From contig NZ_JAQQXS010000006.1 of NCBI RefSeq assembly GCF_028595305.1, positions 186,001 through 250,000 of the forward strand: a DNA stretch of 64,000 nt. Reading direction: 5' to 3'. The position numbers and the translations under genes were made by a program. Below the pieces are notes generated by a model. The model did no database searches. It was not told where the DNA came from and saw only the letters and a list, made by a program, of their open reading frames with translations. This stretch comes from Roseateles koreensis (lineage in GTDB: Bacteria > Pseudomonadota > Gammaproteobacteria > Burkholderiales > Burkholderiaceae_C). Shown piece after piece: positions 1-64,000 of this stretch (position 1 is its first letter; each line of letters begins with the position of its first letter).

Positions 1-1079
1 GTAAAAGCCGAATCCACCCATGGCCGCGTAGCCGTACTTGCCGCCTTGCTCGACCGGCTTCGGAATGAACAGCGGCATGCGCGCGCCCATCCACGAGGTT
101 TTGTTGCCGGCGCGTGGGTTCTTGCGGTATTCCTCCTCTTCACCCAGGCGAGAGCCCGGCGCCCACCACGTGGACAGGCGTTTGGGAGCGCTCGGGTCGG
201 ACACATCAAAGGCCAATTGGCCACCCGCGAACAGGTAGGTTTTGTACTCGGTGTTGGCAAAGGTGTCATCTGGGGCGCCCGCCACAAACAAATACTTGTC
301 GCCGTCATACACGGGTACATCCTGGCAGCCTGAGCCTTGCTGTACTTCGTTTTTGGCCGAATGGTAGGGGTCCAGTGAGGTTTCGCTCAGCAGTTTCCAG
401 TCGGTCCACAAGGGGCCGGTCACTTCAAACATGCGGAAGCCGCGCAGCATCTTGCGATCACGCAACGCCTTGACCTGCTCGGGGTTGGTGTACTTGTTCC
501 AGACCACGCCATAACGCGGTGTTTCGTAGCACTGCACCGCAATCATCTTGCCGAGCTTTTTGTTGAACTTGACGTTGAACGGGCCGAACTGATGCTCACC
601 GCCCTTGACGTCGAATTGCTTCTTGCCGACCAGCTTGGCATCCCGTGGGTCGGTGATGTCGAACACGTTGTAATGCCAGGTCTCGTAGTCGTACAAGTAG
701 CGCCGCCCCTTCCAGTCGAAACTGGCTTGCCAACTGTGCCCGGCACCGGCCACATAGGGGTAGAACGCCTCTTGCTTGAAGTTCTTGGCGTAAGTGTTTT
801 GGTCAAGATAGGGCAGGCTGCCTTCGACCGGATGCGCGCCATAGGCATCTGGCGTGATCTCGGGCATCTTGAAGGCGCCGGTCTTGGCGTCGTAGCCGTA
901 GCTGGCAGGATTCGGATGCGCGGGCTCGCCGGGCAGCAGATGGGTGTTGACGGGCTTGCCTGCAGGGGCGTCAGGCGCATTCAGGTTGGCGCCGCTTTTG
1001 GCGGCTTGGGCTTGAACTGAGCCGCCGATCAAGGCGGCAGCCAAAAGGCCCGCCAGGCTCAAAGTGGATCGCAGTGTCA
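1..1079 (-). CDS. Secreted LVIVD-repeat-like protein (3' end outside window)
   Basis: The reading frame is open from ATG at 1079 to the window edge, so at least 359 residues are visible and the C-terminus is missing. The protein starts with a Sec signal peptide (MTLRSTLSLAGLLAAALIGG, then SVQAQA). The mature part contains spaced phrases such as FDITDPRDAKLVG and FDVSDPSAPKRLSTWW, which resemble LVIVD-type beta-propeller repeats of secreted proteins. A GGAG Shine-Dalgarno sits about 6 bases before the ATG. It lies 36 bp downstream of a porin gene on the same strand, so co-transcription is likely. No enzymatic motif is recognised. The propeller assignment is inference from repeat spacing; the frame itself is clear. 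Confidence 0.7.
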
Positions 1080-1115
1080 TGGGATCTCCGTGTTCAATGA
1101 AAGAAGTGCGTGGGC

Positions 1116-2180
1116 TCAGAAGGCGTGGCGCAAGCCAAACATATAGCCTTCGGGGTTTTCGCCTGCCTTGGGTGACAGGCCCCAGTCGATGGGGTACTGC
1201 GCGCCAGCACTGCCGGTGGCACCGTTGCGCACCGTGCCGTAGGTGGCGTACACCGTGGTGCGGGGCGAGAAGTTGTAGGTGGTGCCGAGGGCCACGCCGG
1301 TCGAGTCGGCCAGCGCGCCTGTCGCGTCGTCACGGCGCACCACGCTGGCAAACAAGCGCCAACTCTGGTTCAGTTTGATGCGCGTACCCAGCTGAACACT
1401 GGTGCCGTGGGTGTCAAACGCCACGTAGGGCGCGTAGGCGTAGTAGCCGCGGTAGTCGTGCAGGATGCCGGTCAGCTCCACGTCCCCAATGCGGTAGACG
1501 GCAGACAGATAGGTGTCGTGCGAGCTTTCATTCTTCGTCTTGGTCTTGTCGAAGATATTGGTCTTGTCCTGCGTGTCTGTGGCCAAGCTCAGGTACAGCG
1601 GGCCATTCATGTACGAAGCACCCACGCTGACCACGCGGCCGTTTTTCGTGTTGAGTGAATCTTCCTGGCCGGCAGTTACAGTGGCCCGGAACTGGAATCC
1701 GCTGAAGTTTGCCGAGTTGAATGACACCGCATTTGACTCACGCCACGGTGCATAAAACACCATCATGTTGTTCACCGGGCTGTACGAAGAGCCATACGTC
1801 GGGTCGGCATAGCCATACAGGTTGTAGGACGACAAATTCAGGCGGCCCAGGTTGATGTCGCCCCAGTCCTTGTGGGCCAGTTGCACATAGGTTTCACGCG
1901 AGTTGGTGCCCATCACGCCGGTGTCGGCGTTCAAGATCATCTCGTGGCGGATCTTGGCTGACAGGCCGTTGCCCAGGTCTTCTTTGGCCGTGAACTCCAG
2001 GCGCGAAGTGGTCAGGCCACCGGAGCTGAGCCGGTTCAACGTTTTGCCGCCTGAACTGATGTGCTCAAGCGCGGCATCCACATAACCTGAGATGGTGACT
2101 TGCGCCATGGCCGGAGCGCCGGCCATCAGCAGGGTTGCCGCCAAAGCGAGGGGGGTGCGGTAGGACTGGTTATCTCTCAC
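1116..2180 (-). CDS. Gram-negative porin (Porin_4 / OmpC-like family)
   Basis: A 354-residue outer-membrane diffusion channel. It has a Sec signal peptide ending in AMAQ, then the family opening VTISGYVDAALEH, the LTTSRLEFTAKEDLGNGL region, and a C-terminal strand ending YMFGLRHAF, whose terminal Phe is the BAM recognition residue. The start is GTG at 2180, preceded by AGGAG about 6 bases away. The length is normal for trimeric 16-strand porins of Burkholderiales. It lies between kynU and the secreted protein at 1-1079, all on the minus strand. Solute specificity cannot be read from sequence; the neighbourhood suggests an aromatic or amino-aromatic acid. Confidence 0.9.
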   Translation of the reverse strand: MRDNQSYRTPLALAATLLMAGAPAMAQVTISGYVDAALEHISSGGKTLNRLSSGGLTTSRLEFTAKEDLGNGLSAKIRHEMILNADTGVMGTNSRETYVQLAHKDWGDINLGRLNLSSYNLYGYADPTYGSSYSPVNNMMVFYAPWRESNAVSFNSANFSGFQFRATVTAGQEDSLNTKNGRVVSVGASYMNGPLYLSLATDTQDKTNIFDKTKTKNESSHDTYLSAVYRIGDVELTGILHDYRGYYAYAPYVAFDTHGTSVQLGTRIKLNQSWRLFASVVRRDDATGALADSTGVALGTTYNFSPRTTVYATYGTVRNGATGSAGAQYPIDWGLSPKAGENPEGYMFGLRHAF

Positions 2181-2281
2181 GGAAAACTCCTGGTAGTGCG
2201 GGGTGGTTGGGACCGGGGGGAGCGGTGAATATCAAACGGAAAGAGAAACGAACTTTTGAGGGCGAGCCGTGGGCCAGCCGG

Positions 2282-3550
2282 TCAGGTCACGGCTTTGCGC
2301 GCCATGAATTCGGCACTGCGCCAGATGCCGCTGACCATCACGTCCTTCAATGTGGCGATGGCGTCCCACACGTCGGCATGGCTGAGGTAGAGCGCTGCGA
2401 AGCCGAAGCGCAAGATGTCTGGCGCGCGAAAGTCGCCGATCACACCGCGAGCGATCAAGGCTTGCACGATGGCGTAGCCTTCGGCATGGGTCAGAGAGAC
2501 TTGGCTGCCCCGCAGACCCGCTTCACGCGGCGTAGCCAGGCCGAAGCCGTGCTCGCTCAACTCCTGATCCACTAGGCGGATGAAAAGCTCGGTCAGCGCT
2601 AGGCTCTTGGCCCGCAGAGCCTGCATGTCCACGCCGTCGAACGCCGTCAATGCGGCTTCCAGCGCAAACAGGCCCATCTGCGGTGCCGTGCCCACCAGCA
2701 TGCGATCAATGCCGGGCGCGGGCACATAGGTCTGCGTGAATTCAAAAGGCTTGGCGTGGCCGTGCCAACCGGTGATGGGCTGGCGAACGGATTCATGATG
2801 ACGCTCCGCCACAAAGACAAACGATGGCGCGCCCGGGCCACCGTTAAGGTATTTGTAGCCGCAGCCCACGGCGAAATCGGCTTCGCAACCATTCAAATCA
2901 CAAGGCATGGCGCCGGCGGTGTGCGCAAGATCCCAAATTACCAAAGCGCCCACTTCGTGCGCGCGGCGGGTCACCGCGGCCATGTCATAGGCCTGCCCGC
3001 TCTTGTAGTTCACGTGGGTGAGGGTCAGTACGGCCACGTCTTCGGTCAACGCCGCCATCACGTCAGCCGGCGCAACTGCGCGATGTTGCGCACCAGTCAA
3101 TTCAGCCACGCCCGAAGCCACGTAGGCGTCGGTAGGGAAGTTGCCGTTCTCACCCAAAATGACGTTGCGGCCGGCCCGCATGCGCAGTGCGGACACCAGC
3201 AGCTTGAACAGATTGACGGAGGTGGAGTCCGCCACGATCACTTCATTGGGCTTTGCGCCAATCAGTGAAGCGATGCGCCCACCTACACGTTGTGGTGCGG
3301 GGTACCAGTCCGCGTCATTCCAGCTGCGGATCAGGCCAACCGCCCATTCTTGTTCAATGGCCTGCGTCATGCGTGACGGCACTGCCTTTGGCATTGCGCC
3401 AAGTGAGTTGCCGTCCAGATAGATCACATCTTGCGGTAGCGCGAAGAGGTCGCGGCGCGATGCCAGCGTGTCGGCCGCATCCATCGCAAGACAATGTGCG
3501 CGTGAGATCGGAGCTGCGGAGGACGAAAGGGACTGCGAGACTATGTTCAT
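2282..3550 (-). CDS. kynU: Kynureninase
   Basis: A 422-residue PLP enzyme of aminotransferase fold type I that cleaves L-kynurenine to anthranilate plus L-alanine, or 3-hydroxykynurenine to 3-hydroxyanthranilate. Visible family features are YLDGNSLGAMP near the N-terminus, the PLP-phosphate region ADSTSVNLFKLL, the Asp of VIWDLAHTAGA, and the Schiff-base Lys in GYKYLNGGPGAPSF. Length is typical. The start is ATG at 3550. The gene is divergent from an Lrp-type regulator, the usual KynR arrangement, but kynA and kynB are absent from the window. A GntR-type palindrome lies 33 bp upstream of its start, so it may also be controlled by the regulator at 12938. Confidence 0.95.
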   Translation of the reverse strand: MNIVSQSLSSSAAPISRAHCLAMDAADTLASRRDLFALPQDVIYLDGNSLGAMPKAVPSRMTQAIEQEWAVGLIRSWNDADWYPAPQRVGGRIASLIGAKPNEVIVADSTSVNLFKLLVSALRMRAGRNVILGENGNFPTDAYVASGVAELTGAQHRAVAPADVMAALTEDVAVLTLTHVNYKSGQAYDMAAVTRRAHEVGALVIWDLAHTAGAMPCDLNGCEADFAVGCGYKYLNGGPGAPSFVFVAERHHESVRQPITGWHGHAKPFEFTQTYVPAPGIDRMLVGTAPQMGLFALEAALTAFDGVDMQALRAKSLALTELFIRLVDQELSEHGFGLATPREAGLRGSQVSLTHAEGYAIVQALIARGVIGDFRAPDILRFGFAALYLSHADVWDAIATLKDVMVSGIWRSAEFMARKAVT

Positions 3551-3582
3551 GGGTTTGCTGCAAGGTATTGATGCAGTCGTTT

Positions 3583-3592
3583 ATGTATACAA
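3583..3592. promoter_or_regulatory. Candidate GntR operator upstream of kynU
   Basis: ATGTATACAA contains the 8-bp perfect palindrome TGTATACA and matches the sites at 11136, 12822 and 15632. A weaker relative, AGGTATTGAT at 3563-3572, matches 7 of 10 bases and has its centre exactly 20 bp away, the same spacing seen at the other sites. Assignment to a GntR/FCD regulator is inference from the motif shape and from its presence beside the gntR gene. Confidence 0.55.
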
Positions 3593-3697
3593 CGGGGTCA
3601 GTCTATGTTTGCCGTTAAGATTTAATGACCCTGCTAACCCTACCTTCCTTGTTTTGGGGTTAATTGATTCCGAAACACTCTTGATTGCGAATTTTTT

Positions 3698-4168
3698 ATG
3701 CAAATTGAAATCGACGCGACCGACGGACAGTTGCTAAAAGCACTACAAGACAACGCTCGGCTGACCACGGGTGAACTCGCGGCCATGACCGGCATGTCGC
3801 AATCGCCGTGCTGGCGACGCGTCAAACGCTTGGAAGACGCCGGTTTGATTGCGGGTTATCACGCCCGTCTGGACCGCCGAGCCCTGGGTTACGGCGTGAT
3901 GGCATTTGTCACCATCAGCATCGACAGCCAAGACGAGACCCTGTCACTTGATTTCGAGCGCGCAGTTCGCGACATCCCCGAAGTCGTGCTGTGCCACGGC
4001 GTCTCCGGCCCCGAAGACTTCGTGTTGATCGTGGTCGCACAAGACCTGGACGCCTACTCCACTCTGATGCAACAAAAACTCCGCCGCCTCCCTGGCGTGA
4101 AGATGGTGCGCACCAGTTTCTCCTTGCAAGAAGTCAAAGGGCTGGAGGGAATGCCGATTCCGGGGTAG
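3698..4168 (+). CDS. kynR: Lrp/AsnC-family regulator, probable KynR
   Basis: A 156-residue one-domain regulator. Residues 1-55 form the N-terminal winged HTH (DATDGQLLKALQDNARLTTGELAAMTGMSQSPCWRRVKRLEDAGLI). The rest is the RAM ligand-binding domain, with VVLCHGVSGPEDFVLIVVAQDLDAY and a final LPGVKMVRTSFSL strand. In Pseudomonas aeruginosa an Lrp-type protein of this kind, KynR, activates kyn genes in response to kynurenine. The divergent placement next to kynU, 147 bp apart, supports the same role here. The functional name is therefore inferred from context. The upstream region is noticeably AT-rich. Confidence 0.85.
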   Translation: MQIEIDATDGQLLKALQDNARLTTGELAAMTGMSQSPCWRRVKRLEDAGLIAGYHARLDRRALGYGVMAFVTISIDSQDETLSLDFERAVRDIPEVVLCHGVSGPEDFVLIVVAQDLDAYSTLMQQKLRRLPGVKMVRTSFSLQEVKGLEGMPIPG

Positions 4169-4229
4169 GTGGGTGAACCGGCCGGCGCGCGGTCGAGTTG
4201 GATGCGTTGAGGTGACCTCGGCCGCTTGA

Positions 4230-4406
4230 CGCTTGCATCGCTGCCTGCGTGATATCACGAATTTACTCGTGTCAGGTGTATTCTCGGCGGGCCCACCGCG
4301 CCAACTTCTGCATGCGGCCGTGTTGGGTGCGTTTGAGTTGTGCACCAGCGAGACGCTGTTGGCCGAATTGCTGGACGTGCTCAGGGCAACACCGCTGTCG
4401 CCGTGA
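4230..4406 (+). pseudogene. Remnant of a PIN-domain toxin (COG1569-like), N-terminal part only
   Basis: The frame opened at 4230 reads DITNLLVSGVFSAGPPRQLL, then HAAVLGAFELCTSETLLAELLDVLR, before a TGA at 4404. This matches the start of PIN-domain toxins (LDTN..VSG......LL.A...G..EL.TS..LL.EL..VL). Only about 50 of the usual 130-140 residues remain, there is no proper start codon, and the DTN motif has become DITN. The 3' end overlaps the last codons of the convergent RidA gene. No antitoxin partner is visible. The call rests on motif recognition by eye. Confidence 0.5.
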
Positions 4407-4779
4407 TCTCTACCCGCATGTGCGGGTGGGGCAGTTGGTGTACGGCGACGGTGGTGCGTGCGGGGCCGGTCACCGCGTCGAAGTGCTCGGCGTAGGCCTT
4501 GTTGTATTCGGCAAAATCGCGCATGTCGGTCAGGTAACACGTCAGGCTGACGCAGTGGCTCAGGGTTGCGCCTTCGGTCGTCAGGGCTTGGCGAATTTTT
4601 TCGATCACCACCCGGGTTTGCAGGGCGACGTCGATCAGGAGTTCACCGTCGTCGCTTTGTGACACGCCGGCGCAACCGCCGTCGGCTTGCCGCGCGCTCA
4701 TGCCGGACACAAACAGCCAGTTTCCGCAGCGGCGCAAATTGGGGTAGGCGCCTAAGGGTTTGATGCGGTCATCGCTCAT
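4381..4779 (-). CDS. RidA-family deaminase, probable 2-aminomuconate deaminase
   Basis: A 132-residue RidA/YjgF/UK114 protein. The family core is present: FVSGMSARQADG near the N-terminus, LTTEGATLSHCVSLTCYLTDMRDFAEYNKAYAEHF in the middle, and the C-terminal GPARTTVAVHQLPHPHMRVEITATA with the conserved Arg that binds the imine carboxylate. The opening (KPLGAYPNLRRCGNWLFVSG) resembles 2-aminomuconate deaminases (AmnD/NbaF) rather than housekeeping RidA; this is from memory and not certain. ATG at 4779 overlaps the stop of the upstream aldolase gene in an ATGA, so they are translationally coupled. Together with kynureninase and 3-hydroxyanthranilate dioxygenase in the same island, release of ammonia from an aminomuconate is a reasonable role. 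Confidence 0.8.
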   Translation of the reverse strand: MSDDRIKPLGAYPNLRRCGNWLFVSGMSARQADGGCAGVSQSDDGELLIDVALQTRVVIEKIRQALTTEGATLSHCVSLTCYLTDMRDFAEYNKAYAEHFDAVTGPARTTVAVHQLPHPHMRVEITATAVLP

Positions 4780-5690
4780 TGGAGTTTGAAGCCGATGTCG
4801 GCCAGGGACTGGTGCATGCCGCAGCGTTGCTGGGTGGTCAAGGGTACGAGCGGCGGGCGTACGCGCAGCCACTCAGGGTCGTTCAGCTGGGTCGCCAGCA
4901 CATCCTTGAGCGCAGCAATCATGGGCAGGGCCTGCATCACTTGGCGAACTTGGTCCACCTCGGCTTGCAGCGCGGGACCGGTGTTTTGATTCCACTCATT
5001 GACGAGTCGGCTGATGGCGCCGGGGTTGATGTTCACGGTGGCAGAGATGCAGCCGCGCGCGCCCAACGGCCGGGTGCGGGAGATGAAACTTTCTGATGCC
5101 GGGAAAATGGCAAGGTCCGGAAACCGAGTCAGCATGGTTTGCAAGTTATCCCAGTCACCGGAGCTATCTTTGATGCCCACAACGACGCCTGGAAAATCCT
5201 TCAGCAATCGTTCAATCACCGCATGCGTAATCGGCACGCCGCTGAGTGCAGGGATGTGGTAAAGGTACAGCTTGAGGCGGGCGTCACCGATGCGATGGAT
5301 CACGTCAGCGTAGTAGGCATACAAGCCGTCGTCTGTGATGCCTTTGTAGAAAAATGGCGGCAACATCAGCACGCCCGCGCATCCCAGTTGAACGGCATGA
5401 CGGCTCAACTCAGCGGTCTCGGTCACTGAGCTGGCACCGGTGCCCGGCAACAGTCGCGCTGGGGGCAGTTCGGCCTCGATCAACTGCTCCAGCAGGCCCA
5501 TGCGTTCGCGGCCAGACAGGGAGTTGGCCTCGCTATTGGTACCGAACGGCGCAAGCCCGGCGCCTTCGGAGATCAACCAGCGGCAATGGGCAATGAATCG
5601 CGCCACGTCGGGGCTGCCGTTGGCGGTAAATGGTGTGACGACAGGCGCAAACGCGCCTGTCAACGCCGATGTCGAGGCGTGACTGTGCAT
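4776..5690 (-). CDS. DapA-superfamily aldolase/lyase
   Basis: A 304-residue class I aldolase of the dihydrodipicolinate synthase / N-acetylneuraminate lyase superfamily. The Schiff-base Lys is in VVVGIKDSSGDW, the catalytic Tyr in KLYLYHIPALSGVPI, and a pyruvate carboxylate-binding patch is seen as FGTNSEANSLS. These enzymes make or break bonds to pyruvate. Because it sits in a catabolic operon with a RidA-type deaminase and an FAH-fold hydrolase, cleavage of a 4-hydroxy-2-oxo acid to pyruvate is more likely than lysine biosynthesis. ATG at 5690 has GGAG about 7 bases upstream. The substrate is unknown. Confidence 0.8.
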   Translation of the reverse strand: MHSHASTSALTGAFAPVVTPFTANGSPDVARFIAHCRWLISEGAGLAPFGTNSEANSLSGRERMGLLEQLIEAELPPARLLPGTGASSVTETAELSRHAVQLGCAGVLMLPPFFYKGITDDGLYAYYADVIHRIGDARLKLYLYHIPALSGVPITHAVIERLLKDFPGVVVGIKDSSGDWDNLQTMLTRFPDLAIFPASESFISRTRPLGARGCISATVNINPGAISRLVNEWNQNTGPALQAEVDQVRQVMQALPMIAALKDVLATQLNDPEWLRVRPPLVPLTTQQRCGMHQSLADIGFKLQ

Positions 5691-5776
5691 ATCAACTCCA
5701 GGGATGATTGAGGTTAAAGGTTCAGAGACGCTGGCGGGCTTGATACAGGGCTGTGATTACCGCCAGCGTGCCCGGC

Positions 5777-6751
5777 CTATGAAGGGCAGGGCGGTAGGTG
5801 CCGGGCGAAGTCGAGCAAGGCCTCGCCAAAGGTGTCGTCGCCACAGGCGCTGTCAAGGTGGGCGACGATAGAGGTGTGGTTGTGCCGCGGTACGCAGATC
5901 AGGCGCGGAATACGACCCTGTGCAAGGCCTGCTTGGTGGCAAAACTCTGCGGCGTAGACGTCCAACCAGGGGTTTTCGTACTCAGCCACCGCAAGCAAGG
6001 TCGGTACATTCAGATGCTGGGCATGACTGACAGCAGAGTCCGCGGCGTAGCGCATTTCGTCCGCCCCAAAATAGGCGATAACCCCTTGAGCATTGGGGTT
6101 GTCGGGTCGAACGTCCGCCCGCAGTCGAGCACTGACCAAGATCGCGCCGGCGATTTTTGGACGGTTCGGGCGGCACCGGGGATCGCACAGGTAACTTGCG
6201 ACGTGTGCGCCGCCGGCGGAGTGACCCATCAATACGATACGGCTAGCGTCACCCGAAAATTCAGCGGCATGGGCACGCACCCAGTCCACCGCCAGACCCA
6301 CATCCAACGCACCCGCTGGAAAGGGAGCCTCGGGTGCCAAGCGATATTCCACATTCACGCCCAGCCACCCGTGGCGGGCGAACAGGCGAGCCACATTGCC
6401 GTAGACCTGATCGTTGCTGTCTTTTTGGCCGCGCACAAAAGCACCGCCGTGCACAAACATCATGATGGGTCGCTGCGCCGCCGCGCTGCCGGTTTCCGGA
6501 CCTTGCCCTTGATCTTGGCCTTGATAGAGGTCCAGGCGTTGCCGCGTGTGCGTCCCGTAGGGCAGATCCCGCGTCACCCGCAGCCCTGGCAAGGAATGAG
6601 CGGCCAGCAGGGGGGTATAGGCCCGCACCATTTGATCCCGGTGATGGTTGATGTCGGCCGCCCAGCGCGGGCCGATGTCAGCAAGGAGTTGTTGGATCGC
6701 TGCGCTGGGCGTGGCGAGGCTGCCGACGTCGGGGGCTTCAATGCCGGTCAT
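5777..6751 (-). CDS. Alpha/beta hydrolase (carboxylesterase-like, BD-FAE type)
   Basis: A 324-residue alpha/beta hydrolase. The oxyanion-hole motif is MFVHGGAFVRGQ, the nucleophile elbow is VLMGHSAGGAH, and the likely acid and His are near the C-terminus (VAEYENPWLDVYAAEF and the HNHTSIVAHL stretch). This architecture is shared by carboxylesterases and by the alpha/beta-type kynurenine formamidases, so arylformamidase activity is possible given kynU nearby, but nothing in the sequence decides this. The start overlaps the end of the ABC ATPase gene by 14 bp, so it is part of the same operon. Confidence 0.75.
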   Translation of the reverse strand: MTGIEAPDVGSLATPSAAIQQLLADIGPRWAADINHHRDQMVRAYTPLLAAHSLPGLRVTRDLPYGTHTRQRLDLYQGQDQGQGPETGSAAAQRPIMMFVHGGAFVRGQKDSNDQVYGNVARLFARHGWLGVNVEYRLAPEAPFPAGALDVGLAVDWVRAHAAEFSGDASRIVLMGHSAGGAHVASYLCDPRCRPNRPKIAGAILVSARLRADVRPDNPNAQGVIAYFGADEMRYAADSAVSHAQHLNVPTLLAVAEYENPWLDVYAAEFCHQAGLAQGRIPRLICVPRHNHTSIVAHLDSACGDDTFGEALLDFARHLPPCPS

Positions 6752-7604
6752 TGAACACGCCCATCAACGCAGACAACTCAGCGATGTATTCACCGTAACG
6801 CGGATCAGACTTGATCTCCTCGGGTTGACGGGGCCGCGGCAGGTCGATTTGAATCTCCTGCACCACCCGACCAGGCCGGCCGGACATCACGATCACCCGG
6901 TCCGACAGAAAAACGGCCTCGGCAATACTGTGCGTCACCAACAAAACCGTCTGCCGCAAGGTTTGCCAGATGCGCAGCAACTCGACATTCAGGCGGTCTC
7001 GAGTGAGCGCATCCAGCGCGCCAAAGGGTTCATCCATTAGCAGGATTTGCGGGTCCAGGGCGAGGATCTGGCCAATCGCGGCACGTTGACGCATGCCGCC
7101 GGAGAGTTGATGCGGATGGTGCTTCTCGAAGCCTTTCAACCCCAATGTCTCGGTCAGTTGCTCGAGCTTGGGGTGTAAGACCTGCATGTCCAGCCCTCGC
7201 AGCTTGGCACCCAGGGCCATATTGTCAGCCACCGTCAACCAGGGCAGCATATTGCTGCTCTGGAACACGACACCGATTTCCGGGCTTGGGCCTTTGACGG
7301 GGCGTTGATTGACCTGAACTTCACCGCCCTGATAAGGTGTTAGCCCCGCGACGATGCGCAACAGCGTGCTCTTGCCACAGCCACTTGGGCCCAGGATGGA
7401 CACAAATTCATGCGGCGCAACGGTGAGGTCCACCGCCTCCAGTGCCTTGACCTCGTGTTTACCAGCAAAGGTCTTCAGGACCTGGCGCACAGCGATGGCG
7501 GGCGCCGTTGCCGGTTCAGATTCGGGGGCAGAGGCGCAAGCTCGCAACGAGGCTGCGGGTGACGAAGCCGGCATGGGCATGCTGTCCTTGTGTGGTTTGT
7601 ACAT
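6738..7604 (-). CDS. ABC transporter ATP-binding protein (SsuB/TauB type)
   Basis: A 288-residue cytoplasmic ATPase of a nitrate/sulfonate/taurine-type importer. Walker A is LGPSGCGKST, the Q-loop is in IGVVFQSSN, the signature is LSGGMRQRAAIG, Walker B is ILLMDEPFGALDA, and the switch His is in LLVTHSIAEA. The N-terminus carries about 40 extra, Ala/Pro-rich residues before the domain. ATG at 7604 was chosen because an upstream GTG at 7649 would overlap the permease gene; the exact start is uncertain. It works with the permease at 7633-8376 and the binding protein at 9015-10043. Confidence 0.9.
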   Translation of the reverse strand: MYKPHKDSMPMPASSPAASLRACASAPESEPATAPAIAVRQVLKTFAGKHEVKALEAVDLTVAPHEFVSILGPSGCGKSTLLRIVAGLTPYQGGEVQVNQRPVKGPSPEIGVVFQSSNMLPWLTVADNMALGAKLRGLDMQVLHPKLEQLTETLGLKGFEKHHPHQLSGGMRQRAAIGQILALDPQILLMDEPFGALDALTRDRLNVELLRIWQTLRQTVLLVTHSIAEAVFLSDRVIVMSGRPGRVVQEIQIDLPRPRQPEEIKSDPRYGEYIAELSALMGVFNDRH

Positions 7605-7632
7605 GAGGGCTAACAATCCAAGATCAAACACA

Positions 7633-8376
7633 TCAGAAAGAAATACCACGCCACCAGACCGCGCGCGCCAGACGTTCCACGCCCCAATACAGCAGCATGG
7701 CCAGTGCGGTGATCACCAGAATGGCGGCGAACATCAAGTCGGTTTGCGCATTGGCGGTGGCCAACGTCATCAGATGCCCCAGACCCTCCTCGGCGCCAAT
7801 GAACTCACCTACGATGGCGCCGATCACGGCGAGCGGCATGGCAATCTTGATGCCGTCGACAAAAGCGGGCAGTGCAGCCGGCACCTGCAGGCGCCAAAAG
7901 CGGTCCCATGCGCTCGCACCCAGTGCGCTGAAATGCTCATCCAGATTGACGGCGACGTTTTGCATGCCGCCGAGTGTGGCCACCACCACCGGAAAAAATG
8001 CGAACAGAAAAGTTGCCGCCAGCTTGGAGGCGAACCCGTAGCCAAACCACACAATCATCAGCGGCGCTAGCGCGATTTTTGGCATGCTTTGCAGGGCTGT
8101 GATCAGGGGGTAAAGCGTGCGGCGCGCCAAAGGGCTGAGTTGAATCAGGACGCCGAAAAGCACGCCCACCACGACCGCCAGACCAAAGCCCGCCAGCACT
8201 TCGAGCAAGGTCACCCAGGTTTCAGACACCAGCATCGCCCGCGCCTCCCAGCCCGCAGCCAGCACCGCGCTCAAAGGCGGAAGCAAGTAACGGCGCACAC
8301 CCAAGCCGCTGACGCCAAACTCCCAAAATGCGGCCAACAGGCCCCAAAAAATCAGTGTTTCTAGCCATCGTTTCAT
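7633..8376 (-). CDS. ABC transporter permease (SsuC/TauC type)
   Basis: A 247-residue inner-membrane protein with about six hydrophobic segments. The EAA-like coupling motif is ALGASAWDRFWRLQVPAALPAFVDGIKIAMPLA, and the family ending AEEGLGHLMTLA is present. It belongs to the BPD_transp_1 group of nitrate/sulfonate/taurine importers. In Burkholderiales this transporter class often serves aromatic acids, thiamine precursors and heterocycles, so the substrate should be read from context rather than from annotation as sulfonate. It is flanked by its ATPase and, after a VOC gene, by its binding protein. Confidence 0.9.
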   Translation of the reverse strand: MKRWLETLIFWGLLAAFWEFGVSGLGVRRYLLPPLSAVLAAGWEARAMLVSETWVTLLEVLAGFGLAVVVGVLFGVLIQLSPLARRTLYPLITALQSMPKIALAPLMIVWFGYGFASKLAATFLFAFFPVVVATLGGMQNVAVNLDEHFSALGASAWDRFWRLQVPAALPAFVDGIKIAMPLAVIGAIVGEFIGAEEGLGHLMTLATANAQTDLMFAAILVITALAMLLYWGVERLARAVWWRGISF

Positions 8377-8402
8377 GCGTGATCACCTTGTCAGCGTCAG
8401 GA

Positions 8403-8978
8403 TCAGGACTTCTTGCCACTCTTGGCGTCAACCACGGCCTGCGGCGGCGGCACCACAAAGCGGGCAAACCGATATTGGTCGAAGGAGTCGATATTGCGTT
8501 CCCACACCTGGGCGCGATGCGCGCTGCCCTCGGGGATCTGGGTCATCTCGCAATACAACTCAACGTTGTTGCCGTCCGGGTCTTTGAACACCAAAAACAG
8601 GTTTTCTCCCGGGCCGTGTTTGCCGATGCCGCGCACAATTTCCACCTGATGGGATTGCAGCACTTTGACGGCGCGCTCCATCTCTGCCATGTTGTCAACC
8701 AGGTAGGAAAAATGCTCAAGCCCCGGACGGCTGTAGCGCGGCAGGTCGTTGAAGTCGGCTTCGGTATTCGAGCCCGGCGCAGGAGCGGGTAGTTGCGACA
8801 GGGCCAGGTCGTGGTGGTCAGCGCCGGCGCGGAGAAACACCATCTGGTCGCTGATCCAGTCGGAGACTTGCATGCCCATCACTTCGGTGTAGAACTTCAC
8901 CGACTTCTGGATGTCTCTCACCATCAATACAAGGTGCCCGAGTTTGCGTGGGCGAATGGGGGTCAGGCTAGTTTCCAT
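8403..8978 (-). CDS. VOC-family protein, extradiol-dioxygenase-like
   Basis: A 191-residue single-module VOC protein. The three canonical metal ligands are visible: His in KLGHLVLMVRD, His in GLEHFSYLVDN and Glu in DGNNVELYCE. The phrase DIQKSVKFYTEVMGMQVSD fits the dioxygenase/glyoxalase fold. A full ligand set supports a catalytic metal, so ring cleavage or a related metal-dependent step is possible. A C-terminal tail of about 45 residues, ending in a Lys/Ser-rich stretch, extends beyond the module. The gene is inserted between the permease and the binding-protein gene of the ABC importer, which suggests a linked role in using the imported compound. Confidence 0.8.
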   Translation of the reverse strand: METSLTPIRPRKLGHLVLMVRDIQKSVKFYTEVMGMQVSDWISDQMVFLRAGADHHDLALSQLPAPAPGSNTEADFNDLPRYSRPGLEHFSYLVDNMAEMERAVKVLQSHQVEIVRGIGKHGPGENLFLVFKDPDGNNVELYCEMTQIPEGSAHRAQVWERNIDSFDQYRFARFVVPPPQAVVDAKSGKKS

Positions 8979-9014
8979 GGGTGGTGCTCGTGATGTCGAT
9001 GGCTGACGAAAATG

Positions 9015-10043
9015 TCAGTCCACAATGAATCGGTTGGTATAGACCTCGGCCCCGCGCACCGCCGCGGTGACTTGAAAGGCCTTCTTCGCGAATTCGATGG
9101 TGCCGTGCATGCGGTCGGCGCGGATGTAGCCTAGCTTTTTGTTGTCGGCGCCTTCGTCGACCATGAGCAATGCGGTCTCTTTGATCTGTTGCAGCAAGAT
9201 GCTTTTGGTGGACAGTTTGGCGCTGGCGGCGATTAGGTCGGCGGCTTCGTCGGGGTTCTTGCGCATGTAGTCATAACCTCGAAACGTCGCGGCAACAAAA
9301 CGCTTGACCAACTCCGGGTTGCTGGCGATCAGCTTTTCATTGGTAACGATGCCATTGCCATAAATGTTCAAGTTGAAATCCCGGTATCGCAGCATGCCCA
9401 CGGTTTTTCCTTCGCGTGCGGCCAGCGCGTCCAACAAGGGCTTGTTTGCGCCTTCCCAGCACTCGGCCAGGTCAATGCGCCCATCCAGAAAGCTGGGGTT
9501 GATGACGGAGGGGTCCAGGCGGAGCAATTTGACGTGAGTGGCGGGCAGGCTGTTGGCCAGCAACCAGGCGGGCACGATGTTCTGCAGGGGCGAGGCTGCT
9601 CCGCCCCCCAGGCTCAACCCCTTCAGGTCGGCCATTTTGCTGATCTTGCGCTTGGGCGATTCCAGGTAGCACAGCGCGGCAGGCCACACGGTGTTGACGG
9701 CACCTACCATCACCGTCTTGCCGCCGTTGGCGCGGTTGAGCATCACGCTGATCGGGTCGCCATAGCCAAACTCAAAAAGGCCCTGATCGATTTCATTGAC
9801 TGTGCGCTGCCCGCCGTAGCCTCGTTGGGTCAGCACTTCAAGGCCCGCCTCGGCGTAGAAACCTTTGGCCACGGCCACCATCACCCCGCCGGTGCTGCCC
9901 TGTGGCAACCATGCGAGGTTGAAACGGACTTTGTCCAGAGCCTGTGCGGGCATAACGCTCATACTCATGAGTATGGTCAGGGCCACAAAGGCGACTGCGC
10001 GGCTGCGGCTGGACGGTCGGGGCTGTCCAGTTTGGAAGTTCAT
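9015..10043 (-). CDS. ABC transporter substrate-binding protein (NMT1/THI5-like)
   Basis: A 342-residue periplasmic binding protein. After a Sec signal peptide ending in MPAQALD it reads KVRFNLAWLPQGSTGGVMVAVAKGFYAEAGLEV, the opening typical of NMT1/SsuA-like proteins. ATG at 10043 is preferred: a longer frame reaches 10190 but would overlap the upstream FAH-family gene by 89 bp, and the signal peptide follows naturally from 10043. It supplies the importer encoded at 6738-8376. Ligand unknown; the family binds pyrimidines, sulfonates and aromatic acids. Confidence 0.88.
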   Translation of the reverse strand: MNFQTGQPRPSSRSRAVAFVALTILMSMSVMPAQALDKVRFNLAWLPQGSTGGVMVAVAKGFYAEAGLEVLTQRGYGGQRTVNEIDQGLFEFGYGDPISVMLNRANGGKTVMVGAVNTVWPAALCYLESPKRKISKMADLKGLSLGGGAASPLQNIVPAWLLANSLPATHVKLLRLDPSVINPSFLDGRIDLAECWEGANKPLLDALAAREGKTVGMLRYRDFNLNIYGNGIVTNEKLIASNPELVKRFVAATFRGYDYMRKNPDEAADLIAASAKLSTKSILLQQIKETALLMVDEGADNKKLGYIRADRMHGTIEFAKKAFQVTAAVRGAEVYTNRFIVD

Positions 10044-10101
10044 GGCAAGTGCCCGGTTGGTGTCAGTGGAGACTGAAGCGCTGACTGGGGTGACAGCGGC
10101 G

Positions 10102-11064
10102 TCAGCCAATGGCCAGCTCTGCGCTTGCTGCAGCAGTTGACGCTGCAACCACCCGGTTGCGAATGCTACCGATGCCGTCGATGCTGGCAATCATCACATC
10201 CCCGGGCTGCAAGAAGACGCCTCGTGCCATGCCCACGCCAGTGGGCGTGCCGGTGGCGATCAAGTCACCGGGGCGCAAGGTCAGCATGGACGAGAGGTAG
10301 GCAATTTGCTCGGCAATGTTGAACACCATGCCCGAGGTGCTGTCGTCTTGCATCATCTGTTCGTTCACTGAGAGGCGCATCCGGAGTGCCTGTGGGTTCT
10401 CAATGCAGTCGCGTGGCACAAGCCACGGACCCATGGGCCCGAAGGTGTCGAAACTCTTTCCGCGAAACCAGTCGTGGGTAAAGGGGTAGTCGCTGCGGCG
10501 ATTCAGGTCACGGGCACTGATGTCGTTGAACACCGTATAACCTGCGACCACGTCCAAAGCGTGCTCGATGCTGACGTTGCGGCATTCGCGTCCGATGACC
10601 ACGCCGAGCTCAATCTCCCAATCGAGCTTGACTGTGTTGTCGGGTTTGACCACATCTTCCTCGGATGCAATCACACTGGTGTCGGCCTTCATGAAGACAT
10701 AGGGCGCACTCTCGCTGCGGGCCGCCAGCTTGGTGCCCATTTCTTTGGCGTGTTCATAGTAGTTTGACGCCGCGCCAAAAATGCGCCGCGGCCGGTAGGG
10801 TGCGCACAATTTGTAGCTCCCCAAGCTCAAAGGCTTGATGGCGCCACGCGCTACCAGCATTTGCAGGGCGTGCGCCATAGCGGCAATTTTGGGTGCGCTG
10901 CACGACCACTGCTCGACTGCAGCTTGGGTGCCGGATTGCAAGGGATGCTCACTCATGTCACAGGCTTTGGCCACGGCGGCGGCGTCATACAACGCGTCGC
11001 CCAACACAAGGGCGGCTTGTGGGCCTTGGCCCTGATCGTAAGAAGCGATGGCGTACCAGTTCAA
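10102..11064 (-). CDS. Fumarylacetoacetate hydrolase (FAH) family protein
   Basis: A 320-residue FAH-fold enzyme. Metal ligands are seen in LDWEIELGVVIG (Glu-x-Glu) and FNDISARDLNR (Asp), and the conserved LRPGDLIATGTPTGVG loop closes the active site. The family includes C-C hydrolases, 2-oxo-4-enoate hydratases and 4-oxalocrotonate decarboxylases of meta-cleavage pathways. It is the first gene of the minus-strand operon that continues to 4381, and a pair of GntR-type sites lies 52-81 bp upstream of its start. A role in processing a ring-cleavage product is likely; the exact reaction is not readable. Confidence 0.85.
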   Translation of the reverse strand: MNWYAIASYDQGQGPQAALVLGDALYDAAAVAKACDMSEHPLQSGTQAAVEQWSCSAPKIAAMAHALQMLVARGAIKPLSLGSYKLCAPYRPRRIFGAASNYYEHAKEMGTKLAARSESAPYVFMKADTSVIASEEDVVKPDNTVKLDWEIELGVVIGRECRNVSIEHALDVVAGYTVFNDISARDLNRRSDYPFTHDWFRGKSFDTFGPMGPWLVPRDCIENPQALRMRLSVNEQMMQDDSTSGMVFNIAEQIAYLSSMLTLRPGDLIATGTPTGVGMARGVFLQPGDVMIASIDGIGSIRNRVVAASTAAASAELAIG

Positions 11065-11115
11065 GGGAATTCCTTTGCGTTGAGTCGGGTGGAATCTGTG
11101 GATTCATTCGGTGTT

Positions 11116-11145
11116 TTGAATACAATATCACCGCCATGTATACAT
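11116..11145. promoter_or_regulatory. Tandem GntR-type operators in the FAH / 2-hydroxyacid dehydrogenase divergent promoter
   Basis: Two related palindromes lie in the 168-bp gap between divergent genes: TTGAATACAA at 11116-11125 and ATGTATACAT at 11136-11145. Their centres are exactly 20 bp apart, two helical turns, so two dimers would sit on the same DNA face. The second is a perfect 10-bp palindrome. The arrangement recurs at 12822 and 15632. Confidence 0.65.
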
Positions 11146-11232
11146 AACAAGGGGTTCAGGGTATGTCCCAGGGAAAATGCCGGAGGCATTGCAAACAGGG
11201 CGGCCCATCTGACCCGCAACCCGGAGTAGTCC

Positions 11233-12195
11233 ATGTCCACAAGAATCGGCTTGTTGATCGTCATTCCACTGCAGCCAGTAGTTCTGCAAGCCTTGCAGCA
11301 ACGTTGCGACGTGATTTACGCGCCAAAGGGTTACGCTGATCCAGTGCTGCTGACGGTAACGCCGGGCCAAAGGGCCTCAGTCAGTGTCCTACTCAGTAAC
11401 GGCAGCACCGGGGCAAGCGCGGCGCAAATGGAAAGATGGCCGAGGTTGCGCTTGATTCATGCTTTTGGCGCTGGATACGAAGGCATAGACGTGAAAGCTG
11501 CGTGCGCTCTAGGCATTGAAGTGAGCCATGCCCCCGGAGTCAACAACGCCACCGTGGCTGACCATGCGTTAGCTTTAATGCTCGGTGCGGCGCGCGGCAT
11601 TGCGCCGTTGGACCGTGCCGTCAAGGCCGGTGCGTGGTTGCATCACAGGGCCGCGCGGCCCAGTGTGAATGGGCGCAGCATCGGGTTGGTTGGCATGGGC
11701 AACATCGGTCAGCAAATTGCCCGCCGTGCGCAGGGATTTGACATGTACATCAGCTACCACAGCCGACAGGCGCGGGTTGATATGCCATACCGTTATGTGC
11801 CTTCTTTGCTGCAGTTGGCTCAGTCGGTCGATTTTCTGATGTTGGCATGCCCAGGTGGCCCCGCCACGCGACACCTCGTCAACCGCCAAGTCTTGCGGGC
11901 CCTTGGGCCCGAGGGCTTTCTTATCAACGTCGCCCGTGGGTCGGTGGTGAACACCGAAGATTTGATCGCGGCACTGAAAGCTGGCGAAATTGCCGGTGCT
12001 GCGCTTGACGTGCTGGAGGATGAGCCCGACGTGCCGCAGGCCTTGTTGGGCATGGAGCAAGTACTGTTGACACCCCATATCTCCGGCCGCTCCCCCGAGG
12101 CGCAAGAGGCGCAGTTGCGCGCCTTTGAATCCAATATGGCGGCCTGCATCGCAGGGGGGATCCCGCCAAATCAAGTGCCTGGTGCAGGCACTTGA
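11233..12195 (+). CDS. D-isomer-specific 2-hydroxyacid dehydrogenase
   Basis: A 320-residue NAD(P)-dependent dehydrogenase. The Rossmann motif is GLVGMGNIGQQIARRAQGF; catalytic residues are the Arg of INVARGSVVNTE, the Glu of LDVLEDEPDV and the His of LTPHISGRSPEA. The substrate-side segment HAFGAGYEGIDVKAACALGIEVSHAPGVNNATVADHAL is typical. It interconverts a 2-oxo acid and a D-2-hydroxy acid; the substrate is open. It is divergent from the FAH-family operon and shares its GntR sites, so it is probably co-regulated. An 11-bp inverted repeat (12170-12180 with 12186-12196) overlaps its stop codon. Confidence 0.9.
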   Translation: MSTRIGLLIVIPLQPVVLQALQQRCDVIYAPKGYADPVLLTVTPGQRASVSVLLSNGSTGASAAQMERWPRLRLIHAFGAGYEGIDVKAACALGIEVSHAPGVNNATVADHALALMLGAARGIAPLDRAVKAGAWLHHRAARPSVNGRSIGLVGMGNIGQQIARRAQGFDMYISYHSRQARVDMPYRYVPSLLQLAQSVDFLMLACPGGPATRHLVNRQVLRALGPEGFLINVARGSVVNTEDLIAALKAGEIAGAALDVLEDEPDVPQALLGMEQVLLTPHISGRSPEAQEAQLRAFESNMAACIAGGIPPNQVPGAGT

Positions 12196-12196
12196 T
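12170..12196. terminator. Hairpin at the convergent end of two genes
   Basis: ATCAAGTGCCT (12170-12180) pairs perfectly with AGGCACTTGAT (12186-12196) around a GGTGC loop. It lies between the convergent dehydrogenase and VOC genes and overlaps the dehydrogenase stop codon. There is no U tract on either side, so it is a stable hairpin but not a textbook intrinsic terminator. Confidence 0.4.
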
Positions 12197-12220
12197 CGGC
12201 GGTATGCCAGCTATGTTGGT

Positions 12221-12691
12221 TCAAAGTCCCTGGCGGTCTGCCTTCAAGTCGGGATGGCGCAGTGCAGGGGCCTCGTCGGCACCCACCACGTTTTTGGCGG
12301 CGCCTCCCCATCCCCTGTCGGTGAGGTCAATGATGACGCCATTCGGATCTTTGTACTTGACCTCGTAGAAGATGTTGCCCTTGATGGGAACTTCACCCAT
12401 GTAGTAATTGCCGCCGGCGGCCTCGCAGTCTTGTCGAGCTTGCCCGATTTCGTCGACCCAGAATCCGATGTGGTGCAGCCCTACATAGTCACGCCCGCGC
12501 TCGCCAGCGGCTTGGTCTGTCTTGTAGTTCAGTAGCGCCACGCACATGACGCCGTCGCTAAGGTAGACCCCCCGCGCCAGTGAGGAATCGGTTTCTCCGA
12601 CCTTCTTCATGCCGAAGGCCTTTTCGTAAAAGGGCGCCACTGCCCAGGGGTCGGGGACGGAAATTGCGATGTGTCTCAGTTTGCCAGCCAT
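12221..12691 (-). CDS. VOC-family protein
   Basis: A 156-residue VOC protein. It has the first His in KLRHIAISVPDPW, a second in VGLHHIGFWVDE, and the closing motif DPNGVIIDLTDRGW, where the usual Glu ligand is replaced by Asp. ATG at 12691 is chosen because AGGAGA sits 6 bases upstream and the module begins directly after it. It could be a lyase, dioxygenase or isomerase; the fold alone does not decide. It is divergent from gntR and shares the operator pair at 12822-12851. Confidence 0.8.
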   Translation of the reverse strand: MAGKLRHIAISVPDPWAVAPFYEKAFGMKKVGETDSSLARGVYLSDGVMCVALLNYKTDQAAGERGRDYVGLHHIGFWVDEIGQARQDCEAAGGNYYMGEVPIKGNIFYEVKYKDPNGVIIDLTDRGWGGAAKNVVGADEAPALRHPDLKADRQGL

Positions 12692-12821
12692 GAAGTTCTC
12701 CTGAAAGAAGTGTGTTGAAAGCAGATTGATCGAGGGTGTGATATGAGGGCAGCAGTTTGAACTGCGGGTTTCACGCCGAGACCGTGAGTGGGTCATGCGA
12801 TAGGGCAGATTTCGCAACTGC

Positions 12822-12851
12822 ATGTATACATCAAAATGATTATGTATTCAA
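12822..12851. promoter_or_regulatory. Tandem GntR-type operators in the VOC / gntR divergent promoter
   Basis: ATGTATACAT (12822-12831) is a perfect 10-bp palindrome. ATGTATTCAA (12842-12851) is a relative with its centre 20 bp away. The pair lies between the VOC gene and the gntR gene, about 90 bp before the regulator's start, so autoregulation is expected. Confidence 0.65.
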
Positions 12852-12937
12852 ATAGTGGTTTGCGCCATGCAATTGGACGTCAGGCGGATAGAATCTGCAC
12901 CATCTGTTCATCAGCAATCGCAGACAAGGGCCTTGCC

Positions 12938-13807
12938 ATGGGAAATGCTTCAGCCGGCATCTGCCGCAGCCTCACCGAAGACATCGTCAGCGGGCGTCTG
13001 CCTCCGGGCCAGAAGCTGGAGGAGTTGGTGCTCGCCGAGCGCTTTCAAGTCTCCCGCACACCCATTCGGGAGGCTCTGCGGGAGTTGCATGCCCGAGGGC
13101 TTATCGCCTTGGAGCCGCGCAAAGGTGGCATCGTGCGCAGCATTGGCTTGCAAGATCTGTCTGACATGCTGGAAGCGATGGTCGAGTTGGACGCCTTGTG
13201 CTGCCGCATCAGTGCGGAACGCATGAGCGCGGTCCAGAAGAAACAACTCGCCATGGTGCAAGCGCAGAGCGAAGAGTGCGTCGCCCGGGGGGATGAGGTG
13301 GGCTATCTGGGCCTGAATCACCAGTTCCATCAACTGATCAGTGCGGGCGCGCAGAACCACACCTTGACGGAGATGTTGAGCAAACTGCGCGAACGCCTGG
13401 CCCCGTTCCGCGCCGCGCAAACCAAGGTGGAGCGCCGGCTTGCGGTGTCGCATGACGAGCACCAAGCCATCCTCGCCGCAATCCAGTCTGGCGACGCGGA
13501 AGCGGCCTATGAGGCCATGCGCAATCACACAGCGCGCCTGAGCATCAATGTGCTTGATTTATTGCGTCAGCAGCAAAATGGTGGCGAAGCGGGCTCTGCG
13601 GACAGCACGCCGCAATCCGCCGCGCAGGCATCTCGGTCCACCGTGACGGCAAGCGAAAAAAGCACCGCAAAAAAAACGGTGCCGCGCAAGCGCACCACAC
13701 CCGCTGCGGCGACTCAAATTGGCAAGGTTGACAAGATCAGCAAGGCCAACAATTCTGCCAAAGTGCTGGCGCCGGTGAAGGTAAGCCGGGCGGTGAAGGG
13801 CAGGTGA
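12938..13807 (+). CDS. GntR-family (FCD) transcriptional regulator with basic C-terminal tail
   Basis: A 289-residue regulator. Residues 5-75 form the GntR winged HTH (LTEDIVSGRLPPGQKLEE, FQVSRTPIREALRELHARGL, LEPRKGG). Residues 80-215 are an FCD ligand domain with metal-type positions in LNHQFHQLI and the HDEHQAILAAI helix. Beyond about residue 215 is an Ala/Thr/Lys-rich, low-complexity tail (for example KSTAKKTVPRKRTT) not needed for the fold. ATG at 12938 is preferred because the HTH follows at once; a longer frame from 12788 runs through the operator. It is the best candidate to bind the ATGTATACAT sites found in four promoters of this island. Confidence 0.88.
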   Translation: MGNASAGICRSLTEDIVSGRLPPGQKLEELVLAERFQVSRTPIREALRELHARGLIALEPRKGGIVRSIGLQDLSDMLEAMVELDALCCRISAERMSAVQKKQLAMVQAQSEECVARGDEVGYLGLNHQFHQLISAGAQNHTLTEMLSKLRERLAPFRAAQTKVERRLAVSHDEHQAILAAIQSGDAEAAYEAMRNHTARLSINVLDLLRQQQNGGEAGSADSTPQSAAQASRSTVTASEKSTAKKTVPRKRTTPAAATQIGKVDKISKANNSAKVLAPVKVSRAVKGR

Positions 13808-13955
13808 TGGCAAGGCCGGCAGTACACGTCATGCTTGCCAACTGGGTGGTCTCCATTTTTGCGGGCAGCCACCCAAACCGCCCTAATCACCGGCCATGCT
13901 GATTTTCGCAGAGCTTGCCTGGGCCTGAGCCGCTGTTCTTTACATTCGGATTGAT

Positions 13956-14390
13956 ATGAAACCAACAACCCGGCGTGTAGTCCAGGCCGTCCTTTACGAA
14001 GTTTTTGCCGTTGTCGTGGTGGGGCCTGCCTTGGCAACCATTTTTGATGAATCCGTGGTCTCCACGATGGGACTTGCTTTTCTCATGTCCACGGTGGCTT
14101 TGGCCTGGAATTACATTTTCAATGCTTGGTTTGAGCGCTGGGAAGCAAAGCAACCCATCAAGGGGCGGTCGCTCTTGCGGCGCTTGGCGCATGGTGCCGG
14201 CTTTGAGGGCGGACTCGTCGTGGTGCTCGTCCCCATCATGGCGTGGTGGCTGAATACGTCGCTGCTCAATGCGTTTATTGCAGACTTGGGTGTTTTGGCA
14301 TTCTTTTTTGTTTACGCCGTGGTCTTCACTTGGGCCTTTGATCGTGTCTTTGGGTTGCCTGAATCAGCCGCATCGACTTTAGAGTCATAA
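13956..14390 (+). CDS. PACE-family (AceI-like) multidrug efflux protein
   Basis: A 144-residue membrane protein with four predicted transmembrane helices in two tandem BTP (bacterial transmembrane pair) modules. Features are RRVVQAVLYEVFAVVVVGPAL at the start, with the conserved helix-1 Glu needed for proton-coupled transport in AceI, then WNYIFNAWFERWE. The second copy repeats the pattern as RRLAHGAGFEGGLVVVLVPI and FVYAVVFTWAFDRVFG. PACE proteins export chlorhexidine, acriflavine and short-chain diamines. It is an isolated gene between the gntR regulator and a convergent porin and ends at a bidirectional terminator. Confidence 0.88.
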   Translation: MKPTTRRVVQAVLYEVFAVVVVGPALATIFDESVVSTMGLAFLMSTVALAWNYIFNAWFERWEAKQPIKGRSLLRRLAHGAGFEGGLVVVLVPIMAWWLNTSLLNAFIADLGVLAFFFVYAVVFTWAFDRVFGLPESAASTLES

Positions 14391-14395
14391 CGAGC

Positions 14396-14436
14396 AATCA
14401 CTGCTGACCAATTCCAGCGTGGACAGCAGTGATTTT
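14396..14436. terminator. Bidirectional intrinsic terminator
   Basis: AATCACTGCTG (14396-14406) pairs with CAGCAGTGATT (14424-14434); a small inner stem, TCCA/TGGA, shortens the loop, and TTTTG follows. It lies between the end of the PACE gene and the end of the convergent porin gene and can serve both. Confidence 0.7.
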
Positions 14437-14467
14437 GTCGCGTTGATTGGGGCTGAATTTCGCTCGG

Positions 14468-15610
14468 TCAGAATTTGTGAGTCATGCCCAGGCCCCAGCC
14501 CTTGGCATCCTGACCTGTCGCCTGCCCGGGGAAGGGGTTGGCTGACAGTTTGTAGGCGGCTGTACTGCCGTTCTTGAGGAACGTCCAGCCGGCCCAAATT
14601 TCGGTGCGGCGTGAGAGGTTGTAGCCGCCGCCCAGGGCCCATTGGCTCGCGCCCGAGTCGCTTCCAGGCGCGCCGATACTGCCAATGGAGCCGGCAAAAT
14701 TGCCTGTTGAAGCGTCTGCGTGAACATGGCTCACGCGCCACTGCCATGGGCCCATGTCATGGGTGGCAGCCACTTGCCAAGCGTTGCGGTCCAGGTGGGT
14801 GCCCGGTTTGGGTTCATAGTGCAGTCGCTCCCAGCTGGCGCGCAGGCGAGTGCTTCCCCAACTGTAGGCCGCGCCCAATCGGTCGGCGCTGTCATGGCTG
14901 CCTGCGACGAAGTAGTCGCGGTGAATTTCATGCCCCCAGGCGAGGTAGAGAGGTCCGGCGCTGTAGGTAATCAGGCTCGAGAGCAGGTCGGGTGCGGTGG
15001 TGGCGGTTTTCTCTTCGCTCACTGCGTAGGCAAGGCGGCCTTGCCAACCTTGGAGGTCAGGGCTGCTGTACTGCAGCAGATTGGGTGCGCGACGGTCGAA
15101 TGAGTTCGGCGATACACCGTTTGCGGCTGTCACGAAGCCATTGCCCATGATGCTGTTGGAGGCAAACAGGCTGGCTGTGAAAGGGTCAATGGCGTACACC
15201 GAGACGAAGCGCAGCGGCGTTTCCCATTGGCCCATCAAAATTTCGCCCCAGCGGCCGCGCAGGCCTACCGCAGTGTTGCGGCCGCCCCAGGGTGCATCGC
15301 CAGTGTCGACTTTGACGTTGGTTTCGATCTGGCCCCAGGCCGTGAAGCCATCGCCCAAGTCTTCTGTGACCCGAAACCCCAGCAGCGACAAGTCGTTGGA
15401 CAGGCGATTCAAGCTTTGTCCCGGCACAGTGGCGGTGGCGCCGGTGGAGACCTGTTCGACGTTTGCTTTCAAAAATCCGTAGATGGATGCGGTGCTCGAG
15501 TCGGGTGAGATTTGAGCCAGCGCTTGGCCAGAACTCGTAGCCAAGCCCATGGCCAGGGCGCACAGGGTCAACGCGGCGGGCAAGGTCGGATTGAGAGAAT
15601 GGGTTCGCAT
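14468..15610 (-). CDS. Gram-negative porin
   Basis: A 380-residue outer-membrane porin. It has a Sec signal peptide ending near GQALAQ, then STASIYGFLKANVEQVS, the region SLLGFRVTEDLGDGFTAWGQIET, and the C-terminal beta strand GLGMTHKF with terminal Phe. The start ATG at 15610 gives the cleanest signal peptide; an ATG at 15625 is also in frame. The two GntR-type sites lie just upstream at 15632-15661, so this porin is probably induced with the island and admits its substrate. It is divergent from the molybdo-hydroxylase operon. Confidence 0.88.
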   Translation of the reverse strand: MRTHSLNPTLPAALTLCALAMGLATSSGQALAQISPDSSTASIYGFLKANVEQVSTGATATVPGQSLNRLSNDLSLLGFRVTEDLGDGFTAWGQIETNVKVDTGDAPWGGRNTAVGLRGRWGEILMGQWETPLRFVSVYAIDPFTASLFASNSIMGNGFVTAANGVSPNSFDRRAPNLLQYSSPDLQGWQGRLAYAVSEEKTATTAPDLLSSLITYSAGPLYLAWGHEIHRDYFVAGSHDSADRLGAAYSWGSTRLRASWERLHYEPKPGTHLDRNAWQVAATHDMGPWQWRVSHVHADASTGNFAGSIGSIGAPGSDSGASQWALGGGYNLSRRTEIWAGWTFLKNGSTAAYKLSANPFPGQATGQDAKGWGLGMTHKF

Positions 15611-15631
15611 GCAAGCTTTCATCAAGTATTT

Positions 15632-15661
15632 GTGTATACATGAAACTTAACATGTATTTAT
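15632..15661. promoter_or_regulatory. Tandem GntR-type operators in the porin / hydroxylase divergent promoter
   Basis: GTGTATACAT (15632-15641) and ATGTATTTAT (15652-15661) are relatives of ATGTATACAT with centres 20 bp apart. A further partial match, TTGAATACAG, is at 15701-15710, closer to the hydroxylase gene. Control of both the porin and the molybdo-hydroxylase operon is inferred. Confidence 0.6.
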
Positions 15662-15785
15662 AAGAACAACAAGATGCCACTTTGAGGTGCGGCTTGGCGA
15701 TTGAATACAGCTCTCCTGATTGTGCTAGTTTTTGACTTAATCAGCGAAAATTTTGCGTTTGTGCAAATGGCTGGTTGACGGTTCA

Positions 15786-18050
15786 ATGGCGGCCATGGCA
15801 CAAGATTCCTTCACCGACAAACCGACGAGCAGCGCGCCGTTTCCCGCCTTTGTGAACGAGGCCCACTCCGTGGCCTGGATGGACGAAGGTTTGTTGCGTA
15901 CCGAAGACGCACGGCTGCTGCGCGGCGAGGGGGGCTTTGTGGCCAATCGGGTTGCGCCGGGCACGGTGCATGCCGTCTTTGTGCGCAGCCCCCACGCACA
16001 TGCCCGCATCACCGAGATCCAGGCCGACGACGCGCGTTGCAGCCCGGGTGTATTGACAGTCTTGACCCCCGTTGACTTTGCCGGGCTGCGTCAACCCCCT
16101 GTCAATCCCTTGCTGCCGGGCATGCAATCGCCAAGCGCTGACTTGCTGCCGCAAGACCGCGTGCTGGCCGTCGGCGCACCGGTGGTGCTGGTGGTGGCTG
16201 AAACCTTGCAGCAGGCGCAGACGGCAGCAGATTTAGTGTGGGTGGACTATCAAGACCTGCCCCACGCTACTGATTTTGATGCGACCGCAACTGCGTTGTA
16301 CGCTTCGATGCCCAGCAATCTTGCCATTGACGCGCGGGTGCAGGTGGGCCAGGTGCCGGCCGGCGCCCCTAGCGCGCAAGCCAGCGTGGAGCTGCCTCGG
16401 GTGGCCGCTTCACCGCTGGAGCCGCGTGCGGCTTTGATGCAATGGCATGGCGAGACGCAAACCCTGCAGGCTTGTCTGTCGACGCAGACGCCCAGCCGAG
16501 CCCGGGAAGATTTGGCCGCCGCGCTCGCGTTGCAACCGGCGCAGGTGCGCGTCATCGCGACTGATGTGGGGGGGGCCTTTGGCGCCAAGGCCTCGGTGTT
16601 TGCGGAGGATCTGATGCTGGCCGCGGCCGCCTGTCGCGCTGAACTGAATGGCCGCCCCGTGCGTTGGTTGGCCACCCGTGGTGAAGATCTTTTGGCGGGC
16701 ACGCATGGCCGGGCGTCAAGGCTGCAGGGCCGCCTGTGGTTGGACACGCAAGGCCGCTTCACAGGCTTGGACGCACACCTGCAGTTTGCACTGGGGCATT
16801 GGCTGCCTTTCAGCGCTGCCGCGCCGATCCGCAATGCCTCGCGCATCTTGCCCGGTCCCTACGCGGTGGAGGCCTTGCAAGTGCATGCCCAGGCGCATCT
16901 GAGCCATGCGGCTGCGGTGGGCATCTACCGGGGTGCCGGTCGTCCGGAGGCCTGCATCTTGATGGAGCGTCTGGTGGACGCCGCCGCCCGGGCGCAAGGG
17001 TTGGACCCCTTGGACCTGCGCCTTCTCAATGCCTGGCGGGCCCAGGACCTGCCCCGCGCCTTGCCCAGTGGCGAGTGGCTGGACCGCTGCGACTTACCCG
17101 CCTTGCTGGAACGGGCCGCCGTCTTGTTTAACTATCGAGAGCGCCGCCAGCAGCAGGCGCAAGAGCGCCAGCAACAGACTGAGCCCCATGCTTCTCCCGC
17201 GCCCTTGCGCGGCCTGGGCATGGCCCTGTACGTGGAACCTTGCGGGCAGGGCGGCGAGAGCGCTCGCCTGACTGCCTTGCCAGACGGCCGCTTTCTGCTG
17301 GCCACCGGCTCCAGCGCGCAAGGGCAGGGCCGTGAAACCGCCTATGCCTTGATCGCTGCGCAAGCCCTGGGTTGCCTGCCAGTCGATGTCACGGTGGTGC
17401 ACGGCGACACAGCGCATTGCCCACCGGGCGTGGGCGCGCTGGCGAGCCGCAGCACGGCCATCGGGGGCTCCGCCATTCTTGCCGCGGCTGAGCAACTTCA
17501 TGCGCAATTGGCGGGTGGGGCTGCCTTGCCCTGCAGCGTCGAGCTGTTCCATCACGTGAGCCATGAGGCTTGGGCTTCAGGTTGCTTGATGGTCGAGATG
17601 CTGATAGACCGCGACACAGGCCAGCCCCGTATCACTGAACTGGTGTGGGTGGACGACGCCGGCGTGCTGGTGCACCCTGATCTGGTGCACGGCCAACTGG
17701 TGGGCGGACTGGCGCAGGGGTTGGGGCAGGCTTTGATGGAACGCATCGTCTACGACGACAACGGACAACTCATCACCGGCTCGCTGATGGACTACGCCCT
17801 GCCTCGGGCGGAGGACATGCCCCAACTGACGCTGGAGAGCCTGGCCACCCGCAGCGCCGCCAACGCCCTGGGGGCCAAAGGGGTGGGCGAGGCAGGCTGC
17901 ATCGGTCTGCCTGCAGCCCTGCTGAACGCCGCGCATGACGCGCTGGCTCAACTGACACCGCCAGGCCAACCGCCGCGTGAATCTGCCGCCTCGCTGGCGT
18001 TCCCGTTGACTGCGCCGCAGCTGTGGCACGCCATGCAAGCGCCGGCCTGA
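15786..18050 (+). CDS. Molybdenum hydroxylase large subunit (xanthine dehydrogenase / CoxL family)
   Basis: A 754-residue molybdopterin-cytosine-dinucleotide-type subunit. Visible motifs are the N-terminal domain (EDARLLRGEGGFVAN, VFVRSPHAHARI), the cofactor-binding ATDVGGAFGAKASVF and GIYRGAGRPEACILMERLVD, the GSSAQGQGRETAYALIAAQAL segment, and the catalytic Glu in LGAKGVGEAGCIGLPAAL near the C-terminus. Such enzymes insert water-derived oxygen into N-heteroaromatic rings, aldehydes or CO. The CO dehydrogenase active-site loop is not seen, so ring hydroxylation is more likely. It forms a holoenzyme with the subunits at 19122 and 19612. ATG at 15786 or 15795 is plausible; an upstream TTG at 15753 is less so. 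Confidence 0.9.
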   Translation: MAAMAQDSFTDKPTSSAPFPAFVNEAHSVAWMDEGLLRTEDARLLRGEGGFVANRVAPGTVHAVFVRSPHAHARITEIQADDARCSPGVLTVLTPVDFAGLRQPPVNPLLPGMQSPSADLLPQDRVLAVGAPVVLVVAETLQQAQTAADLVWVDYQDLPHATDFDATATALYASMPSNLAIDARVQVGQVPAGAPSAQASVELPRVAASPLEPRAALMQWHGETQTLQACLSTQTPSRAREDLAAALALQPAQVRVIATDVGGAFGAKASVFAEDLMLAAAACRAELNGRPVRWLATRGEDLLAGTHGRASRLQGRLWLDTQGRFTGLDAHLQFALGHWLPFSAAAPIRNASRILPGPYAVEALQVHAQAHLSHAAAVGIYRGAGRPEACILMERLVDAAARAQGLDPLDLRLLNAWRAQDLPRALPSGEWLDRCDLPALLERAAVLFNYRERRQQQAQERQQQTEPHASPAPLRGLGMALYVEPCGQGGESARLTALPDGRFLLATGSSAQGQGRETAYALIAAQALGCLPVDVTVVHGDTAHCPPGVGALASRSTAIGGSAILAAAEQLHAQLAGGAALPCSVELFHHVSHEAWASGCLMVEMLIDRDTGQPRITELVWVDDAGVLVHPDLVHGQLVGGLAQGLGQALMERIVYDDNGQLITGSLMDYALPRAEDMPQLTLESLATRSAANALGAKGVGEAGCIGLPAALLNAAHDALAQLTPPGQPPRESAASLAFPLTAPQLWHAMQAPA

Positions 18051-18109
18051 ATTTGCCACCGTTTGACAAGCGATTTTGTTTTTCGAATTTGAACCTGGAG
18101 CACTTCCTG

Positions 18110-19069
18110 ATGGACTACACCAAGCAAGACGCCAAGGCATATGCCAAGGCCCATTTCACCGGCGTCTGGGCGGCGATGCTGACCCCCTTCAAGCCCGACG
18201 GATCGATGGACGAAGCCGCATTTCGCGCCAATGTGGCGCATTGGACGGGTGCCCTCAAACTGGGCGGTTTGTTCGTTGCCGGCAAGCAGGGCGAGTTTTT
18301 CTCGATGTCGATGGCGGAGCGCAAGCGCAGCTTCACCCTGGCTGCCGAAGTGGCGCGGCAACATGGCTCGCGCACGGTGATGTCGTGCTCGGACACCAAC
18401 CTTGACACCGTGCTGGAACTGGGCCGCCACGCGCAAGACTGCGGTGCCGACTGGATCGTGGTGCACAGCCCCGTGCTGCATTTCGGCGCAGACACTGACG
18501 AGACGATTTACGAGTACTACCGCTATATCAGTGAGCAACTCGACATCGGCATCGCCATGTGGAACCACCCCGATTGCGGCTACCTCATGAGCCCTGAGTT
18601 GTGTGCGCGTATTGCGGAGCTGCCCAATATCGTGGCCATCAAGTACAGCGTGCCGCGTGAGATGTACGTCGAGTTGAGCCGTTTGGTCGGCGACAAGATT
18701 CAGGTCAGCACGGCGTCTGAAGAAGAGTGGCTGGACAACATTGAAGAGCTTGGCTGGCGCCTGTACCTGTGCTCAACCCCGCCGCTGCTTCTGCAGACCG
18801 CCGTGGATCAGCGCATCAACGAGTACACGCGCCTTGCTTTCGAAGGCCGTTTTGCCGAGGCCCGTGTGGTCCGCGACAGCCTGGAGCCTGCCCGCCAAGC
18901 CTTCAAGGCCAGCAAGCCCAAGGGCAAGCCACAGGCCCATAGCAAGTATTGGCTGGAATTGCTGGGGCAAGCAGGGGGGGCCGTGCGGCGCCCGCTGCTG
19001 CAGCTGAGCGAGGTGGAAAAAGCGCTCATTCGCGAGCAATTCGCCAAGAGCGGCTTGAAGCTAGCCTGA
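18110..19069 (+). CDS. DapA-superfamily protein lacking the usual catalytic Tyr
   Basis: A 319-residue TIM-barrel protein of the dihydrodipicolinate synthase superfamily. It has the opening FTGVWAAMLTPFKPDGSMD and the Schiff-base Lys in NIVAIKYSVPREM. The position normally holding Tyr (YN.P) reads Trp in GIAMWNHPDCGYLMSPEL, so proton relay must differ from DapA. ATG at 18110 is preferred over the in-frame extension to 18023, which runs back into the preceding gene's end. It sits between the large and small subunits of the hydroxylase, so it most likely acts on the same pathway as an aldolase, hydratase-aldolase or hydrolase. No closer function can be assigned. Confidence 0.8.
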   Translation: MDYTKQDAKAYAKAHFTGVWAAMLTPFKPDGSMDEAAFRANVAHWTGALKLGGLFVAGKQGEFFSMSMAERKRSFTLAAEVARQHGSRTVMSCSDTNLDTVLELGRHAQDCGADWIVVHSPVLHFGADTDETIYEYYRYISEQLDIGIAMWNHPDCGYLMSPELCARIAELPNIVAIKYSVPREMYVELSRLVGDKIQVSTASEEEWLDNIEELGWRLYLCSTPPLLLQTAVDQRINEYTRLAFEGRFAEARVVRDSLEPARQAFKASKPKGKPQAHSKYWLELLGQAGGAVRRPLLQLSEVEKALIREQFAKSGLKLA

Positions 19070-19121
19070 GCTTGCACCCATCCACCGCTTACCTCCCCGT
19101 GACCCCACCGAGAACCTTGGC

Positions 19122-19619
19122 GTGACTCATTTCAACCTCAAGCTGACCCTGAATGGCCGTCCTTGCGAGCGCCGGCCGCGCAATGCGGCACTGCTCGTCG
19201 AAGTGCTGCGTGACGATCTGGGCCTTACCGGCACACACATCGGCTGCGACACCGCGCAGTGCGGCGCGTGCACCGTCGTGATGGAAGGCCGGGCCGTCAA
19301 GGCTTGCAATGTGTTGGCCGCGCAAGCGCAGGGCAGCACCGTTGAAACGGTGGAAAGCCTGGCAAGCTTGAATGAAGCGGGGCAGTTGCATGCGCTTCAG
19401 CGTGCGTTTTCTCGCCATCATGCCTTGCAGTGCGGCTACTGCACGCCCGGCATGCTGATGCGCGCAAAGGCCATGCTGGCAGAGGGCGTGCCCGCAGAAG
19501 ACAGTGCGGTGCGCAAGGCCTTGGCCGGCAATCTGTGCCGCTGCACCGGGTATGAAGGCATCGTCGCCGCCATTTGTGAGTGGTTGGCCGCCGAACGGGG
19601 AGTTGCATCCTATGCGTGA
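19122..19619 (+). CDS. Molybdenum hydroxylase small (2Fe-2S) subunit
   Basis: A 165-residue iron-sulfur subunit. The plant-type ferredoxin cluster is bound by GCDTAQCGACTVVMEG and a following KACN Cys; the C-terminal helical cluster by LQCGYCTPGM and GNLCRCTGYEGI. All eight Cys are present. It relays electrons from the molybdenum centre to FAD. The start is GTG at 19122. It overlaps the FAD-subunit gene by 8 bp, so the two are translationally coupled. Confidence 0.93.
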   Translation: MTHFNLKLTLNGRPCERRPRNAALLVEVLRDDLGLTGTHIGCDTAQCGACTVVMEGRAVKACNVLAAQAQGSTVETVESLASLNEAGQLHALQRAFSRHHALQCGYCTPGMLMRAKAMLAEGVPAEDSAVRKALAGNLCRCTGYEGIVAAICEWLAAERGVASYA

Positions 19620-20436
19620 CTTCGAATACTGCCGCCCGAGCAGTTTGGCCGATGTGCTGGCTTTGTTGCGCGATGGGGCGGACAGCAAGCTGCTGGCCGG
19701 TGGGCAAAGCCTGCTGGGTGCCATGAAGCTCGGCTTGATGGCGCCGGAGCGCATCGTCGATCTGGCCGGTGTGCCGGAGCTTCAAGGGGGCTGCCGCGTT
19801 ACCCGCGATCACTTGACGCTGGGCGCCATGCAGACCCACGCGTCCTTGGCCCGCAATGCGGCGCTTCAGGCCTGGGCGCCTGGCTTGGCCGATCTGGCCG
19901 GCCACATTGCGGACGAACAGGTGCGCAGCATGGGCACCATTGGGGGCTCGCTGGCCAATGCGGACCCCTCGGCATGTTGGCCCGCCGCCATGTTGGCGGT
20001 GGGTGCGAGCCTCGTGACCGACCGACGCACCGTTGAGGTGGATGATTACTTCTGCGGCTTGTTCAGCACGGCGTTGGAGCCCGATGAGGTTTTGTGCGGC
20101 CTTCGCTTGCGGCGGCCCCGCCGCTTTGCTTATCTGAAGCATGAGCAGGCTGCCTCGCGGTTTGCGTTGGTGGGTGTCGCCATCTCCCAATTCGATCAAC
20201 CCGACTTGACGGGCACCACGGTGCGCGTGGCTTTGACCGGCACCGCACAAGGTGCCGTGCGGCTACCGGCGTTCGAACAGGCCTTGAGCCGTGACTTCAG
20301 CCCCGACGCCTTGAAAGGCTTGTCGGTCGATGCGGACCTGATGTCCAGCGACGTGCACGGCGATGCCCACTACCGCGCCCATCTGGCCGCCGTGGTGGCA
20401 CGGCGAGCCGTTTCCAAAGCGATTGAGATCTTTTGA
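19612..20436 (+). CDS. Molybdenum hydroxylase FAD-binding (medium) subunit
   Basis: A 274-residue FAD subunit of the CoxM/CutM family. FAD pyrophosphate-binding motifs are LLAGGQSLLGAMKLGLMAPERIVDL and MGTIGGSLANADPSACWPAAML; the C-terminal CO_deh_flav_C domain begins around residue 170. ATG at 19612 fits the family start (MRDFEYCRPSSLADVLALL). With 15786-18050 and 19122-19619 it completes an L-M-S hydroxylase. Its stop overlaps the aspartate dehydrogenase start in an ATGA. Confidence 0.93.
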   Translation: MRDFEYCRPSSLADVLALLRDGADSKLLAGGQSLLGAMKLGLMAPERIVDLAGVPELQGGCRVTRDHLTLGAMQTHASLARNAALQAWAPGLADLAGHIADEQVRSMGTIGGSLANADPSACWPAAMLAVGASLVTDRRTVEVDDYFCGLFSTALEPDEVLCGLRLRRPRRFAYLKHEQAASRFALVGVAISQFDQPDLTGTTVRVALTGTAQGAVRLPAFEQALSRDFSPDALKGLSVDADLMSSDVHGDAHYRAHLAAVVARRAVSKAIEIF

Positions 20437-21278
20437 TGACCCCCATGACTTTAAACCTGAACCAGCATGGCGCTGCGGCGCCTGCCCCCCTGCGCGTGGC
20501 CTTGATCGGCCTTGGCGCCATCGGGCGTGTGATTGCCCAAGAACTGCTGGCTCGCGAGGCGGATGGGGTAACCCTCGTCGGCGCGCTGTGCCAGCATGCC
20601 GACGAGGGGGCGAGTTTGAATATTCCCGTGGTCACCGCCTTGGCGCCGTTGTTGGCCCTGAAGCCTGACCTGGTGGTGGAGGCCGCAGGCCACGGTGCCG
20701 TGAAAGCATATGGCGCTGCGGTGCTGCGCAGCGGCGTTGATCTGCTGCTGGTGTCGGTGGGCGTGCTCTCAGACGCTGCGCTGCATGCTGAGTTGACCGA
20801 AGCTGCAACAAGCGCCGGGCGCCAATTGATGTTGCCCTCGGGTGCCCTGGCTGGGCTGGATTATCTGCAGGCCGCCCGTCTGGCTGGTCTAAGCCGCGTT
20901 TGCCTGCGTTCCCGCAAGCCGCCGCTGGCCTGGCGGGGCACCCCGGCAGAAGGTCTGTTGGATCTGGCTGCGATCACCGTGCCTACGGTGTTCTTTTGTG
21001 GCAGTGCTCGCGAGGCCGCGCGCGACTATCCCAAAAATGCCAACGTTGCCGCCACGTTGGCGCTGTGCACCCTGGGCATGGACGACACCCGGGTGGAACT
21101 GATTGCCGACCCTTGTATTCAAGGCAATGTGCATGAGGTGGAAGCCGTGGGGGATGCCGGTGAAATGCGCCTGCAACTCAACAACACCGCGTCTCCTGAC
21201 AATCCCAAGACCTCGATGGTCACGCCCTACAGCGTCTTGCGCAGCATTCTGTCGCGCCGCGCAACGGTCAGCGTGTAA
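20433..21278 (+). CDS. Aspartate dehydrogenase (NadX family)
   Basis: A 281-residue NAD(P)-dependent oxidoreductase. The Rossmann motif is VALIGLGAIGRVIAQEL; the family block PSGALAGLDYLQAARLAGL and the C-terminal active-site region DPCIQGNVHEVEAVGDAGE, with SPDNPKTSMVTPYSVLRSIL, match L-aspartate dehydrogenases. These catalyse reversible oxidation of L-aspartate to iminoaspartate/oxaloacetate. It is coupled by ATGA overlap to the hydroxylase FAD subunit, so here it is probably a catabolic amine or imine dehydrogenase rather than a NAD-biosynthesis enzyme. Substrate is not provable from sequence. Confidence 0.85.
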   Translation: MMTPMTLNLNQHGAAAPAPLRVALIGLGAIGRVIAQELLAREADGVTLVGALCQHADEGASLNIPVVTALAPLLALKPDLVVEAAGHGAVKAYGAAVLRSGVDLLLVSVGVLSDAALHAELTEAATSAGRQLMLPSGALAGLDYLQAARLAGLSRVCLRSRKPPLAWRGTPAEGLLDLAAITVPTVFFCGSAREAARDYPKNANVAATLALCTLGMDDTRVELIADPCIQGNVHEVEAVGDAGEMRLQLNNTASPDNPKTSMVTPYSVLRSILSRRATVSV

Positions 21279-21279
21279 G

Positions 21280-22353
21280 TCAAGCGGCGCGGTGTTTGCT
21301 TTGGGCCTTTTTGCGATGAACTGCCTGCCGTGCATCCCCCGTGTTGTTCGCCGTCGCGCCCGCGCCTTGCTGGGGCTGCGTGGCCTGCGCCAGGTGCTGG
21401 CGCAAATGCTCCGCCATGGCTTGTGCGGCGGGGGAGAGCGAGCGTTGCTGCAGATGCGCCAGCGACACCTCCCGCGATACCGCCGGTTGGCGCAAAGGCA
21501 CGCCCACCAGCCCGCCCTGGGTGGCCGCGTGCAGCACCGACACATGCAAGGCATAGGCGGGCAGAATGGCCACGCCCATGTCCGCAGCTGCCATGGCCAT
21601 GGCGGTGGCAATGTGGGTCACCTCCTGGGCCGGTTTGGGGCAGCCGCCCAGCGGCGCAAAGCAACGCTCCACCAAGGCGCGCAGACCGCTGCCTTCACGC
21701 AGCAACAACAAGGGCTGATCGAGCAGCTCAGCCCAACTGATGTGGGCTCGACCCGCCAAGAAATGGTCTTGGCTGCAGACCGCGACCATGGCGTCACGGG
21801 TCAGGGCTTCGGATTCGATATCGGGTTCGCGCGCATCAAAGGTGGCCAGCGCCAGATCCAACTCGCCCAGGCGCAATTTGCCCAGCAGTACGTCGGCACT
21901 GGCATCGAGCAGACTCAGCTCGATGTCGGGGTAGTGCTGCTGAAAGCTGCGCAACAACTGGGGCATCAGGCTTGCGGCAAGCAAGGGCGTAGTACCCAAC
22001 CGCACGCGGCCACGCCGGCGTTGCGCAACATCCCGCAGATCACCAGCCACGCGGTCCAGATCAGCCAGCAGGCGCTGCACCGCCGGCATCAGTTCGCGCG
22101 CCGCATCGGTCATCTCCAGCCGGCGGGTGGTGCGGTCGAACAGGCGCAGGCCCAACTCGCTCTCCAGGCCCCGAATCAAGGCCGAAAGCGCCGACTGGCT
22201 CAAAAACAAGGCCGCAGCAGCCCGCGTAAAGCTGCCTTCACGTGCCACGGCGGCAAAACCTCGCAATTGCTTCAAAGACACGTTGGCCGGCCGGGCGCTT
22301 GGGCGGCTGGTCAGTGCAAGTGTGAGCGAGGTGTCGTGAGGTGTGGTGGGCAT
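21280..22353 (-). CDS. LysR-family transcriptional regulator
   Basis: A 357-residue LTTR. The HTH is VSLKQLRGFAAVAREGSFTRAAAALFLSQSALSALIRGLESELGLRLFDRTTRRLEMT; the rest is the co-inducer domain. Unusually it ends in a basic Gln/Lys/Arg tail (RKKAQSKHRAA) after the normal domain end. ATG at 22353 places the HTH about 25 residues in; a longer frame reaches 22479 but would cover the divergent promoter. It is convergent with the aspartate dehydrogenase (1 bp gap) and divergent from 3-hydroxyanthranilate dioxygenase, its likely target. Confidence 0.9.
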   Translation of the reverse strand: MPTTPHDTSLTLALTSRPSARPANVSLKQLRGFAAVAREGSFTRAAAALFLSQSALSALIRGLESELGLRLFDRTTRRLEMTDAARELMPAVQRLLADLDRVAGDLRDVAQRRRGRVRLGTTPLLAASLMPQLLRSFQQHYPDIELSLLDASADVLLGKLRLGELDLALATFDAREPDIESEALTRDAMVAVCSQDHFLAGRAHISWAELLDQPLLLLREGSGLRALVERCFAPLGGCPKPAQEVTHIATAMAMAAADMGVAILPAYALHVSVLHAATQGGLVGVPLRQPAVSREVSLAHLQQRSLSPAAQAMAEHLRQHLAQATQPQQGAGATANNTGDARQAVHRKKAQSKHRAA

Positions 22354-22370
22354 AGGCGGGCGAATGATAA

Positions 22371-23114
<744 letters not shown>

Positions 23115-23122
23115 GTCACGCC

Positions 23123-23698
23123 ATGAAAATTGAAAACCAACGTGAACTCCCTTGCTCCCAGGCCGCTGCTTGGGCGGCCTTGAATGACGATGCGGTTTTG
23201 CAGGCCTGCATCCCAGGTTGTGAATCGCTCAGTCGCAGCGCTGCAGACCAATTGCAACTGCAGGTCATGGCTGCTGTGGGCCCGGTGCGGGCGCGCTTCA
23301 AGGCTCAGCTGCAGATGCAAGACATCTGCCCACCTGCCAGCTATACCGTGCAGTTTGAAGGGCAGGGCGGTGTTGCAGGCTTCGGTAAAGGGCGCGCCCA
23401 GGTGGCGCTGAACGCACTGGATGAAGGCCGTTGCCTGCTGGCCTACACCGCAGACGTGCAGATTGGCGGCAAGTTGGCGCAGATCGGCTCGCGCGTGGTG
23501 GACGCTGCAGCGCAGAAAATTATTGGCGAATTTTTTGAGCGTTTTGAGCAGGCCATCGCGCCACGTGCAGTCGCCACTGATGCCGAGCCGACGCCCGAGC
23601 TCGCGGCGCAAGCCGATGCCGGCGTGCGCCGCTCATGGATACACCGCTGTATCGACTGGCTGCGCGGCTGGCTCTCGCCCCGACGTACGCCAGCTTGA
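23123..23698 (+). CDS. CoxG-like SRPBCC protein
   Basis: A 191-residue protein of the carbon-monoxide-dehydrogenase-G (CoxG) family. The SRPBCC fold spans about residues 1-145 (PCSQAAAWAALNDDAVLQACIPGCESL, VGPVRARFKAQLQM, GGKLAQIGSRVVDAAAQKIIGEFF), followed by a short linker and an amphipathic Trp/Arg-rich C-terminus (IDWLRGWLSPRR). CoxG-type proteins accompany molybdenum hydroxylases and may anchor them to the membrane or assist cofactor delivery. That fits the hydroxylase operon 2 kb upstream, although the two are separated by lysR. ATG at 23123. Confidence 0.85.
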   Translation: MKIENQRELPCSQAAAWAALNDDAVLQACIPGCESLSRSAADQLQLQVMAAVGPVRARFKAQLQMQDICPPASYTVQFEGQGGVAGFGKGRAQVALNALDEGRCLLAYTADVQIGGKLAQIGSRVVDAAAQKIIGEFFERFEQAIAPRAVATDAEPTPELAAQADAGVRRSWIHRCIDWLRGWLSPRRTPA

Positions 23699-23736
23699 GG
23701 CGCAGGTGAGTCCCGCCCCGCCCCGCGCCATGGCCG

Positions 23737-24708
23737 TCAAACCGCCATGGGTGCGGTCAGCGGGGGATGGTGCTCGTAGCCTTCCAGCACGAAGTCGCTG
23801 GGTTCGACTCGCTCCAGCCATTCCGGCTGGTAGATGCCGGTTTTGGCGAAATCCGGAACGCGATCCGACAAACGCAGCTGCGGCACCGCCAAGGGCGTGC
23901 GGCGGAGTTGCTCGTTGAGCATGTCTTGGTGGTTTTCGTAAATGTGGGCGTCACCGATGAAGTAGGTGAACCACTTGGGGGTGTAGCCAGTCAAACGCCC
24001 CACCAAATGGGTCAGCGCCGCGCCGCCCACCAAATTGAAGGGCGTTCCCAAGCCCACGTCATTGCTGCGGATGTATAGGCACAGCGAAATTTCCTTTTTG
24101 CTCGCGTTGACCAAAAATTGGTAGAGCAAATGGCAGGGCGGCAGCGCCATTTCTTCGAGCTGCGCCCAATTCCAGCCATGGAACAGGATGCGCCGGTCGC
24201 CCGGGTTCTTCATGATGGTGTCCAGGCAGTAACGCAACTGGTCCACTGCTTTGTACAGCAGGGCTTGCCGCTGCCCGGCTTCTTCAAACACGGTGATCAG
24301 GCGATAACCCCGACTCTCAGCGTCTTTGATTTGGACCTCATGCGTGACCGGAATCATCTTGTACGCGGGCCATTCGCGCCATTGCACACCATAAACGGGG
24401 CCCAGGTCATCGGGGCCTTCGCGGTAGGGGCTGGCCAACCACTGCGGGTTGTCATTGGCGTTCTGGTCCCAGACCTTGCAGCCAAGATTTCTAAAATCTG
24501 CGGCACTGCGCGTCGCCCGCAGAAAACCCACCAATTCACCCACGGCCGATTTGAAGGCCAGCTTTTTAGTGGTCACGGCCGGAAAGCCCTGCTGCAGATC
24601 GAAGCGCATCATCGCGCCCGGCATGCTGAGCGTGCGGACACCAGTTCGGTTGTCTTGCCAGTCCCCGTTGTCGAGGATGTCCTGCACAAGCTGGAGGTAC
24701 TGTTTCAT
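23737..24708 (-). CDS. thyA: Thymidylate synthase
   Basis: A 323-residue folate-dependent enzyme that methylates dUMP to dTMP. The catalytic Cys is in [13 protein letters not shown]; the dUMP phosphate-binding Arg is in [10 protein letters not shown]; the nucleotide segment [13 protein letters not shown] and the folate-side [14 protein letters not shown] are clear. It is longer than the 264-residue E. coli protein, because of an insert around residues 85-140, as in the longer ThyA forms. It is convergent with the CoxG-like gene and marks the boundary between the catabolic island and general chromosome genes. Confidence 0.96.
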
Positions 24709-24810
24709 GGATAAATTGCAGGCTGCAGAGACCGGAATTCTAGGGCCTGCGCCACAGTTTCTGCGTCCTGTGAAGCCGGGCGTGGGGCTTTGAGGCTATT
24801 CTTCAAGCCT

Positions 24811-25260
24811 ATGCTTCGCCATTCAGAACCACTGCCGATCACAGGTGCCATCATCAAAGCCGTAACCCTTCGCCCGTCCATTGTCCGCCACGCCTTGTTG
24901 TGCGCCAGCCTGTGTGGTTCAGTACTCACAGCCCAGGCAGCGGGTGAAGTCCGCATTTTGAAAAATACGGTGATCACTCGCTTCAATGCCGAGGATCAAA
25001 CGCTCATGTTGAACACCATCAACAGTGCTTTGTTGTCGGACGCCAAGGACGACGCACCCCCATTCACCTGGAAAAATGACAAGACTCGCGCATCGGGTGC
25101 GGTGACTGCGCTGGAACGCTACGAGGACAAGGGTCGGCATTGCCGCAAAGTGCTGATTCGTAACGAATGGGGCAAGCGCATGGACCAAGGCGTTTATCGA
25201 TTCTGCGAAGTCAAGGCCGGCGCGCCTTGGAAGTTGATCGGGCCGGATCTGGACAACTGA
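24811..25260 (+). CDS. Secreted protein related to 17-kDa surface antigens (RT0821/Lpp0805 type)
   Basis: A 149-residue exported protein. The signal peptide runs to about LTAQA. The mature region includes LLSDAKDDAPPFTWKNDKTRASGAVTALERYEDKGRHCRKV, which matches the C-terminal domain of 17-kDa-antigen-like outer-membrane proteins (the pattern of a Trp, a T.ASG turn and a paired Cys). ATG at 24811 is preferred over a TTG at 24790. It stands alone, divergent from thyA. Function unknown; envelope location is inferred. Confidence 0.7.
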   Translation: MLRHSEPLPITGAIIKAVTLRPSIVRHALLCASLCGSVLTAQAAGEVRILKNTVITRFNAEDQTLMLNTINSALLSDAKDDAPPFTWKNDKTRASGAVTALERYEDKGRHCRKVLIRNEWGKRMDQGVYRFCEVKAGAPWKLIGPDLDN

Positions 25261-25530
25261 CGGGTCTGCGCATTCAAGGCCAGGCAGCCGCTGTGGCACC
25301 TGAATGCGATGAGCACCGTGAAACTAGGGGGTTAGTTCGCCGGGCTCTGGGTTTGCATCCGGGAGGCCACCCAGTTCGGCTATAACCCTGGCTGATTCCA
25401 CTTTGCTTGACCCTGGAGTGCTGGTTCGATGCTGAATCGCCAAATTTGCCCGACTCGCCAAAACCGTTCAAGTCACCCCCTTGCTGCCTTGTCTTTCTTG
25501 CTCCTGCCGTTGAAAAACAGCGGCGTTCGG

Positions 25531-27102
25531 ATGCGGCGGCGCAGCTTGGCCTTGCTGGCCGCTTGCGGGTTTTCAGTTCTGTTGTCCAGCGTTCAAGCGG
25601 CACCTGAAGACAAGCCGCAAGCTGCAACTGTGACAAGTGAGGTGGCCGATATGTTTGTGATTGAAGGGACGGCAAGCTACCGCGAGCGTATTGCGCTGCC
25701 GCCCGCTGCCGTGCTGCATGTGAGCGTCTTGGATGTGTCCCTGGCCGACGCGCCGGCCAAGGTGCTGGCTCAGATTGACCGACCCTTGAACGGGGCGCAG
25801 GTGCCATTGCCCTTCAACTTCAAAATCCCAAAAGCTGCTGTCAACGCCCAGCATCGCTACGCTGTTCGTGCCACCATTGATCTGGACGGGAAACTTCTCT
25901 ACACCACCATGGACCACTACGGGGTGTTGACTCGGGAGCATGACAATCAACCCCGTATGCAGTTGCATGAGGTGTATCCGCCCTACAAAAAAACGACACA
26001 CCGTTCAAAACCCGCCGCGGTTACCGCCGACGTTGTGGCGAGCCTCAGCCTCCCTGGCGTGCAATTGCCGGCGAGCTTCACCGGCGTGTATCCTTGTGCA
26101 GATTGCCCGGGCATTTCTCAAACCCTGACGCTTCGGCCAGACGGCCTGTACCGGATGCGCAGTGTCTATCTGGGCAAGCCTTCGGCACCGTTTTCGCAGC
26201 AGGGACGTTGGTCGACCGAAAGCAACGGGCGCAACGGGCGAACCCTTGTGTTGCACCATGAAGCGGGGCAGCAATTTCTGGCAATTGATCGCGCAAGCCG
26301 CGCCGGGTCGGGTCCTGAAATCGAATTGCGGCAATTGGACATTCATGGGCAAGCCATTGCGTCAAAGCTGAACTACGTGCTCAAGTCCACTGCGCAGGTG
26401 GACGCCATTGTTGAGCCTTTGATCTGGCGCGGTGAGGTGGTCTATCAGGCCGATGCCGCCGTGTTCACCGACTGTCAGACGGGTTTACGCTGGCCTTTGC
26501 TGATGACGGGCGACTATGCCGCGTTGGAGAAAAGTTATGTGCAGCAGCGATCGGCACCCGGTGCCGCGCTGATGGTGCGATTTGAAGGCAGCCTGTCGAA
26601 GGTCGCAGGCGCGGCCGACCCTGACGGCGCCGCCCGTGAGCACCTTCGCGTTGATCGTTTCATCGAAGTACAGGCAGGGCAACGCTGTGGCGTCAAAGCC
26701 GTCATGAAGATGCCCGCTGTCGAGCAAAGCACCCCCAGCGGGAGCGATGTCAGCCTCGTCAATACCTACTGGAAATTGATCGCGATGGATGGTGAGTCCC
26801 AGCCCACGGGCCTGCATGCAATGCGTGACATCCAGATCACCCTGCACACACAAGACCATCGGGTCAGTGGTTTCTCTGGCTGCAACCGGTTGATGGGGCA
26901 GTACACCTTGAAGGACGATAGCCTGGTGTTTGCCGGCCTGGCAGGTACGCGCATGGCTTGCACGCCCGCGGCCATGGCAATCGAAAACAAGGTGCTGGCC
27001 CTCTTGGGCGCTACCACCCGCTTCCGCGTGCAGGGGCAGCAGCTGACCTTGCTTGCAGGGGACCAGGTGCTGGGGCGCTTTGTCGCGGTTTTTCTGCGTT
27101 GA
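25531..27102 (+). CDS. Exported YbaY - NlpE - META (HslJ) three-domain fusion
   Basis: A 523-residue exported protein. After the signal peptide (MRRRSLALLAACGFSVLLSS) come three recognisable units: a YbaY-like domain (VIEGTASYRERIALPPAAVLHVSVLDVS, residues about 40-145), an NlpE N-terminal-like domain with its CxxC (FTGVYPCADCPGISQTLTLRPDGLYRM, about 185-275), and a C-terminal META/HslJ domain (NTYWKLIAMDG, FSGCNRLMGQYTL, LAGTRMACTPAAMAIENKVLALL, about 410-520). NlpE senses envelope stress and HslJ is linked to heat and novobiocin resistance, so an envelope-stress role is plausible but inferred. No lipobox Cys is evident at the signal-peptide end. Confidence 0.8.
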   Translation: MRRRSLALLAACGFSVLLSSVQAAPEDKPQAATVTSEVADMFVIEGTASYRERIALPPAAVLHVSVLDVSLADAPAKVLAQIDRPLNGAQVPLPFNFKIPKAAVNAQHRYAVRATIDLDGKLLYTTMDHYGVLTREHDNQPRMQLHEVYPPYKKTTHRSKPAAVTADVVASLSLPGVQLPASFTGVYPCADCPGISQTLTLRPDGLYRMRSVYLGKPSAPFSQQGRWSTESNGRNGRTLVLHHEAGQQFLAIDRASRAGSGPEIELRQLDIHGQAIASKLNYVLKSTAQVDAIVEPLIWRGEVVYQADAAVFTDCQTGLRWPLLMTGDYAALEKSYVQQRSAPGAALMVRFEGSLSKVAGAADPDGAAREHLRVDRFIEVQAGQRCGVKAVMKMPAVEQSTPSGSDVSLVNTYWKLIAMDGESQPTGLHAMRDIQITLHTQDHRVSGFSGCNRLMGQYTLKDDSLVFAGLAGTRMACTPAAMAIENKVLALLGATTRFRVQGQQLTLLAGDQVLGRFVAVFLR

Positions 27103-27116
27103 CGATGCCCAGCGCT

Positions 27117-27136
27117 TTCAATTCAATTCAATTCGA
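27117..27136. repeat. Pentanucleotide repeat TTCAA x3 plus TTCGA
   Basis: Three exact TTCAA units followed by a one-base variant lie in the gap between the fusion gene and the next periplasmic protein gene. The tract is short and may be chance, but it sits in a 68-bp region likely to hold a promoter. Confidence 0.5.
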
Positions 27137-27170
27137 CTCATTTCATTGAACAACAGAACGGGAGTATGCG

Positions 27171-27800
27171 ATGAACACAAATCAATTCAACACAGTCAAG
27201 CGCGGTAGCCTTGCCTTGGCCTTGCTGGCCAGCTTGGTCGCGATCACCGGCCTGGCCTCGGCACAGGAGCCCACGGTCACTGCGGTGTCGGCCTCCAAGG
27301 GCAATGTGCGCATCAAGGGCGGCGAGGTGGACCTGCGCGCCAAGGTGGTTGAGCTCGACATCGCTCAGCGCACGGTGGTGCTGCGCAACAGCAAGGGCAA
27401 GTTGGTGCATGTTGATGTGCCCGCCTCGGTCGAGAATTTCGATCAAGTGCATGTTGGTGACGAGTTGTTGATCCGTTATGCAGCGGCGGTGGCCGTCGCC
27501 TTGGAGCCCACGGCGCAAACCACGGGCATTCGTGAGCGCGTGGTGACCGACACCCAAGGCAGCGGTTCAGCAGGCGGTTTGCCCAGCACCAGCGCTGGCC
27601 GCAAGATCGAGTTGTTGGCCGTGGTGGAGGGCGTTGATCGCAAGGCTCGGGTGGTGACCCTGCGCGGCGTCAAACGCACACTGGAAGTGACAGCGCCCGA
27701 CAATGTCGATCTGGCCAAGATCAAGGTCGGGCAAGAGGTGCGTGCTGTGTTCGTTGAAGCGGCCGCCGTCAGCGTGGTGCGCCGCGCCAAATCCAAGTAA
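27171..27800 (+). CDS. Periplasmic protein with an internal duplication
   Basis: A 209-residue exported protein. The signal peptide ends near GLASAQ. The mature part contains two copies of a roughly 50-residue beta-rich unit: VVELDIAQRTVVLRNSKGKL...VHVGDELLIRYAAAVAV (about 58-108) and VVEGVDRKARVVTLRGVKRT...IKVGQEVRAVFVEAAAVSV (about 146-200). The pattern (a turn, VxL, then VGxE/D) resembles small OB- or DUF5666-like units. Function unknown. It precedes a lipoprotein gene by 90 bp on the same strand. Confidence 0.75.
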   Translation: MNTNQFNTVKRGSLALALLASLVAITGLASAQEPTVTAVSASKGNVRIKGGEVDLRAKVVELDIAQRTVVLRNSKGKLVHVDVPASVENFDQVHVGDELLIRYAAAVAVALEPTAQTTGIRERVVTDTQGSGSAGGLPSTSAGRKIELLAVVEGVDRKARVVTLRGVKRTLEVTAPDNVDLAKIKVGQEVRAVFVEAAAVSVVRRAKSK

Positions 27801-27890
27801 ATCAACGGGCCCGTCTAACCTCGGTCAAAACAGCTGGCGAGCCCTGGGCGGTCGCTCATCGGGCCACCACATCAGAAAGAGAGCGTTCTC

Positions 27891-28490
27891 ATGAAACAAA
27901 ATCTGAACTTGCGCCGGGTGATGGGTGCCGCTACCTTTGCGGTCGCCTTGTTGCTGGGCGGTTGCGCCAGCGGCCCTGAGGTGCGCACGGGCGTCGCCGA
28001 AGGGGCCAACTTCACGGCCTACAAGACCTTCGGTTTTGCGTCGCCCCTGGGCACCGACCGTGGCGGCTACCAAAGCATGGTGTCGCAGTACCTGAAGGCC
28101 GCCACCCAGCATGAAATGGAAGCACGTGGCCTGCGTTATGACGCAACGTCGCCCGACTTGCTGGTCAACTTCAATGCGGCCTTGAACGAAAAAATGCGCG
28201 TCTCCACGATGCCAGCGCCCACCATGGGCATGGGTTACTACGGCTATCGTGCGGGCTTGTACAGCCCCTGGCCGATGTACCGCGATGAAACTACGGTCAC
28301 GACCTACAAAGAGGGCACGCTCAATATCGACGTGATCGACGCCGCACACAAGCAAATGGTGTGGGAGGCGGTGGTCAAGGACAGCGTGACGGAGAAGGAC
28401 ATCGAACAAGTCCGGCTAAGCATTGATGCCGCTGTGGCCGCCGCTTTTGCCAAATTCCCGGTGGCCGCACCGGGCGGCGCCAGTCAGTAA
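27891..28490 (+). CDS. DUF4136 family lipoprotein
   Basis: A 199-residue lipoprotein. The lipobox is LLLGGCASG, with Cys at about position 25. The DUF4136 domain follows: FTAYKTFGFASPLG, a helix YLKAATQHEMEARGLRYDATSPDLLVNFNA, then the glycine/tyrosine-rich MGMGYYGYRAGLYSPWP and the GTLNIDVIDAAHKQMVWEAVVKD strand pair. The family is widespread in proteobacterial envelopes with unknown function. ATG at 27891 has GAGAG about 8 bases upstream. Confidence 0.88.
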   Translation: MKQNLNLRRVMGAATFAVALLLGGCASGPEVRTGVAEGANFTAYKTFGFASPLGTDRGGYQSMVSQYLKAATQHEMEARGLRYDATSPDLLVNFNAALNEKMRVSTMPAPTMGMGYYGYRAGLYSPWPMYRDETTVTTYKEGTLNIDVIDAAHKQMVWEAVVKDSVTEKDIEQVRLSIDAAVAAAFAKFPVAAPGGASQ

Positions 28491-28606
28491 GTGTTCAGTG
28501 CCCGCATTGAAGAAAATCGGTGCCGGGCCCGAAATATTTTGCTGAAAGCCGGAAAATTCAGGTCCAATGCCCGGGTTTTCTGACGCTTTCGATATCAAGA
28601 ATCAAC

Positions 28607-29071
28607 ATGACCCTCAAGCGAATCCTTCTCAGCCTGCTGGTATTGGCCCTGCTGATCACGGCGTATTTCTGGTTTTTCACGCGTTGGAGCTACTCCTCGG
28701 GCGAGCGCGCCGGCTGGATTCAAAAGCTTTCCTACAAAGGCTGGATCTGCAAAACCTGGGAAGGTGAGGTCGCCTTGGTGTCTTTGCCCGGCACATCTTC
28801 AGTGGAGAAGTTCGTGTTCACCGTGTTGGACGACAAAGTCGCGGCCGAGCTGAACGCCGTGATGGGGCGCCGTGTCACCCTGCACTACGAACAAAAGGTG
28901 GGCTTGCCCACCAGCTGTTTTGGTGAAACCCGCAATTACGTGACGGGTGTGGCGATTGCCAACGACATTTCGATTTCACCGGGCGTCATCGTGCAAACGC
29001 CTGAAGGGCAGGCGGCTGATGCAGCAGCTGCGGCCTCGGCTGCGCAGGCGGGCTCGGCAGCGCAACATTGA
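28607..29071 (+). CDS. Single-pass membrane protein of unknown function
   Basis: A 154-residue protein with one N-terminal transmembrane helix (ILLSLLVLALLITAYFWFF) followed by a periplasmic domain with YSSGERAGWIQKLSYKGWICKTWEGEVALVSLPG, a Cys pair (GWICK and PTSCFG) and an Ala-rich C-terminal tail. The GERAGW..KLS.KGW.CKTWEGE phrase is conserved in small proteobacterial proteins without an assigned role. ATG at 28607. It is followed by a strong terminator. Confidence 0.7.
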   Translation: MTLKRILLSLLVLALLITAYFWFFTRWSYSSGERAGWIQKLSYKGWICKTWEGEVALVSLPGTSSVEKFVFTVLDDKVAAELNAVMGRRVTLHYEQKVGLPTSCFGETRNYVTGVAIANDISISPGVIVQTPEGQAADAAAAASAAQAGSAAQH

Positions 29072-29122
29072 TGCTTGAAATGCCGGCCGACGTGCTGGCT
29101 GAATTGCTGACTTGAACCCCCG

Positions 29123-29153
29123 ACAGCCCCGGATTGCCTCCGGGGCTGTTTTG
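29123..29153 (+). terminator. Intrinsic terminator
   Basis: ACAGCCCCGG (29123-29132) pairs with CCGGGGCTGT (29140-29149) across a 7-base loop, followed by TTTG and further T. It lies 51 bp after the membrane-protein gene and just before the end of the convergent ABC exporter. Confidence 0.85.
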
Positions 29154-29173
29154 TTTCCCGCATCAAGTTTGTT

Positions 29174-31021
29174 TCAAGGCTGTTTCAGGTCGAACTGTAG
29201 TGCGGCCAGGCGGGCGTAGAGGCCGCCTTTGGCCGTGAGCTCGGTGTGCGTGCCTTGCTCGACGATTTGCCCATGCTCCATCACGATGATGCGGTCGGCG
29301 CGTTGCACGGTGGCCAGACGGTGGGCAATCACCAGGGTGGTGCGGTCTTGCATCGCGGCTTCCAGCGCGGCTTGCACCACGCGTTCGCTTTCAGCGTCCA
29401 GGGCGCTGGTGGCTTCGTCCAACAGCAGGAGCGGCGGGTTTTTCAACATCGCACGGGCGATGCTGATTCGCTGCCGTTGCCCGCCAGACAATCTCACGCC
29501 GCGTTCGCCCAAAAAGGTTTGGTAGCCCTCGGGTAGCTTGCGGATGAAGTCATCGGCAAACGCGGCTTTGGCGGCGGCGATGACTTCGTCGTCGCTGGCA
29601 TCGGGCCGCCCATAACGGATGTTTTCCATGGCGCTGCTGGAAAACACCACGCTGTCTTGCGGCACCAAGCCGATGCTGCCCCGCAAGTCATGCAGGTTGA
29701 GCTCACGGGTGTCCACGCCATTCAAGCGGATGCTCCCTTGCTGAGCGTCATAGAAGCGCAGCAGCAGTTGGAACACGGTGCTTTTGCCCGCACCGCTGGG
29801 GCCCACCAAGGCGACGGTTTCTCCCGGTGCAATGTCGAGATTGAAGGCCTGCAAAGTCGCTGTTTGCGGGCGCGACGGGTAGTTGAACTGCAAATTTTGC
29901 AAGCTCAGGGCCGTGCCGCCTTGCACCAGTGGCAGCGCACGCGGTTGTGCGGGCTCACGCACGGGTGAGCGGCTGGCGAGCAACTCCATCAGCCGCTCCA
30001 TGGCACCTGCGGCGCGCAGCACTTCGCCGTACACCTCGGCCAGTACCGCCACGCTGCTGATCATCAAAATCGCGTACACCACGGTCTGCCCGAGATGGCC
30101 GGCCGAGATGCGCCCCGCCATCACCGCCTGCGTGCCTTCATACAAACCCCAAAGCAGGGCGGCGAAGGTGGCGGTGATGATGAACGCCACCAAGCCGGCG
30201 CGCATGCGGGTGCGTTTGCGGGCCGTTTCGAAGGCGCGCTCGCTGGCTTGCGAAAAGCGATTCGCTTCCCCGTTCTCCTGGGTGTAGCTTTGCACCACCG
30301 GCACGGCGTTGAGCACCTCGGCGGCGATGGCGCTGGTGTCTGCCACGCGGTCTTGGCTGGCACGGCTGAGCTTGCGCACCCGGCGACCAAAATAAATGGC
30401 CGGCATCACCACCAACAGCAAAATGCCCAGCACCTGCATCATCACCACCGGATTGGTGGCCACAAGCATGACCATGGCGCCAATGCCCATCACCGTGCTG
30501 CGCAAGCCCATCGAAAAGCTCGAACCCACAACGGTTTGCACCACCGTGGTGTCGGTGGTGATGCGGCTGAGTACTTCGCCGGTTTGTGTGGTTTCAAAAA
30601 ACTCAGGGCTTTGGCGAATCACGTGGCGGTATACCGCATTGCGCAGGTCGGCCGTGACCCGCTCGCCCAGCCAGGTCACCGTGTAGAAGCGCAGGGCTGA
30701 AAAAACACCCAGGGCCGCGCCCACGCCAAACAAGGCGAGAAAGTGCTCGCGCATCGCCATCAGGCGGTCGCCGGGTTGGGCACTCACCATGCCTTGATCC
30801 ACCAAGCCGCGAAGGGCCAGGGGAAAGGCCAGAGTGGCCAAGGCCGCCATCACCAAAAAGACCAGTGCGGCGGCAATGCGCCAGCGGTAGGGGTGCAAAA
30901 AGGGCAGCAAGCCACTCAAGGCACGCCGCTGGGCGTCAGCGTTAGCCTTGGCGGCTGCTAGGTCTGCCGGATCGGCAGCTTGGGGGGCTTGGGGCAATAT
31001 CGATTGCGATGATTGGGGCAT
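29174..31021 (-). CDS. ABC exporter, fused membrane and ATPase domains (MsbA/LmrA-like)
   Basis: A 615-residue half-transporter that works as a homodimer. Residues about 40-330 form the six-helix exporter domain (ABC_membrane, with ELVSRITTDT-like VLSRITTDTTVVQTVVG). The ATPase follows with Walker A LVGPSGAGKST, signature LSGGQRQRISIARAML, Walker B LLLLDEATSALDAESE and switch His in LVIAHRLATV. It is similar to lipid or multidrug exporters. The start is ATG at 31021, or an in-frame ATG at 31069. It is divergent from marR, with a 14-bp palindrome in between, so it may also be MarR-controlled. Confidence 0.92.
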   Translation of the reverse strand: MPQSSQSILPQAPQAADPADLAAAKANADAQRRALSGLLPFLHPYRWRIAAALVFLVMAALATLAFPLALRGLVDQGMVSAQPGDRLMAMREHFLALFGVGAALGVFSALRFYTVTWLGERVTADLRNAVYRHVIRQSPEFFETTQTGEVLSRITTDTTVVQTVVGSSFSMGLRSTVMGIGAMVMLVATNPVVMMQVLGILLLVVMPAIYFGRRVRKLSRASQDRVADTSAIAAEVLNAVPVVQSYTQENGEANRFSQASERAFETARKRTRMRAGLVAFIITATFAALLWGLYEGTQAVMAGRISAGHLGQTVVYAILMISSVAVLAEVYGEVLRAAGAMERLMELLASRSPVREPAQPRALPLVQGGTALSLQNLQFNYPSRPQTATLQAFNLDIAPGETVALVGPSGAGKSTVFQLLLRFYDAQQGSIRLNGVDTRELNLHDLRGSIGLVPQDSVVFSSSAMENIRYGRPDASDDEVIAAAKAAFADDFIRKLPEGYQTFLGERGVRLSGGQRQRISIARAMLKNPPLLLLDEATSALDAESERVVQAALEAAMQDRTTLVIAHRLATVQRADRIIVMEHGQIVEQGTHTELTAKGGLYARLAALQFDLKQP

Positions 31022-31121
31022 GTGGTGTGGGGCAGAGCTGCGGGTGTGGTGCCAGTCTATGTGGAGCATGTGGCGGGAATACCAAGGCGTGGTGAAAGGT
31101 CTTTTAATTGCATTGACAATG

Positions 31122-31135
31122 ATTGCCTAGGCAAT
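31122..31135. promoter_or_regulatory. MarR-type operator palindrome
   Basis: ATTGCCTAGGCAAT is a perfect 14-bp palindrome in the gap between the ABC exporter and marR, 38 bp before the marR start. Size, symmetry and position match MarR-family operators. A further AATTGCATTGACAAT stretch lies immediately upstream. Binding is inferred. Confidence 0.65.
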
Positions 31136-31173
31136 TAAATTTATGCCTTTCATTTGCCTGAGCTTTATCCGCC

Positions 31174-31674
31174 ATGCCGCACGCCAAGCAATCGTTCTAT
31201 AACGCTGAAAACTACACCCGTGACGAAAGTGTGGGTTGGCTGCTGCGCAAGCTCAAACAGTCCATCGTTCAGCAAGCCGATTTGCAACTGCACCACGTGG
31301 GCCTCACCCACGCGCAGTGGGCCCCCTTGATCAATTTGCGACTGTGTGGGCCAAGGTCCACTGTGGCACTAGGCCGTGAATTGGGCACCGACGCCGGGGC
31401 ATTGACCCGTTTGCTCGATCGACTGGAAGCCAAAAACCTGGTCAAACGCGAGCGCTGCAACGACGACCGCCGGGTGGTCACCGTGTCTCTCAGCGAAGAA
31501 GGCCGGCGCATCACCGCCGAACTGCCTGCTGTGCTGGCCGATGTGTACAACGCTCACCTCAAAGGATTTTCCGAGCAGGAGTGGCGCCTGTTGTTGAACC
31601 TCTTGCAACGAATGATTGACAACGGCGAGGCGCTGCGTGGAGCAGGCCCTGCCGCAACCCCCCAAGGCGAATAG
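31174..31674 (+). CDS. MarR-family transcriptional regulator
   Basis: A 166-residue winged-helix repressor. The recognition region is GRELGTDAGALTRLLDRLEAKNLVKRERCNDDRRVVTVSLSEEGRRI, with the DxR wing motif. It is the first gene of a four-gene operon with NodT, EmrA and EmrB genes (13 bp to the next gene), the classic EmrR-like layout in which the regulator senses exported drugs. A perfect palindrome upstream is its likely operator. Confidence 0.93.
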   Translation: MPHAKQSFYNAENYTRDESVGWLLRKLKQSIVQQADLQLHHVGLTHAQWAPLINLRLCGPRSTVALGRELGTDAGALTRLLDRLEAKNLVKRERCNDDRRVVTVSLSEEGRRITAELPAVLADVYNAHLKGFSEQEWRLLLNLLQRMIDNGEALRGAGPAATPQGE

Positions 31675-31686
31675 CCTATTCAAGCC

Positions 31687-33135
31687 ATGACGAAGCTGTA
31701 TCCCAATACCTCAAACATCCCCCAAGGTCGGACCTTGCTTCCGCTCGCTGCGGCCCTGAGTGCTGCGCTGGCCTTGGCGGCGTGCGCGCCCATTCCGCAG
31801 CTCAAACCTGCGGCCCAGGCGATTGACGCCAGCCAACTGGGCCTGCCCGCTCAAACCAGCCCAGCGCCTTCGGAGCTGACCCGCGCGTCGGCGTGGTGGG
31901 TGGCGCTGCGCGACCCGCAGTTGGATACGATTATCCAGCGCACCTTGGCGCAATCCCCCAGCTTGGCTGCCGCCCGGGCGCGCATTGATCGGGCCGAGGC
32001 GCAAATTGAAAGCGCCAAGGCGGCCGACCGGGTCACCGTCGGCGCCGGGTTTGATGCCACGTATCAGCGCTTTCCTGAGCACAGCCTGTATCCGCCGCCT
32101 TATGGCGGCAGCCTGCGCACCATGTCCACCGTTCAGGGTGAAGTCCATTACGACTGGGACTTTTTTGGCCGTCATGCGGCGGAACTGAATATGGCCTTGG
32201 GCCAGGCCAAGGCCGGTGAGGCCGATCAAGCGGCGGCAGCGTTGATGCTGTCAGCTCAGGTGGCGCGTAGCTATCTGGCTCTGGGCCGCGTGCTGGCTCA
32301 GAAAACGCTGTTGACCCAGCAGATCAACGAGCGTGAAGAAGCGCTCAGCCTGGTGCGCCAACGCGTTGTAGCCGGTCTGGATAACGCGCAAGACAAGCGC
32401 ACGGCCGAGTCGCCCCTGCCTGAATTGCGGCGTCAAGCCCTCGTGCTGGATGAACAAGCCGGTGCCCTGCGTCAAATGCTGGCAAGCCTGAGCGTGCAAG
32501 ACGCCAGCGCCTTGCGCGAGCTGGCCCCCAAGCTGCCGCAAACCTTGCCCATGGCGGCGCAAGGTCCAGGCTTAGATCTGCTGGGGCGGCGCCCCGACGT
32601 GATCGCTGCGCGCTGGCGTGTGGAGGCCGCCGGCCATCAAGTGGCGCTGGCCCGCAGCCAGTTTTATCCCAACGTCAGCCTCAGCGCGTTTGCAGGCTAC
32701 AGCGCCATCGGGCTGGACAAATTGCTGCAGGCCGGCAGCTTGCAGTACGGCTTGGGCCCATCGATTCGCTTGCCTTTGTTTGACACGGGCCGACTGAGTG
32801 CGCAGTTGCAAGGCTCCGCCGCGGAAGTGGACGCCGCCGTGGCCGCCTACAACGGCGCGGTGCTGGACGCGGTGCGCGACGCCAGCGACCAACTGCGCAC
32901 CGTGCAATCGCTGCAGGAGCAACAGCGTGAGCAAGCCAATCTGCTGCAAAACGCACAGGCCAGCACCGAGTTGCAGACACAGCGTTTCAACGCTGGCTTG
33001 GGCAACAAATTGGCGGTGCTCAACGCACATGGTGCAGTTCTGCAGCAACAACGCATGGCGCTGGACTTGCAAGGCCAGTTGCTGGAGTCCCAGGTCAGCC
33101 TGGTGCGCGCCCTCGGGGGCGATTGGCACGAATGA
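31687..33135 (+). CDS. NodT-family outer-membrane efflux lipoprotein
   Basis: A 482-residue TolC-like outer-membrane channel with a lipobox (ALALAACAPIP). It contains the two OEP repeats, each with long helices (for example IDRAEAQIESAKAADRVTVGAGFDATYQRFPEHS and LLGRRPDVIAARWRVEAAGHQVALARSQFYPNVSLSAFAGY), the second bearing the LGRRPDV family signature. It provides the exit duct of the EmrAB-type pump encoded downstream. Confidence 0.93.
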   Translation: MTKLYPNTSNIPQGRTLLPLAAALSAALALAACAPIPQLKPAAQAIDASQLGLPAQTSPAPSELTRASAWWVALRDPQLDTIIQRTLAQSPSLAAARARIDRAEAQIESAKAADRVTVGAGFDATYQRFPEHSLYPPPYGGSLRTMSTVQGEVHYDWDFFGRHAAELNMALGQAKAGEADQAAAALMLSAQVARSYLALGRVLAQKTLLTQQINEREEALSLVRQRVVAGLDNAQDKRTAESPLPELRRQALVLDEQAGALRQMLASLSVQDASALRELAPKLPQTLPMAAQGPGLDLLGRRPDVIAARWRVEAAGHQVALARSQFYPNVSLSAFAGYSAIGLDKLLQAGSLQYGLGPSIRLPLFDTGRLSAQLQGSAAEVDAAVAAYNGAVLDAVRDASDQLRTVQSLQEQQREQANLLQNAQASTELQTQRFNAGLGNKLAVLNAHGAVLQQQRMALDLQGQLLESQVSLVRALGGDWHE

Positions 33136-33186
33136 CCGTGCACGCACGCTGACCCACCCATCTCACAAATTCAACATCACATCGTC

Positions 33187-34434
33187 ATGAGCGCATCTGA
33201 AATCAACAACGCCGCCGCCAAGTCAAACCGCAAGACTGCACTGACCGCGATCAGCATCGCCGTCATCCTGGGCCTGGGTGCTTACGGGGTCTACCATTGG
33301 ATGGTGGGTAGCCGCGTCGAGCAAACCGACAACGCCTACGTCAACGCCAACGTCGTGCAAATTACCCCCCTCGTTGGCGGTACCGTGCGCGCGGTCAATG
33401 TCGACGACACCGACTTCGTCAAGGCCGGGCAGTCCTTGGTCAGCCTGGATCCGGCTGACACCCGCGTAGCGCTGGACCAAGCCGAGAGTCAGCTGGCCCA
33501 AACCGTTAGAGAAGTGCGCACCCTGTATGCAAACAATGCCACGCTGGAGTCGCAGATTCGCAGCCGGGAGGCCGATCTGACCCGTGCGCAAAGTGAGCTG
33601 CAGCGCCTGCAGGCTGACGTTCAACGCCGCCAGCCCTTGTTGAGCACCGGCGCCATCGGCAAAGAAGAGCTGGACCACGCCAACGCCCAAGTGGCAACCG
33701 GCAAGGCTGCCGTGGCCGCTGCGCAATCGGCCCTGCAAGCGGCGCAGGAGCAGCTGTCGTCGAACCAAGTGCTGACCGATGGCCTCCCAGTGGCCGACCA
33801 CCCCAACGTGCAACGTGCAGCGGGCAAGCTGCGCGAGGCCTATCTGGCCCAACAGCGCACCGAGTTGCTGGCACCCGTGGACGGCTGGGTGGCACGCCGC
33901 TCGGTTCAGCTCGGCCAGCGCGTGGCCGCCGGCTCGCCGTTGATGGCGGTGGTGGGCTTGCAGCAAGCCTGGGTGGATGCCAACTTCAAGGAGGGGCAAG
34001 TCGCCCGCCTGCGCATCGGCCAACCGGCCAAGCTGGTTGCCGACGTTTATGGCAGCAAAGTTGAATTCCAGGGCAAAGTGGTGGGCTTGTCCGCCGGCAC
34101 GGGTGCGGCCTTCGCGCTGCTGCCCGCGCAAAACGCCACCGGCAACTGGATCAAGGTGGTTCAGCGCGTGCCCGTGCGGATCGCGTTGGACCCGGCACAA
34201 CTGGCGGCGCATCCCCTGCGTGTCGGCCTGTCGATGAACGTGAGCATCGATGTGCAAGACCAAAGCGGCGCCAGCCTGACCGGCGCCACGGCGCAAAGCG
34301 CTGGCGCCAGCAAGACCACCATCTACGACAAGGTGGATGCCGCTGCCGACGCAGACGTGGCCCGCATCATCAAGGCGAACCTGGGGCAGGCCAAGCCCAT
34401 GGCCAAAGCCGCCCTCAAGAAGGCGCAGGGCTGA
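33187..34434 (+). CDS. emrA: EmrA-type membrane fusion protein
   Basis: A 415-residue periplasmic adaptor (HlyD/EmrA family). One N-terminal TM helix (TAISIAVILGLGAYGVYHWMV) is followed by the barrel-sandwich strand QTDNAYVNANVVQITPLVGGTVRAVNVDDTDFVKAGQSLVSLD, a long coiled-coil hairpin (about 90-210) and the returning LLAPVDGWVARRSVQLGQRVAAGSPLMAVV. It bridges EmrB and the NodT channel. It has 52 bp to the upstream gene and 3 bp to emrB. Confidence 0.93.
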   Translation: MSASEINNAAAKSNRKTALTAISIAVILGLGAYGVYHWMVGSRVEQTDNAYVNANVVQITPLVGGTVRAVNVDDTDFVKAGQSLVSLDPADTRVALDQAESQLAQTVREVRTLYANNATLESQIRSREADLTRAQSELQRLQADVQRRQPLLSTGAIGKEELDHANAQVATGKAAVAAAQSALQAAQEQLSSNQVLTDGLPVADHPNVQRAAGKLREAYLAQQRTELLAPVDGWVARRSVQLGQRVAAGSPLMAVVGLQQAWVDANFKEGQVARLRIGQPAKLVADVYGSKVEFQGKVVGLSAGTGAAFALLPAQNATGNWIKVVQRVPVRIALDPAQLAAHPLRVGLSMNVSIDVQDQSGASLTGATAQSAGASKTTIYDKVDAAADADVARIIKANLGQAKPMAKAALKKAQG

Positions 34435-34437
34435 GCC

Positions 34438-36003
34438 ATGAGCGCGCCTGCAACTGCGGAGTTTCCTCCGCCGCTGAAGGGCTCGGCCCTGGTGTTGGGC
34501 ACCGTGGCCTTGTCGCTCGCCACCTTCATGAATGTGCTGGATTCATCCATTGCCAATGTGTCCTTGCCGGCCATTTCAGGCGATTTGGGCGTGAGCCCCG
34601 TGCAAGGCACCTGGGTGATCACGAGCTTCGGGGTGGCCAACGCCATCTCGGTGCCGTTGACTGGCTGGCTGACACAGCGCTTTGGCGCGGTGCGCCTGTT
34701 CACCACCAGTGTGCTGTTGTTTGTGTTGGCGTCGTGGCTGTGCGGATTCGCCCATTCGCTGGAGATGCTGGTGGCCTGCCGAGTGCTGCAAGGCTTGGTG
34801 GCCGGGCCGATGATTCCGCTCTCGCAAACGCTGCTGTTGGCCAGCTATCCGCGTGCCAAGGCGGGTACCGCGCTGGCGCTATGGGGCATGACCACGCTGG
34901 TGGCGCCGGTGGTCGGGCCGCTGCTGGGCGGCTGGATCACCGACAACGTCTCGTGGCCGTGGATTTTTTATATCAACGTGCCGGTGGGCTTGTTTGCGGC
35001 GTTTTTGACCTGGAGCATTTACCGCGAGCGAGAAACCGTGGTTCGCAAGCTTCCCATCGATGGTGTGGGCCTGGCCCTGCTGGTGATCTGGGTCGGTGCG
35101 CTGCAAATCATGCTGGACAAGGGCAAAGAGCTGGACTGGTTCGCCAGCCCTGAAATTGTGATTTTGTCAGTGACTGCGCTGGTGGGCTTCGCGCTGTTTG
35201 TCGCCTGGGAGTTGACCGACGAACATCCGGTGGTTGACCTGCGTTTGTTTGCGGGCCGCAACTTTTTGTTCGGTGCTGCCACCTTGTCGGTCGCGTATGG
35301 CCTGTTCTTCGGCAATGTGGTGTTGCTGCCCTTGTGGCTGCAGCAGTACATGGGATACACCGCGACAGACGCCGGCATGGCCTTGGCACCGGTCGGCCTG
35401 CTGGCGATTTTGCTGTCGCCGGTGGCGGGCAAAAACGTGGCCCGTTTCGACCCTCGCAAGATGGCCAGCTTTGCCTTTGTGATGTTCACGCTGGTGCTGG
35501 GCATGCGTGCCAACTTCACCACGCAAACAGACTTCGGCACCATCATGATTCCGACCCTGCTGCAGGGCGCGGCGCTGGCGTTTTTCTTCATCCCCTTGAC
35601 GACGATCACGCTCAGCGGCATTCCGCCTGAGCGGTTGCCCGCGGCGGCAGGTTTGTCGAATTTTGTGCGGATCACAGCGGGCGCCATGGGCACGTCCATT
35701 GCAACCACGCTGTGGGAGAACCGCGCTGCCCTGCACCATCAACACATGGTGGAGCAACTGAGCCTGGGCAACCCGGTGGCCGGTGAAACGATCTCGAACT
35801 TGACCAGCTTGGGCTTGAGCTCGCAGCAGGCCTGGGCTCAGATCAATCGCTTGATCGACCAGCAAGCCTTCACACGGGGTGCGGACGACATCTTTTTGGC
35901 CTCTGCCGTGATTTTCATTGGCTTGATCGGTGCCATCTGGCTGACCCGACGACCGCCGCGCATCGCCGGGGCTGCGCCGGTGGATGCGGGTGGCGCGCAC
36001 TGA
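34438..36003 (+). CDS. emrB: EmrB-type MFS drug exporter (DHA2, 14 TM)
   Basis: A 521-residue inner-membrane antiporter of the DHA2 family. Family motifs include LATFMNVLDSSIANVSLPAISGDLGVS (TM1), GWLTQRFGAVRLFTTSVLLFV (motif A) and the motif C helix ALWGMTTLVAPVVGPLLGGWITDNVSWPWIFYINVPVGL. Fourteen hydrophobic segments are expected from the length. With EmrA and NodT it forms a drug or aromatic-acid efflux system. It is the last gene of the operon, ending at a strong terminator. Confidence 0.94.
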   Translation: MSAPATAEFPPPLKGSALVLGTVALSLATFMNVLDSSIANVSLPAISGDLGVSPVQGTWVITSFGVANAISVPLTGWLTQRFGAVRLFTTSVLLFVLASWLCGFAHSLEMLVACRVLQGLVAGPMIPLSQTLLLASYPRAKAGTALALWGMTTLVAPVVGPLLGGWITDNVSWPWIFYINVPVGLFAAFLTWSIYRERETVVRKLPIDGVGLALLVIWVGALQIMLDKGKELDWFASPEIVILSVTALVGFALFVAWELTDEHPVVDLRLFAGRNFLFGAATLSVAYGLFFGNVVLLPLWLQQYMGYTATDAGMALAPVGLLAILLSPVAGKNVARFDPRKMASFAFVMFTLVLGMRANFTTQTDFGTIMIPTLLQGAALAFFFIPLTTITLSGIPPERLPAAAGLSNFVRITAGAMGTSIATTLWENRAALHHQHMVEQLSLGNPVAGETISNLTSLGLSSQQAWAQINRLIDQQAFTRGADDIFLASAVIFIGLIGAIWLTRRPPRIAGAAPVDAGGAH

Positions 36004-36020
36004 GGGCGCTTGAAAAATGA

Positions 36021-36054
36021 AAAGCGGGCTGCATGAAAAGCAGCCCGCTTTTAT
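36021..36054. terminator. Bidirectional intrinsic terminator
   Basis: AAAGCGGGCTGC (36021-36032) pairs with GCAGCCCGCTTT (36040-36051) around ATGAAAA, with T/A tracts on both sides. It separates the convergent efflux operon and the quinate/shikimate operon. Confidence 0.9.
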
Positions 36055-36068
36055 ATTGCCAACTTGTC

Positions 36069-36515
36069 TTATGGCGCCGACAGCGCCGCGCGCAGCGCGA
36101 GCAGATAGCTGTCCGCGCCAAAGCCGCAAATTTGGCCTTTGACGATGTCGGCAAAAACGGAGTGGTGGCGAAAGGCTTCGCGCGCATGGATGTTGGACAG
36201 GTGCAGTTCCACCACCGGGCAGGTCAGCATTGCCAAGGCGTCCCGGATGCCGTAGCTGTAGTGCGTCCAGGCGCCCGCGTTGATCAACACTGCGTCCACC
36301 TGGTCGACAAAACCTTGGTGGATGCGCTCGACCATGGCCCCTTCGGCATTGGTTTGAAAGCTTTGGATCTCGGCACCCAACTCTCGGCCCAGTGCTTGCA
36401 GACGGGCGTCAATCTCGGCCAGCGTGACGGTGCCGTATTGGGCCGGGTCGCGTTGGCCGAACATATTGTGGTTGATGCCGTGCAGCATCAAAACGGTCTT
36501 GGCCGAAACCTTCAT
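36069..36515 (-). CDS. aroQ: Type II 3-dehydroquinate dehydratase
   Basis: A 148-residue dodecameric-type dehydroquinase that converts 3-dehydroquinate to 3-dehydroshikimate. The start LMLHGINHNMFGQRDPAQYG corresponds to the usual GPNLNLLG.REP..YG, with the active Tyr retained but the loop altered (INHNMFG). The catalytic His is in ELHLSNIHAREAFRHHSVFA. Its start overlaps the dehydrogenase stop by 4 bp (ATGA). As the last gene of a catabolic operon it most likely serves quinate breakdown rather than aromatic biosynthesis. Confidence 0.9.
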   Translation of the reverse strand: MKVSAKTVLMLHGINHNMFGQRDPAQYGTVTLAEIDARLQALGRELGAEIQSFQTNAEGAMVERIHQGFVDQVDAVLINAGAWTHYSYGIRDALAMLTCPVVELHLSNIHAREAFRHHSVFADIVKGQICGFGADSYLLALRAALSAP

Positions 36516-37363
36516 GGCGCTGTCTCGTCCGCGTAGCGGATCTGCGAAACGTTGCGCAGTTGTTCCGGTGTGGCTGTGCCGAAGCCGAAGAATTCAAGAT
36601 AGGCGGGAATCATCTCGAACAACATGTCGGTGCCCTGCTGGATCGGGCAGCCTTTGGCCTGAGCCAGGGCCAGCATGGGTGTGATGGCTTGGCGCATCAC
36701 CACCTCGCCCACCAAGGTGGCGGGCGAAACCCGGTCCATGTCGAAGGGCAGGGGGTCACCCTCTTTCATGCCCAGCGGCGTGGCGTTGACGATCAAATCA
36801 AAGCCTGCGGGGTCGTTGGAGCCGGTGCGGGTGCGCAGTTGGGGGTAGTGCGAGTTCAGGCGTTGGGCCAAGGCTTCGGAAGAGGGCTGATGATGATCGA
36901 ACAAGGCCAACTCCGCCACACCGGCCGCCGCCAAGGACGCCGCAATCGCCGAGCCCACGCCGCCATTGCCTGACACCAGCACGCGCCGCCCGATCAGCGC
37001 AAAGCCCTTGCGCTGCAGGCCTCGCACAAAGCCCGCGCCGTCGAACTGGTCGCCCAACAGGCTGCCATCAGGGCGCAGCAGGATGGCGTTGCACGCGCCG
37101 GCCACCTGGGCCGTGGGGGTGAGTTCGTCCACCAGACTCAGGGTGCTGACCTTGTGGGGCATGGTCACCAGGGCGCCACGCCAATTGCTTAGGCGGCGCA
37201 GCACCTGCACGGTGGCGGCATAGTCCTCGGGCTTCACGCCCATGGGCACCACGACAGCGTCGATGCCTTCCTGCTCGAACCAGGGGTTGTAAATCATCGG
37301 CGCCTTGAATCCCTCGGTGGGATAGCCCAGGTGCGTGATAAGTTGAGTCTTGCCGTTGATCAC
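36512..37363 (-). CDS. Shikimate/quinate dehydrogenase (AroE family)
   Basis: A 283-residue two-domain dehydrogenase. The substrate domain carries the catalytic Lys in ALVTMPHKVSTLS and the Asp of LLGDQFDGAGF; the Rossmann part is GRRVLVSGNGGVGSAIAASL. The usual SKSP substrate motif reads FKAPMIYNP and the usual NTD reads QFD, so this is a diverged branch, consistent with a catabolic NAD-dependent quinate or shikimate dehydrogenase. It sits between the transporter and aroQ genes. Whether quinate or shikimate is oxidised cannot be decided here. Confidence 0.85.
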   Translation of the reverse strand: MINGKTQLITHLGYPTEGFKAPMIYNPWFEQEGIDAVVVPMGVKPEDYAATVQVLRRLSNWRGALVTMPHKVSTLSLVDELTPTAQVAGACNAILLRPDGSLLGDQFDGAGFVRGLQRKGFALIGRRVLVSGNGGVGSAIAASLAAAGVAELALFDHHQPSSEALAQRLNSHYPQLRTRTGSNDPAGFDLIVNATPLGMKEGDPLPFDMDRVSPATLVGEVVMRQAITPMLALAQAKGCPIQQGTDMLFEMIPAYLEFFGFGTATPEQLRNVSQIRYADETAP

Positions 37364-37400
37364 AAAATTGTCCTTTCTCCTTTTCCCACCCCAAGTGAAT

Positions 37401-38810
37401 TCAGGTGAACATCTTGGAGCCGTTGGCGGACACCACCGACTGCGTGCGCAGGCGCCGGTACTCTTGCTCAGACACAGGTACGGCCATGGGCTTGCCCAAT
37501 TCGCTCATGCGCACCCGGAAGGTCTCTCGCGCACTCCAGGCCGCCAAGGCCGCCACCGCTGTAATGGCCAGGGTCATGGAGCCGATCAACACGGGGATGT
37601 TGTTGGCGCCGGGAGGGGCAACGCTGGCAAACAGTGCCGGCAGCATGGCGGTGATCATGGTGCCGAGATTCTGCGAAATTGCCATCGCCGAGACCCGGGT
37701 GCGGGTGGGAAACAACTCGGGATAGAAGCTCGGGAAGGTGGCGTTGTAGCCCTGATAGACCAGGCCCCACATCAGCAGAGACATCACAATCGCCAGCGGC
37801 ACGTTCTTGATGCTGATGGCGTACAAATAGGCAAACGACAGCAGGCCCGAACCCAGGGCGCCCGCAATGATCAAGGGGCGGCGGCCAATCTTGTCAGAGA
37901 GATTGCCGACAAAAGGAATCACCAGCACGGCCAGGCAATTGCCCAGTACGGGGATCCACAAATAAACCGCCTTGTCGAAGCCGATGCCATAGCCGGGCTG
38001 CACCGCAAACGCCGCGCCAAAGATGGTGGTGACCACGGGGATCACATTCATCAAGGCCATGCAGATCACGCGCAGCATATCGGGCCAGCTTTCGCTAATG
38101 GCCTGAACCATCGGCGCTTTGGGCACTTGGCCTTTGTTGTCGGCCTCGGTGAAGGCGGGCGTCTCATCCACTTCGCGCCGGATGTAATAGCCCGCAATGA
38201 TCACGACAAAGCTGAGCAAAAAGGGAATGCGCCAACCCCAGGTGTTGAAGTCTTCTTTGGGCAGCCAGGCGGCCAAGGGCAAGAACACCGCAGCGGCCAG
38301 AATCTGCCCGGCCTGCACACCTTGCAGGGTGAAGCTGGCGAAGAAGCCGCGTCGGCCAAAGGGCGCATGTTCCAGAATCATGGAGCTGGCACCGGAGATT
38401 TCACCCGCCACCGCAAAGCCCTGGATCAAGCGCAGCACCACCAGCAAGATGGGGGCGAGCACGCCGACCTGGCCATAGGTGGGCAACATGCCGACCGCCA
38501 TGGTCGACAAGCCCATCAGGAACATGCAAAGAATCAGCACCTGCTTGCGGCCATGGGTGTCACCCCAATGACCCAGCACCATCGCGCCTATGGGGCGCGC
38601 TACATAGCCTACGCCGTAGGTGGCCAGTGAGGCGACGATGGCGATCTTGGGGTCGGTGGACGGAAAGAACAGCTGAGGAAAAACCAGCGATGCGGCGGTC
38701 GCGTAGATGAAAAAGTCGTAGTACTCCAGCACCGAGCCGATCCAGCCACTGGCGGTGGCTTTCTTGGCTTGGCGACTGGCCCCGATTTTCGGGGTGTGGG
38801 TAATGCTCAT
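37401..38810 (-). CDS. MHS-family MFS transporter, probable shikimate/quinate permease
   Basis: A 469-residue, 12-TM proton symporter of the metabolite:H+ symporter family (ShiA/KgtP group). Signature segments are GWIGSVLEYYDFFIYATAASLVFPQLFF, ARPIGAMVLGHWGDTHGRKQVLI (motif A) and RLIQGFAVAGEISGASSMILEHAP. ATG at 38810 has AGGAG about 8 bases upstream. The operon context, with dehydroquinase, dehydrogenase and dehydroshikimate dehydratase, supports uptake of shikimate, quinate or dehydroshikimate. Confidence 0.9.
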   Translation of the reverse strand: MSITHTPKIGASRQAKKATASGWIGSVLEYYDFFIYATAASLVFPQLFFPSTDPKIAIVASLATYGVGYVARPIGAMVLGHWGDTHGRKQVLILCMFLMGLSTMAVGMLPTYGQVGVLAPILLVVLRLIQGFAVAGEISGASSMILEHAPFGRRGFFASFTLQGVQAGQILAAAVFLPLAAWLPKEDFNTWGWRIPFLLSFVVIIAGYYIRREVDETPAFTEADNKGQVPKAPMVQAISESWPDMLRVICMALMNVIPVVTTIFGAAFAVQPGYGIGFDKAVYLWIPVLGNCLAVLVIPFVGNLSDKIGRRPLIIAGALGSGLLSFAYLYAISIKNVPLAIVMSLLMWGLVYQGYNATFPSFYPELFPTRTRVSAMAISQNLGTMITAMLPALFASVAPPGANNIPVLIGSMTLAITAVAALAAWSARETFRVRMSELGKPMAVPVSEQEYRRLRTQSVVSANGSKMFT

Positions 38811-38864
38811 GGAATGTCTCCTGTGGTTGTTCTATCAAAGTTCATGGGCTTGTGGGCCTGGATT

Positions 38865-39782
38865 TCAGTTCATGGCGCGCAAGCGCATGGCGCCGGGCAA
38901 GGGCACCGTGCGGTGCAGCACCGTTTCGGCCAGCCAGAGCGCGCTGGCCTGGGCGCGTTGCGCCACAAAGGGCAGCGGCAACTGCTGGTAGTCGTCATTG
39001 AAAACCTCAAAGCTGTAGTCGCCGCGGTAACCCAGCGAATCGAGCTTTCTCACCAGCGTGCTGAGCGCCTCGCTGTGCACGCCTTCGCCGGGAAAGACCC
39101 GGAAATGTCGGGCCGTGTCGCGGCGCTCTTCAGGGGTGCGGGTTTCTTGCCACATGAAGTCGGCGAGTTGCACCAGAAAAATCTTGTCCGGGTCGATAAA
39201 GTCCAGCCGATCGAGTGCGGTGTTGGTGGCGAAGATGTGATACGAATCAACGCCCAGGCCGAGGTTGGGAAAGTCTGCCCGCTCGACCAATTCCCAGGCG
39301 GCGTGCACCTCGTTGATATGGCGTCCCCAAGACAAGCCCTCATACGCCACCTTGATGCCATGCGGCAAGGCCAGCATGGCCAGTTTGCGCAGGTCTCGCA
39401 CGATGGCGTTGCCGTCGCCGCTGGCGTGCTGGGAGGTGCTGCTGCAAGCCAGCAAGACCTTGGCGCCCAAGGCGCTGGCCAGGGTAATCATCTGCTTCGC
39501 GATGTCCACCTTGTAGTCGTGCAGATGGCCTCCCAGGCCTTCAAAGTCACGCAGCACCTGAAAGCCAGTGACGCGCAGCCCGCTGGCCCGCACCAAGTTC
39601 ACGGCGGTATCCACGCCTTGGGGGTGGCCCACGATATCGCGTGCGGCCAGCATGATCTGGCTGAACCCGGCCTGTTTGACTGCGGCCAGCTTGGCTTCCA
39701 GCGGGCCTGCCAAGGTGATGGTGTCCATGCCGAAATCACCGATATGGGACGAAAACTGCGGCACTTTATTGAATGGGCGCAT
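38865..39782 (-). CDS. 3-dehydroshikimate dehydratase (QuiC1 N-half / AsbF-like TIM barrel)
   Basis: A 305-residue xylose-isomerase-like TIM barrel. Metal-binding residues expected for QuiC1-type enzymes are visible: Glu in VAYEGLSWGRHINE, Asp in GLGVDSYHIF, Gln in IFLVQLADFMW and Glu in YSFEVFNDDY. It converts 3-dehydroshikimate to protocatechuate. In Pseudomonas the domain is fused to an HPPD-like C-terminal half; here that half is the separate upstream gene. ATG at 39782 is chosen for the GGAG 7-8 bases before it; a TTG at 39800 is also in frame. Confidence 0.85.
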   Translation of the reverse strand: MRPFNKVPQFSSHIGDFGMDTITLAGPLEAKLAAVKQAGFSQIMLAARDIVGHPQGVDTAVNLVRASGLRVTGFQVLRDFEGLGGHLHDYKVDIAKQMITLASALGAKVLLACSSTSQHASGDGNAIVRDLRKLAMLALPHGIKVAYEGLSWGRHINEVHAAWELVERADFPNLGLGVDSYHIFATNTALDRLDFIDPDKIFLVQLADFMWQETRTPEERRDTARHFRVFPGEGVHSEALSTLVRKLDSLGYRGDYSFEVFNDDYQQLPLPFVAQRAQASALWLAETVLHRTVPLPGAMRLRAMN

Positions 39783-39796
39783 GCGTATCTCCGGGG

Positions 39797-40672
39797 TCAA
39801 CGGGGGTCACGCACCAGCTCAAAGCTGGGGCCTTGATCGCTGGGGCAGGTCAGGGCGCCGCGCGCGCCGCTGCGCACGCCGGAGGCAGACTCCACAAAAT
39901 CCACCCCGCGCGACTTCAAGGCCGCAACGGCCGCGAGCACATCGGCCGAGCCAAAGGCGATCCGCTGCAGGTACTCGGCGCCGTCGAGCTCGGCGGTGTC
40001 CGGCTCCGGTTCGATCAGTTGCCAATAGATCGTGCCGCAAGGGCTGGCAAGAATGCAGCCGCGGGACAGCACGCCAAACGACAGCTCGGCCGACAGCTCG
40101 GAGAAGCCCAGCAGTTCGCCGTAAAAACTCACCCAGTCCGCCATGCGGTCCAGGCCGATGTACTGCACCAGACCGAATAGATGCAGGCCACACAGCGCCG
40201 GCGGGCGCGGATCGACACCGGGGATCGGCACAAAGTCCACGTCATAGATGGAGAAGACCTCATGCCGATCGACAAAATAGATGCGGCTTGCGCCAACGCC
40301 GTGAATGGCCGGAATGTTCAGCTCCATGACCTCCACACGGCTCGGCACGGCCCAGGCACCTAACTCCAACACTCTGCGGTACGCACTAGCGGCATCGCGC
40401 ACCCGAAAGGCCACCGCAGTGATGACGGCCTTGGCCGCCAGCGGCGGGTCGTCGGGCTCGCGGTGCGCGTTGATGATGATGTTCATATCACCCTGCCGGT
40501 ACAGCATCACCTCACGCGAGCGATGGCGGGCGACGGGCCGAAAGCCTAGTTTCTCCAGGCTCTGACCCAAGGTCTGCGGCTTGGTGGTGGCATATTCGAT
40601 GAACTCAATGCCTTGCAAGGCCAGCGGGTTGGACAGTGCGCCAAAGGCTTCGCGTTCAGTGGAATGGGTCAT
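39797..40672 (-). CDS. HPPD-like VOC protein (QuiC1 C-half homologue)
   Basis: A 291-residue two-module VOC protein resembling 4-hydroxyphenylpyruvate dioxygenase (FIEYATTKPQTLGQSLEKLGFRPVARHRSREVMLYRQGDMNIIIN; later LVQYIGLDRMADWVSFYGELLGF). Of the three Fe positions, His (GLHLFGLVQ) and Glu (SFELVRD) seem present, but the middle His (usual QHIAF) reads Arg in LQRIAF, so HPPD activity is unlikely. It matches the C-terminal part of Pseudomonas QuiC1. Its stop lies inside the ribosome-binding region of the dehydratase gene, so the two products are probably made together. Confidence 0.75.
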   Translation of the reverse strand: MTHSTEREAFGALSNPLALQGIEFIEYATTKPQTLGQSLEKLGFRPVARHRSREVMLYRQGDMNIIINAHREPDDPPLAAKAVITAVAFRVRDAASAYRRVLELGAWAVPSRVEVMELNIPAIHGVGASRIYFVDRHEVFSIYDVDFVPIPGVDPRPPALCGLHLFGLVQYIGLDRMADWVSFYGELLGFSELSAELSFGVLSRGCILASPCGTIYWQLIEPEPDTAELDGAEYLQRIAFGSADVLAAVAALKSRGVDFVESASGVRSGARGALTCPSDQGPSFELVRDPR

Positions 40673-40706
40673 GGCAGGGGTCCGTCAGGGGTTGGCGAGA
40701 AGGGCT

Positions 40707-41822
40707 TCAGAAACGATGGACGATGCCCAGGTGGAAGCCGTCGATGGTCCGGCCGTTGATGTCCACGGGGCTGGTGAAGGTGGTCTTTAAACCCGCTGAG
40801 CCTGCTGGGCGCCAGCCGCCATTCGTGTCGTTGCGAATCGTCTCCACCATGGCATGCACGGTGGTGCGTTTGGAAAAGTCGTAATACGCCGCAATGGAGC
40901 CACCATTGGCGCCCCGCCCACGGCCCGACTGGTCTTCAATCTGCCCCCACAGCGCGCCGACACGCAACTGGTCACTCAGCCGGTAGTCCGCCGAAACCTG
41001 CTTGATCACGTAGAAGTTGTTCAGGTCCGCATTGGTACCGGCATTGAGGCCACCCACGTTGCCGAGAATGGTGGTGCCGTTGTTGCTGGTGGCGTTGGAG
41101 GTGTTGTTATTGCTGCGCACATAGGCCAGGTAGACGGTGCCCTTGCCGTAGAGCCAGTTGAAATAGAGGTTGTCATAAACCACGTCTTTGTTGACCGGCG
41201 CACCCGCGAGCGGGCGACCGTGCAGCGTCATATAGCCGGCGCGGTAGTCCCCGTGGATGTAGTCGATGGCGGCTTGGTACACGATCGAGCTGCTGCTGCC
41301 GCTTACCTCTGGCAATGACACATGGCCCTCAAACTGGAAGTCGCCCACACGCGGCGAGATGTAGGAGAGGTCGTTGTCATAGCGCGAAGGCGTGCCGAAC
41401 ACATTGACCATAGAGCCCAGGGTGCGGGCGTTGTGGTCGATATAGCCGCCGCGGGCAAAGATTGGCCCGTTCTGGCGGCCCAGGCGCACCTCGCCCCAGC
41501 TGTCGGCCAAACCCACCCAGGCCTGGCGGTCAAAAGAGCGGGTGGTGTCGGCCTGCGTGCCGGTGTCGGCGCTCAAACCCATCTCCAACTGAAATTTGGC
41601 GGCCAGGCCGCCCCCCAAATCCTCCGTGCCACGAAAGCCCAGGCGGCTGCGCAGCAAGGCGCCGTCTTCCAAGGCCTTGACCTTCGCGCCCGAACTGCTG
41701 GTCATGTAGTTCAGGTACTGGTCAATCGAGCCATAAATGGTGACGCTGGAGCTCTCGGCCTGAGCCGCAAACGTGGCTGCGAGCGCGCAGGTGGCACCCA
41801 TCAGCTTGAAGGAAATGGACAT
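40707..41822 (-). CDS. Gram-negative porin of the quinate/shikimate operon
   Basis: A 371-residue outer-membrane porin. The signal peptide ends AAQAES; the mature protein starts SSVTIYGSIDQYLNYMTSS, has the LLRSRLGFRGTEDLGGGLAAKFQLEMG segment and ends GFHLGIVHRF with terminal Phe. ATG at 41822 has GGAG about 7 bases upstream. It is the first gene of the minus-strand operon running to aroQ, 34 bp from the next gene, so it likely admits quinate or shikimate. Confidence 0.9.
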   Translation of the reverse strand: MSISFKLMGATCALAATFAAQAESSSVTIYGSIDQYLNYMTSSSGAKVKALEDGALLRSRLGFRGTEDLGGGLAAKFQLEMGLSADTGTQADTTRSFDRQAWVGLADSWGEVRLGRQNGPIFARGGYIDHNARTLGSMVNVFGTPSRYDNDLSYISPRVGDFQFEGHVSLPEVSGSSSSIVYQAAIDYIHGDYRAGYMTLHGRPLAGAPVNKDVVYDNLYFNWLYGKGTVYLAYVRSNNNTSNATSNNGTTILGNVGGLNAGTNADLNNFYVIKQVSADYRLSDQLRVGALWGQIEDQSGRGRGANGGSIAAYYDFSKRTTVHAMVETIRNDTNGGWRPAGSAGLKTTFTSPVDINGRTIDGFHLGIVHRF

Positions 41823-41920
41823 ATCGGTCTCCTGTTGTAGTCGTTGGAAAGGATGCTTTGCAACCTGAACCGAACGATAGGCACGGCTCACGTGCGCAAC
41901 AAGCCATGCCTCAATGGTTT

Positions 41921-41947
41921 GCGCGATAATCGCGCGATTGGCGCGAT
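41921..41947. promoter_or_regulatory. IclR-type operator cluster (repeated GCGCGAT half-sites)
   Basis: GCGCGATAATCGCGC (41921-41935) is a perfect inverted repeat with one central base; GCGCGAT recurs at 41932-41938 and 41941-41947. Palindrome plus extra direct copies is the layout reported for PcaU/PobR-type IclR regulators. It lies between the porin (start 41822) and iclR (start 42003). Confidence 0.6.
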
Positions 41948-42002
41948 CTTGCGGCGAACCTCGGGATAGTCCCTGGGCGGCCTGCACAGGCCAGGAGCTT
42001 CC

Positions 42003-42761
42003 ATGGAGATTCAACGTCGCGACGTCATTGATGGCTTGGGCAAGGGCTTGCAAATCATTGAAGCTTTTGACGAAGACCATCCCCGCCTGACCGCCTCTGA
42101 AGCGGCCGAACGCGTCGGCATCACCCGCACCGCCGCGCGCCGTTATCTGCTGAGCCTGGTGCATTTCGGCTACGCCTTGAGTGACGGCAAGCGCTTTTGG
42201 CTGTCACCCCGTGTGCTGCGCCTGGGGCAAAGCTATTTGAACGCCGGCCGCATGCCGCGCCTGGTGCAGCCCTTTTTACAAAGGCTTTCAGCTGAATGTC
42301 AGGAGAACTTCAACTTCAGCGTGCTTGATGGGCATGAGGTGGTCTACGTGGTGCGCAGCAACAACCCCCGCATGATCTCCATCGGCTTTCAAGTGGGTGC
42401 GCGCCTGCCCGCCCATGTGGTGACGCCTGGCTTGGCCATACTCTCGACCATGTCCGATGCCTGGCTGGAGGAGTGGATCAAGAATCATGAATTCAGCGCC
42501 TTCACGCCCAATAGCGTCAGCACCCCCGCGGAATTTCTGCGCAGTGTGCACGCGGCCAGGGCTTTGGGCTTTTGGGTGACTGAGCAGCAATTCACCATGG
42601 GCTTGCGTGGCATTGCCATGGCCGTCAAGGACCGCAAGGGCAATTGCCTGGGTGCTATCGGCACCACCTTGCCCATGCAGCCACTGACACGGGAAGAAAG
42701 CATCGACCGGATGGTGCCGCGGCTGAGCGATGTGGTGCAGCTCTTGCGGGAAATTTTGTGA
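42003..42761 (+). CDS. IclR-family regulator (PcaR/PcaU/QuiR-like)
   Basis: A 252-residue regulator. The winged HTH covers residues 10-70 (GLGKGLQIIEAFDEDHPRLTASEAAERVGITRTAARRYLLSLVHFGYAL). The IclR effector domain follows, with VVYVVRSNNPRMISIGFQVGARLPAHVVTPGLAIL and the family helix FWVTEQQFTMGLRGIAMAV. The opening RRDVIDGLGKGLQIIEAF resembles PcaR/PcaU/PobR regulators of protocatechuate-linked genes. It is divergent from the quinate/shikimate operon. Confidence 0.92.
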   Translation: MEIQRRDVIDGLGKGLQIIEAFDEDHPRLTASEAAERVGITRTAARRYLLSLVHFGYALSDGKRFWLSPRVLRLGQSYLNAGRMPRLVQPFLQRLSAECQENFNFSVLDGHEVVYVVRSNNPRMISIGFQVGARLPAHVVTPGLAILSTMSDAWLEEWIKNHEFSAFTPNSVSTPAEFLRSVHAARALGFWVTEQQFTMGLRGIAMAVKDRKGNCLGAIGTTLPMQPLTREESIDRMVPRLSDVVQLLREIL

Positions 42762-42927
42762 AACAGCGCTGGCGGCTGATCCCGCCACGCATTTTGCGTG
42801 GTCACCAGTGTCATTAGCTTGTGGGTAAATTGGGCCAACTTCCGGTAACTTTTGCCTTCTGGCAGTGGCACTGCGTCGGCACGATGAAAGGCATGATGCA
42901 ATTGCCGTTCTGCAATGATGGAGGCTG

Positions 42928-43713
42928 ATGGGGATGCGTGACGAGTTGGACCTCCCGCGCGGGCTGGCGGCCCTGAACAATGGCGTGCAGCGTCTGGGGC
43001 GTTGGCCCGCACTGGTGATTTTTTGCCTGGTGCTCGTCCTGGTGTCGGTGGGTTTGTCGCAACTGGTCATCTCCCTGCTGGGGCGGGGTGATCGTGCCAT
43101 CGCTTCGTTGTGCGCTGGCGTTTGCGCGCTTGTTTTAGGGGCGGGGTTTGGGCATGCCTTCCTGGCCTTGCTCGACTTCAGCGGTCGCTCCTTCAACCAG
43201 TTGCGCCGCAACGCCACCTTGGATCCGCACACAGGGGTGTTCAACCGGCGCTATTTTTTGAGCTTGGCCGAGCGTGAATGTTCGCTCGCCCGGCGGCACC
43301 GCACAGATTGCGCGCTGGTTCTGCTGAAGGTGGACTCGATGCGCAAGGTCATCGATTTATTTGGTCAAACTTGCGCTGAAATACTCATGCGCCAAATCGC
43401 GGAGGCGAGTGAAGAAATTCTTCGTCAGGGCGATATGCTGGCGCGCCAAAGTTTTGACGAATTCATCCTGCTGCTGCCACATACAGACCCCCTGGGCGCG
43501 GTAGACGTGGCCAATCGCATTCGAGAGCGGGTTGAACGGCTGGACTTCGCCTGGAACAGTCACCATATGCCCGTCAGTGCCAGTTTGGGTGTGGGCACTT
43601 TACAGCCCAGTCACTTGACCTTGGCCCAGCTGATTGGTGACACCCAGATTGCCTTGGACATGGCCTTGAGCGCAGGGCGCAACTGCGTGCGCACTCGCCT
43701 GCCAACGATTTGA
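42928..43713 (+). CDS. Degenerate GGDEF-domain membrane protein
   Basis: A 261-residue protein with two N-terminal TM helices (about 25-80) and a GGDEF domain (about 100-260). The domain start DPHTGVFNRRYF and end SHHMPVSASLGVGTL...ALDMALSAGRN are well kept, but the A-site motif reads QSFDEF instead of GGDEF, and the conserved D.F of the first strand is KVDSMRKVIDLFG. Loss of the two Gly makes diguanylate cyclase activity unlikely; a binding or scaffold role is possible. Stands alone upstream of the convergent miaA. Confidence 0.85.
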   Translation: MGMRDELDLPRGLAALNNGVQRLGRWPALVIFCLVLVLVSVGLSQLVISLLGRGDRAIASLCAGVCALVLGAGFGHAFLALLDFSGRSFNQLRRNATLDPHTGVFNRRYFLSLAERECSLARRHRTDCALVLLKVDSMRKVIDLFGQTCAEILMRQIAEASEEILRQGDMLARQSFDEFILLLPHTDPLGAVDVANRIRERVERLDFAWNSHHMPVSASLGVGTLQPSHLTLAQLIGDTQIALDMALSAGRNCVRTRLPTI

Positions 43714-43750
43714 CTTTCACCGCTCGGTCTGGGGCTGCGCCATTGCGGAG

Positions 43751-44680
43751 TCACGCCTTCAGCAGGCGCTGAAGGGCGGCCAGGGTATAGAGCTGGGCCT
43801 GCGGGTCGTCGCAAGCAATCACCTGGCGTTGCGGCATGCTGCGCAGCCAGGTCAATTGCCGTTTGGCGAGTTGCCGCGTGGCGGCACTGCCGCGCTCTTG
43901 GAGTTGGGAGAAGTCGCCGCTGTCCAAGGCCTCCCAGGTTTGGCGGTAGCCGACACAGCGCATGGAGGGCAAGTCGGGGTTCAAATCGCCGCGTGCGCGC
44001 AGGTGGCGCACTTCGTCGATGAGGCCGGCCTCCAGCATATGGGCGAATCGCAGGCCCAGGCGCTCATGCAACCAGCCGCGGTGCGTGGGTTCCAGCGAAA
44101 TCAAGGGCCAGTCCACCCCTTCGCTGCGCGTGAGGTGTAACTCGCTCATGGGGCGGCCCGCTAACTCGCACACCTCCAACGCACGCTGAATGCGTTGCGA
44201 ATCGCCTGGCGCCAAACGCGCTGCCGTGACGGGGTCGAGCCGAGCCAGTTCAGCATGCATGGCGGGCCAGCCGATTTGTGCCGCTCGGGCGTCCAGGCGC
44301 AGCCGCAAGGCTTCGTCGGCGGGCGGCATATCGCTCAGGCCCTCAAACAAGGCTTTGAAGTACAGCATGGTGCCGCCCACCAGCAAAGGCAACCGGCCCC
44401 GGGACATGATTTGCTGCGCCAACTCACGCGCCGCCAAGACGAACTGCGCTGCCGAGTACGCAGCGGTGGGCTCGATGATGTCGATCAAGTGGTGAGGCAC
44501 CGCCGCCAACTCAGCCGCGTTGGGCTTGGCGGTGCCGATGTCCATGCCGCGGTACACCAGCGCCGAATCAACGCTGATGATTTCCACCGGCAGCACCTCG
44601 GCTATCGCCAGGGCGCACGCCGTCTTGCCGCTACCCGTGGGGCCAGCAAGGCAGATGGGGGTTGTGAAAGAAGGGGGCAT
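43751..44680 (-). CDS. miaA: tRNA dimethylallyltransferase
   Basis: A 309-residue enzyme that prenylates A37 of tRNAs reading UNN codons. The P-loop is [15 protein letters not shown]; downstream are [19 protein letters not shown], the [18 protein letters not shown] segment, [13 protein letters not shown] and the tRNA-binding region [13 protein letters not shown]. The C-terminal [10 protein letters not shown] is typical. Adjacent mutL, amiC and tsaE on the same strand reproduce the order known from E. coli (tsaE-amiB-mutL-miaA), here with a pseudouridine synthase inserted. Confidence 0.96.
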
Positions 44681-44736
44681 GGCTTGCGCAATGATGCGGT
44701 AAGGCGGCGACGCGGCGACGCGGGGTGATCAACACA

Positions 44737-44767
44737 CTGCTGCGAGTCGCTCAGCGACTCGCAGCAG
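44737..44767. repeat. 31-bp perfect hairpin
   Basis: CTGCTGCGAGTCGCT (44737-44751) and AGCGACTCGCAGCAG (44753-44767) are exact inverse complements around one base. It lies between the end of the pseudouridine synthase gene and the start of miaA. No U tract follows, so it may be an mRNA-stability or processing hairpin rather than a terminator. Confidence 0.75.
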
Positions 44768-44779
44768 CGGGGCGGGGAC

Positions 44780-46780
44780 TCAATCGAATCGCTCCCACGC
44801 ACTCAAGAAGCGCCATTGCCCGGCAGGCAGGTGGCCCAGGTTGATGCGACCAATGCGCACCCGTTTGAGCCCCACCACTTTGAGCCCCACTTGCTCGCAC
44901 ATGCGGCGAATCTGGCGCTTGCGGCCCTCGCGCAGCACGAATCGCAACTGATCCTCGTTTTGCCAGCTGACCTTGGCGGGTTTCAATTGGACGCCGTCCA
45001 ACTCGAGGCCATGGTTGAGCAAGGCGAGGTCGGCATCGGGCAAACGCCCGGTTTCGCTCTTCACGCCGTCACGGCCGTGGTATTCCACCCGCACCAGGTA
45101 CTCTTTTTCAATGGTCGAATCTTCACCGATCAGCAATTTGGCAATGCGGCCATCTTGCGTCAGCACCAGCAGGCCGGTCGAGTCAATGTCCAGGCGGCCC
45201 GCAGGCGCCAGACCGCGGCTGTGGCCGATGTGGTACTTGATGCCCGAGGGATCTTCAGACCAATGGTTTTCAGACTTCACCAGCACTGACGCGTTTTCGT
45301 AGCCGTCTTCGGCTTGGCCGGATACATAGCCCATCGGCTTGTGCAGCAGAATCGTGACGCGCTTGGCTTGCTCTTTATTGGCAAGCGGATCGATCTCGAT
45401 CTTGGCGTCCGGGCTGACCCGCTGGCCCAAAACAGCTAACTTACCATCAACGCGTACCCAGCCGGCTGCAATCCACTCGTCTGCTTCGCGCCGCGAGGCC
45501 ATGCCCAGCAAACCCATTTGCTTGGACAGGCGCAGGCCCTCGCTGTTGGCGTCGCCATGATGGGCGCGGTCATCGTCTTCACCGTCGTGGTCATCTTCAT
45601 CGCCCAGTTGGCGGCGCAATTTGGCGGCGGCTTCGCGCAGATAGTCGGGCAGCTTTTCACCGGCACGCTCAGCGGCACTGGGGCCACGCGATGCGCCAGC
45701 AGCGGGGCCGGCGGACTGAAAGTGCGGGCGGGCAGGGCGGCTATCGCTGTGAGGGCCGCTGCGGCGCGCCTCATTGAAACGAGGGCCATCTTGGCGGGGG
45801 CCATCGGTGCGCGGGCCGCTGGCGCGACGTTGGTCTTGCCGCTGATCGCGATGGCCGTCTCGGCGCGCGTCAAACGGCGCGTTCTGCGCCGAGCGAGCGT
45901 CGCCCCGTGGCGCAAAGCCGGTGCGCGAATCCCGTGCATCACCGCCATCGCGCGAGTCCCAATGGCCTCGGTTGTCGCGTGGATCGCGTGGATCGCGCGC
46001 GTCTTGTCGTGGCTGCGAAAAACCCTGGCCGTCAGCGCGTCCGGCATAACGGTTATCCCGCACAGGCGCGCCAGCACGGCGTGGGTCGTACCGGTTATCG
46101 GCGCGATGGTCATGGCGCGGCCCACCCTGAGGGCCGCTGCGGCGGTCTTCGTAACGAGGTGCCTCGTCGCGGCGGGCAGGGCCTGAGTGACGGGTATCGC
46201 GTGAATCGCGGCTGTCTCGGCTATCGCGCCCCGAGAAAGCACCTTGCGGCCCGCGTGACTCGTAGCCGGGGCGGCCGTCACGTGCGCCGCCTTGGCCCTG
46301 ACCGGCGTCACGGCGTGGTCCGCGGGCATCGCCGTAACTACCCGAGCGATCTTGCCAGCCTTCGCCCCCGTCCCGGCGTGCCGGGCGGTGGTCGTCAAAT
46401 CGGGGGGCTTCATCTCGTCCACCGCCGGCACCACCACCACCACTGCCGTGGCGCGGTGCATGGCGTGGGCCGCCGTGTACTTGCTGACCTCGTGGGCCGC
46501 CAGGTGCGTGCGGGCCTCGCGGGCCGCCATGTGTGTGCGGGCCTCGCGGGCCCTCAGAGCGATCTGGCCCACGCGCGGGGCTGCGGTCACCGGGCCTGGC
46601 GCGGCCTTGCTCGTACTGGGCCTGGCGTTCTTGCCGCTCGGCTTGAACACGCTCCAGGCTTTGGCGCGGGCGAGACAGTCCTTTGCCTCGAATGGGCGCG
46701 CGGCGTTCGCCGTCCGCATTGCGATTGCTGGAACCGGGTGGGCCTGCATTCTTCTTTTTATTCAATTTCAAAGTGGCCAT
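44780..46780 (-). CDS. RNA pseudouridine synthase (RsuA/RluB/RluF family) with long disordered N-terminus
   Basis: A 666-residue protein. The catalytic part is the last 251 residues: an S4 domain ([30 protein letters not shown]) and the synthase domain with the catalytic Asp in [13 protein letters not shown] and the closing [29 protein letters not shown]. The first 415 residues are low-complexity, rich in Arg, Gly, Asp and Pro (for example [13 protein letters not shown]), including repeats of GGPRGPH type. They are probably disordered and RNA-binding. It likely modifies 23S rRNA; which site is unknown. ATG at 46780 has GGAGG about 5 bases upstream. Confidence 0.9.
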
Positions 46781-46841
46781 GACGCCTCCGGGGTTTCCAT
46801 CAAAAAATCAAGCGAACGGTTGAACTCGGCCAGGGCCGGGT

Positions 46842-48821
46842 TCAACGTCCGCGCAAGAAAAGGGCATCCAACTCGCGCATCGTCAATTGGCGCCAAGTAG
46901 GGCGGCCGTGATTGCATTGATCGGCGCGCTCCGTCCGTTCCATGTCGCGCAGCAGTGCGTTCATCTCGTCCAGGTTCAGCTGACGATTGGCGCGCACCGC
47001 ACCGTGGCAGGCCATGGTGGCCAATATTTCATGCTGCGCGCGCTCGATGGCATGACTGGCATCGAACTGCGACAACTCCGCCAGCACGTGGCGTACCAAG
47101 TCAACCACATCGCCACCCGCAAGTGCGGCCGGCCGTGCCCGCACCGCCAGCACTTTGGCGGACAGGGGCGCAACATCCAAGCCCAAACGGGTGAGTGTGG
47201 CGCTGTGGGCTTCAGCCGTTGCAATTTCTTGGGCGGTCGCCGCAAACGTGACCGGAATCAACAGCGGTTGGGACTCAATGTCAGCGGCGCCCAGGCTAGC
47301 TTTCAGCCGCTCGTACACCACGCGTTCATGCGCCGCGTGCATGTCAACGATCACGAGCCCTAGCGCATTTTCCGCCAGCACGTACACGCCCTGAATCTGC
47401 GCGATGGCACGACCCAGTGGCCAAGCGTGGTCGGGCAAGGCGCTTGCGCCATCCCGCCGGGGCTGCGCTGACGACAAGGCGCCCACCGCAGAGCCAGGAT
47501 TCGGCTGCGGTCGCGCAAAGTCTTGTCCGCCGTACAAGGTGGCAACTTCAGCGAGGCCCAGTTGCGCCTGCTGGCTGTTGTGAATGGGCGCACGCCACGC
47601 AAAATCACCGGCAGGAGCGCGCGTGCCGTAGTCGGGTGCCTCGGGTTCGCCAGCGGCGTGCGCACCAAACCAGGCGGGCGGGTTACCGGGGGAGGGCCGC
47701 ACGCCCGGCACATTGGCGGCAGCGTTTTGAGCCACCAGTACATCGGCGCCGGCGCGCCCATCGCTCACGCCAGCAGGTGCCGTCTCGCGACTGCGCGACA
47801 GGGCCAGCGCGTCTTGCACGGCGTAGCGCACCTTTTGATGCACCTCACGACCATCCCGAAAGCGCACTTCGATCTTGGTGGGATGGACATTCACATCCAC
47901 CCGGTCGGGGGCGATCTCGATGAACAGCACGTAGCAGGGCTGCCGGTGGCCGTGCAGCACATCTTCATAGGCGGCCCGAATGCCGTGTGCGATCAGTTTG
48001 TCGCGCACATAACGGCCATTCACATAGACGTACTGCATGTCTGCGCGGCTGCGGGCTGCTTCGGGCAAACCGGCCCGGCCGTAGATTCGCAAGGGCCCGG
48101 ACTCGGCATACACAGGCCGGCTTTCCGCCATGAAGGCGTCGCCCAGGACGTCTTTGAGGCGGGTGTCTGAATTGGCTTGGCGCCATTGCTCCACCAATTT
48201 GCCTTCGTGCCAGACGGTGAAGCCCACATCGGGGCGGGCCAAGGCGTGGCGGCGCACTGACTCGACACAGTGCGCCAACTCCGTCGCGTCGGTTTTCAGA
48301 AATTTTCGGCGCGCCGGCGTGCTGAAAAACAGCTCCCGAACCTCGACGCTGGTGCCTCGTGACCGCGCCGCAGGCTGCAGTTCGCCCGAGCGTGCATCCA
48401 GGCGATGCGCATGGAGTGCGCCCTCGAAACGGCTGGAAACCGCCATTTCAGCCACCGAAGAAATGGCCGCCAGCGCCTCGCCACGAAAGCCCATGGTGTG
48501 CACCGATTCCAGTTCATCCAAGCTGCGGATCTTGCTGGTGGCGTGGCGTTTCAAGGCCAGGGGCAATTCTTCAAGCGGAATGCCCAGGCCGTCATCTTCC
48601 ACCGCAATGGCGCGCACGCCGCCAGCCATCAATTTGACTTGAATCTGCGAGGCGCCTGCGTCCAGCGCGTTGTCCACCAATTCGCGCACCACCGATGCGG
48701 GACGCTCCACCACTTCGCCTGCGGCGATCTGACTGATTAGTTCATCGGGGAGTTCGCGGATGGAACGCCGCTGCGGCACGGCGCCAGCGACTTCGGAAAC
48801 GGCGGAAAAGGAAACATCCAT
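46842..48821 (-). CDS. mutL: DNA mismatch repair protein MutL
   Basis: A 659-residue mismatch repair protein. The GHKL ATPase is in the N-terminus: ELVDNALDAGASQI, AVEDDGLGIP, HTMGFRGEALAAI. The C-terminal dimerisation domain starts at about 460 and contains VDMHAAHERVVYERLK, a version of the DQHA(X)2E(X)4E endonuclease motif with Met for Gln, so metal-dependent nicking is possible, unlike in E. coli MutL. ATG at 48821. Neighbours on the same strand are miaA and amiC/tsaE, with dedA inserted on the opposite strand. Confidence 0.95.
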   Translation of the reverse strand: MDVSFSAVSEVAGAVPQRRSIRELPDELISQIAAGEVVERPASVVRELVDNALDAGASQIQVKLMAGGVRAIAVEDDGLGIPLEELPLALKRHATSKIRSLDELESVHTMGFRGEALAAISSVAEMAVSSRFEGALHAHRLDARSGELQPAARSRGTSVEVRELFFSTPARRKFLKTDATELAHCVESVRRHALARPDVGFTVWHEGKLVEQWRQANSDTRLKDVLGDAFMAESRPVYAESGPLRIYGRAGLPEAARSRADMQYVYVNGRYVRDKLIAHGIRAAYEDVLHGHRQPCYVLFIEIAPDRVDVNVHPTKIEVRFRDGREVHQKVRYAVQDALALSRSRETAPAGVSDGRAGADVLVAQNAAANVPGVRPSPGNPPAWFGAHAAGEPEAPDYGTRAPAGDFAWRAPIHNSQQAQLGLAEVATLYGGQDFARPQPNPGSAVGALSSAQPRRDGASALPDHAWPLGRAIAQIQGVYVLAENALGLVIVDMHAAHERVVYERLKASLGAADIESQPLLIPVTFAATAQEIATAEAHSATLTRLGLDVAPLSAKVLAVRARPAALAGGDVVDLVRHVLAELSQFDASHAIERAQHEILATMACHGAVRANRQLNLDEMNALLRDMERTERADQCNHGRPTWRQLTMRELDALFLRGR

Positions 48822-48893
48822 CTGGCTATTGTAAGAACCTCACAGCGGTTTCCGTCGGTGGATGGTCATCGTCAACAGCCATAATCCGCCGCC

Positions 48894-49541
48894 ATGGAAC
48901 TCATCAGCTTTCTCATCGACTTCATCGTCCACGTGGATCGGCACATTGCCGACTTTGTTCAGGCCTATGGCATTTGGGTGTACGCCCTGCTGTTTCTGAT
49001 CATTTTTGTGGAAACAGGCCTGGTGGTGATGCCGATTTTGCCGGGGGACTCGCTGCTGTTCGTCGTCGGCGCCTTGTGCGGCGCCGGCTTGATGAATCTG
49101 CCACTGTCCCTGGGCTTGTTGCTGCTGGCCGCCGTGCTGGGCGACCAATGCAACTACTTGCTGGGCCGTCATTTTGGTCCCAAGGTATTCAGGTGGGAAC
49201 AGTCGAGGTTGTTCAACAAACGCGCCTTTGACACCGCGCACGAGTTTTACGAGCGCCATGGCGGCATCACCATCGTGATTGCTCGCTTCATGCCTTTTGT
49301 GCGCACCTTCGCGCCCTTTGTGGCGGGTGTTGCAGCCATGGACCGAAAAAAGTTCAGCAGCTACAACATCGGCGGCGCGGTCCTGTGGGTGGGGGCCATC
49401 ACGATCACGGGTTATCTGTTTGGCAATATCTCCTGGGTCAAAGGCAATCTGGAGAAAATCATCTGGGCCATGATCATCGTGCCGGGGTTGATCGCGATTG
49501 TTGGCGGCTGGCGGGCGAGCAAGAAAAAGCAAGCGGGCTGA
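48894..49541 (+). CDS. DedA-family membrane protein
   Basis: A 215-residue inner-membrane protein of the SNARE-associated/DedA family, linked to phospholipid (C55-P) flipping and membrane homeostasis. Typical phrases are FVETGLVVMPILPGDSLLFVVGAL, LAAVLGDQCNYLLGRHFGPKVF, the FYERHGGITIVIARFMPFVRTFAPFVAGVAAMDRKKF stretch with key Glu/Arg positions, and GNISWVKGNLEKIIWAMIIVPGL. Lies on the plus strand between mutL and amiC, both minus. Confidence 0.94.
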   Translation: MELISFLIDFIVHVDRHIADFVQAYGIWVYALLFLIIFVETGLVVMPILPGDSLLFVVGALCGAGLMNLPLSLGLLLLAAVLGDQCNYLLGRHFGPKVFRWEQSRLFNKRAFDTAHEFYERHGGITIVIARFMPFVRTFAPFVAGVAAMDRKKFSSYNIGGAVLWVGAITITGYLFGNISWVKGNLEKIIWAMIIVPGLIAIVGGWRASKKKQAG

Positions 49542-49559
49542 GCGGCGTCTCAGGCTGCA

Positions 49560-51227
49560 TCAAGTCAGCGGGCGATGCCTCGACAGCGGCGGGTTTTTGG
49601 CGAAGTAACGGGCAATGCCCGTGGCAAGTGCCGCCACCAGCTTGTTCTGGTAGTCCGGATCACGAAGCTTGGTTTCCTCCTCCGGGTTGGAGATGAAGGC
49701 CGTTTCCACCAGGATGGACGGCACATCTGGCGCTTTCAGCACCGCGAAGCCGGCTTGCTCGACCGCCCGTTTGTGCAAATTGCCGACGCGCCCCATTTGC
49801 CCCAAAACCTCTGAGCCCAGCTTGAGGCTGTCTTTGATCTGCGCGGCCGTGCTCATGTCCAGCAGCGCCTTCAACACGTTGGCGTCTTTCACGGCGCCGG
49901 TGTTGATGTTGGCGCCGCCCACCAGGTCGGCCGCGTTTTCTTTATTGGCTATCCAACGGGCGGTTTGGCTGCTGGCGGCCCCGTCGCTCAGTGCAAATAC
50001 GGAGGCGCCGCGCGCCGCAGGCGTCACAAAGGCGTCGGCATGAATCGACACAAACAGGTCCGCTTGAACGCGGCGGGCCTTGCGCACCCGCTCCTGCAAG
50101 GGCACGAAAAAGTCAGCATCGCGGGTCAGCATGACGCGGATGTTAGGGTTGGCGTTGAGCCGGTCGCGCAGCTGTAGCGCCACTTCCAGCACCACGTCCT
50201 TTTCCCGCAGGCCTGAGGGGCCGATGGCCCCCGGGTCTTCGCCGCCATGGCCAGGGTCCAGGGCGATCACGATGAGGCGGTCCAATTTGGCCTGCGCCAA
50301 GCTGATTTCCGCTGCCGTAGGCACGGCAGGAACCGGCAAGGGCGGCACCGGCACGGGGGTCTGTTGCGAAGAGGGCAGGGGGTTTTTCGACGCAGCCGAT
50401 GGTCCAGCCGCACTCGCTGCTGCGGTTACCGCCGCGTTGCCGCCTCCAGGCAGGGCTGCATTCGGCTTCGATACCGATACCGAAACCTGCGGTGGCGGCG
50501 CTGGCGCGGCCACGACCGAGCGTGGCTTGTCGATGCGTGCAATCAACTCGCCCAGGGCGTCTTGCACCGACTTCGCGGCTTCTGACTCGGCCTTTTCTTT
50601 TTCTCGAATCAGGGCCAGCAGGGGATCCGCTTCAACTTTGGGATAGAGGTCAAACACCAGCCGGTGCTGGTAGGCCGCCACAGGCGCCAGCGTGAAGATT
50701 TGCGGCGCCGCTGCCTGCTTCAAATCCAGCACGATGCGCACCACCCGCGGGCGGTTTTGACCCACGCGAACGCCCGCGATGAAGGGATCATCCGGTTTGA
50801 CCTTGCCCAGCAACTCACGCAAACCGGCGCTGAGTTCAAGGCCTTCGATATCGATCACCAGCCTGTCGGGGCCCTCCACCAAAAAGTGCTGCGCCACCAA
50901 GGGCTTGTCAGACTCCAGCGTGACCCGCGTGTATTCATCAGCCGGCCAAACCCGAACCGCGACGATATTGATATTGCCACTCGTGGGGGCGCTGGCCGCA
51001 GGGCCGGCGCTTGATGCCGCCTTGACGGCGGGTTGGGCCACCGCGACCGGTGTAGCAAGCGGTTTGGCGCGAGGGGCCAGGCTGCCATCCCCGGCGACCT
51101 TGCTGTTCTTGCTGGTAGGTGTAGCAACTGCCTGGCTGGTGCGCAACACCAAGACCAAGCTCCCCATGGTTTTCAGCGCCAAACGACGCTGGGCGACGCC
51201 GGCCGCCGTGCAAGTTTTGCGGCTCAA
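49560..51227 (-). CDS. amiC: N-acetylmuramoyl-L-alanine amidase (AmiC-like, Tat signal)
   Basis: A 555-residue cell-wall hydrolase that cuts peptide side chains from peptidoglycan at division. The N-terminus has a twin-arginine-like motif (QRRLALKTMG), as in E. coli AmiA/AmiC. An AMIN domain (about 90-200, VRVWPADEYTRVTLESDKPLV) directs septal localisation, a Pro/Ala-rich linker follows, and the Amidase_3 domain (about 330-545) has Zn ligands in VIALDPGHGGEDPGA, a Glu in EKDVVLEVALQL, and FVSIHADAF; the catalytic Glu is in PSILVETAFISNPEEE. Its start overlaps the tsaE stop (ATGA). Confidence 0.95.
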   Translation of the reverse strand: MSRKTCTAAGVAQRRLALKTMGSLVLVLRTSQAVATPTSKNSKVAGDGSLAPRAKPLATPVAVAQPAVKAASSAGPAASAPTSGNINIVAVRVWPADEYTRVTLESDKPLVAQHFLVEGPDRLVIDIEGLELSAGLRELLGKVKPDDPFIAGVRVGQNRPRVVRIVLDLKQAAAPQIFTLAPVAAYQHRLVFDLYPKVEADPLLALIREKEKAESEAAKSVQDALGELIARIDKPRSVVAAPAPPPQVSVSVSKPNAALPGGGNAAVTAAASAAGPSAASKNPLPSSQQTPVPVPPLPVPAVPTAAEISLAQAKLDRLIVIALDPGHGGEDPGAIGPSGLREKDVVLEVALQLRDRLNANPNIRVMLTRDADFFVPLQERVRKARRVQADLFVSIHADAFVTPAARGASVFALSDGAASSQTARWIANKENAADLVGGANINTGAVKDANVLKALLDMSTAAQIKDSLKLGSEVLGQMGRVGNLHKRAVEQAGFAVLKAPDVPSILVETAFISNPEEETKLRDPDYQNKLVAALATGIARYFAKNPPLSRHRPLT

Positions 51228-51742
51228 GCCAAGCCCCCTATCAGTCGGTTCAAAAGCTCGACGCCGGGGGCTGTTCCCGCGTGCAGTTTGACTTGCCGGC
51301 TGTCGTCGTCTGCTACTTCAATGCAAATTTGCAGGTCAGGCAGGGGAAGCATGCCCGCCGCCTTTTCGGGCCATTCACTGAGCTTAAGGCCGGGGGCCGC
51401 AAACACATCGCGAAAGCCTGCGTCTTCCCACTCCCTGGGATCATCGAAACGGTAAAAATCGAAATGGCTGACCAGCGCAGCGCCGTGATTCGCATCTAGC
51501 GCATAACTCTCCATCACGGCGTAACTTGGGCTTTTGATGCGGCCTTGCACACCCAGTGCGCGCAGCAGGTGTCGCACCAGGCTGGTTTTGCCTGCGCCCA
51601 GGGTGCCGTGCAGCTCAATGCTGGCATTCATCAGTGAGGGATGTTGCACCAAGACCCGGGCCCATTGCTCGCAAAAGGCCTGGGTTGCGGCCTCATCGGG
51701 CCAGTGCTGAAGGCGGGTTTCTAGAATGCGCAAATGACGCAA
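51224..51742 (-). CDS. tsaE: tRNA threonylcarbamoyladenosine biosynthesis ATPase TsaE
   Basis: A 172-residue ATPase that supports the TsaBCD complex in making t6A37. P-loop GTLGAGKTSLVRHLLRALG; SPSYAVMESYALD and VSHFDFYRFDDPREWEDAGF, the switch and Walker-B-like regions, are typical. The most upstream in-frame start is TTG at 51742, another TTG is at 51733; no ATG is available near the N-terminus, so the start is uncertain. If 51742 is used, the gene overlaps the divergent queG start by 9 bp. Confidence 0.9.
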   Translation of the reverse strand: MRHLRILETRLQHWPDEAATQAFCEQWARVLVQHPSLMNASIELHGTLGAGKTSLVRHLLRALGVQGRIKSPSYAVMESYALDANHGAALVSHFDFYRFDDPREWEDAGFRDVFAAPGLKLSEWPEKAAGMLPLPDLQICIEVADDDSRQVKLHAGTAPGVELLNRLIGGLA

Positions 51743-52918
51743 GCTCCACGAACGTTGAATGAAAGAGATGGCCTAGCCCTGCTGGACCAGCTACGAGACT
51801 GGGCGCATGAATTGGGATTCTCACAGATTGGCGTGGCCGATATCGATTTATCCACCGCCGAGCCGGGCTTGTTGGCTTGGCTGCAGGCCGGATTCCACGG
51901 CACGATGCACTATATGCAAGCCCATGGCCTAAAGCGGGCAAGGCCCGCCGAGTTGGTGCCCGGGACCCTGCGCGTGCTAACGGCCCGCATGGACTACCTG
52001 CCGCGCCATCTCGACGCGTCCGACGCCACGCCAGCACCCGATGGGGCGCAAGACGTAGCAACCGCGGCGTCAACGTGGCAGACCGTCGAGTGGCAGCGTT
52101 TGGGCGACCCGCACGCCGCACAGGTATCGATCTATGCGCGGGGGCGGGACTATCACAAGGTATTGCGCAGCCGGTTGCAAAAATTGGCGGACCGGTTGGC
52201 CGCTGCGATCGGCCCGCTGGGCTATCGCGTGTTCACCGATTCCGCCCCGGTGCTTGAGGTGGAGTTGGCGGCCCGCTCCGGCATTGGTTGGCGGGGCAAA
52301 CACACCCTGACCCTGCACCGGGAAGCGGGCTCGATGTTTTTTCTGGGCGAAATCTATCTGGATCTGCCGCTTCCCCTGAGCGAGCCCGTCACCGGCCATT
52401 GCGGCCAATGCCAGGCCTGCATCGACGTCTGCCCGACCCGGGCCATCGTTGCCCCGTACCGGGTGGACGCGCGGCGTTGTATTTCTTATCTGACCATTGA
52501 GCACGAGGGGGCGATCCCCGAAGAAATGCGCCCCCTGATGGGCAACCGCATTTACGGCTGCGACGACTGCCAGTTGGTGTGCCCGTGGAACAAGTTTGCC
52601 CGCAGGGCGGTGGTGGATGATTTCGACGCCAGGGCGGGCTTTCAGCAACCCAAGCTGCTTCAACTGTGGGCTTGGGACGAGGCCGAATTCCTGAAACGAA
52701 CCGAAGGGTCGGCCATTCGCCGCATAGGCCATGAGCGGTGGCGGCGCAATCTGGCGGTCGCCATGGGCAATGCCCTGCGTTGGCAAGACGACGCTGAGAT
52801 GCGGGCGACCCTGGTGGCAGCTTTGCCCCAGGCCAGCCCCTTGCTCGCCGAGCACATCGTCTGGGCCTTGGCCGCTGGCTCTTCACCATATTTCCTTACC
52901 GGAGAGGCGTTGGCCTAA
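51734..52918 (+). CDS. queG: Epoxyqueuosine reductase
   Basis: A 394-residue cobalamin and [4Fe-4S] enzyme for the last step of queuosine synthesis in tRNA. The 4Fe-4S ligands are CGQCQACIDVCPTRAI and YGCDDCQLVCPWN; the N-terminal DUF1730 part includes AWLQAGFHGTMHYMQAHGLKRARPAELVPGTLRV; the C-terminal half contains a HEAT-like segment. ATG at 51734. Divergent from tsaE, as in many proteobacteria. Confidence 0.95.
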   Translation: MTQAPRTLNERDGLALLDQLRDWAHELGFSQIGVADIDLSTAEPGLLAWLQAGFHGTMHYMQAHGLKRARPAELVPGTLRVLTARMDYLPRHLDASDATPAPDGAQDVATAASTWQTVEWQRLGDPHAAQVSIYARGRDYHKVLRSRLQKLADRLAAAIGPLGYRVFTDSAPVLEVELAARSGIGWRGKHTLTLHREAGSMFFLGEIYLDLPLPLSEPVTGHCGQCQACIDVCPTRAIVAPYRVDARRCISYLTIEHEGAIPEEMRPLMGNRIYGCDDCQLVCPWNKFARRAVVDDFDARAGFQQPKLLQLWAWDEAEFLKRTEGSAIRRIGHERWRRNLAVAMGNALRWQDDAEMRATLVAALPQASPLLAEHIVWALAAGSSPYFLTGEALA

Positions 52919-52938
52919 CGTGTCAGCCTAACGTGTCA
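52913..52938. repeat. 13-bp tandem duplication at the queG stop
   Basis: GCCTAACGTGTCA occurs twice in a row (52913-52925 and 52926-52938), the first copy carrying the queG stop codon. It looks like a recent short duplication. No function is evident. Confidence 0.6.
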
Positions 52939-52948
52939 ACCGAATGGG

Positions 52949-53851
52949 TCAGCCCACCAGACGCAGCATCAGCAAGCTCAACGGCATGGCCAACATGGCA
53001 ATCAAGGTCGACAGGGTCACCAGCCCGGCCACAAACGCGCCGTTGCCGCCCATGCGCATGGCCAGTACATAGCAGCTGGAGGCGGTGGGGAGGGTGGAAA
53101 AAATCAGCAACAGCAGGCGTTGCTCTGCGGGCAGGTTCAGCATGAGCGCAAAAACCAGCGCGATCAAGGGCGTCACGAGATGCCGGATCAGCAGCAGGGC
53201 GGTTGCCAGCCCGGGCGCATCCTTGAGCGCGCCCACCCGCAGCCCGGCGCCAACGGCCATCAAGCCCAGCGGCAGTGCAGCCTGCCCGATGCGATGCAGG
53301 GTCAGCGTTGCAAGTTCAGGAAACTTCAAGCCCAACACATTGGCAGCCAAACCCGCCAAGGTGCTCAAGATCAAGGGGTTGCGCATCAATTCCCGCAGCA
53401 GGCCGTGGCCGCCATGGCGAGCCAGCGGCCACACGGCTGCCACATTGCAAATGGGCACGCACAGGGCAATCAGCAGGGCGACCCAGGCAACACCCTGTGC
53501 GCCCAGCATGCGCTCCGCCACCGCAAGCGCAATGAAAGAGTTGAACCGAAAGGCGCATTGCGCCCCCGACGCTTGGTTGCGGGCATCCACACCCGGCCAC
53601 AGCCGCAATAAATAGGCCAGGCCGATGCCGCAAGACACCGTGGCGACGCCAGCCAGACCCAAACTCGCCGTGGCGCCCAGATGCAAGGGCGTACGCACAA
53701 TAGAGTTGAACAGCAAGACGGGGAACAGCAGGTAGTACACCAAGCGCTCGGCCGACTCCCAAACCGGTCGGTTCAGGCTGGTGTAGCGGCACAGCACGTA
53801 GCCGACCAGAATCAAGAGAAAATCAGGGAGCAGAAGCAATACATCAAACAT
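52949..53851 (-). CDS. AEC-family (auxin efflux carrier) transporter
   Basis: A 300-residue membrane protein with about ten TM segments. AEC family phrases include VLLLPDFLLILVGYVL, YLLFPVLLFNSIV, the central AQCAFRFNSFIALAVAERMLG and LIRHLVTPLIALVFALML, with the C-terminal LLLIFSTLPTASSCYVLAMRMGGN. Bacterial members transport malate, malonate or other carboxylates. It is convergent with queG and divergent from the chalcone-isomerase-like gene. Confidence 0.9.
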   Translation of the reverse strand: MFDVLLLLPDFLLILVGYVLCRYTSLNRPVWESAERLVYYLLFPVLLFNSIVRTPLHLGATASLGLAGVATVSCGIGLAYLLRLWPGVDARNQASGAQCAFRFNSFIALAVAERMLGAQGVAWVALLIALCVPICNVAAVWPLARHGGHGLLRELMRNPLILSTLAGLAANVLGLKFPELATLTLHRIGQAALPLGLMAVGAGLRVGALKDAPGLATALLLIRHLVTPLIALVFALMLNLPAEQRLLLLIFSTLPTASSCYVLAMRMGGNGAFVAGLVTLSTLIAMLAMPLSLLMLRLVG

Positions 53852-53987
53852 GGTGCACAGTGTGCCAGCAAGGCACGCCAGGGCGGCGCAGCATGGGGTT
53901 CACGGGCTCGCGGAATCGCGGCTGTCGTCCAACTGCCCGCGTCAGACGTTATGGTGTGGCATCTGATCATCCGAGGAGTTCCCCTTC

Positions 53988-54659
53988 ATGTCGTCCCGTA
54001 ATCTTTTCCGGCAAAGCTCGGGTTTGAGCCGCCGCCAAGCCCTGGCGTTTGGCGTTTCTGCCGTGGCCGGCAGCTGGCTGGCAATGCCCGCACCCGCCTG
54101 GGCCATGAAGTATGAAGACCAGGTGTTTGACGACACCCTGCGTCTGGCTGGTGGCGAGCTGGTGCTGAACGGCGTCGGCAAGCGGGCCGGCAAAGTATTC
54201 AGGGCTTACGCGGCTGGCCTCTACCTGAGTGGCAAATCCAATACCTTGGCCGGCGTGATGGCCATGCCCGGGCCCAAACGCCTGCAAATGCGCATGACCT
54301 TGGACATCAGCGTCAGCGTGCCGTTGGGGCTCAACTCGATCCCGGCGGAAGAATTCGTCAAGGCGGTCAAGGTGGGGGTTGAGCGAAACAGCAGCGAGGC
54401 CGAGCGCCACGCCCTGGCGGATCGTGTGGCCACCTTCAATGAGGCCCTGCAAGCGGTGGGAAAGGTTCGCAAAAAAGACATCGTCAACGTCGACTACCTG
54501 CCGGATCAAGGCACCTTGTTGTTCGTCAACGGCAAGCAATGGGGCCCCAGCATCCCGGGTGTTGATTTCTACAATGCATTCTTGCGCTGCTTCATCGGCG
54601 ACCTGCCGGTGGACGATGACTTGAAGGCAGGCTTGTTGGGCTTGCCTGTCAAAGGCTAA
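53988..54659 (+). CDS. Chalcone-isomerase-like periplasmic protein, Tat-type signal
   Basis: A 223-residue exported protein. The N-terminus has a twin-Arg-like motif (LSRRQALAFG) and a hydrophobic stretch ending PAWA. The chalcone_3 domain runs from FDDTLRLAGGELVLNGVGKRAGKVFRAYAAGLYLSGKS to VDFYNAFLRCFIGDLPVDDDLKAGLLG. Bacterial members of this fold have no proven flavonoid activity and are thought to bind fatty acids. The Shine-Dalgarno is AGGAG, with ATG at 53988. Confidence 0.88.
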   Translation: MSSRNLFRQSSGLSRRQALAFGVSAVAGSWLAMPAPAWAMKYEDQVFDDTLRLAGGELVLNGVGKRAGKVFRAYAAGLYLSGKSNTLAGVMAMPGPKRLQMRMTLDISVSVPLGLNSIPAEEFVKAVKVGVERNSSEAERHALADRVATFNEALQAVGKVRKKDIVNVDYLPDQGTLLFVNGKQWGPSIPGVDFYNAFLRCFIGDLPVDDDLKAGLLGLPVKG

Positions 54660-54679
54660 GACCGGGTTGACGATCTAAG

Positions 54680-55696
54680 TTGAAAGATTTGCAGTTGTCC
54701 AAGCCGAAAAGTGCCGCCTTGGTGAAGCGCGCTGATGGGGCGCCGTTTGAGGTGTCCGCCCCTCCCATGTTGGCCTTGCTGCCAGAGCGGCTGGCCAGCG
54801 AGGCCCGCATTGACGCTTTCATCGAAGCCTTGTGGCTGGAGGACGGTTTGTCCCCCAACACGTTGGATGCCTATCGCCGTGACCTGAACCTGCTGGCCGA
54901 TTGGCTGGCCGCCTTGTCGCCTCGGCCCCTGATGCTCGACCAGTGCAGCGAACCGGATTTGCTGGCTTACGCCAACGCGCGGCACGCGGGCAAGACCACC
55001 AGCGCCAATCGCCGGCTGAGTGTCTTCAAGCGTTACTTTCGGTGGGCGCTGCGCAGCCAGGGCGCTGTGCAGGCCATCGTGCAGGATCCGACCTTGCGCC
55101 TGGCGAATGCCAAAGCCCAGGTGCGCAATATCAAGACGCTGACGCAGGCTCAGGTCGAGGCTTTGCTGCATGCCCCTGACGTAGACACCGCACTGGGATT
55201 GCGCGACCGCGCTATGTTGGAGCTGATGTATGCCAGTGGCTTGCGGGTGAGTGAGCTGGTGACCTTGAAGTCGGTGCATGTGAGCTTCAAGGAGGCGGTA
55301 CTTCGCGTCACCGGCAAAGGCAGCAAAGAGCGCTTGGTGCCTTTTGGTGAAGAGGCCCATGGTTGGTTGATGCGGTATTTGCAATATGCACGCAGCGAAC
55401 TGCTTAAAGGGCAAAGCAGCGGCGAACTCTTTGTCACAGGGCGAGGCGAGGGCATGACACGCCAGATGTTCTGGACGCTTGTCAAGAAGCACTCGGCCGC
55501 AGCAGGCATCACCAGCCCGCTGTCGCCCCACACCTTGCGCCACGCCTTTGCGACCCATTTGCTGAACCACGGCGCCGATCTGCGCGTAGTGCAATTGCTG
55601 CTGGGGCATGCCGACCTGTCGACCACGCAGATTTACACCCACGTGGCGCGGGAGCGTCTCAAGGCCATTCACGCGGCCCATCATCCCCGGGGCTGA
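54680..55696 (+). CDS. xerD: Tyrosine recombinase XerD
   Basis: A 338-residue site-specific recombinase that resolves chromosome dimers at dif with XerC. The core-binding domain starts at about 38 (IDAFIEALWLEDGLSPNTLDAYRRDLNLLADWL); the catalytic set is Arg in YASGLRVSELV, Lys in GKGSKERLVPFG, His-Arg in SPHTLRHAFATHLL, His in LLGHADLSTTQIY and the Tyr nucleophile. The frame starts at TTG 54680 with 30 unusual extra residues; an ATG at 54767 gives the normal length and may be the real start. Confidence 0.9.
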   Translation: MKDLQLSKPKSAALVKRADGAPFEVSAPPMLALLPERLASEARIDAFIEALWLEDGLSPNTLDAYRRDLNLLADWLAALSPRPLMLDQCSEPDLLAYANARHAGKTTSANRRLSVFKRYFRWALRSQGAVQAIVQDPTLRLANAKAQVRNIKTLTQAQVEALLHAPDVDTALGLRDRAMLELMYASGLRVSELVTLKSVHVSFKEAVLRVTGKGSKERLVPFGEEAHGWLMRYLQYARSELLKGQSSGELFVTGRGEGMTRQMFWTLVKKHSAAAGITSPLSPHTLRHAFATHLLNHGADLRVVQLLLGHADLSTTQIYTHVARERLKAIHAAHHPRG

Positions 55697-55764
55697 GGAG
55701 TGCATTCTGGGTAGCGCTCTAGGCGGTAGACAGGGCGGTGGCCAGGGCAGCGACAATCCCGCCC

Positions 55765-56367
55765 ATGGATCACAGTTTTCTCTCCGCCTTCATCCTGCTT
55801 TTGCTGGTTCTCGACCCGCTGGGTAGCCTCCCCATCTTCATCCCCATCATGCGCTCCGTCTCGCCCGAGCGGCGTAGCTGGGTGGCTGGCCGAGAGGTTG
55901 GCATTGCCTTCGTGGTGCTGTTTGCCTTTATGTTTCTCGGCGACAGTTTCTTGCGCGTGATGCATTTGTCCGAACGCTCGCTGGAGGTGGCCGGCGGCGT
56001 GATTCTGCTGATCATCGCCATCCGCATGATTTTTGGCACTTCCAGTGAAGCGGCCTATGGCCTGGAGGCCGGCCGGGAGCCCTTGATCTTCCCGCTCGCC
56101 GTGCCGCTGCTGGCGGGCCCGTCCGCCATGGCCACCGTCTTGCTGCTCGCGTCGCGCCAGCCCGAGCGCATCATGGAATGGATCGGTGCCTTGACCGCTG
56201 CCATGATGGTGTCGGGTCTGACCTTGCTGCTGGCCGACCGCATCCGTCGCATTCTGGGCGATTCGGTGATCTCCGCACTTGAAAAGCTGATGGGCCTGGT
56301 GCTGACCGCTATCGCCGTGGAGATGTGCCTGGCTGGCTTGAAGCGTTATTTCATTGGCGGGCTTTGA
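55765..56367 (+). CDS. MarC-family integral membrane protein
   Basis: A 200-residue, six-TM protein of the MarC/NAAT family. Family hallmarks are AFILLLLVLDPLGSLPIFIPIMRSVSPERR, VAFVVLFAFMFLGDSFLRVMHLSERSLEVAGGVILLIIAIRMIF and PLAVPLLAGPSAMATVLLLASRQPERIMEW. Despite its name, MarC is not shown to give drug resistance; transport role is open. ATG at 55765 (a GTG at 55738 is less likely) follows xerD after a short gap. Confidence 0.9.
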   Translation: MDHSFLSAFILLLLVLDPLGSLPIFIPIMRSVSPERRSWVAGREVGIAFVVLFAFMFLGDSFLRVMHLSERSLEVAGGVILLIIAIRMIFGTSSEAAYGLEAGREPLIFPLAVPLLAGPSAMATVLLLASRQPERIMEWIGALTAAMMVSGLTLLLADRIRRILGDSVISALEKLMGLVLTAIAVEMCLAGLKRYFIGGL

Positions 56368-56767
56368 GTGTCTCAAGACCGTTGTGGCGGCTCCAGACGC
56401 AGCTGTAACTCGCTTCCTCGGGTACGCCGCTCGAACTTTCGACCCACTTTCCACGATACGAAACAGTGTTTTCATATCGTGAATTCAACTGATGCTGCGC
56501 TGCGACATTTTTTCTCATTATGGTGAATGTGATTTCATAATCAGAAATTCTCAATCTAAGTTGTTGATTTTAAATGAAAACAAATTGAGTCTTATATAAG
56601 ACATAAGTCTTCCCATGAAGCGCGAACAGGACTAATCTTGAGCCACAGCGCCGGAACAGCAAACGCACTGAAACTCCCCAGCGGGAGGTCAAGCCAAGCG
56701 GTTCAGCCCCCCAGGGCAACGGTGACTTGGTTTCTGGTGAACCCTTTTCAACTTGCAGGAGAACTTC
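56368..56767. promoter_or_regulatory. 400-bp gene-free region upstream of isocitrate lyase
   Basis: No coding frame is convincing here. The segment 56450-56620 is markedly AT-rich against the GC-rich background and is the likely promoter of aceA. It contains a perfect 14-bp palindrome GTCTTATATAAGAC at 56589-56602, followed at once by a half-copy (ATAAGTCTT). The stretch 56640-56760 is GC-rich leader with an AGGAG before the aceA ATG. A dedicated repressor is not in the window. Confidence 0.55.
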
Positions 56768-58069
<1,302 letters not shown>

Positions 58070-58073
58070 GTTC

Positions 58074-58099
58074 GTGCAGGGCGGCTTGCCGCCCTGCAC
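58074..58099. repeat. 12-bp hairpin after aceA
   Basis: GTGCAGGGCGGC (58074-58085) and GCCGCCCTGCAC (58088-58099) pair around TT. It is 5 bp after the aceA stop but has no T tract; a second hairpin with T tract follows. Confidence 0.6.
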
Positions 58100-58125
58100 C
58101 GACAGTGGGACGACAGAAATATTTC

Positions 58126-58157
58126 AAGGCCTGGCGCTTCTGCGTCGGGCCTTTTTT
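58126..58157 (+). terminator. Intrinsic terminator of aceA
   Basis: AAGGCC (58126-58131) pairs with GGCCTT (58148-58153), with inner GCGC/GCG pairing, followed by a run of six T. It lies 56 bp after the aceA stop. Confidence 0.7.
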
Positions 58158-58208
58158 CGTGAGTACGAAGGTCATCGCCGCCACGACGCATCGCGCGCAA
58201 CATACGGT

Positions 58209-59357
58209 CTACATGGCCTGCATCAACATCGCGCGATAGTCCTCGCGGCTGGCGAGGCGTGGGTTGGTCTTGTGGCAGTGGTCAAGCAGTGCGCCATCGA
58301 TCACACGTTCAAACACCGAAGCGTCGACGCCCATGGCGCCCAGCCCAGACGGCAGCCCCAAGCGAAGGTTCAGCACGGTGATGGCTTGTGCGATTTCTTC
58401 GCCGTCGGCCCCACAACCCGACAGGCCCATGGCGTGTGCCATGCGGGTGAGCCGCTGCTCCTGAATCATGCTGGGTGCCGCTGCGTTGAAACGTACCACG
58501 GCGGGCAGAAAAACGGCATTCAATGTACCGTGATGCAGCCGCGGGCTTACACCGCCCAGGCTGTGACTGAGCGAATGGACGCAACCCAAGCCCTTCTGGA
58601 AGGCCATTGCGCCTTGCATGCTGCAACTCATCATCTGCCAGCGCGCTTCACGGTCTTGGCCATTTTGAGTGGCACGCTCAATATGTGCCCAACCGCGGCG
58701 CAGGCCGTCCAACGCAATGCCGTCGGCAGGCGGATTTACCGCCGCCGACATGAACGTTTCAAGGCAATGGGCGATGGCGTCCATCCCGGTAGCGGCCGTC
58801 AAACTGGGGGGCAGGCCCAGGGTCAACTCGGGGTCGCACACCGCTGATTTGGGCAGCAAGACCCAATTGTGGAAACCCAGTTTGCGCCCATCGTCCACGA
58901 TGAGAATGGCGCCGCGAGCCACCTCGCTGCCGGTGCCCGCTGTGGTGGGCACGGCAATCACGGGCAAGACGCTCTGCGTGATCAGACTGCTGCCGCCCTC
59001 GATGGTGGCATAAGTTTTCAGTGGACCGGGGTGGGTGGCGGCAATTGCAACCCCCTTGGCCAAGTCCATGCTGGAGCCTCCGCCGATGGCGACCAGCCCG
59101 TCGCAATCAGTGCGCTGGAGCATCGCCACCGCTTGCCTCACGGCGGCCTCGGTGGGGTTGGATGGGGTTTGGTCGAAGACAGGCGGCGGGGCATCACCCC
59201 AAGCCGCCAAGGCCAGATCAAGCACGCCAGCAGCGCGGACACCCGCATCGGTGATGATCAATGGCCGCTGCATCCCCACCCGCTGACATTCCTGGGGCAA
59301 CAAGGCGGCGGCGCCAAAATCAAGCTGAATCTGGGTCAGGTACTGGATCAAGGCCAT
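58209..59357 (-). CDS. Iron-containing alcohol dehydrogenase (type III)
   Basis: A 382-residue NAD(P)-dependent, metal-containing dehydrogenase. NAD-binding GGGSSMDLAKG and the Fe-binding set are visible: Asp/His in GMDAIAHCLETFM, His in GLGCVHSLSHSLGG and His in RLHHGTLNAVFLP. The segment TTAGTGSEVARGAIL is typical. Members reduce aldehydes, maleylacetate or semialdehydes, so substrate is open. The ATG at 59357 lies next to a GAAAGG Shine-Dalgarno; an ATG 6 bp upstream is also in frame. Divergent from the esterase at 59513. Confidence 0.9.
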   Translation of the reverse strand: MALIQYLTQIQLDFGAAALLPQECQRVGMQRPLIITDAGVRAAGVLDLALAAWGDAPPPVFDQTPSNPTEAAVRQAVAMLQRTDCDGLVAIGGGSSMDLAKGVAIAATHPGPLKTYATIEGGSSLITQSVLPVIAVPTTAGTGSEVARGAILIVDDGRKLGFHNWVLLPKSAVCDPELTLGLPPSLTAATGMDAIAHCLETFMSAAVNPPADGIALDGLRRGWAHIERATQNGQDREARWQMMSCSMQGAMAFQKGLGCVHSLSHSLGGVSPRLHHGTLNAVFLPAVVRFNAAAPSMIQEQRLTRMAHAMGLSGCGADGEEIAQAITVLNLRLGLPSGLGAMGVDASVFERVIDGALLDHCHKTNPRLASREDYRAMLMQAM

Positions 59358-59412
59358 GGTCATCCTTTCGCTGTCATTGTCATGTTGCACTGTGCGGTAC
59401 GCTCTTTGCATT

Positions 59413-59443
59413 CAGTCTTCAGTCTTCAGTCTTCAGTCTTCAG
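59413..59443. repeat. Heptanucleotide tandem repeat CAGTCTT
   Basis: Four exact copies of CAGTCTT and a partial fifth (CAG) lie in the 155-bp gap between the divergent alcohol dehydrogenase and esterase genes. A repeat of this unit length is prone to slippage and could alter promoter spacing. Nothing else like it is seen in the window. Confidence 0.85.
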
Positions 59444-59512
59444 CATTCTGCAAATCGTGCATGCGCTCTGGCAAACTGCCGTACTTGCCAGAGTACGTGA
59501 CGGAGACCCGGA

Positions 59513-60448
59513 TTGCCTAGCACCTTGTTGACACCGCGCATGGCCGGTGTGTTGAGTCGCATACAGCGCGCCAATCGCCCGGCGTTCCATGCTTTGAGCC
59601 CCACTCAGGCGCGCATTGCCTACTTGATGGGCGCGGAAATTCTTGATTTGCCGCGTGCACCGATTGCGCGTGTTCAAGCGCTGCAAATCCCCGGGCCTGG
59701 CGGTGGTATGGCGGCGCGCCTGTACGCGCCCAGCGAAGCGGTGCTGCCAGTGCTGCTCTATCTTCATGGTGGCGGATTCACCATCGGCGGCCTGGAAACA
59801 CACGACAGCCTGTGTCGACAATTGGCTTTGCGCAGCGGCGCAGCGGTGGTGTCCTTGGATTACCGACTGGCCCCGGAGCATCCGTTTCCGGCGGCCTCGG
59901 ACGACGCTTGGGCCGCCCTGCAATGGTTGGCATCCCATGCCCAAACGCTGGGCCTCGACGGTACACGTCTTGCCGTCGGCGGAGACAGCGCGGGCGGCAC
60001 GCTCGCGGCCGTGTGTGCGTTGATGGCGCGTGATGCGGGCCTGTCTTTGGCGCTGCAAGTGCTGATCACGCCGGGCACGGCGGCCCATGCCGACACGGCC
60101 TCCCACAAACTATTTGCCAATGGCTTCTTGCTCGACGCGGCGTCGATTAGCTGGTTTTTCGACCACTACATCACGCGCAATCACCGGCGAGACTGGCGCT
60201 TCGCACCGATGGAAGCGCCCGACCACAGTGATCTGGCACCCGCCGCCGTGCTGCTGGCGGAGTGCGACCCGCTGGTGGATGAAGGCCTGGCCTACGCCGA
60301 TCTTTTGCGCGCCCAAGGCAATCCGGTTCAGCTGGAGTTGGTGCGGGGCGTCACCCACGATTTCATCAAGATGGGCCGGGCCATCCCCGAAGCGATGACC
60401 GCCATGGACTTCTGCGCCCAGGCACTTCGGGCCGCGCTGCGGTCCTGA
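59513..60448 (+). CDS. Alpha/beta hydrolase, hormone-sensitive-lipase family esterase
   Basis: A 311-residue esterase. The HSL motif HGGGF is in LYLHGGGFTIGGLETHD, the nucleophile elbow is GGDSAGGTLAAV, the acid is in LLAECDPLVDEGLAYAD and the His in RGVTHDFIKMG. The start TTG at 59513 is supported by GGAG about 8 bases before it; an ATG at 59540 is the alternative. Immediately upstream is a 5-bp inverted repeat GTACT/AGTAC (59481-59496). Probably hydrolyses short-chain esters; natural substrate unknown. Confidence 0.88.
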   Translation: MPSTLLTPRMAGVLSRIQRANRPAFHALSPTQARIAYLMGAEILDLPRAPIARVQALQIPGPGGGMAARLYAPSEAVLPVLLYLHGGGFTIGGLETHDSLCRQLALRSGAAVVSLDYRLAPEHPFPAASDDAWAALQWLASHAQTLGLDGTRLAVGGDSAGGTLAAVCALMARDAGLSLALQVLITPGTAAHADTASHKLFANGFLLDAASISWFFDHYITRNHRRDWRFAPMEAPDHSDLAPAAVLLAECDPLVDEGLAYADLLRAQGNPVQLELVRGVTHDFIKMGRAIPEAMTAMDFCAQALRAALRS

Positions 60449-60485
60449 CGCGCCTGTTCCGTCAAACTTTCAAAATGAATTGACC

Positions 60486-61343
60486 ATGAAACGACACAAC
60501 TTTCGCTTTGCTGAACGACTGCGGGTGCGCTGGGCCGAAATTGACGCCCAGCAAATTGTCTTCAACGCCCACTACCTGAGCTACTTCGACACCGCCGTGG
60601 GCGCCTACTGGCGGGCGCTGGCCTTGCCGTATACCGAAACCATGGTGGGTCTGGGCGGTGATTTCTTCGTTCGAAAAGCTACGCTGGAGTACCTGGGCTC
60701 TGCACGTTATGACGATCAGCTCGACGTCGCAATTCGGTGCGAGCGGCTGGGCAACAGTTCCATGCAGATCATTGCTGCGGTATTTCGTGGCGACGAGTTG
60801 CTGGTGCACGGCGAGTTGATCTATGTGTTTGCTGACCCGGCAAGCCAACGGCCGGCGACCATTCCGGCCAGCTTGCGTGCGGTGATTGAAGGATTTGAAG
60901 CCGGCGAACCCGTTGTGCAGGTGCAACTGGGATCTTGGGCGGAGTTGGGCGACCACGCCGGGGCCATTCGCCAGGCGGTATTCGTGCAGGAGCAGAAGAT
61001 TCCCGCTGAAATGGAATGGGACGCCGCCGACGCCACTTGCCTGCATGCCGTGGCATTCAACCGCTTTGGCAAGGCGTTAGCTACAGGCCGTTTGCTGCCC
61101 CATGTGCCCGGTGTTGCAAAAATCGGGCGCATGGCAGTGTTGAGCGTGATGCGTGGCAGCCGGGTGGGGCGGGAGGTGCTTGAAGCCTTGATGCGCCAGG
61201 GCAAGGCCATGGGCTATCGCGAGGTACTGCTGCACGCGCAGTTGTCAGCGGCAGGCTTTTACACCCGTGCGGGCTTTGTTCAACGGGGGCCTGTTTTTGA
61301 AGAGGCCGGCATTGGGCATGTCGAGATGGTCAAGAACCTGTGA
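60486..61343 (+). CDS. YbgC-type thioesterase fused to a GNAT acyltransferase
   Basis: A 285-residue two-domain protein. Residues 1-135 form a hot-dog 4HBT thioesterase of YbgC type (LRVRWAEIDAQQIVFNAHYLSYFDTAVGAYW, the catalytic Asp and following His region conserved). Residues 145-285 are a GNAT domain (HAGAIRQAVFVQEQKIPAEMEWDAADATCLHAVAF, LLPHVPGVAKIGRMAVLSVMRGSRVGREVLEAL). The fusion implies acyl-CoA handling with an acyl transfer step. ATG at 60486. It overlaps the convergent DUF4936 gene by 14 bp. Confidence 0.88.
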   Translation: MKRHNFRFAERLRVRWAEIDAQQIVFNAHYLSYFDTAVGAYWRALALPYTETMVGLGGDFFVRKATLEYLGSARYDDQLDVAIRCERLGNSSMQIIAAVFRGDELLVHGELIYVFADPASQRPATIPASLRAVIEGFEAGEPVVQVQLGSWAELGDHAGAIRQAVFVQEQKIPAEMEWDAADATCLHAVAFNRFGKALATGRLLPHVPGVAKIGRMAVLSVMRGSRVGREVLEALMRQGKAMGYREVLLHAQLSAAGFYTRAGFVQRGPVFEEAGIGHVEMVKNL

Positions 61344-61677
61344 GCACAGGGCCCCGCAGGGCTCTGAAACTCTCGCAGTGGCGTTCACCCGTGATCAGGC
61401 CCTGAAGCTTGGCGGCCATCAAGGCTGCCACTTCATGCGCATGCTCGCCAGTGTGAATTTCCATCCAGGTGGCGCCAGCTGAACCCTCAAGGCCCTCCGC
61501 GCTGGCGGTTTGGCACAGCAGTCGAGGGCGATTCATTGGGGCTGGCAAGCTCGCCACAAGGGCTTCAAATGCGGCCCATGCTGGTGCCAGTTGCTCGGCG
61601 CTGAGCTTGTAGTAGACGTACAGCTCATCGGCCGTTTTCTCCCAGGTCGGCACTTCGGCCTTTTCACCCGAATTCAT
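61330..61677 (-). CDS. DUF4936 family protein
   Basis: A 115-residue protein of a family common in Burkholderiales with no known function. The ELYVYYKLSAEQLAPAWAAFEALVASLPA start and the C-terminal TGEHAHEVAALMAAKLQGLITGERHCESFRAL are typical. The last codons overlap the convergent thioesterase-GNAT gene by 14 bp. It lies 12 bp from the ygfZ stop on the same strand, so it is probably expressed with ygfZ. Confidence 0.85.
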   Translation of the reverse strand: MNSGEKAEVPTWEKTADELYVYYKLSAEQLAPAWAAFEALVASLPAPMNRPRLLCQTASAEGLEGSAGATWMEIHTGEHAHEVAALMAAKLQGLITGERHCESFRALRGPVLTGS

Positions 61678-61689
61678 CTGGTGAGCCCC

Positions 61690-62664
61690 TCATACTTCGG
61701 AGTTGAGCGGTATCTCGTAGGGGAGGGGACGGTGCAGTAGCGCAGGGCCGTCGGATGCGCCCAGGCGCAACTCACCCGATGCCAGCGCGGCAATTTTGAC
61801 TTCAGCCAGCAGCAGGCTCTGCCCAGCCCGCTGGGCCACATTGGCCACCAAACCGGCCGGCTGATCGGGATCATCACTGTGGAAAATCTCTTGGCCGGGC
61901 ACCGGCGGCTGCGCCGGCGTCGGTAATTCGAAGAGCTGGGTGCGTCGCTTCAAAGTCCCTCGGTACTGGCTGCGGGCAACTACCTCTTGCCCGGGGTAGC
62001 AACCTTTTTTGAAGTTCACACCGTCCAGCAGCTCAAGGTTGATCATCTGCGGCACAAATGCTTCGCTGGTGGCCAAGCTGACCCACGCCAAGCCGCTTTG
62101 AACACTGCGCCACTGCCATACATCCGGGGCCAGCGGACGCAGATCCGGTGCGGGAGCCTCGGCGTTCTGGATCAAAAGAAACCGAGGCTCGGCATGCTCT
62201 GCAATCGCACTGTCCGGCAGGCGGATGATGCAAGCACCCGCGGCGGTTTCACCCCGTGACCAGCGCTGAGTCAGGCTTGCACCGACATCCTGCAATTCAG
62301 GTGCGAGCCCCGCGAGGCCCCAAACGCGCAGGTCGCCGCTGGCGTCCGTGAGCTTGCATTTGGCGCGCATGACAAACATGGAGAGCCGTTTGAGAATCGA
62401 CGGGAGCAGTTCTTTGGGAAGAACGAGGTACAAGGTTTCCGGGCTGGCCTTCCAGGCGATCAGCGTGGCCAGCAAGCGGCCTTTGGCGGAGCAATAACCC
62501 GCCAAGCGAGCGTGCTGGGCGCCCAGCAGTTCGAAATCTTGGGTCAGCTGGCCGTGCAAAAATTTGGCGGCATCAGCGCCCTCGGCGCGAATGACACCCC
62601 AGTCATCCAGGGGCAGGGCGCCGGGCGCCAGAAGAGAGTCGGAGGTCGTGGCAAGGCTGTTCAT
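61690..62664 (-). CDS. ygfZ: Folate-binding protein YgfZ
   Basis: A 324-residue folate-binding protein required for Fe-S cluster and tRNA modification enzymes (MiaB). The diagnostic motif KGCYPGQEVVARSQYRG, with its conserved Cys, is present, and the N-terminal FLHGQLTQDFE, GYCSAKGRLLATLIAW segments match the GcvT-like fold. ATG at 62664 was chosen because the family starts here; an in-frame extension reaches 62865 across the mltG start. Divergent from mltG. Confidence 0.95.
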   Translation of the reverse strand: MNSLATTSDSLLAPGALPLDDWGVIRAEGADAAKFLHGQLTQDFELLGAQHARLAGYCSAKGRLLATLIAWKASPETLYLVLPKELLPSILKRLSMFVMRAKCKLTDASGDLRVWGLAGLAPELQDVGASLTQRWSRGETAAGACIIRLPDSAIAEHAEPRFLLIQNAEAPAPDLRPLAPDVWQWRSVQSGLAWVSLATSEAFVPQMINLELLDGVNFKKGCYPGQEVVARSQYRGTLKRRTQLFELPTPAQPPVPGQEIFHSDDPDQPAGLVANVAQRAGQSLLLAEVKIAALASGELRLGASDGPALLHRPLPYEIPLNSEV

Positions 62665-62757
62665 GGGCTTGATTATCATCAGCGCCCGGCTTCGTCGCCG
62701 AAGCCCCGAAAATGGACGTCTGAAATTACAGACAAATAGAGCGGAATCCGCGCACGC

Positions 62758-63765
62758 ATGAAACATTGGTTGACCCGAATTCTGCAAATCTTGATCGTCA
62801 CCCCCTTGGTGCTGGCCGCGTTGGCGGCGGCCGGATTTGCTTGGTGGTTGCAGCAGCCCATGCACTTGGCGGCGCCGTCAGTGGAGTTGTCCATTGAGGC
62901 AGGCTCGCCGCCGCGGGAGGTGTCTCAGGCCTGGGTCAATGCCGGTGTGCAGGAAGATGCTCGGCTGCTGTACCAGTGGTTTCGCTGGTCCGGGCAATCG
63001 CGCCAAATTCGTGCCGGCAGTTACGAAATTCACACGGGTGCGACCCCGCGAGATCTCTTGGCAAAGATGGTACGCGGCGACGAAGTACTGGAGCAGTTGC
63101 GCCTGATCGAGGGCTGGAACTTTCGCCAGGTGAGGACGGCGCTGGCCCATGCGCCCGCCCTGCGCGCCACCAGTGCCCAGCTCAACGATGCTGAATTGAT
63201 GGCCGCGTTGGGCGCCCCGGGGCTGGCACCTGAGGGCCGTTTTTTTCCGGACACCTATGCGTACAGCAAAGGCGTTAGCGACCTGACGGTGCTCAAACGA
63301 GCGATGAAGGCCATGCAAAAACAGCTCGACGCCGCATGGCAGGGCCGCAGCGAGAGCTTGCCTTTGAAAACGCCAGACGAGGCGCTGACACTGGCGTCTA
63401 TCATTGAAAAAGAAACCGGCGCCGCTCAAGACCGTAGTTTGGTGGCCGCCGTGTTCATCAACCGCCTGCGTCTGGGCATGCCCCTGCAGACGGACCCCAC
63501 TGTCATTTATGGCATGGGCGAGCAATTCAACGGCAACCTGCGCAAACGCGATCTGCTGACGGACACCCCGTTCAATACTTACACCCGCGGCGGGCTGCCG
63601 CCGACGCCAATTTCCATGCCCGGCAAGGCTTCTCTGGCGGCGGCATTGCACCCCGCCAGCAGCAAGGCACTTTATTTTGTAGCGCGGGGCGACGGCACCA
63701 GTCAGTTCAGTGAGGACCTGGCCGCGCATAATCGTGCCGTCAACAAATTCCAGCGCGGCAAGTGA
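62758..63765 (+). CDS. mltG: Endolytic murein transglycosylase
   Basis: A 335-residue YceG-family enzyme that terminates glycan elongation. One N-terminal TM helix is followed by the LysM-like part and the YceG domain with the catalytic Glu in [16 protein letters not shown], then [22 protein letters not shown] and [31 protein letters not shown] at 62758. Its stop overlaps the next gene's start (GTGA), the mltG-tmk order known across proteobacteria. Confidence 0.95.
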
Positions 63766-64000
63766 GCAGTCCATTGAGCAGCAAGAACATCGGCAGATTC
63801 ATCAGTATTGAAGGCATTGACGGCGCCGGAAAATCCACCCATATCGCCAGCCTGAGTGCGCGTTTGCAGCAGCGCGGCGCCGACGTGGTGAACACGCGTG
63901 AACCAGGTGGTACGCCGCTCGCCGAGACACTGCGCGGGCTGCTTCTGCACAGCGGCATGGATGAATTGACGGAGGCATTGCTGGTGTTTGCTGGTCGCCG
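63762..64000 (+). CDS. tmk: Thymidylate kinase (5' part, truncated at window edge)
   Basis: About 80 residues are visible: [19 protein letters not shown] with P-loop, then [21 protein letters not shown], the family DR(E)PGG signature, and LLVFAGRR. It phosphorylates dTMP to dTDP. The start is GTG at 63762, overlapping the mltG stop in a GTGA, with a TTG at 63774 as alternative. The 3' end lies outside the window. Confidence 0.95.

Follow-up and report, generated by a model that had tools for sequence, protein, structure and literature searches.

The window, by which we mean the whole 64,000-nt stretch of Roseateles koreensis DNA that was analysed (contig NZ_JAQQXS010000006.1, positions 186,001 to 250,000), carries a gene for a GntR-type regulator within an island of putative catabolic genes, with short predicted operators in four intergenic regions. 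The features concerned are listed below; the operators are given without strand.

2282..3550, minus strand: kynU, second kynureninase (NCBIfam TIGR01814 above cut-off), proposed target
3563..3572: kynU weak second operator (half-site), AGGTATTGAT, 7/10 match
3583..3592: kynU/lrp strong operator, ATGTATACAA
3698..4168, plus strand: Lrp/AsnC-type regulator gene (lrp), divergent from kynU, rival binder
4381..11064, minus strand: fah, nmt1, voc1, ABC permease and ATPase, alpha/beta hydrolase, DHDPS-like and RidA-like genes, proposed target operon
11116..11125: fah-promoter weak second operator, TTGAATACAA
11136..11145: fah-promoter strong operator, ATGTATACAT
11233..12195, plus strand: D-2-hydroxyacid dehydrogenase, divergent from fah
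12221..12691, minus strand: voc2, glyoxalase-superfamily protein, start taken at MAGKLRH, divergent from gntR
12822..12831: voc2/gntR gap strong operator, ATGTATACAT
12842..12851: voc2/gntR gap weak second operator, ATGTATTCAA
12938..13807, plus strand: gntR, GntR/FCD (VanR-group) regulator, 289 aa, Pfam GntR and FCD
14468..15625, minus strand: porin, divergent from the molybdo-hydroxylase genes
15632..15641: porin/molybdo-hydroxylase gap strong operator, GTGTATACAT
15652..15661: porin/molybdo-hydroxylase gap weak second operator, ATGTATTTAT
15753..20436, plus strand: three-subunit molybdo-hydroxylase and DHDPS-like gene, proposed target operon

The genes of the fah operon run in one direction, with an order preserved in mapped relatives. 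An aspartate dehydrogenase-like gene comes next after the molybdo-hydroxylase operon. In one relative, five of the open reading frames that separate the dehydrogenase gene from voc2 held no hint of a pathway. The second kynureninase gene is present in all 10 genomes that carry gntR, and two genomes of the same genus without gntR both lack it.

The start of gntR was set at MGNAS because close orthologues begin there. The encoded protein belongs to the FCD subfamily of the GntR superfamily, with a winged helix-turn-helix (PF00392, 61.6 bits, cut-off 27) and an FCD domain (PF07729, 89.1 bits, cut-off 24.3) above the curated cut-offs. In an AlphaFold2 model (18 sequences, mean pLDDT 77, pTM 0.61) the first helix begins at residue 4 and the C-terminal domain has six rather than seven helices (71-95, 98-117, 120-138, 141-159, 167-184 and 187-214), which places the modelled protein in the VanR group; a basic C-terminal tail follows from about residue 215. 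Putative metal ligands N127, H131, H175 and H197 are invariant in the 18 sequences, as are putative DNA-contact residues E29, R40, T41 and R44 in the GntR alignment. The top Foldseek match of the model was Atu1419 of Agrobacterium fabrum. DNA-contact residues of the Atu1419 kind are probably common to many FCD regulators with other operators.

According to the accessible text of its report, Atu1419 (PDB 6Z74, 6ZA0, 6ZA3, 6ZA7) was crystallised with ATGTATACAT, a 10-bp operator identical to the window sites at 11136 and 12822 (PMC7797058). Both proteins combine a winged helix-turn-helix with a six-helix FCD domain of the VanR group. With residue correspondence derived from residue spacing, the Atu1419 ligands Asn137, His141, His192 and His214 would match N127, H131, H175 and H197 of GntR, with the same N-H (4) and H-H (22) spacings, and its contacts Glu34, Arg45, Thr46 and Arg49 would match E29, R40, T41 and R44; several of these Atu1419 contacts are described as conserved in FadR (PMC7797058). 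Atu1419 is described as repressing its own gene and a region for aromatic-acid catabolism, the kind of role proposed here for GntR, and strong and degenerate palindromes occur in both systems. However, the Atu1419 sites lie 190 and 109 bp apart, with a loop for the 190-bp pair, whereas GntR pairs are spaced by 20 bp; Atu1419 acts on other genes than the kynU, fah and molybdo-hydroxylase genes of this island; and the accessible text, which proposes N5,N10-methylenetetrahydrofolate as effector, does not mention a basic C-terminal tail such as GntR has (PMC7797058). The two do not appear to be orthologues, as they share 28% identity in structural alignment, differ in gene neighbourhood, and PmiR of Pseudomonas aeruginosa is nearer to GntR by sequence. 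PmiR, likened to GntR by sequence and fold alone, is the nearest solved protein by sequence (7xp0, E 2.1e-21; Atu1419 second), and its Foldseek identity (31-32%) and target TM (0.73-0.76; PDB 7XP0, 7XP1) both exceed those of Atu1419, so that GntR is no more closely akin to Atu1419 than it is to PmiR.

The preliminary description had reported related palindromes in four intergenic regions, and all seven of its sites were re-read in the sequence, as were three pairs with centres exactly 20 bp apart (fah, voc2/gntR and porin/molybdo-hydroxylase), each made up of a stronger and a weaker site. The kynU site, which had been taken as single, is not quite so, because 3563-3572 holds a weak partner, likewise at a distance of 20 bp. 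The spacing had also been equated with two helical turns; the 20 bp stand, but correspond to 1.9 turns at 10.5 bp per turn. A genome-wide search of the kind that the same description had suggested, run with exact TGTATACAT-N9-11-TGTATT, returned three matches in the 4.37-Mb genome, all at the reported pairs, and none in the backward control. The single 10-mer is mildly enriched in the window, with 13 matches at up to two mismatches against 5.6 expected, a count reached in 2 of 100 shuffles; the strength of the case lies in pairing and conservation rather than in this count. Seven copies of TGTATACA occur in the whole genome, four being reported sites and the other three lying within open reading frames, where no 20-bp partner was found. 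Across the four window promoters, three of which were picks of the preliminary description itself, a common second site at +20 scored 30/40, a value reached at any offset by none of 20,000 flank shuffles. A free-gap (0-30) pair search of 299 family genomes gave 19 matches and its backward control one; 16 of the 19 had a gap of 11, which puts the centres 20 bp apart, and every one of these came from a genome that has a close gntR orthologue, while the remaining matches, with gaps of 29, 12 and 1, came from genomes without one.

The pair was found in 8 of the 299 family genomes; all eight belong to the 10 genomes whose gntR orthologue is 82% identical or more. Exact ATGTATACAT in ten gntR-bearing genomes falls at fah, gntR/voc2, the porin promoter or kynU in 31 of 31 positions, one being a second porin-promoter site 268 bp away, and is absent from the same-genus genomes G013 and G228. 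Among 49 operators (55 aligned, minus six near-duplicate Pandoraea promoters of L054 and L058), 37 have a second site of 7/10 or better at 20 bp and no other distance gives more than three, over a background of 15 in 3920 offsets; these counts include several genomes per lineage, which are not independent. Offset classes comprised the window, nine further genomes and L043, together labelled the Roseateles group (11; porin 10), with 10 loci for kynU. Three of the eight Pandoraea loci entered the promoter alignments and class averages, L062, almost identical to L063, was not aligned, and the G144 porin operator is absent from the class averages and included in the later offset analysis. In each of the four promoter classes conservation is higher in the columns of the second operator than in the spacer, and averaged offsets peak at 20 bp in all of these four unrelated promoters.

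At fah, +20 is the best offset (jointly) in 11/11 genomes; the conservation of this second site may in part be due to its overlap with a -10-like element. The strong voc2/gntR operator is exact ATGTATACAT in 11/11 genomes, with +20 best in 10 of them. The porin promoters, across 10 genomes, have their best offset at +20 in five and at -20 in six, and in 7/10 of them partners of at least 6/10 lie on both sides. The kynU-lrp palindrome (9-10/10 match) occurs in all ten gntR-bearing genomes and is kept even where kynU sits on another contig. Its partner has a best mean offset of +20 over ten kynU promoters (consensus ..ATACAG read towards kynU) and is weak, reaching a 7/10 match in only two genomes. 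Sites are present at fah and porin in 8/8 Pandoraea loci and at gntR in 7/8, with 20-bp pairs at all eight porin promoters and, in the three aligned loci, a fah partner scoring 4-5/10 and a single gntR site without partner. L061 has single sites or a pair at 21 rather than 20 bp. The weak kynU partner, the Pandoraea gntR promoter and L061 mean that pairing everywhere is not an absolute rule. Further afield, the alphaproteobacterial loci L062 and L063 carry a 20-bp pair upstream of a 43-47% identical gntR in different surroundings. Within the locus stretches scanned, no site of at least 9/10 was found in L051 (GntR 66-70% identical) or L060 (55-57%), and the 20-bp pair is absent from L027-L042 (41-46%) and L064-L072, so FCD GntR proteins as a whole do not share the code.

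The favoured reading starts from features seen in the sequence itself, namely the sites, their spacing and conservation, their co-occurrence with gntR and the protein family, and predicts GntR binding, repression, cooperativity and an effector. With a probability of roughly 0.75, GntR would be an autoregulated repressor acting through a strong and a weak operator two turns apart at four promoters of the island. A GntR dimer, with its conserved putative metal site and VanR-group FCD fold, would recognise the 10-bp palindrome ATGTATACAT; each controlled promoter would present a strong operator and, 20 bp on, a weaker one, and the strong site would be filled first and then help to fill the weak site. 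The spacing of about two turns would let two dimers lie next to each other on almost the same face of the DNA, and their cooperative binding, advanced in the preliminary description, can reasonably be inferred from the constancy of the spacing; the weak sites are probably filled cooperatively with the strong ones. At fah, the pair would cover the spacer and the -10-like element, and GntR binding would thus block RNA polymerase. The other predicted targets of GntR are its own gene together with voc2, the genes for the porin and the molybdo-hydroxylase, and the dedicated second kynureninase, and an island metabolite would release the repressor.

A bolder form, to which we give slightly less than even odds, has GntR dimers standing side by side every 20 bp as a phased ladder, with a strong seed and one or two weak sites. 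It would comprise three-rung ladders at the 7/10 porin promoters, one set of operator rules shared by the entire catabolic island, its dedicated kynureninase included, and a cis-assembly distinct both from Atu1419 looping and from the extension-driven packing of NanR. The basic C-terminal tail was rejected as the cause of pairing: the tail-less proteins L052, L054, L058 and L063 come from Pandoraea and two alphaproteobacterial loci with 20-bp pairs.

Other FCD regulators offer partial parallels, described here from the accessible portions of their reports. NanR of Escherichia coli places several dimers close together on one operator, cooperatively and with a required spacing, on three GGTATA direct repeats, whereas the GntR sites are palindromes (PMC8012715). 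NanR cooperativity involves a 32-residue N-terminal extension, and GntR has neither such an extension nor direct GGTATA repeats. A survey of the FadR subfamily gives the consensus TKGT/ACMA, in which 2-3 nt separate GT from AC and which fits TGTATACA, and reports double sites at relatively constant distance in 29 of 100 divergons with the regulator gene (PMC4494728). The additional weak boxes of that survey are centred on distances of 7-12 nt from the middle of the site, with -20/-21 boxes as its control (PMC4494728), whereas the GntR second sites lie at 20 bp and our scan covered whole sites at distances of at least 10 bp. Another VanR-group regulator binds as a dimer to a palindrome over the -10 region, with two further weak sites, but has the operator ATTGTCAGACAAT and other genes. 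DhdR, an FCD protein among the fold matches, has a different operator, GTTATCAGATAAC (PMC8651671). GntR is an FCD regulator of known kind, and its 20-bp phasing differs from the Atu1419 loop and the NanR repeats.

One GntR tetramer might instead span both sites of a pair, or loop between promoters as Atu1419 does over 190 bp. Atu1419, the top fold match, is described as tetrameric, and loops are possible given the 1.7 and 2.8 kb between the strong sites of fah, gntR and porin; however, the DNA sites of the Atu1419 tetramer are reported to be about 10 nm apart, against about 6.8 nm for 20 bp of straight DNA, and the exact 20-bp phasing suggests adjacent contacts. We regard a tetramer as a doubtful explanation.

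GntR could also act on the strong palindrome alone, the second sites being remnants or promoter elements and the 20 bp a matter of promoter architecture. At fah the strong site (11136) lies at the -35 end of the spacer in TTGTTA-N17-TATTGT and the weak site (11116) overlaps the -10-like TATTGT read on the minus strand, and the pair reads as TTGYYA-N17-TATTGT in 14/14 promoters (window, Roseateles group and three Pandoraea loci). A weak TATACA-N16-TTCAAT built of operator bases fits 6/11 gntR promoters, and one palindrome is reported to suffice for Atu1419 binding. Yet the porin and kynU promoters lack a constant -35/-10 pair over the operators, and the best average offset shared by four unrelated promoters, the two-sided porin partners and the pairs at the alphaproteobacterial gntR genes all speak against it. 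Promoter spacing, which fits fah and, weakly, gntR in 6/11, was rejected as a general cause of the 20 bp, and we consider action on the strong palindrome alone unlikely.

It is very unlikely that the Lrp/AsnC-type protein beside kynU, or a LysR beside the 3-HAO gene, binds the sites and gntR is a mere neighbour. Lrp-type proteins frequently bind phased site arrays, and lrp adjoins the kynU site in 10/10 gntR-bearing genomes, so co-occurrence alone cannot separate GntR from Lrp. However, the Pandoraea loci hold the sites, and two Pandoraea genomes do so without a close Lrp, LysR or second kynU, pointing to GntR as the likely binder: their best Lrp is 45% identical, against 88% in the L043 genome, their best kynU is 53-54% identical, and no LysR reached E 1e-60 among the 150 of 172-177 candidates scored. 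The palindrome is, moreover, the solved operator of an FCD GntR, and L114 has an unlinked FCD GntR gene with ATGTATACAT at its 5′ end. The GntR regulon put forward in the preliminary description is therefore the reading best supported by comparative genomics, through co-occurrence of sites and gntR, retention of the kynU site where kynU is on a different contig, the Pandoraea genomes and the Atu1419 palindrome, and as predicted it extends to kynU. Chance, as low-complexity AT palindromes in intergenic DNA, would accord with the modest enrichment of the single 10-mer but is effectively excluded by the genome pair search, the flank shuffles and the one gap favoured in the free-gap search, and the pairs are real, far beyond chance.

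Literature searches found nothing on a GntR with kynureninase and molybdopterin; for kynureninase or 3-hydroxyanthranilate with these genera or GntR, the accessible texts yielded mycemycin clusters only and nothing on the island, and a term search of the available part of a kynurenine-biosensor paper found no KynR site. With regulator, operator, spacing rule and targets all predicted, the island offers a compact, testable regulon, whose ATGTATACAT operator has already been crystallised with its regulator in a relative. The exact 20-bp phasing at unrelated promoters would make it a clean system for the cooperation of FCD GntR dimers in cis. Its connection with a second kynureninase suggests that Roseateles, Paucibacter and, to some extent, Pandoraea have a catabolic pathway of a kynurenine-like type.

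The palindromes upstream of kynU (3583) and fah (11116 and 11136), between gntR and voc2 (12822 and 12842) and between the porin and molybdo-hydroxylase genes (15632 and 15652) were borne out when the window sequence was re-read, and the pairing claimed in a preliminary description of this DNA holds, with three pairs whose centres lie exactly 20 bp apart. In one reading direction, the first palindrome of each pair is strong, matching ATGTATACAT at 9-10 of 10 positions, and the second is weaker, with 7-8 of 10. Lone-site enrichment within the window is modest; the core TGTATACA occurs seven times in the genome, four times at the window sites and three times within open reading frames without a partner. 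The whole-genome search for the paired motif that the description had proposed gave three exact matches, all of them the window pairs, and allowing up to two mismatches added two more (the gntR pair on the opposite strand and one elsewhere), against one in the control. The score of the four window promoters at a common offset was equalled by none of 20,000 shuffles at any offset.

Orthologues of gntR with at least 82% identity are present in ten of 299 family genomes, and 15 more genomes carry relatives of at most 46%. When any gap from 0 to 30 was allowed, a search of these 299 genomes gave 19 matches, against one in the backward control; 16 have gap 11 (centres 20 bp apart) and are spread over eight genomes, every one with a gntR orthologue, while the remaining three (gaps 29, 12 and 1) fall in genomes with none at the cut-off used. 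The other two gntR-bearing genomes, G144 and G297, have similar pairs with changed bases. Among 49 aligned operators, 37 have a second site scoring 7/10 or better at 20 bp, and any other distance from 10 to 50 bp gives at most three (background 15/3920). The offset +20 is best or joint best at fah in 11/11 genomes, gntR in 10/11, kynU in 7/10 and the porin in 5/10 (-20 in six); seven of ten porin promoters, that of the window not among them, form a three-rung ladder, with a partner scoring 6/10 or better on either side (-20 and +20). The genomes inside this group are kin, so these counts overstate independence. Evidence of greater independence comes from the four promoters within a single genome together with the Pandoraea porin pairs and the 20-bp pair upstream of gntR in two near-identical alphaproteobacterial loci (L062 and L063, GntR 47% identical). 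Locus L061, with single sites or a 21-bp pair, is an exception, the strong site is absent from the stretches of L051 and L060 examined, and the aligned Pandoraea gntR promoters have one site each.

The ten genomes with a gntR orthologue contain 31 exact copies of ATGTATACAT, every one at the fah, gntR/voc2 or porin promoter or at kynU. Among seven further genomes, unpaired or unassigned exact copies occur (one each in G299 and the genomes of L043 and L051, the latter two in similar surroundings, and two each in G300 and the genome of L060), with two ATGTATACAA each in G301 and G302; among these extra copies, a partner scoring 7/10 or better at 20 bp accompanies only the G300 copy in L111. This copy, off the island in a Pandoraea genome (L111:1981-2010), has its 8/10 partner at -20. 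The porin operator of G174 is accompanied, at a distance of 268 bp, by a further ATGTATACAT (L078:6852-6861 and 7120-7129; also L121), which has a 7/10 partner of its own at 20 bp. The interval separating the two copies contains a 41-residue stretch resembling the end of gntR, perhaps a gene remnant.

The island kynU (window 2282-3550) is a second kynureninase; the ten gntR-bearing genomes have two copies, the other in the source genome being at G000:C2:163902-165203. Its palindrome is kept in all ten, even where kynU is on a separate contig. The same-genus genomes G013 and G228 have one kynureninase each (52-53% identity), with no palindrome of at least 9/10 beside the gene. The preliminary description gave one site at kynU; this site has a partner, the half-site ..ATACAG, 20 bp downstream. 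The partner reaches 7/10 in only two of ten genomes, but +20 is the best mean offset of the kynU promoters. Adjoining this operator is a CATAGACTGGCC-like block conserved in relatives (window 3593-3607, CATAGACTGACC in minus-strand reading), which may be a -10 element serving kynU or lrp, or else a binding site for Lrp.

Three regulators encoded on the island, GntR, Lrp and LysR, could bind these sites. The palindromes are kept in Pandoraea loci at fah and a porin gene (8/8 each, the latter with a 20-bp partner in 8/8; porin identity Pfam-confirmed in L052 only) and at gntR (7/8). In the two Pandoraea genomes searched, LysR, whose gene lies beside the 3-hydroxyanthranilate dioxygenase gene, gave no match at the cut-off used; the Lrp encoded beside kynU had no close counterpart (best 45%), and kynU itself was found as an ordinary copy only (53-54%). 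GntR has GntR and FCD domains, the latter modelled with six helices. The top Foldseek match was Atu1419 of Agrobacterium fabrum (28% identity, target TM 0.70), and PmiR of Pseudomonas aeruginosa was close (31-32%, 0.73-0.76); by sequence PmiR is nearest and Atu1419 second. Atu1419 was crystallised on ATGTATACAT (PMC7797058), and the DNA-contact and metal-ligand positions of GntR correspond to its own and are invariant in 18 relatives. These findings support, rather than prove, GntR as the binder. The L060 genome has an unlinked gene for an FCD GntR protein (L114:1989-2753) that carries ATGTATACAT at its 5' end, hinting that further FCD regulators may use this palindrome too. Our main reading, that GntR is an FCD repressor acting at strong and weak operators 20 bp apart across the island promoters, is held at roughly 0.75 rather than 0.80 because of L061, L051 and L060, the single Pandoraea gntR site and the nearness of PmiR.

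All 14 fah promoters (11 Roseateles-group, three Pandoraea) contain TTGYYA-N17-TATTGT, with the strong site in the first part of the spacer and the weak one overlapping the -10-like element, a placement that fits repression by polymerase block. No constant promoter elements were found over the porin and kynU operators, and the gntR promoter shows a weak fit only, built of operator bases (6/11). We infer that two dimers 20 bp apart would sit on nearly the same DNA face (1.9 helical turns of 10.5 bp each); the strong/weak design suggests that the strong site may act as a seed, the weak site then being filled cooperatively. Side-by-side FCD dimers can bind cooperatively in Escherichia coli NanR (PMC8012715); in an alternative mode, one Atu1419 tetramer loops between sites 190 bp apart (PMC7797058). 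The C-terminal tail of GntR (window 13580-13807) is basic and lysine/alanine/proline-rich, of about 75 residues; all 11 Roseateles-group orthologues have such a tail, of varied length, and the aligned proteins from Pandoraea and the alphaproteobacteria lack one. The 20-bp spacing is, judging from these comparisons, independent of the tail, which possibly serves non-specific DNA binding.

Palindromic operators and double sites are already known from FCD GntR repressors. A survey (PMC4494728) describes double sites at constant distance; the 20-bp rule differs from its weak boxes, as those lie at 7-12 nt and positions -20/-21 served as its control. A literature search found nothing on this island or regulator. 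Other island genes are:

Window 13956-14390, gene for an efflux transporter of the PACE family, located between gntR and the porin gene (NF033664, above cut-off)
Window 20433-21278, aspartate dehydrogenase-like gene (above NCBIfam cut-off)
Window 22428-23114, 3-hydroxyanthranilate 3,4-dioxygenase gene (above NCBIfam cut-off)

When the window and its relatives were mapped, the PACE-family gene gave a match in the window only. The aspartate dehydrogenase-like and dioxygenase genes lie beside the molybdo-hydroxylase, pointing to an unassigned catabolic pathway. The kynureninase and 3-hydroxyanthranilate dioxygenase models both score above their cut-offs, suggesting that the substrate of the island may be a kynurenine- or hydroxyanthranilate-like compound.
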